In this document: piece after piece, positions 1 to 64,000 of the stretch
Layout of the letters: each line of letters opens with the position of its first letter
Numbering within the stretch: position 1 is the stretch's first letter
DNA from: Perognathus longimembris pacificus
Taxonomy: Eukaryota > Chordata > Mammalia > Rodentia > Heteromyidae
Direction of reading: 5' to 3'
Length of the DNA: 64,000 nucleotides
Assembly (NCBI RefSeq): GCF_023159225.1
Contig: NC_063181.1
Span: 25,322,073 to 25,386,072 of the forward strand
Made by a program: the position numbers and the translations under genes
The notes under the pieces: model-generated
What the model was told of the DNA's origin: nothing
Databases searched by the model: none
The model's input: only the letters and a program-made list of their open reading frames with translations

Positions 1-2850
1 TTCTTGTACAGTTTGTTACCTTGTCCCTCATACCCCCCTCCCTCGCCCCCTTTTGCCTCCCCGCCCCCCCGGAGGTGTTCAGTTTACTTACACCAAACAG
101 TTTTGCAAGTATTGCTTTTGTAGTTGTTTCTCTTTTTTTACCCTGTGTCTCTCAAATTTGATATTCCCTTTGAATTTCCTACTTCCAATACCAGTAAACA
201 TGGTTTCCAATATACTCAGATAAGATTACAAAGATAGTGTAGGTACAACCACAGGAATGTGATACAAGAACATCATCAATAATAGAAGCTACAGATACTC
301 ATAGGACGTTGAAAGTAGTTACAACTGTGATATAACAATTGTTTCCATAACATGGAGTTCATTTCACTTAGCATCATCTTATGTGTTCATAAGGGTATAG
401 CTATTGGGCCTTGTGATGCTCTGCTATGACTTACCTAAACCTGTACTAATTATTCCCAATAAGGGAGACCATAGAGTCCATATTTCTTTGGGTCTGGCTC
501 ACTTCACTTAGTATAACTTTTTCCAAGTCCTTCCATTTCCTAACAAATGGAACAATGTCATTCTTTCTGATAGAGGAATAAAAGTCCATTGTGTATATGT
601 ACCACATTTTCCTGATCCATTCGTCTACTGAGGGGCATCTGGGTTGGTTCCAGATTCTCGCTATGACAAATTGTGCTGCGATGAACATTGTTGTGCTGGT
701 GGCATTACTGTGATTTTGTTTGTGGTCTTTTGGATAGATACCCAAAAGTGGGGCTGCTGGGTCATAGGGGAGTTCTATATTTAGCCTTCTGAGGAATCTC
801 CATACTGCTTGCCTGAGTGGCTGAACCAGTTTTCATTCCCACCAACAATGAAGTAGGGTTCCCTTTTGGCCACATCCCCTCCAACAATTGTTATTATTAG
901 TTTTCTTGATATATGACATTCTTGCTGGGGTGAGATGGAATCTCAATGTTGTTTTGATTTGCATTTCCTTTATGGCCAGTGATGTAGAGCATTTTTTCAT
1001 ATGTCTCTTGGCCATTCTCATTTCCTCATCAGAGAAGTTTCTTTGTAAGTCTTTAGCCCACTTGATGAGGGGGCTATTGGTTTTTTGCGGTTTTGTTTTG
1101 GAAGAAGGTAATTTTTTTAGTTCTGCATATATTTTAGAGATGAGGCCTTTGTCTGTTGAATGTCTGGTAAAGATCTTCTCCCAGTCTGTGGGCTTTCTGT
1201 TTATCTTGCGAGCTATGTCCTTTGCCATGCAGAAGCTCTGCAGTTTGATGCAGTCCCATTTGTCCAACCTTTCTTTGATTTGTAGCCTTTCTGGGTCTTT
1301 GTTAAGGAAGTTCTGTCCTGTGCCAAGGAGCCCAAGTGTTTCTCCTACTCCTTCCTTTAGTGTTTTCAGGGTGTCTGTTTTGATTTCAAGGTCTTTAATC
1401 CATTTGGAATTGATTTTGGTGCAGGGTGATATATAAGGATCTAGTTTTAGTTTGTTGCATGTGTTGAGCCAGTTTTTCCAGCACCACTTGTTAAAGAGGC
1501 TATCTTTCTTCCATACTATTGTTTTAGCTCCTTTATCAAAGATTAAGTAGGCGTAGTTCTGTGGGTTCAATTCTGGGTCTTCAATTCTGTTCCATTGGTC
1601 TTCAGGCCTGTTCTGGTGCCAATACCAAGCTGTTTTTATTACTATAGCTTTATAATACAGCTTGAAGTTGGGTATTGTAATTCCTCCAGCACTGTTCTTT
1701 CTGCTTAGGAGTGTTTTTGCTATTCTGGGTCTTTTATTGTTCCATATGAATTTCTGGATTGCTTTCTCTATTTCATTAAAGAATGGTGTTGGGATATTAA
1801 TGGGTATTGCATTGAATTTGTAGATAGCCTTTGGCAATATTGCCATTTTGATTATATTAATCCTCCCAATCCAGGAGCATGGGAGGTTTTTCCATTTTCT
1901 TAGTTCTGACTTAATTTCATTTTTCAAGCTTTTAAAGTTCTCATCAAAGAGGTCTTTCACTTCTTTGGTTAAGGTTATCCCTAGGTATTTTATGTTTTGG
2001 GAGGCTATTGCAAAAGGAGTTGCTTTCCTGATTTCAGCCTCGGTCTTCAGGTTGTTAGCATAGAGAAAGGCCATTGATTTTTGAAGGTTTATTTTATATC
2101 CTGCAACTTTGCCAAAGTTTTGGATCAGCTCTAGTAGCTTGGGGGTAGAGTCTATGGGATTCTTGAGGTATAGGATCATGTCATCTGCGAAGAGAGAAAG
2201 TTTAACTTCATCTTTTCCTATTTGGATCCCCTTTATATTTTCTTCTTGCCTAATTGCTCTGGCTAGGAATTCTAGTACTATGTTGAAGAGCAGGGGAGAG
2301 AGTGGACATCCCTGCCTTGTTCCTGATTTTAAAGGGAATGGCTTTAGTTTTTCACCATTTAGCGTTATGCTTGCTGTTGGTTTGTCATAAACTGCCTTGG
2401 AATCCCAGTTTTTCCAGGTCTTTTAGCATAAATGGGTGCTGGATTTTATCGAATGCTTTTTCTGCATCCAGCGATAAAACCATGTGGTTCTTTACCTTGC
2501 TCCGGTTGATGTGGTGGATTACATTAATTGACTTGCGTATATTAAACCAACTTTGCATCCCTGGGATGAATCCAGTTTGATCGTGGTGTATGATTTTTTT
2601 GATGACCTGTTGAAGTCGATTGGCCAGAATTTTGTTGAGAATTTTTGCATCTATGTTCATCAGGGAGATTGGTCTGTAGTCCTCTTTCCGTGATGAGTCT
2701 TTGCCTGGTTTTGGGATGAGGGTTATAGTGGCTTCATAAAATGAGTCTGGTAGTGAACGTTCTCTTTCAATTTCATTGAAGAGTTTCAGAAATATTGGAG
2801 TGAGTTCTGTTTTGAAGGCCTTGTAGAATTCTGCAGTGTGATTCCTGGTA
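1..2850 (-). mobile_element. LINE-1 fragment, 5'-truncated, runs off left edge
   Basis: Minus-strand L1. The window starts inside its 3'UTR (reverse complement of the tail seen complete at 9155-9662), so roughly the last 100 bases and the A tail lie outside. The 3'UTR (1-445) holds the C-rich (G-rich on the sense strand) stretch near 30-75 typical of this lineage. Upstream lies ORF2 from within the RT domain to the stop at 446. Around 2850 the homology to ORF2 (compare 15000 on the plus strand) stops abruptly and the 3' end of another L1 begins. The copy is dead by frameshifts but fairly young, judging from its close match to the other copies here. Confidence 0.93.
446..2850 (-). pseudogene. 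L1 ORF2 remnant (RT to C-terminus), frameshifted
   Basis: Three open pieces on the minus strand together cover the C-terminal two thirds of an L1 ORF2 protein: 2385-2660 (palm region with a DAEKAFDK motif), 833-2179 (RT from just after the FADD catalytic box, encoded at about 2180-2194, through the thumb and C-terminal segment), and 446-745 (last 99 residues ending in LIGNN and a stop). A deletion near 2385 and a frameshift near 745-833 separate them. The cysteine-rich CWRGCG motif is present close to 890. The endonuclease half is absent because of 5' truncation. It cannot encode an active protein. Confidence 0.9.
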
Positions 2851-2859
2851 ATTTTCTTT

Positions 2860-4052
2860 ATTTTATTTAAATTTTATTGTAAAGGTCATGTACAGAGGGG
2901 GTACAGTTACATAAGACAGGTAATTGGGTACATTTTTTCTTGAACAGTGTCACCACTCCCTCCTTTTCTCCCAGTTTTTCCCCTCTTGCCCTTCCCCACC
3001 CCACGTTGTATAATTCATTTCCAACATTGCATCTAGTGAATATCTCTGCTGAATTAGTTCACCCTTTATCCCACTGTTTCTGTGCTTCTCCTTCCGCTCC
3101 CCAAATCATATAAACTTATATACAAAACAAAGGTTTCAGGAATAAAAAATAGTGTCAAAAGGGAATAAACCAAAAGAGGGAAAAGAAAGCTGCAAACAGT
3201 ACAATAAAAAAGAACAAGTTGGATATGAAATGTACTCACTGTATTACGGATGAAACTGTAACCCCTTTGTGCTTCACTTTGAAAATTAAAATAAATTTAT
3301 AAAAAAATAAAAACAAAAACTCTTTCAATTCCTTAGAGTTTATTTTGATAAGCATCATTTTATATGAGCATGTACACGTGGCTGTTGAGCCATTGTGATC
3401 CTTTCCTAAGATTACTCTCCTTTGTTCTTACTGTGTGAATGTTTAGAGCACTGTTTAATCAAGTCCAAGTGCAATTATTTGTCTTTTACTATTCATTGGA
3501 TTTACTTGTAGATTTATAGGCACATTCTAATTATTACAAATTAGGGAAACCATGCAGTGTATGTTTCTTTGTGTCTGGATTCCTTTGCTTAATGTAATTT
3601 CTTCCAAGTCTGGCCATTTCCTTATGAATGAGGCAATGCCATTCTTTCTGATGGAAGCATAGAATTCCATTGTGTATACATACCACATTTTCTTGATTTA
3701 TTCATCCACTAGGGGCATCTGGATTAATTCCATCTCTTAAAGTTATGGCAAACAATGCTGCAATGAACATGGTTGTGCTGGTAGCTTTAATGTGTCATTG
3801 CTTATAGCCTATTAGATAAATGCCCAGGAGTGGAATTTCTGGGTAATAGGGACACTCTATGATTAGTCTTCTGAGGAACCTGCATACTGCTTTCTGGAGT
3901 GGTTGAACAAGCTTACATTCCCGCCAACAGTGTAGTTGCATTCCCTTTTGGCCACATCTCCTGCCAGCATCTGTTATGAGTAGTTTTCTTGATAATGGTC
4001 CTTTTAACTGGGGTGAGGTAGAATCTCAATGTTGTCTCAATTTGCATTTCTT
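2860..4052 (-). mobile_element. Older LINE-1 3' fragment
   Basis: The plus strand reads as the reverse complement of an L1 3' end (A-rich end near 2860-2875, then the conserved block gatgtacagaggg in a diverged form). A pyrimidine-rich 3'UTR follows to about 3540, then a decayed ORF2 C-terminus to about 4052 (recognisable blocks near 3660-3720, 3770 and 3900-3960). It is more diverged than the copies at 1-2850 or 8513-9662 and belongs to the subfamily also seen at 44733-46020 and 58745-60225. A plus-strand L1 tail is nested inside it at about 3180-3318. Confidence 0.85.
3180..3318 (+). mobile_element. Nested plus-strand L1 3' tail
   Basis: About 140 bases read like the extreme 3' end of an L1 in plus orientation (gaaatgtactcac, then gaaactgtaacccc, then an A-rich tail), closely matching 9593-9662 and 46190-46285. 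The sequence on both sides is the older minus-strand L1, so this is a separate short insertion. No clean TSD was found and the left boundary is approximate. Confidence 0.65.
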
Positions 4053-4157
4053 TTTCCTGGGAATTTTCAAATGAATTTGTATGTACTAGATCCTGGGCAG
4101 ATATACAGTTTAAAGGCCTTTCTTGATGTTGTAAAATATAATTAAGAAACTACTGAC
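4053..4157. other. Unannotated spacer
   Basis: Short AT-rich unique sequence between the L1 stack and the ID SINE. No feature seen. Confidence 0.5.
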
Positions 4158-4271
4158 TAATGCATATTTTCTATATATTTGGTGCTGAGGAATCGAACCC
4201 AGGGCTTCATGTATATGAGGCGAGCACTTTACCACTGGGCCATATTCCTAGCCCCTGTTTAATGCATATTT
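4158..4271 (-). mobile_element. ID-type SINE monomer with 12-bp TSD
   Basis: The reverse complement starts gggctaggaatatggccca and carries tRNA-like A and B boxes (ggttcgattcc), the ID/tRNA-derived SINE head. It is flanked by a perfect 12-bp direct repeat, taatgcatattt, at 4158-4169 and 4260-4271, as expected from L1-mediated insertion. Only the first (ID) monomer is present. Confidence 0.9.
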
Positions 4272-5466
4272 AATGGTCTTCAGTAGTAATTATAATACTA
4301 ATGAAACATTCACATTTGTTTAGATCCTATTTTGTGCTGACATATTCAAGCGCTCATCCACTTCTCATCTACTTCGATACTTCATAAACTTATAATTTTG
4401 GTAAGCCTCATCGTTCATGTCTGTACCCATTCAGCACATTGACACAAATGTTGAATAATGTGAGGTATAGGATAATGCTAGGGGGCATATCAATAAATAA
4501 CTCTCTTTTGGTCATTTAAATTTTTTTCAATAACTAGTAGAACTGCATGCAAATTGTTCTTGGACCATATAAATATTAGGAGAGTTTAACATCCTGAAAA
4601 AATTTATATTTTTATGTAGACATTAGCTATTAGAATCCAGACCTGATTACTTTACAATTAGGCTGAAATGTTTGGTGGTGTTTTATTGTTTTGAGTATGG
4701 GGTATTTGTTTGGAATCCCCAGCCTCCTTACAACTAAACCTAAGTACCTAAGTACCTAAGTACCTAACTTTCTGAATCTTTGTAATTTCTTCATAAATAA
4801 AGGCCAGTATCACAAACCCAGTCTAGCTTATTTTGAAGTATGTAAAGTGCTCAGTCCAGTGTCTGGGGCACTGAAAAATTCAAATTCTATTAGTTCTCTT
4901 ATTTATGTGCAGTGTTGTCCCAATTGTCATACCTTGACTCTGCATCAAAAGCAGCTAGAGTTTATGCATAAAATGAGGAATTCAGGGTCTTCACACACAG
5001 TCATCAGGGATAGAGTATACTCATTAGATTATATTCTTTTAAAATAAATGTTATACCTATTAGAATGGCTGAAATTGGGAATATGGACAATATTAAGTGT
5101 TGGCTAGAATATGGAATAATTAGAACTCTCAAACTTCTGGGAACATTGGTGAGTCTATTTTTAGTATTAATTAAAACTGAACATTATCTTTGATGCAGGC
5201 ATTCAAATCCTAGGCATATTTCTAGTGGAATGTGTATATGAGCTGACCCACAATACTTTGCCACAATCTCAAGTTATAAAGTAATACCTATGAACAGTGG
5301 AATATTTTTAGCACGATTGGAATAATAGATAGCAATGAGTATAAACACTTGAACTACATACTCTAAAATGTACAGATCTCACATGTCATCTTGAACACAT
5401 GATGAAGATATAAGAGGATATGCTGTGTAATTACACTTCTTTAAATTTAAAAACAGATACAATTAC
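4272..5466. other. No gene or repeat recognised
   Basis: Unique-looking AT-rich sequence. The only structure I see is a short imperfect tandem of ctaagtac near 4738-4766. Open frames here (for example 4847-5047) lack any recognisable domain. Confidence 0.5.
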
Positions 5467-5690
5467 TGGGTGCCAGTAGCTCAGGCCTGGTACTTAGGAG
5501 TCTAAGATCTGAGGACTGTGGTTTGAAGTTATCAGGGTGGGAAAGTCTGTGAGAATCTTATCTGCCATTAACTACCAAAAAAAGCCATAAGTGGAGTTGT
5601 GGCTTAAGTAGTAGAGAGGTAGCCTTGAGCAAATAAGCTCAACGATAGTGCCTAGGCCTTGAGTTCAAGCCCTAGGACTATATACAAGTG
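5467..5690 (+). mobile_element. B1-ID composite SINE, diverged
   Basis: Left half resembles a 7SL-derived B1 unit (gtagctcaggcctgg, then the tctaagatctgagga block). Right half is an ID-like tRNA unit (gttgtggcttaagtagtagag, then ttgagttcaagccctagga). This order matches the dimeric B1-dID class known from several rodent families. Diverged and without a clear TSD. Confidence 0.8.
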
Positions 5691-6410
5691 TGCACATACC
5701 CCTCTGCCCCAACCCAGATAAAATTAATCTGTGGTGTTATCAAGTGTTTAGTCATCTTTCTGAACATATAACTAAGTGCTTGAGTTAATCAACATATAAA
5801 GAGAAAAAACTTATTTGGTTCACAATTTTGGAGTTTGCAGTCCATACTTGGTTGAACCTGTTGCTTGGGTTTGTGTTAAGATAGCAATTTAGACAGGGGT
5901 GTATAGTAGAATGAAACAACTGTCATGGCCAAGAACGAAAGGAGAACAAAAAAGGGCTACGGACTCATGATTCTTTTTGAGAGTATTTCTCCGAAGACCT
6001 CTTACCAAGCCTTACCATTTTCTAAGAGGACCACCTGCATTATCATATGGTCCTTTGGAGTGTATTTAACATCTAAACTGTGGCAAAGAGACAGGATATT
6101 TACTATTCCTACTAGTGGTAGGACTGGACAGTAGTTCCTGGAATGCTTCTGAAGTTCTAGTAATGTCTTGCTTCTTATCCTAGGTGCTGATGAAATAAGT
6201 GTACCCACTTCCTGCATATTCATTGAGTTATACTACTGATATATTGTACCCTTCTCTAGATGTATATTATACTCAATAGACCTCATACATTTATAACTAG
6301 AAATGATGTGCCCCAAAGGATAGGTTTCCTATCCTTCCACTCCAGGTTTTAAAAAGATGAACATCTAAAGAACTAAGAAATATTTTAATGAAAACTAAAC
6401 TTGTAAACTG

Positions 6411-6413
<3 letters not shown>
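5691..6413. other. No gene or repeat recognised
   Basis: Unique AT-rich sequence leading to the GT repeat. Overlapping open frames at 5925-6223 on both strands show no domain and are treated as chance. Confidence 0.45.

Positions 6414-6456
<43 letters not shown>
6414..6456 (+). repeat. (GT)n microsatellite
   Basis: 43 bases of uninterrupted GT dinucleotides abutting the tail end of a minus-strand SINE at 6458. Microsatellites often grow from SINE A tails. Confidence 0.98.
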
Positions 6457-6457
<1 letters not shown>

Positions 6458-6462
<5 letters not shown>

Positions 6463-6686
6463 TGGTCCTGGGGTTTAAATTTAGAGCTTATATGCTCTCC
6501 CTGAGCTTTTTCACTGAAGGCTAACACTGTACTACTGGAGCCACAGCTCTACTTCTAGCTTGTTTTGAGTAGTTAATTAGTGATAACAGTCTCAAAGGTT
6601 TTCCTACCAATTCTGGCTTTGAACTGTGGTCCTTAGATCTTAGCTTCCTAAGTAGCTTGGATAATAGGTGTGGGTCAGAGGCTTAA
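6458..6686 (-). mobile_element. B1-ID composite SINE
   Basis: Reverse-complement copy. From left to right it reads the ID-like half (ctggtcctggggtttaaat, then gagccacagctctac), then the B1-like half ending near the taggtgtgggtcagagg block. Moderately diverged. Confidence 0.82.
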
Positions 6687-6844
6687 AATTGTATCATTTT
6701 TTATTTGTTGATTCTGAGAAATTTTAAAATTAGTTTAAAACAGTAGTTTAATTCAATTAGTGTTCTTTTAGGCAACCTAAAATTACCTTTACTCATCCAA
6801 TCATTTTACAGTGTGAAGTAGGTTTTTCTTTGTTGTTGTTTTGT

Positions 6845-7070
6845 TTTTTGGTCTTTGGGTTTGAACTCAGGGCCTGGGTACTATCCCTGAGTACTTTTGT
6901 TCAAGTTTAGCACTCTATCACTTTGAACTACAGCTCCTCTTCCAGTTTTCTAGTAGTTAATTGGAGATAGGAGTCTTCATGGACTTTCCTGCCCATGCTG
7001 ACTTGGAACTGCAGTCCCCGGATCTCGGCCACCTAAGTAGCTAGGATTACAGGTGTGAACCACTAGCATC
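6845..7070 (-). mobile_element. B1-ID composite SINE
   Basis: Another minus-orientation dimer: tttgaactcagggcctggg, then the tagttaattggagat linker, then ctaggattacaggtgtgaa at the B1 head. The T-rich left edge (6830-6852) is the A tail on the sense strand. Confidence 0.85.
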
Positions 7071-8495
7071 AAAAATGAAGACATTTTCATAGTCTATGAT
7101 GGGTATTGGCGAAGAAAATCAACATGTGGTGTCTTCGTGGGCATTTTATAGCCTTTATGTGAGTGAGTCACTTAGTGTAATCCTTACAACACTCAGCCAG
7201 GAAGATATAGGCTTCTCATTTTACACATGAACAAAAGTAGTTGTGAATCATGTTCCCTTATTTGAGTCTTATGAGAAAGTACACACTCATTTGAAGAAAG
7301 CTACAAGAAAGATTTATTACTTATAGATAGGCTGTGAGGGACATGAAAGGCCCATGATCCATTGTGTGCTGATTTGTCATGGCTCAGAAAGTTGACCAGG
7401 GCAGATGAGGTCTTAACTGCAGACATTCAGCTCCTCACTTTTCATTCACTTGAACAGATGTCTAAACTGTTGACCATGTCAAAGGGTCTGTGAAAATATA
7501 GTAAGATAGTTTGGGAGGGAAGTTTTGCAAAGCCATTGCAATTTGAAGGTGGTTTGGCCCATTGTATGAATGAAGCCCATCCACATCCAATCGAAAGATG
7601 AACATTCACTGCCTTGAGGGTGGCTGATGCCCTTTGAATCCTGTCAGCCTGTTGTCTTGAACTATTTTGACAGTGGGTGTGACTGCCAGTCTTGGAAGAC
7701 TCAGGAAGATTCCATGTCGATTACCTGTTCTGATAAACTAGCCTTTATTCATGAGATGACTGGTTCCTGTGTGTCCCAAGTAGCTATCATCTTGAATGCA
7801 ACATTTTCATCTATAATTGATCTCTGTTGAGTCTATCTAGTTTTCTTTTTGGTGGTGCTTGTGAGCTTTCAACTGAGAACAGTCAGTTTATATCAATGTG
7901 TTACATGTGGCTCTTTAATTTTTAAATGCTCAGCCTCCACCAGTTTACAAATGCAAGTAAGAAGATGCCATTTAGAAAGGGGCTACACTGGCCAGCTGCC
8001 AATGACTTAAGCAGTATATAAAAATTAGAGGGGCTTGTGTGCCCTAGTGAGAGTTTTCTTTTGCTAAAGGTCCTAAATGTCTTTCATTGAGATGGTAGAT
8101 ACTTATGATTCTACTGGGTGTCCCTAAGTTTGAACCCCAATACACCACCACTACCACCACCATCCTTTCTCCCCCTACTCCTCAATCTAGTAATAAAGAA
8201 GATAAAATTTTCACCAATTTAGAGGAGATCCTCTAAAAATACCCCAATTTGTATAGAAAAAGAGAAGAATCAGAAAAAATTGAATAATAACTATGTGTTA
8301 AAGATCTTTGTTTATTTTTTTCTATAATTACTATTATGATACTATATTGATTTTCTCTTTTGATATTTGGGAAAGTAGTTTTGTTTATAATTATATATCA
8401 GTGGTTGATTTTTTTGTTGTTATTAAACTAGGTGTCCAATTGGATTACAGAAGTTGAGAATTTTATTTCAAGGATATTACAACAATTTTATTTTT
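7071..8495. other. No gene recognised; possible old LTR-like patch
   Basis: Unique-looking sequence. A T-rich and CCA-rich patch lies near 8139-8165. The stretch 7260-7620 has a sense- or antisense-poly(A)-like motif but no boundaries, so I do not call it. The 67-residue frame at 7627-7830 has no recognisable domain. Confidence 0.4.
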
Positions 8496-9679
8496 AAAAG
8501 AGAAAGGGTTGGCAAAGAACCAATAGTCCCTTCATCAAGTGGGCTAAAGACTTACAAAGAGACTTCTCTGATGAGGAAATGAGAATGGCCAAGAGACATA
8601 TGAAAAAGTGCTCTACATCACTGGCCATAAAAAAAATGCAAATCAAAACAACATTGAGATTCCATCTCACCCCAGTAAGAATGTCCTTTATCAATAAAAC
8701 TAACAATAACAGTTGTTGGAGGGGATGTGGCCAAAAGGGAACCCTACTTCATTGTTGGTGGGAATGTAAACTGGTTCAGCCACTCAGGCAAGCAGTATGG
8801 AGATTCCTCAGAAGGCTAAATGTAGAACTCCCCTATGACTCAGCAACCCTACTTTTGGGTATCTATCCAAAAAAACCACAAACAAAATCACAGTAAAGCC
8901 ACCAGAACAACAATGTTCATCGCAGCATAATTTGTCATAGCTAGAATCTGGAACCAGCCCAGATGCCCCTCAGTAGACGAATGGATCAGGAAAATGTGGT
9001 ACATATACACAATGGAATTTTATGCCTCTATCAGAAAGAATGACATTGTCCCATTTGTAAGGAAATGGAAGGACTTGGAAAAAGTTATACTAAGTGAAGT
9101 GAGACAGATCCAAAGAAACATGGACTCTATGGTCTCCCTTATTGGGAGTAATTAGCACAGGTTTACGCAAGTCACAGCAGAGGATCACAAGAGCCCAATA
9201 GCCATACCCTTATGAACACATAAGATGATGCTAAGTGAAATGAACTCCATGTTATGGAAATGATTGTTATATCACAGTTTTAACTACTTTCAACCTCCCA
9301 TGTGTATCTGTAGCTTCTACTATTGATGATGTTCTTGTATCATCTTCCTGTGGTTGTACCTACACTATCTCTGTAATCTTATCTGAGTATATTGGAAACC
9401 ATGTATACTGGTATTGGAACTAGGAAATTGAAAGGGAATACCAAAATCGAGAGACACAGGATAAAAAAAGACAAACAACTACAAAAGCAATACTTGTAAA
9501 ACTGTTTGGTGTAAGTAAACTGAACACCTCATGGGGGGAAAGAGAAAGGGGGAGGGGGGAATGAGGGATGAGGTAACAAACAGTACAAGAAATGTATCCA
9601 ATGCCTAACGTATGAAACTGTAACCTCTCTGTACATCAGTTTGATAATAAAAATTTGAAAAAAAAAGAGAAAGGGTTGG
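8496..9679 (+). mobile_element. Young 5'-truncated LINE-1 with 17-bp TSD
   Basis: The insertion spans about 8513-9662. It is bounded by a perfect direct repeat (aaaagagaaagggttgg) at 8496-8512 and 9663-9679; the first A residues on the right merge with the A tail. Content: the last quarter of ORF2, a 3'UTR with a G-rich stretch (9533-9568), AATAAA-like signals near 9644-9650 and a short A tail. The perfect TSD argues for a recent insertion. Confidence 0.96.
8513..9155 (+). pseudogene. L1 ORF2 C-terminal fragment
   Basis: Translates to the C-terminal segment of L1 ORF2p, including the CWRGCG cysteine motif (near 8715) and ending at the stop at 9153-9155. The longest open piece (8579-8896) is cut by a frameshift and a stop after the TLLLGIYPK block. 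It lacks EN and RT, so it is non-functional. Confidence 0.9.
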
Positions 9680-10417
9680 TGTAATATGAGTAACTATTCT
9701 TCTATGTTGTAGTATTCTTATTACTTGCAATCAAGGTCTAGAGACACTAGTGATTTTAAGGAATAAAAAATGATTCATGTATAATCTATATTTGGGAGGA
9801 GGAGAGGGCCTACAGCTAAAAATAGAGAATATACAAAGTTTCATAATTCTGTCTCTCTCCCTTTCTTGCTCCTTTATCTTCACATGTGGATATTTTGTTC
9901 TATCAAACTTGTCTCTTTTTTTGTATTTTAAGAGAGCTATGCTTGTACAGCACACAATACATTTGTTAATTGATTCATATCTTGTACAATCAAAAATTCC
10001 GTCATTGTCTTTAACCTGCTCACACCAGAATTCATCGGTACTAATAATGGGAAGGATAATAAGTGAATCTAAATTTAATCCTGTTTTGTTTAACCTCTCT
10101 TTCTAATTAATGGCTGCTCATACTATCACTGCTAATGGATCATGTGATCATTCTCTAGATCTGTGCAGGAAGCACTATATTGTTATCAACTCAAATTCAA
10201 AGGGGGGAGCATATCCAGCTTCCATTGTCCCCTTGGTGACATTTCACCTAATGAAGAGGAATTTTGAAATATAAAAACCAAATGGGCCCTCTCCTTTAAT
10301 TGAGCTCTTGATTCTGGATTGCATCCTAGGTTTCTTCACACATTTTAGAATCTAAATGGTTATAAGGGTTATGAACTCTAGTCAGTAGGTTGCAGTGAGG
10401 AATAGTAGGGACAATAG
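9680..10417. other. No gene or repeat recognised
   Basis: Unique sequence between two L1 insertions. Small open frames on both strands (9731-9955, 9777-10106) show no homology I recognise. Confidence 0.45.
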
Positions 10418-10426
10418 AGTAAAGGA

Positions 10427-12378
10427 GAGAGGACTTCTGGGAAGATGGCGGAGGAGCAGTGGAGCTCTAGCTGAGCTCCCTCCAACATCACAGTTTTCCC
10501 ATGCCAGAGAAACTTTTACTTCTAGAAAGACAGCCAGAGTAAGTTATAACAGTACAGGGATTCTGGCCAGGAAGGAAAAATTGACTTTGCTGGTCTGAAA
10601 ACACAGATTTGAGCTCCAGGTGGCATCCTGCCGCCACGCAAGTGCTGGTGCCGGTACAGCGCCCCACACTCCCCGCAGCTAAAGCATTCAACGGAGACCC
10701 AGGTGGTGGCATACAGACAGATTACAGGCTGAGAATGGATGAGCTGAAATCACAGAGAAAGCGTGAGTACCCCATGAAAGACACTCTCACTTGAGCCCAT
10801 GGAGCAGCTTTGGGAGGTAGCCCTTCCCCCACCACCAGAGCAAAAAGCCATCTTTGACACTGGCATAGGGTCAGACCAGACTGTAGCTAAAGCCTGCCTG
10901 GGGAAAGCAAGGACAAATGGGCCATCTTTGAGAAGGGCAAGAGGGACCAACCAGTGAGATCCAGCTCCGCTCAGGAGAACGACACCTGCCCAGGCAGGGG
11001 GCTTGTCCTGGGCCTAGGCTCAGCTAGAGGTGCCCCAGCCTGCTCGCCAGAATTCCTAAATTAAAACTGAAAGTGGAGAGCAGCTACCAGCGGCACGGAA
11101 CAGCCACATGGGAGAACAAACAGTTCCCGAGACAGATAAATGGTCCCGTTTAGAACCCAATTCCCAGCCCGAAATGGAGCTGAACTCCATACCCAGCTCT
11201 GCTCAGGAGGCCGCCCCACCCAGGAGGGAGGAACCTCCCCCAGGTAAGCAACTCTCAGCTGGGTAAATCAGACCAGAGGCGCCCTGCCCCTGCTGAGTCC
11301 ACAGCCTATTCTGAGCCAGACGTTAAAGGCAGCGGCCTCACAGCAGACGGAGGAGCCATGGTTCCTGAGACTGTTCACATCCCCATCTACAGTGGATGCC
11401 CAAGGCCTACCTGCAAGCTGTGGGAACCACAGAGACCCAGGATTTTACTAACAGGGGAAGAGGGTCAAAGCAGATCCACCCCCTATGAGCTGAAAGCAAG
11501 TAAAACCAGCCAAGCAGTAGAATAGACTGCATACCATCACAAGGAAACCAGAGACTGTAGAAAGCCCACCTAAACAAGGAAGACTTTTTTTTTCTCAAAA
11601 CATTTTTAAGCTTTCTTTTACATTTTTATTTTTTTCCTATATTTTCATTTCTGAAACATCATTGGTTTGTTTTTGTTTTCCATTTTTACCTGTTGGTTCT
11701 ATCAAATTGTTTTTTTGTTGTTGTTCTTTTTTTCTGTTTTCTTTTTAAATAACTTTTCTCTGTTATGTGCATCTGTCTTCCAGTATTTTTTCTTTGTTTC
11801 TCTCTTTGCATTCTTTTTCTTTAAAAATTACTTTCCTATGAATAACACCTCCACTCTTTACTGCTAGCTCTCCATTGTCTACCATTTTAACCTTGTTGTT
11901 TCTAGTAATTCTACTCTCCTCCACATTTCCACGTCACTGAAACTAAACCAAAATCATCACCCTCCCGTACATTTTACTCTATTCTTATTACTACCTCTAA
12001 CTTACCCTCCTGACTTACTTCTAGGTCCTCCAGATTCCATTGACTCCTGGTTATTGGATAGAGGGTATCCCTGCTTAATCTGAGTGAATAAAAGGGGTTC
12101 ATAGAGAAAGCCAGTCCAAAAAGAACTTAATATAAGAACAAGAATTGCTCATAGGGTTGTAACAGTAAATAAGTAACTACTGAATACAGGGCTCACGATT
12201 GGTTGTTATATTGAAATTATATTCTTTAGGAACACCAAAGCTAATTTTATATACAGGTATAAAAGGTATCTGTATATAATTGTGAGGGTCTAAGATTTAT
12301 ACAACAGTGCTTGGTAAGGTCTGCTTTGGGTCTTAAACAGTGCTCACAGGTGCTTGTAGATTGGCTTTCCCAATCCTA
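10427..12378 (+). promoter_or_regulatory. L1 5'UTR with internal promoter, YY1-like start
   Basis: About 1.95 kb between the element's 5' end and ORF1. It begins with a YY1-like motif, gaagatggcgg, at 10441-10451, in the place where L1 promoters of other mammals carry one to set the start site. The first 1.1 kb is GC-rich. 11585-11870 is strongly T-rich, a common feature of the 3' half of mammalian L1 5'UTRs. The frames at 10395-10598 and 10609-10794 are not regarded as genes. Confidence 0.8.
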
Positions 12379-13512
12379 ATGGGCAGAAGAAACACAAGAA
12401 AGATGGCAAACAATGGAGTCTTATCTCCCACTCAAAACAAGCAGGAAGCAGAGCAGTCAATCAAAGACATAAAAGAGAACCCTCAAAATGCTCTACAAAG
12501 TCTACTGGTAAATATGATAAATGAAAAGTTTGAATCTCTTCAGTCAATTATTCTAGAGCGTGAGGAGGCAAAGCAAAAATTAATGGAGAATTTCATGGCC
12601 TCCACAAATAGAAAGATAAATGAACTTCAAGAGTCAAATGAAAAGATAGCTGCTACCCAGGTAAAAGATTTGAGAGACAACACTCAAAACCAATATAATG
12701 AAGTAAATGAAGTAAAGAAGTCCATGCAGGACCTAACAGATATGTATAGCAAGGACATGGAGATCATCAGGAAAGTCCAGTCAGAAGGAAAAGAGATTCG
12801 AAATCAAGTAGGTAGCCTACAGTCCCAACTAACTGAAGCAGAGGATAGAATTTCAGGAGCTGAAGATTACCTAGAATCTATGGTGGAAGATCAAAAATCA
12901 ATACAAAACCAATCCAATTGACATAACAGATCACTCCAGGAGATTCAAGATACAATCAGGAAGCCCAATTTAAGGATAATAGCTATTGAGGAAAACCTGG
13001 ATAAGGAAGTTAATGAAATAGGCATCCTACTTAACAGACTAATAGCCGAGAACTTCCCAAATATCCAGAAGGAAAGGCCTATACAGATACAAGAAGCATT
13101 TAGAACCCTAAAATGACCAGACCAGAATAGGACATCCCACCGACATATTGTGATCAAAACAGGATCAGTAGAGTACAAGGAAAGAATCCTTAAAGCTTCT
13201 AGGGAGAAGAAAACAATCACATATAAAGGAAAAGCAATCAGAATTATCCCAGACTTAGCAGAGACCATGAAAGCAAGGAGAGGCTGGAATGAGGTATGCC
13301 AAACCCTAAATAAAAATAACTACCAACCAAGAATATTGTACTCAGATAAACTCACATTCATAGCCTAAGGTCAAATAAAAGTCTTCCACAGTAAGGAAAA
13401 ACTGAAACAATATATCTCCACCAAACCATCGTTACACAAAATCCTCAAAAATTTACTAAACAGGGAAAATAATCAAGATCCCAATGCAGACAGAGAAACG
13501 AACCCTAAATAG
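12379..13512 (+). pseudogene. L1 ORF1 pseudogene
   Basis: The first in-frame ATG is at 12379 (MGRRNTRK); the frame can be opened further upstream only from a GTG at 12340. Open to 12921: a long, charged, heptad-rich stretch, consistent with the ORF1p coiled coil. After several stops and frameshifts the RRM and C-terminal domain can still be followed (13150-13368, with KGKAIRIIPDLAETMKAR and YQPRILYSDKL), and the frame ends at a tag at 13510-13512. The intact protein would coat L1 RNA as a trimer; this copy cannot. Confidence 0.88.
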
Positions 13513-13570
13513 TAAACCAGAATATCAGATCAACAAATGGGGAGGCTCAGCCTTTAACAAGATAGGGATA

Positions 13571-15302
13571 ATGAAAGGAACAAATGATCAGCTCTCAATC
13601 CTAACTCTCAACATTGATTGACTTAATTTGCCAATCAAAAGACATAGGCTCATAAGTTGGATCAAAAATCAAGATCCATCTTTCTGCTGCCTCCAAGAGA
13701 CACATCTATCCAGCAAAAGTAAACATCTTCTAAAAGTGAAAGGCTGGAATCAAATCTATCAACAAATGGCCCCCATAAGCCGGCTGGAGTTGCAATCCTA
13801 GCATCAGACAAAATTGACTTCAAATTAAAAAAGGTAAGAAGAGACAAAGAAGGATAATACATACTAGTAAAGGGATCTCTCCTACAGGAAGATATAACCA
13901 TCCTAAATATTTACACACCAAATATATGAGCACCCAACTTCATCAAACAAACACTACTGACTCTAAAAACAATCATAGACCCAAACACATTGATAGTTGG
14001 GGACTTTAACGCTCCACTATCACCTCTGGACAGATCAACACGCCAAAAACTGAACAAAGAAACCACAAAACTAAACATCTGCATTGACCAACTAGACTTA
14101 ATGGACATCTACAGAATATTCCACCCAGCAACAACAGAATACACATTCTTCTCAGCGGCACATGGACCATTCTCAAAAATAGATCACATCTTAGGGCATA
14201 AAGAAAATCTGTACAAATTCAGAAGTATCAAAACCATTCCCTGCATTCTCTCAGACCACAATGGAATAAAATTAGAACTCAACACAAACAACCACCACAG
14301 AAAATCCTAAAGCTCATGGAGACTAAACGACATACTGCTGAACCATCAGTGGGTCACTGAAGAAATTAAAATGGAAATTCAAATGTTTATGGAAGTCAAC
14401 CAAGATGAGGACACAAAGTACCAGCTCCTTTGGGACACAGCAAATGTAGTACTCAGAGGAAAATTTATATCTCTGAATGCATACACCAACAAACTGGAGA
14501 AACAGCAACTCAATCATTTAAGGAAGCACCTGAATTTCCTTGAAAGAGAACAACAAGCCAAACTCCAAGTCAATAGATGGAAGCAAATAATTAAAATCAA
14601 ATCAGAATAAAATCAATTAGAGATAAAAAAAATCAAAAGAATCAACAAAATAAAGAGTTGGTTCTTTGAAAAAATCAACAAGATAGACAGACACCTAGCA
14701 AACCTGACCAAAAAACGAAGGCAGCACACTCAAATAAACAAGAAAAGAGATGAAACAGGTAACATCACCACAGAAACAACCAAAATTCAGACCATAATAA
14801 GGGTCTATTTTGCAAACCTTTATGCCAACAAATTCAAGAACTTGGAAGAAATGGATAATTTCCTAGAAAAAATTCATATCCTCAAACTGAACCATGAAGA
14901 TTTAAACCTTCTAAACAGACCCATATCCAGCACTGAAATAGAAACAGCAATAAGTGATCTCCCATCCAAGAAAAGCTCAGGTACAGATGGATTCACAGCA
15001 GAACTCTACAAGGCCCTCAAAACAGAACTCACTCCAATATTTCTCAAACTCTTCAATGAAATTGAAAGAGAAAGTTCACTAGCATACACATTCTATGAAG
15101 CCAGTATAACCCTCATCCCCAAACCATGCAAGGACTCATCACAGAAAGAGGACTATAGACCGATTTCTCTGACGAACATAGACTCAAAAATTCTCAACAA
15201 AATTCTGGCCAATCAACTTCAACAGGTCATCAAAAAATCATACATAATGATCAAAGTGGATTCATCCCAGGGATGCAAAGTTGGTTCAATATACGCCAGT
15301 CA
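13571..15302 (+). pseudogene. L1 ORF2 pseudogene, 5' part (EN to RT start)
   Basis: The ATG at 13571 is followed by LTLNID and a stop where functional copies read LNINGLN. Endonuclease blocks remain visible: CCLQETH (about 13690), VGDFN (about 13995), SKIDHILG (about 14175) and SDHNGIKL. Then come the linker and the first RT blocks (KKSSGTDGFTAELYK and the DYRPISLTN region). A frameshift near 15240 precedes the break at about 15302, where LTR-like sequence takes over. The ORF2 segment of about 75 codons between this break and 19937 is missing. Confidence 0.9.
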
Positions 15303-15458
15303 ACCTTCTCCTCGGCAACCTTCTCCTCAGCTCAGCACAATCCACAAGAACACGTTTTGTTCCTTCTGCGGGCGGGAGGTTAAAGCCGAGTGTTCTTTCA
15401 TAGTTTGGCATTCAGGCATCCCCCTGATAGATAGGGGGAAGGGGTCCAGAGCCGCCCA
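15303..15458 (+). repeat. Truncated 5' LTR (3' part only)
   Basis: About 155 bases matching the last 150 bases of the right-hand LTR (shared blocks include ctcagctcagcacaatccac and the gataggggg region). The short motif ccttctcctcggcaa is repeated at its left edge, directly at the junction with L1 sequence, suggesting microhomology at a deletion breakpoint. No convincing tRNA primer-binding site follows. Confidence 0.72.
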
Positions 15459-15492
15459 ACCTATGGAGCCAGATCGTGGGGTGGAAACGCAC

Positions 15493-15538
15493 GTTATACT
15501 TACGTGAAGTGAGCCAGACCCAAAGAAACATGGACTCT
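15493..15538 (+). repeat. 46-bp copy of the host L1's 3' end inside the LTR element
   Basis: This stretch matches 21737-21782, the extreme 3' end of ORF2 in the surrounding L1, with a single mismatch. Both share a cttac variant not found in the other L1 copies of the window, which read ctaag. It sits in otherwise non-L1, CpG-rich sequence. Confidence 0.85.
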
Positions 15539-17889
15539 GCGCTGAGTAAGTGGGTTTTCAGAGGAGGGTCGTGCCCATCCAGATGGGGCAGAAGCATAGA
15601 GAGAGAAGCGGATTTTCTGCCACCCTCGTGGGAGGCTTTGCGAATCGTGGCTTCATGCTGAGCAGGGGGGAGCGGGGCGCGTGTCCTACAGAGACGCGGC
15701 TGGGGATGGTGGCGGGAGCCCTTGCCCACCTGGCGTTTCCAGGTCCCGATCTGCGAATGGTAGGTGGGGCGCGTGGAGAGCATTTGGGCTCCACGTGGCC
15801 ATGGGCCGGGGGCTCCGCTCGGATTCACGAGCGGTGGTGAGCACCTGACTTGGGGACATGGAGGCAGCGGTGATTGCATGCTTGGGGCGCCCGGGGCGGT
15901 TCGCCCCTGCCCTGGCCCCCTCCCTTCCCTTACGTTTATTTTGCCGCTGCATGGCAGCGGCAGAGTTTGAGTGGGAACTGTTTTATGCTGGTTCCCTCCC
16001 CCCCCCCCCCCGCCTCTGAGGCTTGGGAAGGCTGGAAAATCTGCTTTAAAGGGAACAAAAGGGTTGTTGGTTTTGTCAATGTTCGCTAGTCGGAGGTTCA
16101 TTAACTTTGAGTTTGTGGGCTAAATTCTAAACTTGGTTAACAGATAAAAGAGATTCCAAATTTTCCCACCACAGCTGGGTGGTGACTCAAGAGACTAACA
16201 GTCTTGCTACAGCTGGGCGGGGCTGAAGGACCCCCCCCCCCCACACGCTGTGCTTCCCTGCACGTTTTCTCTCTGTGTCGGACTTACAGCTGCAGGCGGG
16301 GTTAAAACAAGGAAAAAGCCCAAGATTTCTGACTAAAATGGAGTAATTGGAGATATTTAAAAAAGGCAAGCAAAGAGTTTTGATACAGCAATAAGTAATT
16401 TGGTTGGATTTCCTATAATTACCAGTTCAAAGATACCAAAAACTGGAGGAGTTTTTTCCTGGATGGATGGAAAGTTTGCTTGTCTGATGTGATTTTAAAA
16501 AACTGATTTAAAAGATGCAAAGAAAGGTTTTCTGCTCATGTTATAGATGTTTATTAAGCTTGGAGATTTGGTTAAGTTCTGCTTGTTGTTGGCTAAATCC
16601 TGTTTTCTCTAGCTGGTCAATGCACGTGGTGGGCAATAGATTCCTCCATCTTGGTTCCCTCAAGGTTCCAAAAACTCTTGAAGGTGGAGTCCCACCCATC
16701 CCCCAGGTGATGGGCGTGCCAGACTCCCCTGGGCTGGGCGGGGCGGCCTAAAGATATCCACCTGTATTAAGCCGCGCCATGTGTCTGTGTTTTGTTCATG
16801 TCCTGTCTCCAAACTGGTTCTTTTCTTTTTTTTCAAAATGTGGCTTCTTCATTTCCTTGCCAGATAAACTGTGAAAGTTTTTACTTCCTAGAAAAGGTTT
16901 CTCTTGCTTTTTTATTCAACCACGTGGTTCTATTATGGGCAAATTAACACCATTTGCCACTGGAATTCCAGAAAACTTAAATGGCCACTCAGAAAAGCAA
17001 TTTTAAGAACGCTCAAGGTTCATATGTGTGTCTGTGTGTCTCTATGTCTCTCTGGTAAAACTTAAAAGCAAAACAAAAATAGGTTTTCAACCCAAACCGG
17101 TCGTGTTCGGGTGCAAACAAATATGTCTAAGAAAAACTCAAAGGTTCAAATAATACAGCATGTGGTATAAGTACAATTAAATAAAACCAGTACATTATTT
17201 TTTTATATTCAGTGTGTTAAAAGTCAAGTGTACATCTAGCCCTGACAGTTCTTTGGGATAAATTAAGATTTTACCTTCCCATTTTTCTCTCCTATATTCT
17301 CATAAAGTCTCAAGATCAAGAAATTGGAATCATTTCATACAAATGTGACTATTAATCTAAATTTTTCTGACCCCAAATTAAACATTTTGCTTCCTAGGAT
17401 GCAGGTCCAACGGGTATGCTAGCTGTCTGTTCCCAAGCTGCCTGATTTCACTACTAACGATTCCTTGGTCTCTAATGCTGGGGGGATTTTAAATATCAAC
17501 CAGTCTGTGTAGAAATTTTGCAGGTAACCCAAGACAAGATATGACAGTCTATCCAGAGATGCCACTGCAGCCTTACCCAGATCTCTTCATCGCATGGCAT
17601 GGAACCTGCCAATTTGGGATGAAAGGCGCAGCCACTGCTAAAACTGAAAATTCCACACTGCTTTAACCTTTTGCCCCCGGTTGTCATTTATCTGTGTTCT
17701 CTTTCTCCTGCCGGTAAGATCAAATGGCGAGATTCAGATTGATGGCAAATAGATCTCATGTTCTCTAAGTGTTACAGCAAAACCTTAACAAGCAGTTTTT
17801 GGTCAGCTCTCAACAAGTCACAAATGAATTATCTCTGTTGTTTTCCTTGTTACTCCAATTAAAAATAAAAAGGGCTTTTATGTCTAAAA
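15539..17889 (+). other. Internal region of the LTR-like element
   Basis: The first 700 bases are GC- and CpG-rich with C runs at 15999-16012 and 16231-16243, which open long frames on both strands that carry no recognisable domain. The remainder is AT-richer with no conserved retroviral motif (no zinc-knuckle, protease, RT or integrase block seen). A GC-rich promoter-like patch lies near 16690-16790. I cannot assign a function. Confidence 0.5.
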
Positions 17890-18105
17890 CTCCTTGGATA
17901 CAGTTCAAAGCCAGCCCGGGCAAAAAAAAATAATCTCTCTAAAATTCCACCTCCCAGTTAACCAGCAGAGAGCCAGATTGAGAGCTTGGCTCAAGAGAAC
18001 CAGCAAAATGCTGAAAGCGGCGCCATGGCTCAAGTGGTAGAGCACTAGCCTCAAACAGAAGTGCTCAGAGACAGCTCAGGCCCCGAGTTCAAAACCCGTA
18101 AATGC
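17890..18105 (+). mobile_element. B1-ID SINE inside the LTR element
   Basis: A B1-like half (ttcaaagccagcccgggca) is followed by an ID-like half (gcgccatggctcaagtggta, then gagttcaaaaccc). Its presence within the LTR element dates it as a later insertion, or as part of the ancestral element; no clean TSD was seen. Confidence 0.75.
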
Positions 18106-19386
18106 GGATGGGAGCATGCCATCCAGGCAACACGTGCTAAAAGTCCTGGGACTTAGCCAGTCCAGGAGACAGGAATATGGAGTGGAGTGAGAGGAGAATG
18201 GTGTCATATCCTAAACGGAGCTGCCTTGTCTTGCCCTTTCAAATCGGACGAGAGCCAGGAAATTGAGAGAGGTAATACCTGTCCATTTTCCTTTTTTTCT
18301 GCCAGTTGTATATATGTATATATATTTATTTTTTTGCCTTTGACTGGCTACACCAAACTGGTTTTCTATCACTAAACACTTCTTTCAGTCATTTCTCCTT
18401 ACCTGTTCATTTTACAATTGGGTTTATGCTCCAACTGGAACTTTCCTGGCTTATGCCCAGGGTATGTTCTACGCCATTCATGTTAACTAGCCCTATAAAC
18501 GTATCAATCTTTTGCCTGACCTTTGCAAAACTCTCTTTTAACAGAATAAAATCTCTTGCTGAGATCACCACCTGGGAATTTGCTGTTCATAGCCGTCACC
18601 GTAACACAGACCTGAACCCTGGAGGCCCCAGCCCTGAAAACTTCTGGGTATGCCCAAGATGCAGGAGTTGGCCAGAGGAGACCATGCCACTCTCTGGCCC
18701 TAGTGACCATTCTCGTGGTAATGATGGGAACTTTTGCCAGCCACACTGGACGGTGCCAGGCTGATCAGGGGGCCTTGATTACGTTGCCCCCTTTGAGCAG
18801 GAAGTAGCTACAGAAGAAAAGACCTTCACCCATACTCCCTGCCTGGTGCCCACTGGTGTCATAATTTTAAAAAACAAAAGAGGGGGAGGTAGCCCCCAGG
18901 ATTAATTAAGGATAGTTATGCTTATATTAAATAACAAAAAAATTTAAATCATCCCAAATCAGTGTGGGATGGAACATTGTATGTGCCTTTCCAGATTGGA
19001 AAACTAAACCCACAGCACTTGCTCTGGAGAAATGTCTTGTTGCCTTCTCTAGGAAAACAAGGACCATACTGGATTTCTTCTGCTCTTCCAAGAGAATATA
19101 GGAAGCCTGCCTGCACACAACGTTGATAGCGTTACCACCTACTGTGAACTACCAGAGATTCCAAAGCTTCAACCTGCTTCTACCTCACGCCAAAAGAGGA
19201 ATGATGCCCGCATTATCTTGAATGGCACAGAAGCACTAAGGACCCAGACTTCTCTGGACTAAGTCACAAGGATGGCCCCTTACCTACCCTTCACCCCTTT
19301 TGTGGAAGGGGCCCCACATACATATCTTATGTCAGCATTTGCCTCATGCCCACATATGACATGCGTTTACAGCACTCCCTGCTAAT
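18106..19386 (+). other. 3' internal part of the LTR-like element
   Basis: Non-coding-looking sequence. A 152-residue frame at 18306-18764 lacks retroviral signatures. A purine tract, aaaacaaaagagggggagg, at about 18868-18886 resembles a polypurine tract, and a second A-rich one lies at 19388-19403. Which of them marks the true 3' LTR start is unresolved. Confidence 0.45.
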
Positions 19387-19403
19387 TTAAAAAACAAAAA
19401 AAG

Positions 19404-19936
19404 AGCAGATATTGGAGATTCACGCTGCCCTTCCCCCAGCCCTGGGGCAGTGTGGGAGGGAACCCTTCTCACCTTCCGGCCTCAACCAGAAGAGAAACAA
19501 GAGGTCCCCACTTCTCGGCCTGGCCACGTGTCTAATGGCAGAGGCCTGGCCCTTGGGGGATTGTGGTCCCCGCCCACAGAAGAAGTTTCATGACATCACC
19601 TGATGGGCAGCCCAGCTCAGCCAATTAGCTAGTCACCCCAAGTCCTCCCCTTCCACCTTTGTCACCATAATAAATTCTTCTGCCCGCCCTCTGGAAGGGG
19701 GAAATGTATGGACCATCGAATTGTCTCCCCGATGCCTCTCTCTGCCCCTGTTCCTGACATGTGAGGGGGGATGGGTGGGACGGGGGCCTCGGCAACCTTC
19801 TCCTCAGCTCAGCACAATCCACAAGAACACGTTTTGTTCCTTCTGCGGGCTGGAGGTTAAAGCTGAGTGTTCTTTCATAGTTTGGGATTCAGGCATCCCC
19901 CTGGGAGATAGGGGGAAGGGGGTCCAGAGCCCCACA
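19404..19936 (+). repeat. 3' LTR of the interrupting element
   Basis: About 530 bases, GC-rich, with a CCAAT-like motif (cagccaattag, 19618-19628), AATAAA at 19669-19674 and a 3' portion duplicated at 15303-15458. The 3' boundary near 19936 is set by resumption of L1 ORF2. The 5' boundary is a guess from the polypurine tract and could be several hundred bases further left. Confidence 0.62.
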
Positions 19937-21809
19937 ACAGACAGGGATGTCCACTCTCTCCCCTTCTCTTTAACATAGTACTATAATTCCTAGCCAGAGC
20001 AATTAGGCAAGAAGAAAATATAAAGGGGATCCAAATAGGAAAAGATGAAGTTAAACTTTCTCTCTTTGCAGATGACATGATCCTATACCTAAAGAACCCC
20101 ATAGACTTTACCCCCAAGCTACTAGAGCTGATCCAAAACTTTGGCAAAGTTGCAGGATATAAATAAACCGTCAAAAATCAATGGCCTTTCTCTATGCTAA
20201 TGACCCGAAGACCGAGGCTGAAATCAGGAAAGCAACTCCTTTTGCAATAGCCCCCCAAAACATAAAATACCTAGGAATAACCTTAACCAAAGAAGTGAGA
20301 GACCTCTACGATGAGAACTTTAAAAACATGGAAAATGAAATTAAGGCAGAAATAAGGAAATGGAAAAACCTCCCATGCTCCTGGATTGGGAGGATTAATA
20401 TAATCAAAATGGCAATATTGCCAAAGGCGATCTACAAATTCAATGCAATACACATTAATATCCCAACACCCTTCTTTAAGGAAATAGAGGAAGCAAACCT
20501 GAAACTCATATGGAACAATAAAAGGCCTAGAATAGCAAAAACAATCCTAAGCAGAAAGAACGGTGCTGGAGGAATCACAACACCCAACTTCAAGCTGTAT
20601 TATAAAGCTATAGTAATAAAAGCAGCTTGGTATTGGCACTGGAACAGGCCTGAAGACCAATGGAACAGAATTGAAGACCCAGGAATGAACCCACAGAACT
20701 ACGCCTACTCAATCTTTGATAAAGGAGCTAAAACAATAGTATGGAAGAAAGATAGCCTCTTTAACAAATGGTGCTGGCCAATCTGCATTAGCACATGCAA
20801 CAAACTAAAACTAGATCCTTATATGTCACCTTTCACCAAAATCAATTCCAAATGGATCAAAGATTTCAAAATCAAAATAGACACCCTGAAAACACTAAAG
20901 GAAGGAGTAGGAGAAACACTTGGGCTCTTTAGCGCAGGATGGAACTTCCTTAACAAACACCCAGAAAGGCTACAAATCAAAGAAAGGTTGGACAAATGGG
21001 GCTACATCAAACTGCAGAGCTTCTGCATGGCAAAAGACATAGCTCACAAGATAAACAGAAAGCCCACAGATTGGGAGAAGATCTTTACTGGCCATTCAAT
21101 GGACAAAGGCCTCATATCTAAAATTTATGCAGAACTAAAAAAATTAACTTCCTCCAAATCAAAACCGCAAAGAACCAATAGCCCCCTCATCAAGTGGGTT
21201 AGAGACTTAAAAAGAGACTTCTCTGATGAGGAAAAGAGAAAGGCCAAGAGACACAAGAACAAGTGCTCTACATCACTGTCCATGAAAGAAATGCAAATCA
21301 AAACAACATTGAGATTCCATCTCACCCCAGTAAGAATGTCCTTTATCAATAAAACTAACAATAACAACTGGTGGAGGGGATGTGGCCAAAGGGAACCCTG
21401 CTTCATTGTTGGTGGGAATGTAAACTGGTTCAGCCACTCTGGCAAGTGGTATGGAGATTCCTCAGAAGGCTAAACATAGAACTCTCCTATGACCCAGCAG
21501 CCCCACTTTTGTGTGTCTATCCAAAAGACCACAAACATAATCACACTAAAGCCACCAGCACAACTATGTTCATCGCAGCACAATTTGTCATACCTCGAAT
21601 CTGGAACCAACCCAGATGCCCCTCAGTAGAAGAATGGATCAGGAAAATGTGGTACATATACACAATGGAATTTTATGCCTCTATCAGAAAGAATGACATT
21701 GCCCCATTTGTAAGGAAATGGAAGGACTTGAAAAAAGTTATACTTACTTGAAGTGAGCCAGACCCAAAGAAACATGGACTCTATGGTCTCCCTTATTGGG
21801 AATAATTAG
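19937..21809 (+). pseudogene. L1 ORF2 pseudogene, 3' part
   Basis: Resumes in the RT palm ([11 protein letters not shown] block, then IRQEENIKG), passes the FADD catalytic box (about 20070) and continues in a 430-codon open stretch (20181-21473) covering thumb and C-terminal segment. After a frameshift it runs through 21371-21751 to the ancestral stop tag at 21807-21809. The cysteine motif is altered: the copy reads WWRGCG where functional copies have CWRGCG. Confidence 0.9.
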
Positions 21810-22328
21810 CAGAGGTTTAGGCAAGTCACAGGAGAGGATCACAATAGCCCAATAGCTATACCCTTATGAACACATAAGATAATACTAAGTGAAATGAACT
21901 CCATGTTATGGAAACGATTGTTATATCATAGTTGTAACTACTTTCAACGTGCCATATGTAACTGTTGCCTCTATTATTGATGGTGTTCTTGTATCACCTT
22001 CCTGTGATTGTACCTACACTGTCTCTGTATCTTATCTGAGTATATTGGAAACCGGGCATACTGGTATTAGAACTAGGGAATTGGAAGGGAATACCAAAAT
22101 CGAGAGACACAGGGTAAAAAAGACAAACAATTACAAAAGCAATACTTGCAAAACTGTTTGGTGTAAATGAACTGAACAACTCGGGGGGGGAACGGTAAGG
22201 AGGAGGGGGGAGGGGGGAATGAGGGATGAGTTAACAAACAGTACAAGAAATGTATCCAACGCCCAATGTATGAAACTGTAACCTCTCTGTAATTCAGTTT
22301 GATAATAATATATATATTAAAAAAATAC
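21810..22328 (+). other. L1 3'UTR with G-rich tract
   Basis: The 3'UTR of the decayed full-length L1. 22184-22225 is a G-rich purine stretch with several runs of five or more G, the kind of polypurine/G-quadruplex-prone tract conserved in many mammalian L1 3'UTRs. AATAA-type signals lie near 22302-22310, before the A-rich end. Confidence 0.8.
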
Positions 22329-22645
22329 AGTAAAGGAAGGATAAGGTTAGAATGAAAACTTTGAGAAAGTATATCCAAGCTTCCAGTCCCATGCCATTTG
22401 AAGTCAGATTCTATAAGGCTTTGACTGGCTCTGAGAATGTGCACTTTGATTTCTCTGTGACAATTTTCACCCAAAGAAATATAGAAGATGATAACCTCTG
22501 AAAAAGGTGCCTACTTATTTTTGAGCAGGAAAAAATAGATAAATTAGAAGCAAGCCATCTTGATAGGCTATTGCTTTTAAAAACAGGCATCTTTTTATAT
22601 TCATTTGGTGATGCTTTCAACTTCATTATGATTACTTCAGAGAAG
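22329..22645. other. Unique spacer
   Basis: About 300 bases between the L1 TSD and the solo LTR. No feature recognised. Confidence 0.5.
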
Positions 22646-23170
22646 CTGAGGTGTTGGGGTCCATCTTTCTCGCCTTGATGGAAGGGGCTTGATGCACCTC
22701 CCCCAGCTGGGGAATGCGGCCCTTCCACCCTCTCTACATTGGAATCCGGAGAAACCGGTTGGGCAAATAGACCCCCGACTTAGCTGGCAGCCAGCCCGGC
22801 GCCTACCAGCCCCGCCCTGGTTCGGCGCGATCAGAGTGACGGCAGCCCCTTGGGGGTCACGTGACAGCTCACAGCCTATCAGAATCCTGGCCAACCCCCT
22901 TCCTTCGGAATCATCTCCCCTTGACCTTCCCTCAATAAAGTTAGTTCGCTCTCAGAAGCCTACTCCGTGGTCTATGTACGCTAGCTCCCAGGGAAGGATA
23001 GCGGTCACATTACCACGTAGGTCACGCGCACGCCAGGCCGGAGTGACCCCTACGTCTCACTCTAACTTACCTGCAGGCCGAGGGTTAGGGGAGAGGACGA
23101 TACGGATGGTAATAAGAGAGAAAGAAATAAGCATCTGAGCCGGGGCAGAAAAAACACCCCAACACTGAGG
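22646..23170 (+). mobile_element. Solo LTR (class II ERV type), 513 bp, 6-bp TSD
   Basis: The LTR spans 22652-23164. It starts tgttgggg and ends ccccaaca, a perfect 8-bp terminal inverted repeat with TG...CA ends. It is flanked by the 6-bp direct repeat ctgagg (22646-22651 and 23165-23170). A 6-bp duplication is typical of ERVK/class II integrases. AATAAA at 22934-22939 sets the plus orientation and leaves about 225 bases of R/U5. CpG-rich (for example 22995-23045). No internal region remains, so it arose by LTR-LTR recombination. Confidence 0.93.
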
Positions 23171-23437
23171 GTTTTGTATTAATAATACAAAGCATTTCAT
23201 TCATTGAAAGTCTTCAATGTGTAAGTAATTGTGCAAGATAGTAGAAAACACAAAGGTCAAAAGAAGGCTCTTTGGGAACTACCAGGCTAGGTGTTCAGAG
23301 ACACCTGTCTATTGCAGACCTCAGCTAATGGATGTTGAGTCCCACAGATACCTTGGTGTGTTTACCATGTGTATTGATTAATGGGGATTCCTAAATGATA
23401 TTTTCAATTATTGACTTATGAATACAACTATACATAG
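23171..23437. other. Unique spacer
   Basis: AT-rich; nothing recognised. Confidence 0.5.
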
Positions 23438-23626
23438 GGCTGGGAATGTGGCTTAGCAGTAGAGTGCTTGCCTAGTATGCAGGAAGCCTTGAGTTCTATT
23501 CCTGACCACCACAGGAAGAGAAAAAGCCAGAAGTGGTGGTGTGGCTCAAGAAGTCGAGTGCTAGCCTTGAGCAAAATAGCCAGGAACAGTGCTCATCCCC
23601 TGAGTTTAAGCTCCAAGCCCGGCAAA
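23438..23626 (+). mobile_element. ID-ID dimeric SINE
   Basis: First unit starts gggctgggaatgtggctta (ID head). The second starts near 23525, gccagaagtggtggtgtgg. A short A tail follows at 23626-23632. Same dimer type as 30031-30233, more diverged. Confidence 0.87.
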
Positions 23627-24193
23627 AAAAGAGAATATAATTATTTGTAAAACAGCATCAATGTACAGAAGAACAAACTGGCATGTGAGTGTGATCTATT
23701 GCGATGTGACTACAACGTGCACCAACTTTCATTGTGGATCTCTGTATATGCTATATATCTTTAGGGCTTTTGTAGAGATATATAATTACTACTGGACTCA
23801 TGTGTAATAGGTTACTTTAGATCTGTCAGTCAGTCTAATGTTTAGGGTTAAAAACTACAAAGACAATGGGTTTTGATTAAATACATCCTGAGGGAAGCAA
23901 TCATATCTTTGAGGTCCACAAGGAGTGTTAATGTATATATTTTTTGATAACCTACTCTTTGGTAGCCATAATGCTGGCTGTGTGGATAAAAATAGTATAG
24001 TTCCTGACATGAAAGAATTTTCAGTCTAGTAAGGGAGACAATTTTACTCTGTATGGAACAAAGATTCCCATATAATGTGATTATATGCATTATACATCAT
24101 CAAGTATGAGAAGGTGTAAGATATGGGGGTTGATGGGTTGTAAAGCTAGAAGGCATGGCAAAGAAGAGCTTTTAAGAAAAAGCAAATGGAGAA
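23627..24193. other. No gene or repeat recognised
   Basis: Unique AT-rich sequence; small frames only. Confidence 0.45.
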
Positions 24194-24194
24194 A

Positions 24195-24236
24195 GGGGGG
24201 GGAGAGAGAGAGAGAGAAAGAGAAAGAGAGAGAGAG
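24195..24236 (+). repeat. (GA)n purine microsatellite
   Basis: A G run followed by GA repeats with a few A insertions, about 42 bases of pure purine. Confidence 0.95.
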
Positions 24237-24380
24237 GCCCAACAGGATCCTGAAGGAGAAAACAAACTTAATTTGTTGTACTAAAAACTAAAAGAATGGT
24301 AGTAGAATCTGTGGGAAGAATTAAAAATGGAGTCTATGAGCCAAACCTGGAGTATATTGTGATAGAATTTTTGAGCACTT

Positions 24381-24523
24381 CTTTTTTTGTTGTGGTTGTA
24401 GGGCTCGAACTCTGGGTCTGGGCATTATCTTTGAGCTCTTCAGTTCCAGGATAGCACTCTATCACTTGAGCCACAGTGCCACTGCTGGTTTTCTGGTGGT
24501 TATTTGGAGATAAGAGTCTGACT
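24381..24523 (-). mobile_element. B1-ID SINE, truncated
   Basis: Minus orientation: T-rich edge, ggctcgaactctgggtctg, then cacttgagccacagtgcca and the gttatttggagataagagt linker, where it stops. Only the ID half and part of the linker remain. Confidence 0.8.
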
Positions 24524-24574
24524 ATGACCACTCATTTGAACAATTTGGCTTACCCCAAATCAAATGGTAGGATA

Positions 24575-24731
24575 GCATTTTTTCTTAACCATAAATTCAA
24601 TTTTTATGCATTTTAAATTAAAACATGATTCCTTTCTTTTTCTGACATTCTTTTCTTAACAGTATTTTTTCTTAGCAGCAGTTTTAAATTTTTATGCATT
24701 TTAAAGGAAAACATGATTCTTTTCTTTGTCT
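24575..24731 (+). repeat. Local direct duplication, about 70-bp units
   Basis: 24575-24643 and 24660-24731 share a long common core (tttttatgcattttaaa, then aaaacatgatt and tttcttt), with a few differences, separated by about 16 bases. A simple tandem-type duplication in unique sequence. Confidence 0.8.
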
Positions 24732-24734
24732 AGA

Positions 24735-27700
24735 CTTACAGAGAATCCTCAGCTTTGGAGAAAGGTAATAAACACCCCATCTGAATGAATGGGCATTCCC
24801 CCAATTTGGGCAGAAGAGATACCGCTAAGAAAACAGGGAGACAAAAGTCCATGTACACTTAATATTTATCAGTGTAGTAAATTTCTTCAACAGAAGAAGA
24901 CAAAGATAGTTTAATTGGATCCAGTCTCTTTGAATGCCTTTTCCCTACTTCACTCTGAAGAAAGGAAATAGGGAGAAGTGAGTTAGACAAGCAATGATTT
25001 TAATTTAGTCAAGTATTTTGTGAATGCCAAAGAAAGAAGTTGTTGAGGTTTATTTCTTCTTGTTTTGCTGAGATGAACTCACAGCATAGGCTTGGAGTGG
25101 AAGAGCAATCAGTTACAAAGAAAAAAAAACATTTGTTGTCTGTCTCTGTTGGAAAAAGAATTGAAAACATGAGTGTTGTGTGGTGTTCTTTAAAACTTCA
25201 AAAGTATACATAATCACAGAAAGGGGAATGCCATCTGTTTGTTGTTAAGGTCAAGTTTTATTTTCCTGCTAATACTCTAAATATATTCAATGAATTTGGT
25301 TTTTTTATATAAAGAAAAGCATGATTATTTGTGCTGGGCTTACATTAGTGATAAATTTACTCATTTTTCCCTTCCCATTAGCAGTTGAATGGTGGTAGAT
25401 AATAGATTAGAATCTTTTGGCAATTAATCACAGTAACCCACTCTTAGACATTGGTTCACTGGCCAAAATAATCAGGGAAACTCTACTCAGAAAAGAAAGA
25501 ATCCATCTTTTGTAAAGCTAATTATATGTTGGCAGGTTTGCAAAGTTGGTAACAATGGCGTGTGTTCTGCAACATATAAGGAATGAGTTGTCAAATACAA
25601 TTTAGAGATCATTTGCAATCAGTGCCCATGTACCTTTCAATCTTTAGAATCCCTGTTACTCAGCCATAATGGCGTAGAACACATAATACAAATCAAAGTT
25701 TGAATCTTAGACTCAGTGAAGTACAATACTATAAATTTGTGACAGAACTGAAACTCCAATCCAGTTCTCCTAGTTGTGAGCTCAAACACTTTTCAGCTGT
25801 GTCACGAGTATTTTGGATAGTCGACATCATCTTTTGCTTGAAGAAATATAAGCTCATGTTTATTTATGATAGGGTTTTACATGCAAATTCCACAAACACA
25901 CATTTAGGGCAGATTGTGTTCTAATCCAGGTTAGACCAACAGTCCCATAGCTTGTTACACCAAAACTCTCGAGATCAAAGAGTGTTGGTAATAAAAGTTT
26001 TGTTGAGCTAATATAGCTAATAACCAGAGAAAGAAAGGACCAGGTTTTGGGACAAGTTCCTACCACATGCCCATGGCAGATTCAAAAGGTCTGCTGGACC
26101 AAAGACAGCTGGGAGTATTTCTTATAAACTTTTGGGGAAGGAAAGTTCTATAACCTACATAGGCTGTAAATAGGACAATATTGAGCTTTGGGCAGTCCGT
26201 AGAAGCAGTTGTTACTTTGGATTGATTGAGGTCAACAGTCCCCAGAAGTGTATAGATAAACAAGGTGCAGTGGTCCTGAAAAACTGCTACTTTGATTTGA
26301 ATCAAAGTTTCACCATAAACAGATTGGTTTGTTCTTCCAATAGCTGTTAAACAGTTAAAATTCCTCTGTCTGTAATGCTTTTACTTCTTGGCCTTTGTCA
26401 TTGAGTTTATGATACTGCAGAATGCCATCGGTTTGTACATATTCATTATGTTATTGCTATTTTACTAAAATTTGAAGCCTTATCAGGCTTAGACTACTTC
26501 GTCTTCATTATCTCTAAAATTAAACAAAGACTGTCTGAATGGGATATTTGCTGCATGTGAATCAATTAGACACCAGGAATACAAAAGAAATAGGAGCCTT
26601 CTGTATTTAAAGAATATGCCAACCTGTTTTGCAGAAACAAGAAAAGAGTAGAATAACTAGTGCTAATTTAAAGATACTCTGTCCTCCAGGACACTGCTTA
26701 TTTATTTGTTTGGTTGTTCTCCATAGTTGGGCAATTCACTCTCAATCTGCTTTTGAAATCTCTTCTATTGTTTTCTTAAATACTGGTGTTTCTTAGAGCT
26801 CTGTCCTAAATTTACTGTTGTTCTATCTCCTAAGATTGTTTGATTGATTCCTATATCATCTTTTATCATCTCTATATAACAGGATTTATTATTTTCAGAG
26901 TTCAAAGATAAGCTTCAGGTTCTTGGAACTGTTATTAGAGGATAAGCTGTTTTAGAAGTTCCTTGATTTTGGTGGTTCAGTGGCTAAAGTTATAGTGCTG
27001 TTCAGAGGCATGAACATAGAGGACAAAGAGGCAAAGTACAGTAGCAAAAGAGAGTTTTGTTGTAGAAACAAAGAGGCTTTTATTCGAAGTGATAGTATGA
27101 CCTTGGAGAGACAGGTGGAATAGGTAGTTCAGGAAATTTAACCAAACTGCCTAAATGGTAACAGTATAACAGTTGCTTTGAAGTTCCCAGGGCCTGTAGT
27201 TTTATCACTGAATAGGTTGGGGTTACTAGATAAGTGAAGCAGAGGTTCTCTTGTTATCCCTCCTCAACTGGTTTGACAATTACATGGTGGCTGACCAGCA
27301 TCTGGATCCTATACCTGGACTTTTTACCCTTTTTTCCCTTTGCAGTATAGTGGGCCAGTGGGAGGTCATGTATGGTTGTTATGTCCTTCAGGTTCATGGG
27401 TGACCTTGATATGGAGACTATACTTTTTTAAGGAAGATATAGTTTTAAGGAAGATATAGTCACTATCCAGAGGGTGGATCATCTGGATTTTGTTATTCTA
27501 TCTTTTTTTCAGAGAGAATGGCCTCTTGTAGCATTCCCTCATTTCTGCTCATATCTGCCTAGCTATCTATGATAAGAGGACTCTCCCAAACTTCTAGGTA
27601 AATTTGGTACATATGTAATCATTTATGTTAAAGATGTCCCAGGCTTCAAGGCTCAAAATTTATGTGGATGATTCCTAGGTATTTTCTCTGTCATTTTCCC

Positions 27701-28670
27701 CTATCATTTGACTGAGTACAGGGAATCATTGCTTGGAGATTTCACAGTTATTTGAGGCTTAAAAAGAGGAAGTTTCTCAATGACTCAATATCTAAATCTT
27801 CTCTTTTGGTGTTCATGTCATGTTAAGTATGTCATCATCAACCGGATTGTCTAAACCAGATTATCAGACACTTTCCAGAAAATTCCCTCAATCTCATTCA
27901 ACACATCCTGCTGTGGTTCTTCTTCATAGATGTCTCTCAAATCGATTCCTTCCCTTCATTTCCAATGCCACTGCGTCTCCCAGCTTAATTAACCACTTAT
28001 CTAAAGCAGTAGTAGCCTCTTGGTATTCTTCTTCTAGTCTTGTCCCAGTCATTTATTACTGTAAGATAGAATGAACTTTCTGAAATAAAATCGGTCACAG
28101 AGTTTCTAGGCTAAGAAGCCATTAGTGGGTTCCTCTAAGTTTCAGAGTTCATTGCCATAGAATTACTCATGCTCTATGTCCTGTGCATGCTGCACACAGC
28201 TCCACTGATGCAGAGACACTCAGTCTCATGCTAATGTTTGTGTTTAAATCATTGCATATTCTACCAAGTGGTTTTTGTACTGAATTTTGTAAAAAAACAG
28301 AAAGCAAAAAGTGTCTCCTTAGTAGCAAGCAGTGTCCCAAAAGCCAGGTAAAATTGAATATGCTTAGTTCAACTGATAAAATGAAAATTTTAGATATGCT
28401 GAAAGGCAGCATGCATTTAGTATAACTTGTATGGGCCTTGTGGGAAAAGTAAATCAAGCATCTGCAGTCCAGTATTGAACTTTTTCTTCAGTGGTGGTTA
28501 CCTTGGAACTATACACTCATGGAACTCAAGAGTTTACTGTCTTTAGTTTATTCAAAGTAATGGAAAAATAAAAACATACAAATAATGAATCAATCATTTT
28601 GGTTATAAAAATGATGAAAATGAGACAGAGATACCAATATTAGAGGGTTTTTGGTTTATTTATTTTGTTT
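24735..28670. other. Long unique stretch, no gene recognised
   Basis: Nearly 4 kb without a recognisable young repeat. A short tandem (aaggaagatatag twice) lies at 27437-27470. The block 26990-27400 might be an old antisense LTR (ttttattc near 27078 as a reverse poly(A) signal), but I could not find its ends. Small frames (25700-25924, 27820-28074, 28167-28457) show no domain or splice context I trust. Confidence 0.45.
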
Positions 28671-28675
28671 TTTTC

Positions 28676-28876
28676 ACATAGGGCCTAGGCACTGTCCCTG
28701 AGCTTTGTTGCTCTTGGGTAGTGCTATTCTACTTTGAGCCATAGTTCTACTGCTGGTTTTCTGATCAGAGATATGAGTCTCACAGACTTTCCTGCCAGGG
28801 CTGGCTTTGAAGTATGATTCTCAGATCTCAATTTCCAGATTATCTAGGATTACAGATCTGAGCCACCAGAATCTGG
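28676..28876 (-). mobile_element. B1-ID composite SINE
   Basis: Minus copy: catagggcctaggcactgtc and gagccatagttctactgctg (ID half), then tttcctgccagggctggctt and ctaggattacagatctgag (B1 half). Diverged. Confidence 0.83.
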
Positions 28877-29812
28877 TGACTTTTATTTTTCTTTTGAAAA
28901 TGCTCTCCTCTAAACTGATTAGTGGAAGCATCTAATTATACTTCAGAAGCTGAAGATGCTGAAGTGAGAAGAGATGCGGATTGTAGTACAACTCAGCAGC
29001 TTGAATATGGCATCAGTGACTAACTCTAGACTTCAAGTACCTAAGGAGAAAAAGGGTATGGGTTAATAATTTAGTATCTATTTTGGTACCCACCAAAAAT
29101 AAGATGAAAAAAAGTGACAAATAAGAGCTTAATTCAAAATAGATGGGATCAAGTAAGACATAGGATGGAAAGAGTTTGAATGCTAGGAATTCACCAGTGG
29201 CTTGCCAAAAAGTATGCAAATATTAATGCCACTTTAAGTCAATAAAAGTGAAATGTCCCACTATCTTAAAGATTTGAGACTTCTAATAGAGTAAGCATTT
29301 GATTAATGAAACAACATGTACTATAAAGAAGAAGGGGTCATAAAAAGCTGGTTTTTAACAGACTAAGTACCTTTTGCAGTTTGAAGTCTTTTATCACCTT
29401 GTAAATCACCCCGGGAGAGAAATAAAATGAGAAAAGGCAGATACATATTACCAGCACATCCTCTTTGGGACCTTGGTTTGAGTTTTCTAAACGTAATGTC
29501 CTCACTAAACTTTGGTGCACATTGACTCTATTAAGGGGATAGGAAATCTGGAGCATTGAGGTGGCTAAGCTGTTAGTGAAGTTTTCAGAAAAAAAAAATG
29601 CTTCCTCTGCTGATTCCTCTATGGGCAGTAAAGCATGCTTCTACAGGTAGAAATCAACAGTCCTTATATAGGGGAAGATTCTAATGGTGTAACTCCTTTG
29701 AAAAACTAACTTATGATTTAAAAAAATGAACACCAGGAAACTGGTGCATGTGTTGTGAGGGAATGTGAGGTAAGGGGAGGGGAGGGGGCAGACAGAGACA
29801 GGAAGGGTGGGC

Positions 29813-29815
<3 letters not shown>
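28877..29815. other. No gene recognised
   Basis: Unique sequence; a G-rich patch at 29770-29790 precedes an AT repeat. Confidence 0.45.

Positions 29816-29846
<31 letters not shown>
29816..29846 (+). repeat. (AT)n microsatellite
   Basis: 31 bases of alternating AT. Confidence 0.95.
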
Positions 29847-29851
<5 letters not shown>

Positions 29852-30014
29852 TTGGAGAGATGAAGTATTTTTTTGGGAGTCATACAAGGTTGGTGTCTCA
29901 ATGACTTTTGACTATTAGCGAATTGCCTTCTCATATTCATTAGGAAGTTATTTGAAGGAGAACCTTTGAACTTTTTTGGGAAAGATCACTACTTTTTAAC
30001 ATTTGCTCTTATTG

Positions 30015-30249
30015 AAAATGCCTTTAGTTGGGGCTGGGAATATGGCCTAGTGGCAAGAGTGCTTGCCTCCTACACATGAAGCTCTCGGTTGAATTGCCAG
30101 CACCACATATATGAAAAACGGCCAGAAGGGGCGCTGTGGCTCAGGTGGCAGAGTGCTAGCCTTGAGCGGGAAGAAGCCAGGGACAGTGCTCAGGCCCTGA
30201 GTCCAAGGCCCAGGACTGGCAAAAAAAAAAAAAAAAATGCCTTTAGTTG
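30015..30249 (+). mobile_element. ID-ID dimeric SINE (IDL-Geo-like) with 16-bp TSD
   Basis: A complete dimer. Unit 1 begins ggggctgggaatatggccta at about 30030; unit 2 begins gccagaaggggcgctgtgg at 30121; it ends aggactggc plus a 17-A tail. The perfect TSD aaaatgcctttagttg lies at 30015-30030 and 30234-30249. Both units have tRNA-type A/B boxes for Pol III. A long A tail and L1-style TSD show L1-driven insertion. I read this dimer as a geomyoid-rodent marker. Confidence 0.94.
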
Positions 30250-31537
30250 TAGAATTTAATTTTCCTGGGAATGAAGCTGAGTGTCTTCAGAGCTAATGTT
30301 CTGTATGGAGTTAATGGTATTGGATGATATCTTTGCACAGATGAACCCTCTATTAGTATATGAGGTTGCAAAGAAACAACAAGCATTTTTCTTAACTGGA
30401 AATGAGAGCATTTTCTGGTCATCTTAAAGTGAAATGGATTTTTATTAGCAACCATATTCACAGTGTGAAGAGTATCATAAACAGAAAATAGCTTTATTGG
30501 CTGATAGATACTGGCCTTTCACCAATCTATAGGGTCCAGATTCCAACCAATTGTGTATTACACAATAAATGCACAGTATCACTGCCAGCTCACTTTTGAA
30601 ATCTAAAAGGAGGGTGAAAATCATGATTTCAGGCCATTTCACCTTTCTCCTCATTTGTCTTTTATTGATAATGAAAAGTACAACTTCACAAAATATATCC
30701 AAAATGAGTAGCTGGAATCACTGAGCACTTTTCAGCTATCTGGTTTCATCCTCTCAAGTAGAGAACACACATGAGGGATATGGATGTGACTCATACATAA
30801 TGCCCTCATTTTTCCCTGTTATATAAACATTGCAAAAGGGAAACAACATTAAAAATTGAACCCTGGGAAGACACATCATTATGAATTATGATTTAGCAAC
30901 AAAGTCACTGCTGGAGAAAGAGAACCTGTCTCTTTTACCCTGATGGTACTTATGATAAAATACAGGACGATGTGGCAGCACTCTCCTTGATAAATTGAAC
31001 ACTAGAAAAGCCATGAATGTGAAATTATCTAGCACATGATAAATCTGCTGTAATAAATAAAAATCTAATAGTCAGGAGAAGGAGGAACTAACTGTGTGAA
31101 GAAAAGTTTGCTTTAAACTCTGCCTCTCTAACTTTGGCCCAGGTACCATCTAATTCATGATTTGGACCACAAAAATGTTTCTTGTCTGGAAGCAAGAAGT
31201 CATGGAGCATGCAGATTTTACCTTGAAAAATCTGCTCAGAAGATCTGTTTGGATGACTGGGGAGTTTGTGGAAAATTCATTTTTATTTTCAAATGAACAG
31301 GAGTGGCAATAGTCTTCTAGTTGATCTTCTGAAAAGTATCACAGAATGAGTCTTTTGGACATGCTTTGAACTGGACTCTGAAAAGTTCTTTGTCCTACAG
31401 TCAAAGGTAAGTATCATAACTTAACCTATATTGCAAATTCTAGAAGATAGCATCTGAAAACCTTAGTTTATGGCTATAGTAAGGTCATAGTACAAATCAG
31501 CCTGGTTTGAGACTTTATCTAAAAAAAAATAAACAAA
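30250..31537. other. No gene or repeat recognised
   Basis: Unique AT-rich sequence. Minus frames at 30243-30461 and 30475-30702 carry no recognisable domain. Confidence 0.45.
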
Positions 31538-31835
31538 GTTGGGCATAGTGCCTCATGCCTATTACTCCAGCTATGCAGGAGGTGGAAATTGAGAATTATA
31601 CTTTATGTACATGGGCTAGCCTACATACAATGTTAGTAATACCTCCCTAAACAAAACAATCTGTGCCCCAATGTGATGGTGCATGCTAGTTATTAGTTCT
31701 ATGGGTGGCATAGGTAGAAGGATATCTGTCCAAGGATTCTTCAAGGCAAAAATAAGAGACCCTATCTGAAAGATAACTAGAAGTCAAACGGGCAAGTATG
31801 GGTTAAGTGGTCAAGTACTTCCTTAGAAAGTACAA
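31538..31835 (+). mobile_element. Two old 7SL/B1-like SINE monomers
   Basis: 31538-31645 reads like a decayed B1 head (gttgggcatagtgcctcatg, then ctccagctatgcaggaggt). 31660-31835 is a second B1-like unit with an A-rich linker ending in gaccctatctgaaa. Too diverged for TSDs. Confidence 0.65.
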
Positions 31836-31844
31836 GCATGAATT

Positions 31845-32705
31845 AAAAAATATAGATGCCATATTTTAGCTATGACAAATTGTGCTGCGATGAACACTGT
31901 TGTGCTGGTGGCTTTAGTGTGTTCTTGTTTGTGGTCTTTTGGCCAGATACTCCTCAGTAGATGAGTGGATCAGGAAAATGTGGTACATATACACAATGGA
32001 ATTCTATGCCTTTATCAGAAAGAATGACATTGCTCCATTTATAAGGAAATGGAAGGACTTGGAAACAATTATCCTACATGACGTGAGCCAGACTCAAAGA
32101 AACATGGACTCTATGGTCTCCCTCATAGGGAATAATTAGCACAGGTTTAGGGTAGTCACAGCAGAGGATCACAAAAGCCTAATAGCTATGCTCCTATGAA
32201 TGCATAATATAATGCTAAGTGAAATGAACTCCATGTTATGGAAATGAGTGATATATCACTGTTGTAATTACTTTCAACATGCCATGTGAAACTGTACCTT
32301 CTATTGTTGATGATCCTCTTGTATCTCCTTCCTGTGGTTGTACCTTCACTATCACTGTATCTTATCTAAGTACATTGGAAACTGTATATACTGGTATTAG
32401 AACTAGGGAAGTGAAAGGGAATATCAAAATCGAGATACACAAGTTAAAGAGACAAATGACTACAAAAGCAATACTTGCAAAACTGTTTGGTGTAAACCAA
32501 CTGAACAACTCATGAAGGGAGAGGGAAAGTGGGATGGGGGAGGGGGGAATGAGGGAGGAGGTAACAAACAGTACAAGAAATGTTTCCAATGCTTAATGTA
32601 TGAAACTGTAACCTCTGTGTACATCACTTTGACAACAAATAAGAAAAAGGAAAACAAATAAACTCAGACTTGTAAACAAACAAACAAAAAATATATAGAG
32701 ATGCC
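31845..32705 (+). mobile_element. 5'-inverted (twin-primed) LINE-1
   Basis: 31862-31948 is minus-oriented L1 ORF2 sequence (reverse complement of the FIAAQFVIA region). At about 31949 the sequence switches to plus-oriented L1 that continues to the 3' tail near 32683. About 30 bases of ORF2 are lost at the switch. Flanks carry an imperfect TSD (aaaaaatatagatgcca, 31845-31861, versus a slightly longer version at 32684-32705). This is the classic product of twin priming. The 3'UTR retains the G-rich tract (32530-32555). Confidence 0.88.
31949..32139 (+). pseudogene. L1 ORF2 C-terminal tail
   Basis: An open frame giving the last about 60 residues of ORF2p (from [19 protein letters not shown] to LIGNN and the stop at 32137-32139). 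Only a remnant. Confidence 0.9.
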
Positions 32706-32749
32706 AAATCAAACCAACCAGTCAACCAACCAAAACAAAAACAAACCCC

Positions 32750-32955
32750 ATAATCAGGCATGATGGCACATGTCCAAATTTCCAGCTAGTGATGGTATGA
32801 AGGTAGGTGAATCATGGTCTAGGCCAGGCCTGGCAAAAGCTCAACACTATAAGAAATAAACAAAAACCAAAAATGTTGGGTATGTGGCTTAAGGGGTAGG
32901 GGACTTGTCCTGTCAGTGTGAGGCTTTGAATTTAAATCCAAATACCACTCCTCCT
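32750..32955 (+). mobile_element. Old B1-ID SINE
   Basis: B1-like head (caggcatgatggcacatgtc) followed by an ID-like half (tgttgggtatgtggcttaa, then ggctttgaatttaaatcc). Diverged. Confidence 0.6.
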
Positions 32956-32985
32956 ATCCCAGTAAAACAATTTCCTCCATCGGCA

Positions 32986-33226
32986 CATAACATTTTTTTT
33001 TGTTTTGTTTTGTTTTTTTTTGCCAGTCCTGGGGCTTGAACTCAGGGCCTGAGGACTGTCCCTGGCTTCTTTTTGCTCAAGGCTAGCACTCTGCCACCTG
33101 AGCCACAGCGCCACTTCAGGCCTTTTCTGTTTATGTGGTACTGAGGAATTGAACCCAGGGCTTCATGTATACAAGGCAAGCACTCTTGCCACTAGGCCAC
33201 ATTCCCAGCCCCGTGCATAACATTTT
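32986..33226 (-). mobile_element. ID-ID dimeric SINE with TSD
   Basis: Minus-strand dimer: A tail (as T) at 32993-33028, gccagtcctggggcttgaac, the second unit ending acagcgccacttc, and the ID head ending attcccagcccc at 33212. An 11-bp direct repeat, cataacatttt, lies at 32986-32996 and 33216-33226. Confidence 0.92.
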
Positions 33227-34257
33227 GTAGTTATTGACAATGTAACTCATTTGTAGACTATATTGAGCAAGGGTTAAATTAAATGACATTCCTTCTTGTT
33301 CTAAAGGATTTATAATGCTTTAAAGGGTTGTTGAATGGATAGATTAATACTAAATTGTAATCTAATTTAGTAGTAATCTAAGTTAATACTAATCTAACAT
33401 AGTATTAATTTAAGTACTCTTGATGATTTCATACAAAGATCAAATAATCAAGAATGGTTAGCCCTGCAGGAAAAGCACAAAACTGATATGAGAAAAATAT
33501 AGACTAGTAAAGTTGAGCAACTGAAAAAATAAGACATAACTATGATATCAAATATAAACTGATTACATTTGTTTGAGATCTTGCTCTGCACCATATTGTC
33601 TAATGTCATTTAAAACTAATGTTTTTCATAGCTTGATAATATCCAAAGGCCCCCCTGTGGAGTCCCTTGTATTTCCTCATTTTCTATTGGCCATTACTAT
33701 TCTGTTATAATCATTGGTAATAGGCTACAGAAGGAAGGATACATACAGACATTTATTTTTACCTCAACTTGTTCCTAGCCCCACTCCTGTCCTGAGACCA
33801 TTCTCGCTCTTTCATTGTTTTAGTTGTGAGGTTTGAATAGTGAAAAAAATATAGCAGTTGTTCTTTAATTTTATTTCTAAATATCAATGGAGTTAGGAAG
33901 TCAGAGGGAGCTCCAGAGAGGAGAGGGTGCACAAGAAATCTCCCCAACCAGAAATGCTCCTCTGGATGGGATTAGACTTGTGTAATGTGAAGATGATGCC
34001 TTCTAGAAAGAAAATAAAAAGCCTATTTTTGTCTCCCAGGCATTGCTGTGGGCTAACAGCAAATCTCCAAAGAAGTGTTGTGAGATCTAAAAGTGGAGAG
34101 GATGTACCTAGAGAGAGCTGTGAGAGGTGCAATAGAGGAGACAGCTGCAGAGAAAACCTCATAATTTGTTGCTATGGATCATATCCCAATGTTCTCCATG
34201 ACATCGGATGATTCAGACTCTGCATCAGTCTTCAAGAGAACAACCAACTAGAAAGTG
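33227..34257. other. No gene recognised
   Basis: Unique sequence with a local run of taatctaa-like motifs (33345-33415). Opposing frames at 33893-34211 are unconvincing. Confidence 0.45.
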
Positions 34258-34675
34258 TTGGGCACCAGTGTCTCACACTTGTAATTTTAGCTACTTCAGA
34301 GAATGGGATCAAAAGGATTATGGAACAAGGCCAGCTGGGAAAAACAGTTCATAGAATCCAACAGATGAAGCTGGGCATAGTAGCATGTATCTGCCATTCC
34401 AGTTACATCATACGAAGAAATAACGAAGCATTATGATTCAGATGCCCAGCCAAGCAAGAAGCAGGACCCCATCTTAAAAGTAACTAGCGCTGCTGTCAGT
34501 GGCTCACACCTATAATCCTAGATACTCAGGAGGCTGAGATTTGAAGATCCAGTTTTGAAGCAAGCCAGGGGAATAAGTCCATGAGATTCTTCCCTCCAAT
34601 TTACCACCCAAAAGCTGAAAGTGAAGTTGTGGCTCAATTGGTTTGGCTCAGGGACTGCATGCACCTATAGGACCA
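34258..34675 (+). mobile_element. Cluster of three B1-type SINE units
   Basis: 34258-34360 and 34362-34485 are B1-like monomers (ctcacacttgtaattttagc; ctgggcatagtagcatgtat). 34490-34675 is a B1-ID composite (agtggctcacacctataatc, aggaggctgagatttgaag, then agttgtggctcaattggt). All plus strand, suggesting serial insertion into A-rich tails. Confidence 0.72.
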
Positions 34676-34679
34676 GGGG

Positions 34680-34719
34680 TGTGCGCATGCATGCATGCAC
34701 ACACAAACACCCACACACA
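34680..34719 (+). repeat. (GCAT)n/(CA)n simple repeat
   Basis: Short gcatgcatgcatgcac stretch passing into CA repeats. Confidence 0.85.
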
Positions 34720-37228
34720 CTAATTAGTGCTAAAAAGGATTACAGTGGCTCAATGTGACATTCAAATCACCACTTGGGATTGAGGATGGAATACTCCAAC
34801 AAGATAACAAACTTCTCATATGGTGCTGGAATGGACATATCACACTTAGGACTAGTTGTTCAGCAGTGCTATCATTGCCTGCAACTTAGATATAATTTCT
34901 AAAGCAGGGGAAGGGGAATGAATTGAGTAGTGCTAAATTTTCTTCATACTAATAGAATCAAAAGTTTACAAGGGAAATTTAAAATAGGCACTGCAACTCT
35001 GTCCCTTGTAAGTGATTGGGGTTTATATTCACCACATGTGTTCGGATTTTCAATAAAAAGCTTCATTCTTCGTGGTCTATTGACACACATACCTGATTGC
35101 CCATACTGGAGTCTGCAAAGCACATTAGAAAGATGTTTAGTTCACATGAATGTTGAGTCTCTGTCCTGCTACCCACCTTCTCTTGGCTCCAGTTTTCTTA
35201 CATGAAAAATTACCTCAGAGGATGGACACCAGACAATGCAACTCTTTACCTTCACTACTTTATTTGCCAAAGTACTGGTTCGTACTATCAGATTTAGTAT
35301 TTCACTTGACACTTATCTAGAAGGTTGATGCTTACAGGGTCAATAAATACTAACATCTATCATTTTGTTGCTTAATGGCATTATCTAGTGACAATCCTTT
35401 TATATCACAGGTCAGATTCTTACAATCTAGGTAACACAAGGGGCAGTGGTTTTCTCTATTCTTGAAGTTCTAAGAGCAGGTTCTCTTCTGGAGGAGCCAT
35501 GATAATGGGTTAATTTGCCAACTTGTTTCTTCTGTAGGTTTTTCTTTTTAACAGATGTGGTTGGAAGGCTCTTTTATCTGTGCTCTGAACAGAAATGATG
35601 GATAAAAGATTTGAATGGTGCAGTGGAAAGTCTCTTTAGTGACTGGTGATACATGAAAAGAATATTAACAATATGCTCAAAGTGACACTGGCTTGACCTA
35701 AATTTGTGACCAGGCTGAGACAGGTTTCCTGCCACCTTGTTGAGATTCATACAGGCTTTCTATTTCTGCTGTATTAATCAGTAGGCCATTCAGGCCTTTG
35801 GGCCCGTTTATATCATTCCAGAGGAGCTAGCAAACAGCAGAATTGGACCCTGTGTAAGTTCACAGAAAGAACATAAGAATGCCTCATATGCCAAGAGTCT
35901 ATCTAAATTAGTGCTGACAAGTACTGTTGCCTAAATGCTGTATCAACTAGGGACACAGGATTTTCACGTCTGCTCTGGATCCACCTACCTTTACTTCAGG
36001 GCTGCTATTATTTATGTGTAGAAGCCTAGGTCTGTTAGAAGGCTTCTGCTATTGGCTCCCCAAGGTGATCTCATTTTTTAATAGAGTAAACCTTTTATGT
36101 GTCTGGTCCAAGGGAATGATTTCTTTTGAGGGTTGTACCAGACTACCCGATCACTCCTGCCTCACTGTTCTTGTCCCTTAACATTAAGCTTCATTCTCAT
36201 TGACCCCTTTAAAACTGTAGACTTTACCTACATCTAGAATGACACCCACGTGCAGAGTCTTGACCATTTATATGAGCTGGGGTATATAGAAGTTACAAAA
36301 ATAGTGTTTATACTTCTTTGACTCAAAATACTTCAACTAGGAGACTCATCTCTTTTTTTCTCCAAGTATTGTCTGCAGATAACCTGCACCATAATAAATT
36401 TGGGGTTCTGGCTAGATGAAAAATTGGCAGATCCTACTCCAGATCTCCTGACACAGAATATCTTATGAGATTCCTAGAATTTGCATTAAAAAAAATCAAA
36501 CCCCCTGATTCCTTTGTGCATTAAAGTTTAAGAGAGACTTAGTCATCTCCTTGCACCCCTAAATCTCATGGCTAGTAGAATTCCCAACTCATCTTATGCA
36601 CATGTCTCATCTTAGATGCTCTAAGAAGCTCTAGTGCATTTATGAACAGTTCATGTGTCTCCAGGCAACAGGACCACAGCATTAAGCACACCCTGTGGTT
36701 TTACTTTGTATGTCTCACCTGCAATCATGAATTGTACATACCAAGCATATGATATGCTTCCATTAGCATTATCCTTGGTGTGACTATAGAGTTCCTTGTG
36801 CTAATAATCCTATAAGGAAATGACTGTCAAGTGAAACCTAGGAAAACCACACCTGTGTACCCCTTTGATGGTTGTCTGCATCATCTTAGCTACTGGGTAT
36901 ATTTTCGGGGCAAGGATTTTTTTCTAGACAATCTGTTATTCCATCTTAATCTGTTTTCTGTTTCACCTTAGTTTTTCCTAGTCACCCACTGACCTGAAGT
37001 TACATTTAATGAGTTCCAATTTCACTATTGTTTGTAATTGTTACCTCCCTCTCTGTTTGGCAGTTACTTCAGTCTCCTGCTATTGTTTATCTGTGAGCCA
37101 TATCTTAGCCAATGAGGCATCTAATAAGTAGACAGAAAGATTAGAATTTCACAGTGAAAGAACAAATGGTCCTTGGACCCCTTCTAGCTGGAGCGGCCCT
37201 ATTCGCAATGTATTAACATTTTATTTCA
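34720..37228. other. Long unique stretch, no gene recognised
   Basis: 2.5 kb without a recognised repeat; a run of A at 36488-36495. The 91-residue frame at 34930-35205 has no domain I know. Confidence 0.45.
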
Positions 37229-37340
37229 GAAAATTCTGAGGTAACAAACAGTACAAGAAATGTATCCAATGCCTAGCGTATGAAACGTAACCTCTCTGTA
37301 CATCAGTTTGACAATTAAAAAAAAAGAAGAAAAAAAAGCA
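37229..37340 (+). mobile_element. Very short L1 3' end
   Basis: About 110 bases of L1 3' terminus in plus orientation (gaggtaacaaacagtacaag, then catcagtttgacaatt and an A-rich tail). No clear TSD; almost all of the element was lost to 5' truncation. Confidence 0.85.
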
Positions 37341-37445
37341 TAAGGTAATGAACATATGGGTAGAAAGGAAACCAATTATACTCAATCATTTGTGAAAACA
37401 TTTTAAAGAGTGTTATGATAAAGAAATGTCTGTCTTGTTTGTGTC

Positions 37446-37644
37446 TCTTTGCTAATATATATATATATATATTCAAATTTTTATTATCAAACTGATGTAC
37501 AGAGAGGATACAGTTTCACTGGATACATTTCTTGTACTGTTTGTTACCTTGTCCCTCATACCCCCCTTCCTCCTCCCCCTTTCCCTTTCCCCCCCTGAGG
37601 TGTTCAGTTCACTTACACCAAACAGTTTTTCTTTGCTAATATAT
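37446..37644 (-). mobile_element. Very short L1 3' end with 15-bp TSD
   Basis: 37461-37629 is the reverse complement of the L1 3' terminus, flanked by a perfect direct repeat, tctttgctaatatat (37446-37460 and 37630-37644). The insert is only about 169 bases and ends in the middle of the 3'UTR. It lies about 120 bases from the plus-strand tail at 37229-37340. Confidence 0.94.
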
Positions 37645-38280
37645 TAAGTAACAAGAAACAGCTGGGAGTTTGATGATCATTGTAAATTTGAAGAGCTGAT
37701 GACCACAAATAATATTTGGGGATAACTGTAAAACCTGTACTGCAATGTGAAAGTATCTGTAATTTATATTGGAATAAAATCACAAGTATGCTAATAATTA
37801 TGTGGTTTATTGATTATATTATATTGCAATTGGAGAAAGTGTTATAAATTTTTGTTGGAGATTATAGAAAATAAAGATGCATTTTCTCATTAAAATTCAT
37901 GGTTTCGCTATAAATTTTACCAAGGAGCAAAGGTCCTGTGATATAAAAAGAATTGCACAAGTCTCAGTTTTGGGCCAAGTGGGGTCATGACTTAATTTAT
38001 TTTTCTTTGCTATCTTTCACTTTTCTGTTCATTGAATTTCAAGAAAAGCTGAACGTCATAGGTAATACTGTGTTATCATTCTTTTGTAGTTTAGCTGGCA
38101 TTACATTTGATCCTAGCAATTCTATATAATCCCAGTTCTCTCAGGTACATTAATTTTGTTTGCGTAATAATGCTATTTAGATAACAGCCTTAGTTTTCTT
38201 TCTCCTAGGTTATGATGAAAGCATGTCTTGTTTTTTCCATTGTTTTCAGAATCATCACACACTTCTAGTTACTAGAGGGA
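37645..38280. other. No gene recognised
   Basis: Unique AT-rich sequence. Confidence 0.45.
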
Positions 38281-38463
38281 AACAGAAACAGAACACACAA
38301 CTGTGGCCATTTAAAAAAAAAACAAACAGCATTCTTTTGGGCAATATGAGTTTGAATTTACCAGACTAAGCCTTAAATTTGATTAAGATATAAAACTAGA
38401 GAGGGACCACAAGAGATAAACCACATTAATAAAGATTTATGAAGAAAGGACTCATCTTGTCTG
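38281..38463 (+). repeat. Inverted-duplication arm 1
   Basis: This segment is the reverse complement of 39398-39473 joined to 40596-40707. Over the best 148 bases I count about six mismatches; the outer 30 bases match less well. It is not any L1, SINE or LTR type seen elsewhere in the window. Confidence 0.88.
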
Positions 38464-38802
38464 AGTAAGTCACTGAGAGACCAGAGAAGAATATAATTGT
38501 ATAATAGATCTTGGGTTTTCAGAGACTCTAAGTAGATTTTTATTTTTTGGAAGCAGAATAGATTATGAAGGACTTAATCATATTCTATCTCACTAGGATT
38601 TTATGCATTTGTATTTCTCCCAGTCAACACAGTATTTTTGAAATATTTTTTAGGGTGAATTCAAATATAATAATATGTTAATATTTGGATCCTTGGTGAT
38701 TACTTATTTTTAACATATATATTTTATCACTTCAATCACTCTATGTGCTTTATGAAGTTAAAAAATGGATAAAAAGTACTTTATTTCTTTGTATCTTTCA
38801 TA

Positions 38803-38855
<53 letters not shown>

Positions 38856-39397
38856 GCATCAGACAAACCAGAATTTTAATTCCATTTTCACTAATATTAA
38901 TCAAGCCAGTTTGGTTGAGTTTCCTCATCAAGATGAATGAAATTATGTCAATTTTTCAGTGGAATAAGATGCAAAAGGTGATTAAGATAGTAGCTGGGAT
39001 TTTTTTTAACCACTATTAGGATTCAAAGAGTATTTGTTTATTTTGGACTTTTACACTAGTGCTCAAGATGCTTCCCTTGTTTTTATGATAGCAGTCTTAG
39101 AATATCAGAGCTAAATAAAGTACAATCTTATGGACAGGAGCAGCACTGAGATCACCCATACACTTTAGCGAGTGCTTAGTGTGACGTTGTCTCATATATT
39201 TGTTTTCTTCTCTTCTCAAAGAATTGATCCTACCCAGTGTGGGCCGTGTTTTTACTTTCTTGAAATAGTCCTGTGTTTTATACAGCCCTGTTTACTAAGG
39301 CAGTGATGTTGTTTGTAATGCTTTCAAAGGGACAAGAAGAGAAACCATATTTGGAAAGGGAAAGACTTATGTTTGGATTTTACAAAGCTAATATGTA
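38464..39397. other. Spacer between inverted arms, with a (TA)n repeat
   Basis: About 930 bases of unique AT-rich sequence including the TA microsatellite at 38806-38850; no gene seen. Confidence 0.5.
38806..38850 (+). repeat. (TA)n microsatellite
   Basis: 45 bases of alternating AT, self-complementary. Confidence 0.97.
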
Positions 39398-39460
39398 ATG
39401 TCAGACAAGATAAGTCTTTTCTTCATAAATCTTTATTAATGTGGTTAATCTCTTGTAGTC

Positions 39461-40595
39461 CCTCTCTACTTTTTCTTTCAAATTTTTATTATCAAACTGA
39501 TGTACAGAGAGGTTACAGTTTCATAGGTTAGGCATTGGATACATGTTTTGTACTGTTTATTACCTTGTCCCTCATACCCCCTCCCTCCTCCCCCTTTCCT
39601 TCCCCCCCCCCCCCGAGGTGTTCAGTTCACTTACACCAAACAGTTTTGCAAGTATTGCTTTTGTAGTTGTTTGTCTTTTTTTACCCTGTGTCTCTCAATT
39701 TTGGTATTTGCTTTCAATTTCCTAGTTCCAATACCAGTATACACAGTTTCCAATATACTCAGATAAGATTACAGAGATAGTGTAGGTACAACCACAGGAA
39801 GGTGATACAAGAACATCATCAATAATAGAAGCTACAGATACAGATGAGACGTTGAAAGTAGTTACAACTGTGATATACCAATTGTCTCCATAACATGGAG
39901 TTCATTTCACTTAGCATCATCTTATGTGTTCATAAGGGTATAGCTATTGGGCCTTGTGATCCTCTGTTATGACTTGCCTAAACCTGTCCTAATTATTCCC
40001 AATAAGGGAGACCATAGAGTCCATGTTTCTTTGGGTCTGGCTCACTTCACTTAGTATAATTTTTTCCAAGTCCTTCCAATTTCCTTACAAATGGGGCAAT
40101 GTCATTCTTTCTGATAGAGGCATAAAATTCCATTGTGTATATGTACCACATTTTCCTGATCCATTCTTCTACTGAGGGGCATCTGGGTTGGTTCCAGATT
40201 CTAGCTATGACAAATTGTGCTGCGATGAACATAGTTGTGCTGGTGGCTTTAGTGTGATTATGTTTGTGGTCTTTTGGATAGACACACAAAAGTGGGGCTG
40301 CTGGGTCATAGGGGAGTTCTATGTTTAGCCTTCTGAGGAATCTCCATACTGCTTGCCAGAGTGGCTGAACCAGTTTACATTCCCACCAACAATGAAGTAG
40401 GGTTCCCTTTTGGCCACATCCCCTCCAAGAATTGTTATTGTTAGTTTTCTTGATATATGACATTCTTACTGGGGTGAGATGGAATCTCAATGTTGTTTTG
40501 ATTTGCATTTCTTTTATGGCCAGTGATGTAGAGCATTTTTTCATATGTCTCTTGGCCATTCTCATTTCCTCATCAGAGAAGTCCTCTCTACTTTT
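39461..40595 (-). mobile_element. Young 5'-truncated LINE-1 with 13-bp TSD
   Basis: The insertion spans 39474-40582, minus strand. TSD cctctctactttt lies at 39461-39473 and 40583-40595. Its 3'UTR carries the G tract (C-rich at 39580-39616 on this strand). ORF2 is cut just upstream of the [12 protein letters not shown] block, almost the same truncation point as the copy at 8513-9662. Confidence 0.95.
39989..40582 (-). pseudogene. L1 ORF2 C-terminal fragment
   Basis: The last about 200 codons of ORF2, ending at the ancestral stop at 39989-39991. Open for 172 codons (40047-40565), then a frameshift near 40075 diverts the last 30 codons. The cysteine motif reads SWRGCG rather than CWRGCG. Confidence 0.9.
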
Positions 40596-40709
40596 ATATC
40601 TTAATCAAATTTAAGGCTTAGTCTGGTAAATTCAGACTCATATTGCCCAAAAGAATGCTGTTTAAAAAATTTTTGGCCACAATTGTTAGCTGTGATTCTG
40701 TTAGCTCTG

Positions 40710-40751
40710 ATATATATACATACATACATATACATATACATACATACATAC

Positions 40752-40786
<35 letters not shown>

Positions 40787-40793
40787 TATATGT
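40710..40793 (+). repeat. (TACA)n-(TGTA)n palindromic microsatellite
   Basis: About 40 bases of TACA-type repeats switch at about 40757 to TGTA-type repeats, so the two halves are complementary and could form a hairpin or cruciform. It abuts the outer end of inverted arm 2. Confidence 0.95.
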
Positions 40794-41562
40794 TTTTCTT
40801 ATCTGGAGTTAATATATTGGGAGTCCAGAAGACAGATAAATGGAGACCAAAATTTAAAAAATAAAATATACATCCTATATTTTAAGAATACTAATCATGC
40901 TACAGAACATGACTTTAGCTTTGTAACCTATTACTTCCTGTAAACTTGTGCTGATGACTCTCAACACAAAACATAAGATTAAAGGCTTTCCTCTTGCCCA
41001 TGTAAAAAATGATGTTCCCTGAGAAGCTATCTTCAGGGTAGATAAAAGGGCATCCTCTTTCAAGGCTCATACAGCTGAAATCAAGAGAGGAATTTGCTCT
41101 GCTAAGCTTGCTGAGCCCGCTGAGTTCTTTCTACCAAAATTCATTTCTCCTTTGATTGATATGAGTCCTTTAGTTGGTGGCCTTCTGAATGTGACCCCTA
41201 AGTGAGAAGCCTTAGCATAGTGTTCATCTAGAGCATTGTCTGAGGCCTCATTCAGACCTTCTGACTGCCAAGGTGACAGTCTTCCAGGCTGTTCTGAAGC
41301 AAGTTTAAATTTGAAGATTAATGTTTTGACCCAGAGGTTTTTAACCAGGGTATCATATTAGCATTTCTAGAGATATTTTTATTCATGTTTGGTGCCCACA
41401 TGAGATACTATTTTATAAATCAGTATCCCTTAAATGAGGGCTTTGCTTTGAAAGCCCTGTGGATGATGAAACGTGCAGCCAGAGCCCCAAGCTCAAGCCT
41501 TGGTCCCCAGATGATGATGCTACTCTGAGGTGATGGAACATGTAGGAGATGGATCCTATACT
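40794..41562. other. No gene recognised
   Basis: Unique sequence; small frames only. Confidence 0.45.
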
Positions 41563-42350
41563 AAGGAAATGCAAATCAAATTGATATTAATATCTGTTCC
41601 ATCCCAGCCAGAATGACTACGATGAAGAAAACAAATAACAACATGTAGTGGTTGAGTATTTATGGTGGATGGGATATGGGGAAGGGTAGAATTAAATCAC
41701 CACTGGTGGGAATCTAAATTAGTTCAGCCACTATGGAGATTATTGTGGAGGTTCCCAAAAAATTAAAAACTGAAACCCCATATGATCCAGTCATACCACT
41801 TTTGAGTACATGCCTAGATGAATCAGAATTAGACTGCTATAGCTATAAGCAGAATTAGACTATTATAGCTATAGCTGCATACCCATATTTATTAAAGCTT
41901 AATACATAGTAGCTAAGTTATGGAATCACATTAGGTGCATCTTAATGGGTAAATAGTTAAAAATGTGATTTTTTTTCTAGTATGGGATTTGAATTCAGGG
42001 CCTTGTACTCACTTGACTTTCTTCCTTGTCGCAGATACTCTGCTATGTGAACCATAGTTCCAGCTCAACTTTTTTTTCTAGCTAATTGGAGATGGAGTCT
42101 AGAATTTTTCTGCCTGGGCTAACTTTGAACTGCAATCCTCCAGGCCTCAGCTACATGAATATAGAAGACTGTAGGCATGAGCCACCAGCACCCGAAACAA
42201 ATGATGTTTTATGCAGTCATTAATAAATTATGCAGTTTACTGGAAAATAAATGGAATTGTATGGGGATCATTATGATAAGTAAAATAAGCCAGTCTTTCA
42301 AAGATAAATATCATATGCTTTCTCTCATTTGTGAAAGTTAAGGGAAAACA
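41563..42350 (+). mobile_element. Old LINE-1 3' fragment
   Basis: Decayed ORF2 C-terminus in plus orientation (aaatgcaaatcaaattgata, gttcagccactatggagatt, ccccatatgatccagtcata), running into an old L1 end (aaataagccag, then atatcatatgctttctctc). It contains a 26-bp tandem duplication at 41823-41874 and a minus-strand SINE at 41973-42193. Confidence 0.82.
41973..42193 (-). mobile_element. B1-ID SINE inside the old L1
   Basis: Minus copy: tatgggatttgaattcaggg, agctaattggagatggagtc, then gtaggcatgagccaccagca. Splits the old L1 at 41972/42194. Confidence 0.8.
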
Positions 42351-42387
42351 AAACAAAAAATAAGGTCATAAAAATAATGGATCTAAA

Positions 42388-42745
42388 AGAAATGCTAATC
42401 AAAAGGACTGGGGACCTCATCCCAGTAAGAATGGCCATTATCAAGAAAATTAATAACAACAGATGCTGGCAGGGATGTGGCCACTAGTACCACTACTACA
42501 CTGTTGTGTAGAAGTTCAGCCACTCTGGAAAGCAGTGTGGAGGTTCCTCAAAAGACTAAACATAGAGCTCCCCTATGACCCAGCAATTCCACTTCAGGGA
42601 ATTTACCCAAAGGATCACAAACAAGACCATACTAAAGCTGCCAGCGCAACCACTGTAGTACTATTTACGATAGCAAAATATGGAACCCACTTACATGCTC
42701 CTCAATAGGTGAATGTATCAAGAAAATGTGGATATATACACTTGC
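42388..42745 (+). mobile_element. Diverged LINE-1 ORF2 C-terminal piece
   Basis: Plus-strand homology from aaatgctaatcaaaaggact to atcaagaaaatgtggatata. The open frame 42463-42708 keeps a few ORF2 blocks ([20 protein letters not shown]). It stops before the ORF2 terminus and meets the 3' end of another L1 in opposite orientation. Confidence 0.85.
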
Positions 42746-42774
42746 CTAGCACTCAATATATTTACTTAGGATTT

Positions 42775-43637
42775 ATTTATTTTTGACTTTTTTCTTTACT
42801 GTCAAAGTGTGATAGGGGTTACAGATTCATATGAAAGGCAGTGAGTACATTTCTTGTTCTACTTGTTACCTCCTTCCTCATTCCCCCCTCCCCCTTCCCC
42901 TTCTGCTCTCCCCCCAAAAGTTGTGCAGTTGGTTTACACCAAATGGTTTCTAAGTGTTGCTTTTTGAATAGTTTGTCTTTTTGTTCTTTGTCTCTAGATT
43001 TTGGTATTCCCTCTCCCTTCCCCAGTTCTAATACCCGTATAGACCAATAACCAGGTAATACAGTGGTAGCAAGGGTACAGCCACAGGAAGGGACTACAAG
43101 AGAAACAAAACTAGACAAACCACTCAGTCAAACAAACAAATAAGGAAAAAGAAAAAAAATAGTACGAGTTCACATGGCATGTTGAGAAAAATTACAACAG
43201 TGGTATAACTCTGTATAACTATATAACTGCAACATAGAGTTCATTTCACTTGGCATCTTCTTTTGTGGTCATTGGGGTATTTTCGTCTTCTAGCCTATTC
43301 CTTTACTAACTATTCCAACTTAGGACTTTTTAAACTAAATCCAGATTCTACATATAAGGGAAAACATGGATCCTTTGTTTCTCTGAGCCTGTTTTACTTC
43401 ACTTAACATGGTATTTTTCTTAGTCTTTCCATTTCTTTACAGATGGTACAATACAATTCTTTCTAATGGATTAGTAAAATTCCATTATGCATATATAACA
43501 CAGTTTCTTGATCTATTTGTCCACTGAGGGACACCTGGAATGATTTCATATCTTGGCTATGGTGAGCAGTACTTCAATAAATATGGTTGTGCTGGTGGCA
43601 TTACTGTATCCTGGTTTGTAATTTTTTATGTACTCTT
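42775..43637 (-). mobile_element. LINE-1 3' fragment, older subfamily
   Basis: Minus strand: 3' end near 42775-42800, pyrimidine-rich 3'UTR 42860-42925, then ORF2 C-terminus to about 43637 (ggttgtgctggtggcattac on the plus strand). Confidence 0.87.
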
Positions 43638-43649
43638 ATATACATATTA

Positions 43650-43996
43650 AATTTTGTTGTTGTTGTTTTTTGTACTTTTTTATTTTTATTTTTAATAATT
43701 ACTTATTTATTTTCAAAGTGATGTACAGAGGGGTTACAGTTTCATAAGTAAGGCTGTGGGTACATTTCTTGTACTGTTTGTTACCTCCTCCCTCATTCCC
43801 CCCTCTCCCTCCCCATTTCCTTCTCACCCCATGAGTTGTTCAGTTGGTTTACACCAAATAGTTTTGCAAATATTGTTTTTGGAGTTGTTTGTCTTTTTAG
43901 CCTTTGTCTCTCAATTTTGATATTTCCTTTCACTTCCCTAGTTCTAATACCAGTATATACAGTATCCAAGGTACTCAGATGAGATACAGTGACAGA
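43650..43996 (-). mobile_element. Short LINE-1 3' end
   Basis: About 345 bases, minus strand: T-rich A tail 43650-43705, then aagtgatgtacagaggggtt and the C-rich 3'UTR to about 43990. It shares with 47262-47563 the gtatccaaggtactcagatg block, so both belong to one subfamily. Confidence 0.9.
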
Positions 43997-44732
43997 AACT
44001 TTCTGCATACAAAGACCTGTTGCAAATCCATTCAATATATTGCTCTATACAGAATGATTAGGAAGTGAGGTCATGTGTGCTTTACTTTCCAACATTCTTC
44101 TGGGCATCCCCAGCAACTGAACTGTGGTTTTCTGCATGGGACAGTCCAATAGAAATATGTAAGCTACAAATATGAGTCTCTATGTAACACATAATCCCAA
44201 TTGACTCATTAAAACAGTAAAATGAACATGTGCAATTAATTTCAATATTTTATTTAATCCAATGTATTTATGCTTTAATTCACATTCATTATAAAATAGA
44301 CTTTTGTACCACAACATCATAATATTTTCATGCATCACACTGATCATGTAACTTGACAACCTCTGTAAGTTAGTATTGACTATATTGATGAGTAGAAGTT
44401 CTATACCTCTGTTTATCTTTAGGGCTAATCACTGAACTCAGGGCCAGCCTCTTTACTAGTGAGTTATTCCAGTAAATTATCAATAGTTAATAAAAGTTAT
44501 AATTGATAATAATTATAATTAATGTAATCAATGATTTACTAATAAATTTACTAAGTAACAAAGTATGTATTATTAGCTAATCAGTTATTCTTTGCCTTGA
44601 CTAGGAATTGTAAAATCTAGTCTGGTATTAAGTTGCTTTTCACCTTTCTTGTAATTGGCTTTTCTAGCAATTAGTATTTTTAACTTAATTTTTCAAAAGT
44701 AGTTTAATATGTTTTTTCTTTTATGATTCTTT
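43997..44732. other. No gene recognised
   Basis: AT-rich unique sequence; a possible short decayed SINE piece near 44420-44475 is too weak to call. Confidence 0.45.
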
Positions 44733-46020
44733 TTAAAAATTGTTACTGTAAAGGTGATGTACAGAGGGTTTATAGTTACATAAATAGGTAATGAGCACAT
44801 TTCTTTCTGAACAGTGTTACCTCTTCCCTGTTTTCTCCCAGCCTTTCTCTCCCAACCCTCCTCTCCCACGTCTACTCTCACTGCTGCATGTGTTTACCTT
44901 TTGTTTCACCATTTCTGTACTCTTTCTTATCCTCCCCTAAACAGACGAACTTACACATAATACAAAGGTACAGTAATAAAAAACAGCAACAAAGGAGAAA
45001 AAAAGCAAACTAACAAAAATACCTCTTGTTTCCATTTCTTGCTAATTTCTATAAACATCATTTTATGTGATCATATGTACAAAGGTATTAAGCCTTTGTG
45101 ATCCTCTCTGAAGATTATCCACCTTTGGTCTCACTGTGTGAATGAATGTCTAGAGTCCTGTATAATTTATCGTGTACAAGTGTGATTTTTTTCTTTTACC
45201 ATCCACTGTGTTTACTTATAGATTTATGTTGCAGCGCTGCGTGGGAGCTAACTGTAATAGACGTCTGGAGGGGGCTTGAACTCGGGAACTGTAATGGCAA
45301 AAATCAGGACATTGGGGATACAAAGGCAAGTGAACCAATGTACACTTTATTTTAGGAGGGCCAGGGTTTGTATAGGGTTAGAAATCAGTTCATAACTTCA
45401 AGAGTAAAACAGAAAGATTTATGTATCAATGCATTGCTGCGATATCACTACAACAAAGGATCAGACCAGTCAAGGCACAACTTTATCACCTAGTTCCGCA
45501 AAGCTAATTATCTTAGACAATTGACTTCCCTAAAACCTTTCCCCAGAGCAGCTGGGCAAACAAGTCTCTACAGGGACTCTCTATTCAGGGGAGGAGAGTC
45601 TCATGACAAAGTGGCTTCCTTTGGCCAACAAACATAGGAAATTCTTTAATGAAGATATTTCCCCATGGCCCATTAGTTTGCTAATAAAGCATCAGAATAT
45701 CTGTGCTGAGGCTAAGTCCCCCACTGGTCAGAGAAATCATCCTCCCACAGATTTATATATCCATTCTAGTTCCCACAAAAGAGGGAAACCATGTGACCTA
45801 AGTTTCTCTGGGTCTGGCTTACTTCACTTAATGTATTTTTTCAAATCATTCTATTTCCTTATGAATGGTACAATATCATTCTTTCTGATGTAACCATAGA
45901 ATCCTGTATATATATATAATTTTCTTGATCTATTTGTCTGTTGAGAGGCGTCTGGGTTGATATCATATCTTGGCTATGGGAAACAATACTGCAATGAATA
46001 TGGTTGTGGTGGTAGCTTTA
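44733..46020 (-). mobile_element. Older LINE-1 3' fragment, split by a solo LTR
   Basis: Minus strand: 3' end and 3'UTR at 44733-45220, interrupted at 45227-45749 by an LTR, then ORF2 C-terminus to about 46020. Same subfamily as 2860-4052 and 58745-60225. No open frame survives. Confidence 0.86.
45221..45755 (-). mobile_element. Solo LTR (class II ERV type), 523 bp, 6-bp TSD, nested in L1
   Basis: The LTR spans 45227-45749, with TG...CA ends (tgttgcagcg on the left, ctcccaca on the right) and a 6-bp direct repeat, gattta, at 45221-45226 and 45750-45755. On the minus strand it reads tgtgggagg to ctgcaaca, with AATAAA at 45346-45351 about 120 bases before the end and a TATA-like motif shortly upstream, so I favour the minus orientation. 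An AATAAA also occurs on the plus strand (45683-45688). Unrelated in sequence to the LTR at 22652. Confidence 0.88.
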
Positions 46021-46285
46021 AAGAAACAACAACCCATTAATAAATTGTCTAAAGATTTAAAGAGAGTCTTCTCAGAAGAAGTAAGAATGGACAATAGTCA
46101 CATGGAGAAATGTCCAACATCTCTGGCCAGAAAATAAATACTAATCGAAACAAGAGAGATGGAAAGTGGGAGAAAAATGAGGGAGGGGCGTAACAGGTTT
46201 TATAAGAAATGTACTCACTACCCTACCTATGTAACTGGAACCCCTCTGTATATCACCTTGACAATGAAATTAAATTAAAGAAAAA
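46021..46285 (+). mobile_element. LINE-1 pieces: ORF2 scrap plus 3' tail
   Basis: 46021-46157 matches ORF2 upstream of the C-terminal cysteine region; 46158-46285 matches the L1 3' terminus with an A-rich end. About 0.8 kb is missing between the two. The first part lies next to the minus L1 and could be its inverted 5' piece (twin priming); the second is then a separate tail. Confidence 0.72.
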
Positions 46286-47235
46286 GATGAGAAAACACTT
46301 TGGTATTATATACTGACTGCAATATCAAGATCACCCTTCTGGAATACTTTGTTGCAATTTTTATACACTTTTAGACAATTGATCATGGTCTTCACTAGAA
46401 TTTTCTTTCTCCTTCCATTTTAGTTATTCTATAAAAATGTATCTTACAACTGATTATGGTTTAATTTTTATTGCAATGATTTTTATGTGTTGCATAAAGT
46501 TTTAATGGCATATATTATTTTGGTGTACTGGGTTAGATGAAAAGATATTCTAATGAGTACTTATTTGAGCTATTCTCTGCTAGACTATCCTAAAAACTTT
46601 CTATATGTCTAATCCTAATCTTCATTGTGGATCTTTATATGAAAAGTTGAGGTTTAAAATCCAGAAATAACACAAAGCATATTTGACATATTTATAAAAC
46701 TGTAATCAAATCCCTAACAGTACAGTCTGTATGTTGAATTTCTTCATATTCCTGTGCTCTCTTTTTGTCCATTATTTGAACTATATTCTTTTTATGTCCC
46801 AAACATATTTTTGGCTCTTAACCTCTTAATTTAACCTTTGAAGATTACATACATGTTATCTCCATTGGGAAGCCATCATTGTGTATGTAAAATAAGGTAC
46901 CATTGTAAATATTTAAATTGAACTCCTATCTCTAACTTACATTTGAAATAAAAGAAGTTCTATTTATTATCACTCCCCTTGTATACACTTGTATGCTTTA
47001 ATATCTGGCACAGATTTTTCTTAATGGATCAGGCTTTATATATATATATATATATGTTTATATTTATGATATTTAATTTATATACTATATAAGATAAATA
47101 TGTTTATATTTATATATTATATTTATATATTTATACCAATGTAAAGTAATTGTAGTAATATCTGAGTATTCTGATCCATTCCTGCTTTTTTGTTCATTTT
47201 CTCTTTGAAGTTTTAAGTATTTTGTTTTTGTTTCT
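46286..47235. other. AT-rich unique sequence
   Basis: No gene seen; TA repeat at about 47036-47056 and TATA-rich sequence to 47130. Confidence 0.5.
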
Positions 47236-47252
47236 GTTTAGCTATTTTTTAA

Positions 47253-47563
47253 AATTAATAATTACTTATTTATTGTCAAAGTGATGTACATAGGGGTTAC
47301 CGTTTCATATGTAAGGCAGTGGGTAAATTTCTTGTACATTTGTTATCTCCTCCCTCATTTCCCCCTTTCTCCCTCCTCCATTCCCTCTCCCCCCATGAGT
47401 TGTTCAGTTGGTTTACACCAAATGGTTTTACAAGTATTGCTTTTGGAGTCGTTTGTCTTTTTATCTTTTGTCTCTCAATTTTGATATTCCCCTTCACTTC
47501 CCTAGTTCTAATACCAGTATATACAGTATCCAAGGTACTCAGATGAAATACATTGATAGCTAC
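47253..47563 (-). mobile_element. Short LINE-1 3' end
   Basis: Minus strand, about 300 bases, same subfamily and nearly the same 5' truncation point as 43650-43996. The flanking motif tgtttagctattttt (47237-47251) recurs, with one change, at about 47791-47805 beyond the adjacent SINE. Confidence 0.9.
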
Positions 47564-47565
47564 TT

Positions 47566-47792
47566 TGTTTTTGTCAGTCATGGGGTTTGAATTCTGGGCC
47601 TATGCCCTGTCCCTGAACTCTTCAGCTCAAGTCTAGTGCTCTACCACTTTGAGCCACAGCTCTACTTCCAGTTGCCTGGTGGTTAATTGGAAGTGTCACA
47701 GACTTTCCTACCCAGGCTGCCTTTGAACCATGATCCTCAGACCTCAGACTCCTGAGTAGCTAGCATTACAGGTGTTAGACATGAGCACCTGG
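47566..47792 (-). mobile_element. B1-ID SINE adjoining the L1
   Basis: Minus copy: tttttgtcagtcatggggtt, tttgagccacagctctactt, tggttaattggaag, then ttacaggtgttagacatgag. The motif agctacttt occurs on both sides (47558-47566 and 47796-47804), the probable TSD. Confidence 0.87.
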
Positions 47793-47805
47793 CTGTTTAG
47801 CTACT

Positions 47806-48102
47806 TTTTGATGTTGTTGAAATCCTCATAATACATCATGATCTTTGTTATGCTTTAGCTTCTTGGCTTCTGGAAATGGCTTTGTAAAGACTTTGAATAT
47901 CTTCATAACTACACAAAGAAATCTCCTTATGGTCACATAATATACAATTGTATTTTCAAAGACACTACTGTATTTTTGATATTACCAAAATTTTGCTTGT
48001 GACCGTCTGACCTTCTGTTAGGTTTATTTCTTTCAGATTCAGAAGAAAAGCAAAGCATTCTTTGGGGTTATTGAAATGTAGATAATTCCAAAATGAATTT
48101 CC

Positions 48103-48104
<2 letters not shown>
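47806..48104. other. Unique spacer
   Basis: No feature seen. Confidence 0.5.

Positions 48105-48105
<1 letters not shown>

Positions 48106-48144
<39 letters not shown>
48106..48144 (+). repeat. (CT)n microsatellite
   Basis: 39 bases of CT repeats directly beside the tail of a minus-strand SINE. Confidence 0.97.
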
Positions 48145-48148
<4 letters not shown>

Positions 48149-48149
48149 C

Positions 48150-48372
48150 TCTGTATGTGTGTTGGTCCTGGGGCTTAAACTCAGGGCTTCAGTTCTTTTG
48201 CTCAAGGCTACACTCTATCACTTGAGCCTCAGCCCCACATGCAGCTATTGGGTAGTTATTAGGGGTAAGAGTCTCACATACTTTCATTACTGGGACTGGC
48301 TGTGAATCCCAGTCCTCAGATTTCAGCCTCCTAAATATCAAGGATTACACGTGTGGACCAGGGGAACCAGAA
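48150..48372 (-). mobile_element. B1-ID composite SINE
   Basis: Minus copy: gttggtcctggggcttaaac, cacttgagcctcagcccca, then gactggctgtgaatcccag and aaggattacacgtgtggac. Confidence 0.85.
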
Positions 48373-48459
48373 AATTTCTCATGTCTTTCTTAGGAAAAGG
48401 ATGGGAAGCCAAAGATAAACCAAAGATAAGAATAGATCCTCTAAAAAAAAGTAGATCGT

Positions 48460-48671
48460 AAGAGGAAATAAGAGGGCTGGGGATATGGCCTAGTGGCAAG
48501 AGTGCTTGCCTCTTGCCTCGTATACATGAGGCCCTGGGTTTGATTCCCCAGCACCACATATACAGAAAACGGCCAGAAGTGGCACTGTGGCTCAAGCGGC
48601 AGAGTGCTAGCCTTGAGCAAAAAGAAGCCAGGGACAGTGCTCAGGCCCTGAGTCCAAGGACCAGGACTGGC

Positions 48672-48711
<40 letters not shown>

Positions 48712-48720
48712 AATAAGAGG
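48460..48720 (+). mobile_element. ID-ID dimeric SINE, very young, 16-bp TSD
   Basis: The dimer spans 48476-48704 with an A tail of 30 or more bases. The perfect TSD aagaggaaataagagg lies at 48460-48475 and 48705-48720. Unit 1 carries a small internal duplication (gcctcttgcctcg). The long pure A tail and perfect TSD make it one of the youngest insertions here. Confidence 0.96.
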
Positions 48721-50874
48721 ATGTAGAGGAGATGCTATAAGTATGCTGATGATGGCAATTAAGACTAAATAAAGTCTTGATTGTGTGAGGGCCTTGGATA
48801 ATAAAGGTAGCTTCAGATTTGTGATTCTTACTGCAAGGCTCATTGACTCTAGGAAAACAGCATCAAAGCCATATAGAAATCTGCTTAATTCCTGAGATAT
48901 GTGCAAAATCTTTCATTTGTTCTAACTTTTAAAAGACTAAGACAGAATTAAATAGATATAGAATTTAGACTTCTGTAGTATAAAAGAGTAGTAAAAGAAT
49001 GAATAAAAGACAAGAGAAGGGGAAAGGGCAAACGAAATGGAGGGGAGAAAAAGGAAAAAAATGGAAGAAGATGGTGGGGACAGGTAGAAAGAGATGCAAA
49101 GACAGAAGAAAAGGGAGGGAATGATAGAAAGGGGTATGGTGGAAATAGGAGCAGAAGATGATTTAATAGTCAGTATAAGGAAAAGCCCTCATCTGTTGAC
49201 TTGGTCCTTGGCCTTCAGTCCATTGATTTTTCTTTTACTATACTTGATTAATTCTTTGCCATGCATGCACAGACATCTCCTGAGTCATCATTCTTTAGTT
49301 CTCAGAGATATTGTATGGATTGTGATGTCATAATAATCCCACAGTGTCTAAATAACCCTATGAGCACCAGTTTGATGATCAGAACAATAGTAACTTGAGA
49401 TCCAAATTGAAGTCAAACAAAGAGTTGGTCTTCCTATGTTCTGAAAGATTATTTTGTCTGATTCAAAGACTCTAGAGTTGGAAATTGTTCAGCATTTGGA
49501 AAAGATGCCATGTATAAATTCATTACACATCTGAAAAGAAAAAAGTAACATTCCTAAAGATTACTGCCAGTAAAATGCTGAGTAAGCATTGGTAAAATTA
49601 ATGTACCTTCCCAAGTCAACAGTTCACCTTTTACTGTCTTAAGGAGCACACCTAAGTAGGAGTTATTTCAGTTGCTGCTGCTTGTGATGCTTGACTTATG
49701 GCTCCTTGCTGAGTTATTGTCCCTGTAGATTAATCTGGAAGCATCCTTTGGAGTGGCATTCTGAGTCTAACCCATCTATCATGCTGCTGGGCCCAATTTT
49801 TCTCTCTGATTTCCTTGGCAGACTTTGGATTCCCTTAAGAAAACTGTTTGACACTTTCTGTCCTTGGGAGAATACCAGTGGCTGATGTTCAGTTATTTCT
49901 GAAATATTTGATTTATGTGCTGGAAATTTTCCATTTCCCAGCTGTCATGATTTGATAGAATAAGAAGGTAACAAGAGAGCAGAGCTATATGAAGTGATAG
50001 GTTTTAGTGATATTGTGTTTGTTCTGTAAAGTTTAGATAACTTCTAAACATATCTTTACATGCTGCTTTAATGCCCATTTGTACACTGTGCTTCCTCTCA
50101 TCATAGGGTCAAGTAACTGGCTCTTTGGGGCAGGGAATTACAGGAGATTACATTTAAGGTCAAGTCTGTTCCCAAAGTTTAGTATCAGGAAGCAACAGAG
50201 ATGTGGTTTTAATTGAGAATATCTGACTTCAGTGTTGATACTTTAAAGCAAGTTATCTTTCTGCATCTTTATTCACTAACATACCTACATAGGTAGTAAA
50301 TTCTGCAAGCTATGGAAAACACTAGAAATAATGTATGCCATGATTTTAAAACAATGACTGACACTGTGGGTATGTAATCATTTTTCTTACAGTAATTGTT
50401 CTATTATCTTCTAGAATATGACTTACAGTTTCTGAGGCTATATTAACTTCATTTATTAACAATGAATGATAATTTTTCCTAAGACCACTGATTAGAAGCA
50501 GAAAATTATGATCTGAAAGAGGCTTATTACATAGATGGATGATGATAATTGCGATAACTGATAGCTAAAAGCTCCAAATTAACAAAATGAATAATTTGAC
50601 CTATGAGCTGTAGCATTAAATAGAAACAAATGCAGCCTACAACCATCATCTAGTTTATGAGTATATAAAATTAACTGATCCAATAAACCTTAAGAACTAA
50701 TTTGTTATAACATTCATTAACAATCCTCTCTAATGTTTCATGTAGTGTGGTCTGAATTTTGACAAATTATTTAAATGTTTTTGTATACCTGTAGACTATT
50801 TTATATTTAATTTTGGAAAGATAGTTTCAGTTCTATGGAAATTTAGGTCCATTTTTGTTCTATAGTTTTGCTTT
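48721..50874. other. Unique stretch with a purine-rich tract
   Basis: 48996-49160 is strongly A/G-rich with few pyrimidines (polypurine, triplex-prone). Otherwise unremarkable; the frames at 49094-49333 and 49691-49885 show no domain. Confidence 0.5.
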
Positions 50875-50990
50875 TCCGATAGGATCTTGCTATATTTCCC
50901 AGGCTGGTCTCAAATTCCTGGACTCAAGTGCTCTTCCCACTGGCCTTTCCCTTGCTGAGAATATAGGCCAGCATCCCTACACCTGACAAG
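50875..50990 (-). mobile_element. Old 7SL-derived SINE monomer
   Basis: The plus strand reads ggatcttgctatatttccca, then ggctggtctcaaattcctgg, the hallmark of an antisense 7SL-derived (Alu/B1 ancestor-like) monomer. Confidence 0.8.
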
Positions 50991-51388
50991 AATTTAGGTT
51001 GATATTTTTAGTATTTACATAATTTTCCTCCATTCTCTTTTCAACTTGCTTTGTTTCCAGTGAAAATTATATTTTCTTCTGTATCCTGGATTCTCTGTGT
51101 ATAATATAACTTCATCCAATCACATGTGCTAGCAGCTTTTATAAATTTTAATTTTATCGGATGAATAAATTTCTTGTGATGCCTTTGGTATATTTTTCAG
51201 CATGGGTTCCATCCTTGGGTTTGCTGAGTTTTTGAGAACTTTCCCATCTTTGTGCACTTTAATTGCACATACCTTGGATTCCCTGAGCCAGTTCACAGTT
51301 CGGTAATGCTTTGTGCCTATTTACAACTTATTGAGTTTTAGTTTCTGTGTTAGATTTTACAAAGCTTCCATTGCTTTGCTTTCAAATG
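50991..51388. other. Unique spacer
   Basis: AT-rich flank of the intact L1; no feature seen. Confidence 0.5.
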
Positions 51389-51399
51389 TTTTAATATTT

Positions 51400-51401
<2 letters not shown>

Positions 51402-51440
<39 letters not shown>

Positions 51441-51516
51441 AGTGCTGAAACAACTTTTTTCTTTTTTTTTTTTTTTTTTTTTTATTATCAATTGAACATA
51501 AATTTTTTTTTTTTTT
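51402..51516 (-). repeat. Compound poly(A) tail with short transduced segment
   Basis: On the sense strand: an A run (51503-51516), a 19-base spacer, an AATAAA (51481-51486), a second A run (51455-51484, one G), the unique 15-mer gttgtttcagcactc (51440-51454), and a terminal run of about 38 A (51402-51439). Two long A tracts around non-L1 sequence are the signature of a 3' transduction: read-through of the element's own signal in its source locus. Confidence 0.82.
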
Positions 51517-51701
51517 ACAAGGTGCTGTGCAAAGAGGGTGCAGTTACATAGTAGGGCATTGTGTACATTTCTTGTGATATCTTACAACCTGTTTTCCCAT
51601 CCCTTGTCTAGGTCAGGTAGACCCATATGCAGTATACAATGTATCAAGCACATATACAGTGTTCACAGACTTGGTCTCTACTGTCTCTCCATCTCCCTTT
51701 G

Positions 51702-54700
51702 TTAACAGTCATATATCAGGGAGATCATGCCCCTTTGTTTTCTGTGTTCTAGGCTTGTCTCACTCAACATTATTTGTTCGAGTTCTGACCATTTCCCTGC
51801 AAATAACAATATTTCACCATTCCTAATCGCTATGTAGTATTCCATTGTGTATAAGTACCATATTTTTTGGATCCATTCATCTGTGGAGGGGCATCTGGGT
51901 TGTTTCCAAATTTTGGCTATTGTGAATTGTGCTGCGATAAACATGGAAGTACAAATGTCCTTTTGATATCTTGGGTTTTGCTGTTTAGGATAGATGCCTA
52001 GGAGTGGTATGGCTGGGTCATAGGGTAGGTCTATATTGAGCTTTTTGAGAAACCTCCATACTGTTCTCCAAAGTGGCTGTACTAATTTGCACTCCCACCA
52101 ACAATGGAGAAGGGTTCCTCTTTCCCCACAGCCCCTCCAGCATTTGTTGTTTCCTGAGTTCAGAGTATAGGCCATTCTAACTGGGGTGAGGTGGTATCTC
52201 AGGGTTGTTTTTATTTGCATTTCCTTTACTAGCAGGGATGTTGAGCATTTCCTCATGTGTTTCTTTGCCATTTTTATATCTTCTCTTGTGAAGTCTCTCT
52301 TTAGCTCTTTTGCCCATTTCCTAATAGGTTTATTGGGCTTGGAGGGGCTTAGTTTTTTGAGTTCTCTGTAGATGACAGATATCAGGCCTTTGTCTGTTGC
52401 TGTGCTGGTAAATATCCTTTCCCATATCGTTGGCTGTCTTTCTATTTTGGTGGCTATGACCTTAGCTGTGCAGAAACTTTTTAATTTGTAGTAGTCCCAT
52501 TTGTTGAGTCTTTCCCCTATTTGTTGTGCGCCTGGGACTCTATTCAGGAAGTTCCTTCCTGTGCCTATAAGTTCTAGTGTCTTTCCTACTCTGTCCTTCA
52601 GTAGTTTCAAGGATTCAGGTCTGATGTTGAGGTCCTTGATCCATTTTGAGTTGATCTTGGTGCATGGTGATAGGCTTGGGTCTACTTTGAGTTTTCTGCA
52701 TATGGCTGCCCAGTTCTCCCAGCACCAGTAGTTGAAGAGGCTATGTTTATTCCATTGTATGTCTTTAGCTCCTTTGTCGAATATCAGTTGGCTGTAAGAG
52801 TGCGGTTTTATTTCTGGGTCTTCAATTCTAATCCACTGGTCTTCCGATCTGTTTTTATACCAATACCATGCTGTTTTTGTTATGATGGCCTTGTAGTAGA
52901 GCTTGAAGTCTGGTATGGTGATACCTCCTGCACTATGTTTTTTGCCTAGAATTGCTTTGGCTATTCTAGGTTTTTTGCTGTTCCATATGAACTTATGGAT
53001 TGGTTTCTCTATTTCAGTGAAGAATGTGGCTGGGATTTTGATAGGTATTGCATTGAATTTGTATAACAATTTGGGCAGTATGGCCATTTTCACTATATTG
53101 ATTCTGCCTACCCATGAGCATGGGAGGTCTTTCCATCTCCTTGTGTCTTCTTTGATTTCCCTTATTAGATTTTTGTAGTTTTCATTGAATAGGTCCGTCA
53201 CGTCCTTGGTTAAGTTGATCCCTAGGTACTTTATTCTTTTTTTGGCTACTGTAAATGGAATCGTTTCCATAATTTCCTTTTCTGTTTGTCTATTGCTGGT
53301 GTACAGAAAAGCTGCTGACTTTTGTGGATTGATTTTGTATCCTGCTACTTTGCCAAATTGGTTTATTAGATGTAGGAGTTTGGGTACTGAGTTTTTTGGG
53401 TCCTTGAGATATAAGATCATGTCGTCTGCGAATAGGGATAACTTGATTTCTTCCTTGCCGATGTGGATCCCTTTGATGTCCTCCTCTTGCCTTATTGCTA
53501 TGGCTAGGGATTCCAGTACTATGTTGAACAGAAGTGGGGAGAGTGGGCATCCTTGTCTTGTTCCTGTGTTTAGGGGGAATGATTTAAGTTTCTCTCCATT
53601 TAATATGATATTAGCAGTTGGTCTGTTGTATATGGCTTTTATTGTTTTGAGGAATGTTCCATCTATTCCTGTTCTCTCCAAAGCTTTTAATAGGTATGGA
53701 TGTTGTATTTTGTCAAAGGCTTTTTGGGCATCGACTGAGATAACAATGTGATTCTTGATTTTAGTTCTGTTTATGTGGTGAATTACATTGATTGATTTAC
53801 GGATGTTGAACCATCCTTGTGACTGAGGGATGAAGCCTACTTGGTCATGATGTATGATATTCTTGATCACTTTCTGGATCCTGTTAGCTAATATTTTATT
53901 GAGGAGCTTTGCATCTGTGTTCATTAGTGATATTGGTCTGTAGTTCTCTTTTTTTGTTGGATCTTTGCCTGGTTTGGGGATGAGTATGATATTAGCTTCG
54001 TAGAATGAGTTCGGGATTTTTCCCTCCGTTTCTATTTCGCGGAAGAGTTTGAGGAGTATTGGAATTAGCTCCTCACTAAAGGTTTTGTAGAATTCATTGG
54101 TGAATCCATCTGGGCCTGGGCTTTTCTTAGTAGGGAGGTTCTTGATTACCTCCTGTATCTCACCGTAAGTTATTGGTTTATTTAGTTGATTTATTTCTTC
54201 TTGGTTCAGTTTGGGCAGTTTGTACTTCTCTAAGAATTGATCCATTTCTGTAAAATTATTGTTTTTTGTTGAGTAGAGGTTTTGGAAATAGCTCCTTATG
54301 ATTGTTTGAATATCGTGTGTATTTGTTGTAATTTTTCCTGTGGAGTCCCTGATTTTACGTATATGAGTCTCTTCTCTTCTTTTTTTTGTGAGTCTTGCAA
54401 GGGGTCTGTCAATTTTGTTTATTTTCTCAAAGAACCAGCTTTTAGTCTTATTTATTTGTTGAATGGTCTTTCTATTTTCAATCAGATTTATCTCTTCTTT
54501 AATCTTTGTAATCTCTCCCCTCCTAGTCGTTTTAGATTCTGTCATTTCTTGTTTCTCCAGTTGTTTTAGTTTCATCGTGAGGGTATTCACCTGCTCTGCT
54601 TCCATTCTTTTAATGTGGGTACTGAGTGCAATGATCTTGCCCCTCAGTACTGCCTTAGCTGTGTCCCATAGGTTTCTTTGTGATGTGTTTTCTTTGTCAT

Positions 54701-55529
54701 TGTGGCTTATGAATTCGTTGATTTCATCTTTAATTTGATCTGTGGCCCAAGTGTTGGATAGCAGCGTGGGGTTTAGCCTCCAAGAGTGTGTATAGGCTCT
54801 GTGGTATCCTTTGTTGTTGAGGGTTACCTTTAATCCACTGTGATCAGATATAATACATGGGATGATGTCAATTCTTTTGTATTTGCTGAGGTTCTTTGTG
54901 TGGGCTATGACGTGGTCTATTTTGGAATATGATCCATGGGCTGCTGAAAAGAAGGTGTATTGGGTCTCTGTAGGGTGGAAGGTTCTATATAGGTCTGTTA
55001 GATCCATTTGGGCAATGGTGTTATTTAGGTCCTCAGCTCCCTTACTAATCCTCTGGGTGTTGGATCTGTCTCTTGGAGAGAGAGGAGTATTAAAGTCACC
55101 CACTATGATTGTGTTTGCATCTATCTTGCTCTGTAATTCTGTGAGAATTTGCTTGACATATGTCGGGCCTCTTTTGTTCGGTGAGTATACATTTATCACC
55201 GTGATGTCTTGATTCTGGATTTTTCCTTGTATCAATATGTAGTGTCCTTCTTTGTCTTTTTGAGTGGACTTTAAAGAGAAATCCAGCTTGTCTGAGATCA
55301 GGATGGCTACACCTGCCGTTTTGGTGGGTGCATTTGCTTGGTAGATCTTGCTCCATCCTTTCATTCGAAGCCTGTTTTTGTCCCTTGCTGTAAGGTGGGT
55401 CTCTTGTAGACAACAGATGTCAACTTTTTGCTTGCGGATCCATTCTGCCAGTCTGCTCCTCTTGATCGGGGAGTTTAAGCCATTTATATTTAAAGAGATC
55501 AAGGATAAGGGTGTTTTTTCTCCTTCCAT
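51702..55529 (-). CDS. ORF2: L1 ORF2 protein: endonuclease and reverse transcriptase, intact
   Basis: 1275 codons from an ATG at 55529, exactly the length of human L1 ORF2p. It is the enzyme of target-primed reverse transcription: it nicks TT/AAAA-like sites and copies L1 or SINE RNA at the nick. Endonuclease residues 1-240 carry N14, E43, Y115, D145, N147, T192, D205, D229 and H230 at the same positions as I know them from human L1. In the RT domain, D600 lies in VDAQKAFDK and D702/D703 in FADD (700-703), with GCPLSPL between. The C-terminal segment has the CX3CX7HX4C knuckle starting at C1130. The start ATG lies 51 bases after the ORF1 stop, so translation depends on reinitiation, as in other mammals. 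No stop, frameshift or catalytic change is visible; activity is inferred, not shown. Confidence 0.98.
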
Positions 55530-55580
55530 TTTCTTGTTGGGCTGTTTTTTCCTGTTGTTTTTTTTTTTTTCTTCTTGTCT

Positions 55581-56750
55581 TTAGTGAGCTTGTGTTTCTG
55601 CTGGACTTTGGCTATTGAAGTTTCTTTCTGAATCTGTCTGTGTGTCTTTTACGATCTCTGTTGGGTGGGCTTCCCCTCTTAATATTCGCTGTAGGGCTGG
55701 TTTTTTATTCACATACTCCTTTAGCTCCTCTTTGGTGTGGAAAGATCTGGTTCTCCCTTCGAATGTGAACTCCAGTTTCGCTGGATATTTGATCCGAGGT
55801 TGTAAATTGTTATTCTGAAGTACTTGGATGGTGTTCTTCCACTCACTTCGAGCTTGGTAAGTTTGTGTGGATAAGTCGGATGTTATTCGAATCCTCTTCC
55901 CATTGAAAAAAGTTTCCTTCTTCGCTTTGGCTGAATTCAGAATTTGCTCTTTAATCTTGAGGTCTGTAGTCTTGAATATTATGTGCCTTGGGGTGGTTTT
56001 CCTGGGGTCTGGCCTGCCAGGTGTCCTATAGGCTTCGGTTACCTGGATGGGGTCCCCTGTGAGATTGGGGAAGTTTTCTGCAATAACTTTATTGAGAACA
56101 TGATTAAGCCCTCTGCTCTGATATTCGGCTCCTTCTTCTATTCCAATTATACGCAGATTATATCTCTTGTCTTTGTCCATTAGTTCCTGGAGTAATCTTC
56201 CCTGAAGCTTCACCTTTTCTTGGAGTGTGGTCATTTTCTGGTTGTTGTCAGCTGCTTCATCGTCCAGGCGAGAGATTCTGGATTCCATATGGTCCACTCT
56301 TTGTGTTATGGTTTCAATTGCGGAGTTTATGGATGTCAGAGAGCTATTCATGGTTGTCATATCAGCTCTGATCGTGGAAATTTCTTCCTTTAAAGAGTTG
56401 TATTTTAAATCTATTTTTTCATGCATTTCAATTCTCAGGGTGTGGAGATTTTCTTTAAAGGCGGCTTGCATTGTATCCATTTTTGCTTCCATTTCTTTAA
56501 ACGAGGCTTGCATTGTATCCAGTTTTGCTTCCATTTCTTTCTTGGCTTCCTGGGTGTCCTTCCAGATTTCCGCTCTAAACTCCTGGAATTGTTTTCTGAT
56601 TTCATTTCTGACGGTTTCGATCATTCCTGTTAACATGTCCTCATTTGCTTTTTTATTCTCCATCTCCTCTCCAGTCGTGCTGCTTTTTGGAGCTGGCGAG
56701 TTGGCTTGTCCTTTGATGAACTGAGTTATGTTTCTTTGTGATTTGCGCAT
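55581..56750 (-). CDS. ORF1: L1 ORF1 RNA-binding protein, intact
   Basis: 389 codons from the ATG at 56750 (MRKSQRNITQFIKG). The frame stays open 27 codons further upstream but only to a GTG, so I place the start at the ATG. It is the trimeric nucleic-acid chaperone that packages L1 RNA in cytoplasmic RNPs. By residue: basic N-terminus 1-40; long charged heptad coiled coil about 41-195; RRM about 197-290 with YNLRIIGI and PRHIIFK; C-terminal domain about 291-370 with QARSEWKNT and YPAKLEF; and a polar tail. The coiled coil holds a tandem 14-residue repeat at 73-86 and 87-100 that differs at two positions. Human ORF1p is shorter (338 residues); the excess is mainly coiled coil and tail. Confidence 0.96.
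   Translation of the reverse strand: MRKSQRNITQFIKGQANSPAPKSSTTGEEMENKKANEDMLTGMIETVRNEIRKQFQEFRAEIWKDTQEAKKEMEAKLDTMQASFKEMEAKMDTMQAAFKENLHTLRIEMHEKIDLKYNSLKEEISTIRADMTTMNSSLTSINSAIETITQRVDHMESRISRLDDEAADNNQKMTTLQEKVKLQGRLLQELMDKDKRYNLRIIGIEEGAEYQSRGLNHVLNKVIAENFPNLTGDPIQVTEAYRTPGRPDPRKTTPRHIIFKTTDLKIKEQILNSAKAKKETFFNGKRIRITSDLSTQTYQARSEWKNTIQVLQNNNLQPRIKYPAKLEFTFEGRTRSFHTKEELKEYVNKKPALQRILRGEAHPTEIVKDTQTDSERNFNSQSPAETQAH
56467..56551 (-). repeat. 42-bp tandem repeat in ORF1 coiled coil
   Basis: Two copies of a 42-base unit (14 codons, two heptads: MEAKLDTMQASFKE and MEAKMDTMQAAFKE). In-frame heptad multiples keep the coiled-coil register. A comparable length-variable region with 14-residue units is known in mouse L1 ORF1p. 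Confidence 0.9.
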
Positions 56751-57932
56751 CTGGAAGTCTGTGTAGTTCTTCCCTCCCTTCTGTGTAGGCGTGTCTGCGT
56801 CAGCAGGTGCTGTCGCTGTGGCCCCGCCCACCAGTGCAGGGCACGCCTATCAGAGCGGGCGCTTTCGCCGGGGCCCCGCCCTCCTGTGCACTGTGAGTCC
56901 CCTACAACAGGCACTTAAGTGGGGTCTGCCTCCCAGAGCGAGCCCTGGGTTGTTGGGTTGTGCTTGCGCCCTCCCGCGAGTCCGTTGGGGGGGGGAAGCA
57001 GTATGTGTGGGGCCCAGTGGGATCGACTGTCCGGGTGTGGCTTGGCACCCTCAGACCTCGCCTCCGCTTCGAGGAGGGGGAACGAGATCAGGCTCAGGTG
57101 ACCCTGCTGGGCTGGTATTGCCCACCAGCGCCTGTGATTTTAGTTGTAAGAGTCCGCAAGGTCTAGGCGCCTCGGGTGGGGCTTGCCCTGCCGGCCGTCC
57201 CTGGCCCCTGTTGGGAAGGGGACGGGGCCGGTTCTGCCAGTTCAGGAACCTTTGGGGGCTTGGGGCTGTTCCGCCCTTCCCCTGCTAGACTGGCTTCCCA
57301 GTGCCTGCTGGGAGCTTCCCGCCTGATTTGGGGAATCTTTGTTCCCACGGGAGTGGGGAGGGGGAGGGAGGGAGATATATCGTCTTTGTCGGGCTTGGGT
57401 CTCCCGTTGGGGGAAGGGATTATGGGGGACTCACTTTTGCTGCTTTGTGTGCGTGTCCCGCACCGCCGTTGGCCCTTCAGGGGTTGGCGAAGTGTCGTGG
57501 TGGCTCCCCCGTTCCCTCTTTCTGCCGCGCTGGGTTCCCTTGTCCGAATCCGGTGTGGACCCGAACTTCTCGTCGCTGCTGGGTGTGTCTTGGTCCGCAC
57601 CCTGCTTTGTGTCCGTGGGGTCTCCCGCTATATGGATTCTGCGCTCCTGGCAACCTGTCTGCCGATCGCCGGGTTTCCCTTTCCCAGCCTGACCCTGTTT
57701 GGGCCAGGGCCGGCTGGTGGGGGGAGGGTGCCCCGATTAATCTCCGGCTCCGTGTAGGTTTTCGGTTCTTCTTTTTTTGCTCCTTTTTGTTTTCCTGCGT
57801 TTCTCCACTGCTTCTGGATGCTGGTTTTGCTGGGTTCTTGGTGGAGTGTTGGGTGTTGGAGTTCCCAGCTCGCTATTCAGTTGGTGCGAGTCGGGGTGCC
57901 TCCCTATTGTCTCGGCGCCATCTTTCTCCATC
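56751..57932 (-). promoter_or_regulatory. L1 5'UTR, CpG-rich promoter with YY1-like site
   Basis: 1.18 kb of GC- and CpG-rich sequence. Its first bases on the sense strand contain aaagatggcgcc (57914-57925), a YY1-type site at the place where it fixes initiation in human L1. No monomer repeats as in mouse L1 are seen. Several long overlapping frames occur on the antisense (plus) strand, most without an ATG; one ATG-initiated antisense frame is at 57422-57757. Confidence 0.85.
57422..57757 (+). other. Antisense ATG frame in the L1 5'UTR
   Basis: 111 codons starting MGDSLLLLCVRV, antisense to the L1 5'UTR and pointing outward into the flank, geometrically like primate ORF0. Its frame extends further upstream (57176) only from a GTG. 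Its composition follows the CpG island, so it may be chance; I see no domain. Confidence 0.3.
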
Positions 57933-57947
57933 TTTTAATATTTTCTT

Positions 57948-58551
57948 CTGTGGAATATAAGCGTTTATTTATGTATTTTAATTTTGCATATATTTTATGG
58001 TGTTGTCTATTGAACCTAAGGCCTTATCCATTAGACAAGTGTTCTATCATTATATTCTCAACTCATTCAGTATGTTTTTAAATTTAGAAAACTGAAACTT
58101 TCACTCCTCTAATTTAGTGTGAACTTTTCTTATTTGTTTCATTGTTTCTATTTAACTTTCAAATAGATGAAATATAGTGATAATTTTTTGAATAAGGTTT
58201 TCTGTAATTTTAACAATGTGTAAATTCTGGGCTAGTTTCAGTTAACTGATTTGTTGTTAATTATGGTATGTATTTTTCTGCTTCTTTACATGTGTGATAA
58301 TTTTTTTCTATTGTATCTAAGACGATGTAAAATTTATCTTTTAGGTTACATAATAATTTTGTATTTTTAAAATTATAACTATTGATCTTTGGTCTTTGTA
58401 ACCTTAGTTAAAAAACAGTTTAATTGCTTTTCAAATGCTGGTTTCAACATTTGCTAAATAAGAACAGAAGCATTTAGTCTAGGGCTAATTTTATTCCCTA
58501 ATCCTGAGATAAGATCTTTCTGAATTCTCTATTCAATACTCTTAATGATGA

Positions 58552-58554
<3 letters not shown>
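57948..58554. other. Unique AT-rich sequence
   Basis: No gene or repeat seen. Confidence 0.5.

Positions 58555-58597
<43 letters not shown>
58555..58597 (+). repeat. (CT)n microsatellite
   Basis: 43 bases of CT repeats. Confidence 0.97.
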
Positions 58598-58600
<3 letters not shown>

Positions 58601-58744
58601 ATGAAAATGGACTACTCTTATATTGGACTACTCATATAAATCTTTGATTTATTTGGGTAATTTCTTCTTATTTCATGTAATTTCCTTACACAAATACATG
58701 GATCTATTATGCTGAATACTCTGGGATTTGATACCAAATCTTTT

Positions 58745-60225
58745 TTGTTTCTTGCTATTGTAAAGGTGATGTACAGGGGAGTTACAGTTACATAATCAGG
58801 TAAGGAGTGTATTTCTTTTTGAACCGGGTCACACCTTCCCTTGCTTTATGACAGTTTATTCTTCCAGTCACCCCCCCCCCCAGTTGTGCAGTTAATTTTC
58901 TATAATGTCTACTGAGTATCACTGTTGCATGTGTTGACCCTTTGTCCCACCATTTCTGTGCTCCCACCTTACCCACCCCCAAACAGATAAACTTACAAAT
59001 AAGAGAAAATGTACACAAAACAAAAACAGCAGCAAAGGAGAACAGAAAGGAAAAGCAAAAACAACAAAAAAGAAGAAACAAAAAACCCTCTTCTTTCTAT
59101 TTATTGGAACTCATTTCCACAAATTCCATTTTATATAGTCGTATGCACATAGCTATTGAGCCTCTGTGATCCTCTGAAGAATATCCTACTTTGGTTTCAC
59201 TGTGTGAATGCCTAGATTCCTATATAATTTTCCATGTACATGTGTATTTTTTGTCTTTTTACTGTCCAGTGTGTTTAGTTATAGATTTATAGGCATAGTC
59301 AAATTACAACAAATGAGGGACACCATGCAACCTATGTTTCTGTAGGTCTGGCTTACTTAACTTGATGTAATTTTTCCAAGTCTCTCCATTTCCTTATGAA
59401 CGGTACTATACCATTCTTTCTGATTGCAGTGTAGAATTTCACTGCATATGTATAAACCACATTTTCTTGATCTCTTCATCCATTGACAGGCATCTGCGTT
59501 GAGTCCCTATTTTGGCTACAGTAACTAATTCTGCAATGAACATGGTTGTGTTGGTAGCTTTAATTTGGCCTTGTTTGCGTTCTATTGGATAAATGCCCAA
59601 GGGTGAATTTCTGGGTCATAGGGAAGTTTTATGTTTACTCTTTTGAGGTACTTCCATACTGCTTTCCAGAGTGGTTGAACAAGTTTTCATTTCCACCAAC
59701 AGTGTAGCAGTTACCTTTTTGAACATATCCCCTCCAGCATTTGTTATTATTAGTTTTCTTGATAATGACCATTTCATCCTGGATGAGGTAGAATCTCAAT
59801 GTTGTATTGATTTGTATTTCTTTTATGGCCAGAGATGTAGAACATTTCTTCATGTGTCTATTGTCTGTTCTTGCTTCTTCTTCTGAGAAGTCTTCCTTGA
59901 AATTTTTAGCCTATTTGTTAACTGAGTAGTTGTTTCTTTGAGTGTTTATTTTTGGGAGTTTTAATTTTTTGAGCTCTAAGTGTATTTTAAATATGAGGCC
60001 CTTGTCTGGTGCATGGCTAGTATAGAATTCTTCCACTCTGTGGGCTTTCTATTTATCTTGCTAGCCTTGTCCATTGTCATGCAGAATCTCTTCAGTTTGA
60101 TGCAATCTCACTTATTCATTCTTTCCTTGTTTTGTTGTGATTCTGGATCTTTACTTAGGAAGTTTCAAACTGTGCCTAGGAACTCTAGTGTTTCCCCTAA
60201 CCTGTCCTGTAATATTTTTCATGGG
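58745..60225 (-). mobile_element. Older LINE-1 3' fragment
   Basis: Minus strand: 3' end (attgtaaaggtgatgtacag), 3'UTR with a C run at 58870-58882 and A-rich block at 59010-59085, then ORF2 C-terminus to about 60225. The open scrap 59635-59853 keeps [14 protein letters not shown] and CWRGY where intact copies have CWRGC. 1.5 kb, no TSD found. Confidence 0.88.
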
Positions 60226-60747
60226 TGATACCAAATGTTAGGGGTGATCTTTACTGGTCCACATGATGCCTAAACATTTGGCCAAACACCACCTAGAAGT
60301 GTCTGTGAATACAGTATGAGATGGAATTAGTATTTGATCTAGTGAACTGAGTAAAGGTCACTGTCATTTAGAATGTGGATGAGTCTCATCTGATTTATTG
60401 AGGAACTGTATACTCAATATGGTGGCTATGGAACAACTCCTTCTGCTTCAGTATGTGCTTTGGGACATTCAATTTTCTGGCTTTCCGACTAGAAATGCTC
60501 TTCATGGATTTGGATCTTCATGGATCTTCTGATCTGGATTTCAGATCATGTATCGGCTTTGATGGGATTCTTGATCACTGAAAATCTTGGAACTTTGTAA
60601 CCACCAAATTCATGTGAGGGAATTTCTTATAATGTGCACATTATCTGTCTATTTCTGTCTCTACTTCTGCCACTTTGTCACTATAATAGAATAAATAAAC
60701 TTACAAGGTTGGAACAGAAGAGCATTTGAACAAATAGGACTGATTGA
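60226..60747. other. Unique spacer
   Basis: Unique sequence; nothing recognised. Confidence 0.45.
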
Positions 60748-60807
60748 CTCTCTCTCCTCTCTCTCTCTCTTTCTCTCTCCTCTCTCTCTCTTTCTCTCTC
60801 TCTCTTC
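60748..60807 (+). repeat. Imperfect (CT)n repeat
   Basis: About 60 bases of CT repeats with periodic extra T or C. Confidence 0.95.
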
Positions 60808-61032
60808 TGTTTCTCTGGAGAACTTTAACACAAGGAAGTTCCTTCAGGGACTCTTATCTCCAGTACTTTAGGCACTCTGGTTTCTCTAGATACTCAGTTC
60901 TGTCATTAACTATACAGTCTGCTGATATCCCCTATTGAGTTCTACCTCAGTGTGTCAATCACTGAAAAATCTTTTATTGCAGTAAACTGCAAAACTATTT
61001 ATTATTATCTTTAAAGAATGACAGTACTTTAT

Positions 61033-61262
61033 TTTGTCAGTTGTGGGGCTTGAACTTGAGGCCTGGGTGTTATCCCTGAGCTCTTCTGCTAAAAGGTAGC
61101 ATGTTACCACTTTGAGCCACAAAACCACTTTTAGTTTTATGGTGCTTAATTGTAGATAAGAGTTTCACAGACTTTCTTTCCCTGGCTGTCTTTGAACCAC
61201 TATCCTCAGGTCTCAGGCTCCTCAGTAGATAGGATTTACAGGTGTAAGCCACCAGTCTGTGG
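61033..61262 (-). mobile_element. B1-ID composite SINE
   Basis: Minus copy: gtcagttgtggggcttgaac, ctttgagccacaaaaccact, gcttaattgtagataagagt, then tttacaggtgtaagccacca. Confidence 0.86.
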
Positions 61263-62169
61263 CTTCACTTTTCTTTCTTAACTGATTCAGTGCTTTGAAA
61301 GTTGATTTTGTGCATTTTTTTTCTAAGTTTTGATTGTTTGAGGTGGCAGGGTAAATCTATTTCATCTTAATTAAAATTAGATATCTTAGATGTAAATCAT
61401 AGTAAGTCATCAAGGAAAGTCAAGCATATATATTCTATTAAATACAGTACTTATAAAGACTAGATTGTATAGTATATTTTTACAAAATATTTCAACCCTT
61501 GTTGAATAGAATAAATAGAATGATAAAACCTCAAATATTTGGAGATCTCTGGTATACACAACAACTTATTCTGAAGGGACTTGGGGACAGATTTTGATGA
61601 TGGCAATAACACGGCTATATAATTTGGGAAATTAAAATGTGGATATATTTTGGGGGAATACTTTCTGCTTAATAAATTGATGCATTAGTGCCTGGGGCAA
61701 GAAACATAGCCAGGAAATACTTCATAGTGGTGAGCTCATCCTTTGTGATTATGTGTCTTATCCTTTAATCTTTCACTCATAGGCAAAAAAATCTATTAAA
61801 AAGCATTTTCTCTTTGAAGTACATACATGACCACTGTATAGCTCAGAATTTTTTTATTTCTTACTTAAAAAAAAACAAAGCTTCAAGAATCACTATAAGT
61901 TGACTTGTACACAGTAGCTTTTATAGATTTCAGGCTGGTTTGATCTGTGTCCTTTCTCTCAGAGCTTTGGCCTGGATTATTACCACATGTTTATGTGAAA
62001 CTGAAGTCAGAAGCTAAAGTCTATGTCTTGAGTTTAGCTAGTCTAGAAAATAGAATCCATACTTAGGCAGAAGAGGAAAAAATATTCTGAGGTCATCTTT
62101 ATGTGTTATTAAGATATATTTCTATAAGATATTTTGGGTATTATAAACAGTTCTAGCTATGTCCAGACT
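61263..62169. other. Unique stretch
   Basis: No feature seen. Confidence 0.45.
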
Positions 62170-62327
62170 CTGCTGCAATCTGTGAGACTCTTATCTATAA
62201 TAAACTACTCAGAAAAAAGCCAGAAGTGGCACTGTGGCTCAAGTGGTAGGGCATTAGTCTTGAGCAAAAGAAGCCCAGGGACAGAGACCAGGCCCAGAGT
62301 TCAAGCCCTAGGACCAGTAATAAAATA
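62170..62327 (+). mobile_element. B1-ID SINE, 5'-truncated
   Basis: Retains the end of the B1 half (gagactcttatctataataa) and the whole ID-like half (agaagtggcactgtggctca, then gagttcaagccctaggacc), followed by an A/T-rich tail. Confidence 0.85.
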
Positions 62328-63585
62328 AAATAGTGATATATTGCGTCAGATATGTATTTAGAATTCAGTGAGGACAAGGACTGCATCTTTATTACTTTCT
62401 TCAGTCTAGTGGTTGTGAATAAAGATATGTACAGTGAAACAATACATTCATGATTTCTGCTTACCATAGCAGTGTGTTAACATTGCAATATTGATTGAGA
62501 GAAACATTGAATGTCCCACCCAAATATTATCAAAGAGGACTAGGTATGTTACACCCAAGTAGATCATGGACAACTAAATGAGGATTTAATGAAAGGGAAA
62601 ATATTAGTCTTCCAATATGCTTAAGAATCATTATGATGCCACCTTAATGCAATGACGGAGGAGAGTTTATACCATATGCCTTGCTTTGTGCAACTGCAGA
62701 GATCTTACGCCTGTAAGATTTAAATGCTAAGAACTAAGAAGCTATCAGAAGTAAACATACTCAAGAAGTGAAGAAAACAATACTGCACAGATTTCTAAGT
62801 TGCCCTAAATTGGAGCATTAATATTTTTTTTACTAAGAACAATAGATTGATTTGACAAGAGCAATTACTCTGTTATTACATTTGTCTAGTTAGATTTGCT
62901 ATACTTAATAATATAATTGTGAAAACTTAGTAGCTGAGTTCTTAGACTATTAAAAGCAAAATATAACCCTAGTATTGTGTTGGGAACAAACAGGTTTCAT
63001 TTTTGGAAGAGAGTTAAAGTCATATTTTGCTGTTGATTGCCTATGCCATAGACATTCATGCATCTTGAATTGTTTGCATTATTTTTATATTTCCCATTTT
63101 GTAAATTACCAAACCAAACACAAAAATGTGAAGCCTTCAACCTAATATTGTAGCTACATATTGTAGTTTCATGAACACATGGAACTAAACTCTTGAACTC
63201 TGCCACATGAAAGATCTTTATTTGAGGGGAGCTGGATAAGTAATTTTCTCAGTACACATCACTGTGGTTCAAAAATACTCTTTAGATTAATATACCATAA
63301 AATTTTGATCTAAAAATCTCTTAAAGCCCAAATAAGACTGTCTACAAACCTGTCAAGATGCATTCTAGGCTGGCCTTCTTCTCCATTTTTTTCCTACTTC
63401 TTCAAAGGATTTAAATGCAATGGAGATTACAAAATCACATTAAGATTGAAAGACTGAAGGATAAGTTTCACCTGGGGTGCTTGTTAAAAACAAGTACAAT
63501 TTCTGGCATTTCATTCCAGATCCACTTAATGAAATTCTGCAGCTGGCCCATCACATCTGCATTTATGCTTTCCAGATGTTTCTTT

Positions 63586-63588
<3 letters not shown>
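62328..63588. other. Unique stretch
   Basis: AT-rich; no gene or repeat recognised. Confidence 0.45.

Positions 63589-63640
<52 letters not shown>
63589..63640 (+). repeat. (CA)n microsatellite
   Basis: 52 bases of uninterrupted AC/CA dinucleotides. Confidence 0.98.
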
Positions 63641-63642
<2 letters not shown>

Positions 63643-64000
63643 CTGCTTAAGAAACCTGTTTTCTTAAAAAATTCTGCTATCCAGTTTTAACTGCTATTAA
63701 ACCAAAATTTTAGTGGGTACAGTCATAATTTCTTCATTATTATTGATGAAGAAATTCTGCTTTCAATGGTTGATTGCTAAAACACATAGCTGCCTGGGTT
63801 GAAAGATATAGATGTATTGTTCTCTTGCTAAAAGCAAAGGAAGTCAAACCTCCAACAGAGTCACTTTTGAAGTTCAGCTGTGAAATGTGATGGCTTTTAG
63901 CTTAATCTAAATGGCAGGCAAATGTGTGTATGTGTTCTCCACCACTATTCTCTTACACCATTGCATGCTTGAATGCTAAACTTTATGCAGGAATGGTTTA
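63641..64000. other. Unique sequence to window end
   Basis: No feature seen. An inverted motif around 63730-63760 (tttcttcat/atgaagaaa) could form a small hairpin. Confidence 0.45.

What the first reader, a model, noticed from the sequence alone, without database searches (positions are those of the whole stretch)
51389..57947. Complete, possibly retrotransposition-competent LINE-1
Seen: perfect 15-bp TSD, about 38-A terminal tail, YY1-like 5' end, and both ORFs open with ATG starts. ORF2 is 1275 codons, with N14, E43, D145, D205, H230, D600, D702/D703 and the C1130 zinc knuckle all present. Known: these residues are required in human L1. Inference: it inserted recently and may still be active; it could be polymorphic between individuals. 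Few full-length L1s in any genome are intact.
Basis: partly seen in the sequence, partly recalled or inferred. Interest (0 to 1): 0.75.

Follow-up and report, generated by a model that had tools for sequence, protein, structure and literature searches.

The report
Very young intact LINE-1 retrotransposon
This is a full-length, intact mobile LINE-1 element in a rodent genome that inserted recently and belongs to a family with many near-identical intact copies; a scrap of DNA at its tail points to a parent copy that is missing from this assembly, so the family was jumping very recently.

Summary
A 6.5-kb LINE-1 (51404-57932, minus strand) has a perfect 15-bp target-site duplication, an A38 tail and intact ORF1 (389 aa) and ORF2 (1275 aa) with all the residues named.

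106 of 106 scored ORF1 hits and 36 of 36 scored ORF2 hits (capped lists of best hits) are 100% identical. 20 of 20 fetched copies are 99.63-99.98% identical; 19 of 20 have both ORFs open. The window copy has no substitution from their majority base over ~6.44 kb, so it probably inserted less than ~0.1-0.2 Myr ago.

New here: 22 bp between two A-tracts look like a 3' transduction. Their only other exact match (C2:21.45 Mb, 29 bp shared) is a site without an L1: the inferred parent is absent from this assembly. ORF1 has Ser at the second Arg of the RR pair required in human and mouse L1, yet this is what has spread. A second L1 lineage of this genome, ~72% identical in DNA, also has young copies with open ORF2.

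Activity is untested. It is an L1: a new member of a known kind.

The parts
57933..57947 (.). 5'-side target-site duplication (15 bp)
   Evidence: identical to 51389-51403
51389..51403 (.). 3'-side target-site duplication (15 bp)
56751..57932 (-). 5' UTR, 1182 bp, 62% GC, CpG o/e 0.59; no tandem array found in it; ATGs only at bases 2 and 12
   Evidence: nothing better than E=0.07 against 9676-12480, which holds the start of the lineage-B ORF1 and its upstream region
57914..57924 (-). YY1-like motif AAGATGGCGCC at bases 9-19 of the element
   Evidence: motif consensus recalled; not above chance by itself
55581..56750 (-). ORF1, 389 aa: coiled coil, RRM-like domain (aa 196-292), dsRBD-like CTD (aa 296-358)
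   Evidence: PF02994, PF17490 (whose query began one codon upstream of the ATG); 2ykp E=2.9e-44; 106 of 106 scored genome hits 100% identical
56450..56540 (-). 42-bp in-frame tandem repeat in the ORF1 coiled coil (2.2 copies, 93%)
55845..55847 (-). ORF1 codon 302 (AGT, Ser) at the second Arg of the conserved RR pair
   Evidence: shared by all 106 scored copies
55530..55580 (-). 51-bp A-rich inter-ORF spacer
51702..55529 (-). ORF2, 1275 aa
54840..55499 (-). ORF2 APE-like endonuclease domain (aa 11-230)
   Evidence: PF03372 E=3.9e-25
53211..53981 (-). ORF2 reverse transcriptase domain (aa 517-773)
   Evidence: PF00078 E=7.6e-47
52089..52142 (-). ORF2 Cys-knuckle C1130-C1134-H1142-C1147
51484..51701 (-). 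3' UTR up to the first A-tract; longest G run 3
   Evidence: 51440-51701 tested; nine other L1 3' stretches in the window have runs of 6-13
51481..51486 (-). AATAAA polyadenylation signal at the start of the first A-tract
51462..51483 (-). first A-tract, A22 (read as the tail inherited from the parent copy)
   Evidence: other family members have their A-tail here
51440..51461 (-). 22-nt tag, read as a 3'-transduced segment
   Evidence: its 21-base pattern has one other exact genomic match, C2:21452758-21452778; 29 bp shared there, no L1 in the 701 bp read
51402..51439 (-). second poly(A) tail, A38

Best explanation
A full-length LINE-1 of a very young family (here 'lineage A') of a rodent. Mechanism: an internal promoter in the 5' UTR makes a bicistronic RNA; ORF1p (trimeric RNA binder) and ORF2p (endonuclease plus reverse transcriptase) bind their own RNA in cis; ORF2p nicks DNA and copies the RNA at the nick (target-primed reverse transcription), leaving an A-tail and a TSD. 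Anatomy, family youth and intactness are shown; the biochemical steps are inferred from homology with known L1s. For this copy the RNA most likely came from a parent L1 inserted at C2:21.45 Mb, ran past the parent's own tail and was polyadenylated in the flanking DNA (3' transduction). No L1 stands there in this assembly, so the parent is segregating or was lost (inferred). The copy is probably competent and probably still polymorphic (inferred).
For: Intact anatomy. Genome-wide: 106 of 106 scored ORF1 hits 100% identical over 389 aa; 36 of 36 scored ORF2 hits 100% identical over 1275 aa; 19 of those 36 lie directly downstream of an ORF1 (lists compared by eye). 20 of 20 fetched copies 99.63-99.98% identical in different flanks; TSD of 10 bp or more found by script in 18 of 20. 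19 of 20 with both ORFs open; 8 of 20 with identical ORF2p. The window copy differs from the majority of the 20 only at gap columns: three extra 5' bases, one private 1-bp insertion, one variable A; 95% upper age 78-212 kyr at assumed rates of 6e-9 to 2.2e-9 per site per year. Transduction.
Against: No activity assay. ORF1 has Ser where 16 of 16 aligned database ORF1s, human ORF1p and the lineage-B ORF1 of the window have Arg; changing both Arg of the pair abolishes retrotransposition of human and mouse L1 (passages in PMC5570191, PMC5120415). ORF2 differs at 37 of 457 columns that are at least 95% identical in up to 120 database relatives. The ORF1 and ORF2 searches score only the best candidates and so favour perfect copies; the window's own copy is in neither list. 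The target site (TTTTAATATTTTCTT/CTGTGG) departs from the canonical TTTT/AA (recalled).
Confidence: 0.93

Rival explanations
1. The element has open frames but its proteins do not work: it was inserted by proteins of another copy (trans mobilisation), and ORF1 Ser302 or some ORF2 change disables it.
For: Ser302 replaces an Arg present in 16 of 16 aligned ORF1s. ORF2 differs at 37 of 457 columns at least 95% conserved and at 11 of 234 columns invariant in 20 representatives.
Against: The exact ORF1p is shared by 106 of 106 scored copies and the exact ORF2p by 36 of 36, so this is the sequence that has been spreading. The 4.7% lies inside the 0-6.2% seen when 19 of the 20 representatives are tested the same way (the 20th: 19.5%).
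Confidence: 0.06
2. The 22-nt insert is not a 3' transduction but a template switch onto another RNA, a later insertion into the tail, or a chance match to C2.
For: The tag is short; its C2 locus holds no L1 in the 701 bp read; a third place (C8) matches 20 of 21 bases and has no L1 either, so near matches do occur by chance.
Against: A-tract, tag, second A-tract and TSD stand in the expected order. The C2 match extends to 29 bp including the A6-G-A6 that would begin the parent's TSD, which C8 lacks. Chance expectation is ~0.003 exact 21-mers by base composition (A-rich words are commoner than that model says); the reversed pattern has 0 hits. None of the 20 other copies has the tag.
Confidence: 0.12
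3. The many identical copies are an assembly artefact or segmental duplications of one locus.
For: None found beyond the high identity itself; only 20 copies were read in full.
Against: The 20 copies lie in different flanking sequences with different TSDs, on contigs of 69-163 Mb.
Confidence: 0.02

Closest known systems
Human L1 (ORF2p 8uw3, ORF1p 2ykp)
   Same: Two-ORF layout, ORF2 co-linear over 1-1272, same catalytic and Cys-knuckle residues, poly(A), TSD; YY1-like 5' end and 3' transductions (human side recalled)
   Different: Ser in place of the second Arg of the RR pair; 42-bp coiled-coil repeat; 5' UTR not compared with human here
Mouse and rat L1
   Same: 42-bp unit repeats in the ORF1 coiled coil, as described for mouse (PMC3600994, passages); the element falls in a rodent clade of the ORF2 tree (UFBoot 99)
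   Different: No tandem array in the 5' UTR (mouse monomers recalled); ORF2 66.2% identical to rat over aa 471-1272; ORF1 32-34% identical to the five aligned rows of rat type
Lineage B, the other L1 of the same genome
   Same: Sister to A in the ORF2 tree (UFBoot 99); young copies with open ORF2
   Different: About 70-73% DNA identity to A, dS 1.2-2.1 where computable, no detected similarity upstream of ORF1, G-rich 3' UTR
Horse L1 lineages 1 and 2 (PMC5872511, abstract and passages)
   Same: Deep L1 lineages coexisting in one mammal with non-homologous 5' UTRs
   Different: Another order; there dated with full family sets, here inferred from a tree and a few copies

Membership tests
Mammalian LINE-1 (L1) | ORF2 with APE endonuclease, RT and C-terminal Cys motif, homologous end to end to L1 ORF2p | tested here: met
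Mammalian LINE-1 (L1) | ORF1 with coiled coil, RRM and CTD of Transposase_22 type | tested here: met
   (the coiled coil is inferred from weak matches and the heptad-like repeat)
Mammalian LINE-1 (L1) | poly(A) tail and variable-length TSD (TPRT hallmark) | tested here: met
   other copies
Mammalian LINE-1 (L1) | phylogenetic position inside mammalian L1 ORF2s | tested here: met
   (rodent clade 99; sister to lineage B 99). The marsupial rows fell among artiodactyls on a long branch, so deep rooting is unreliable
Mammalian LINE-1 (L1) | G-rich tract in the 3' UTR | tested here: not met
   longest G run 3; 4 at most in the last 262 bp of the aligned body of 20 other copies, a stretch that reaches into ORF2. 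Called conserved but of unknown function in PMC3600994 (passage); not treated here as defining for membership
Retrotransposition-competent L1 | both ORFs open with required residues | tested here: met
   one atypical residue, ORF1 Ser302
Retrotransposition-competent L1 | near-identical recent copies elsewhere in the genome | tested here: met
Retrotransposition-competent L1 | jumps in a cell-culture assay | not testable with these tools
   needs a laboratory
3' transduction by L1 | A-tract, non-L1 tag, second A-tract inside one TSD pair; tag found at one other genomic place | tested here: met
   (one further place matches with a mismatch)
3' transduction by L1 | parent L1 present at the tag's source locus | tested here: not met
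   no L1 in the 701 bp read at C2, so this would be an orphan transduction whose parent is not seen; the claim rests on the row above

The most novel reading that the evidence does not exclude
Two L1 lineages that split long ago (A-B distance about 0.9 of the A-squirrel distance in ORF2 protein) are both amplifying in one rodent genome. One of them spreads with an ORF1p lacking the second Arg of the RR pair and with a 3' UTR lacking the G-rich tract, features thought required or conserved.
Probability: 0.6. Interest if true: 0.6.

Novelty: new member of a known kind. Interest (0 to 1): 0.5.

Why it matters
It points to a mammal with a very recent L1 burst: 469 exact 3'-end tags and 287 exact 5'-end tags, with 49 near-full-length pairs for 88 3' tags on contigs C1-C3. 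The empty source site makes population polymorphism directly testable by PCR. The Arg-to-Ser change shared by the young copies is a natural test of which residues of the ORF1p RR pair are really required. Two young, deeply separate lineages in one genome allow a test of the idea that L1 lineages coexist only with unrelated 5' UTRs (PMC5872511, passages).

Tried and rejected
Tried without result: phage collection (no match), viral contigs with ORF1 and genome contigs with ORF2: no relatives. Rfam (gathering threshold) and tRNA scans of the window: none. ORF1 protein search: 27 hits, none over 43% identity. Species by name was not obtained; none of the 120 rows listed names a kangaroo rat. Heteromyidae is only a lead from recalled SINE sequences.

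Considered and dropped: Ser302 as a disabling mutation of this copy alone (shared by 106 of 106 scored copies). Age from neutral decay of the ORFs gave a weaker bound, P(intact)=0.05 at 0.36-0.64% divergence under assumed indel rates, superseded by comparison with other copies. The YY1 motif as evidence by itself: at chance level. ATG depletion of the 5' UTR as a sign of selection: the sense strand has 2 against a shuffle mean of 7.8, but the antisense strand is also low (4 against 9.1), so it is weak. C8:62801835, a one-mismatch match to the tag, as the transduction source: it lacks the A6-G-A6 part and shows no L1.
Full report
What is there. The window (C21:25322073-25386072 of a 2.21-Gb, 6180-contig assembly) holds a minus-strand LINE-1 from 57932 (5') to 51404 (3'), flanked by a perfect 15-bp TSD. 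The 5' UTR is 1182 bp, 62% GC, with a YY1-like motif at bases 9-19 and ATGs only at bases 2 and 12 (mean 7.8 in 1000 dinucleotide shuffles, 3 of 1000 with 2 or fewer; the antisense strand is low too, 4 against 9.1). ORF1 (389 aa) matches PF02994 and PF17490 and human ORF1p 2ykp (E=2.9e-44). ORF2 (1275 aa) matches endonuclease and RT models and human ORF2p over 1-1272.

What kind of L1. The best database ORF2s that cover at least 99% of the protein are 61-64% identical (rabbit, Peromyscus, dingo, donkey and unnamed ones); no ORF1 hit exceeds 43%. In an ORF2 tree (aa 471-1272, 27 rows) the element is sister (UFBoot 99) to the other L1 of the window, 'lineage B', inside a rodent clade (99) with squirrel, rat, Peromyscus and Scotinomys; squirrel as next relative has 78. 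A-B protein distance is ~0.51-0.53 against ~0.57 for A-squirrel, so the two lineages separated early. The marsupial rows fell among artiodactyls, so the root is unreliable. Of 16 A-B segments of 60 codons or more, 10 had computable dS (1.2-2.1, near saturation): dN/dS 0.07-0.17 in 8, 0.38 and 0.43 in 2, i.e. purifying selection, roughly measured. That the host is a kangaroo-rat relative is a guess from recalled SINE sequences.

Conserved residues. ORF2 differs at 37 of 457 columns at least 95% identical in up to 120 relatives, a set heavy in dog, rabbit and horse. With 20 representatives, 11 of 234 invariant columns differ (4.7%); tested the same way, 19 of the 20 others give 0-6.2% and one 19.5%. 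In ORF1, 21 of 73 columns invariant in the other rows (at least 10 with a letter) differ; the same test gives 17 of 58 for a horse row and 2 of 53 for P0001, and 0 of 48 for a rat row, near relatives of horse and rat being set aside. One is notable: Ser302 at the second Arg of the RR pair. Changing both Arg abolishes retrotransposition in human and mouse L1 (passages in PMC5570191 and, for human, PMC5120415), and human R261A alone does so (passages in PMC10202459). The papers number the pair 260/261 or 261/262; by recalled numbering R261 is the first Arg, which is kept here.

Same-family copies. A whole-genome search with ORF1 scored 106 of 19,008 first-look candidates: all 106 are 100% identical over 389 aa with no stop. 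With ORF2, 36 of 154,734 were scored: all 36 are 100% identical over 1275 aa. These are capped lists of best hits, biased to perfect copies, and the window's own copy is in neither, so true numbers are higher. Comparing the lists by eye, 19 of the 36 lie next to an ORF1. 18 of the 20 have ORF1 of 389 and ORF2 of exactly 1275 aa (19 of 21 with the window copy); L046 has an open ORF2 one codon shorter near its start; L049 has a broken ORF2. So 19 of 20 have both ORFs open. 8 of 20 encode ORF2p identical to the window's. Script-found TSDs of 10 bp or more: 18 of 20 (L044 7 bp, L056 none). In the 30 loci L009-L038 (which include the same 20 copies) the 5' 3.6-3.9 kb is 99.35-100% identical; 26 of 30 start within base 22 and 4 at base 230-250.

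Age. Mean pairwise difference of the 21 copies is 0.00114. The window copy differs from the majority of the 20 only at gap columns: three extra 5' bases (two of them shared with L046 and L058), one private 1-bp insertion and one A shared with 8 copies. With no substitution in 6444 bp the 95% upper age is 78-212 kyr at assumed rates of 6e-9 to 2.2e-9. L043 on C2 has no substitution relative to it.

Copy number. An exact 3' UTR 31-mer occurs 469 times and an exact 5' 31-mer 287 times; reversed controls 0. On C1-C3, for which both listings are complete, there are 88 3' hits and 52 5' hits; 49 pair at 6338-6364 bp. So over half of the copies with the exact 3' tag are near full length there; diverged copies are not counted.

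The double tail. The 3' end reads AATAAA..A22, 22 nt, A38, TSD. None of the 20 other copies has the tag; most end in an A-rich tail followed by their TSD, while L046 and L058 have other inserts in the tail. Lineage-B ends in the window lack it. With up to 1 mismatch the 21-base pattern occurs 3 times in the genome: the window, C2:21452758-21452778 (exact) and C8:62801835-62801855 (1 mismatch); the reversed pattern 0 times. At C2, 29 bp match and no 20-mer of the L1 body is present in 701 bp; ~0.003 exact 21-mers are expected by base composition. C8 lacks the A6-G-A6 part and shows no L1. The simplest reading is an orphan 3' transduction: a parent L1 stood at C2 in some chromosome, and the assembled one does not carry it.

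A second young lineage. The best RT-domain hits of the genome are not lineage A: 8 of 8 loci returned are lineage B, and 71 of 150 scored hits have an open frame of 1291 aa or more (read from the table). I sampled 4 of these 71: over 771 bp they are 99.87-100% identical to each other, 94.7-94.8% to a B copy of the window and 72% to A. So B has recent copies with open ORF2 too; its ORF1 was not checked. Coexistence of deep L1 lineages with different 5' UTRs is known in horse (PMC5872511, abstract and passages). A and B fit that rule as far as tested: A's 5' UTR finds nothing better than E=0.07 upstream of the one B ORF1 here, though that B copy may be incomplete at its 5' end.

What is known. 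Length changes by 42-bp and 66-bp units in the ORF1 coiled coil are described in mouse (PMC3600994, passages). My paper searches (listings, plus passages of the papers named and of PMC3102727, PMC4476161 and PMC5335264) showed no description of this family; those by host assumed a kangaroo rat, and the library lacks most subscription papers.

Verdict. Ordinary in kind, unusual in youth and completeness. Active status is likely but untested.

Noticed in passing
window 458-2837(-), 8512-9675(+), 12340-15303 and 19936-22336(+), 39460-40589(-): A second L1 lineage (B), about 91-95% alike among these copies, ~72% to the element. Elsewhere in the genome 4 of 4 sampled copies with open ORF2 are 99.87-100% alike over 771 bp.
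   Followed up: partly
window 15310-15460 and 19787-19938: A 94.7% direct repeat of ~150 bp bounds a ~4.6-kb insertion that splits a lineage-B L1; looks like an LTR-type element. Not examined further.
   Followed up: no
window 51440-51701: The 3' UTR lacks the G-rich tract: longest G run 3, against 6-13 in nine of nine other L1 3' stretches of the window.
   Followed up: partly
L058 and L046, 3' ends: These copies have inserts of their own in the A-tail; L058 may be another 3' transduction.
   Followed up: no
L009, L014, L022, L034 (L009, L014, L022 are the same copies as L039, L044, L052): Four of 30 copies begin at element base 230-250 rather than base 1-22, perhaps a second start site or a truncation hot spot.
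   Followed up: no
window 57737-57931(-): A 64-codon sense uORF starts at base 2 of the element and has a basic stretch near its end.
   Followed up: partly
window 30030-30237, 33005-33212, 48474-48700: Repeated two-part tRNA-like SINE with its own A-tail; resembles, from recall, SINEs of kangaroo rats.
   Followed up: no
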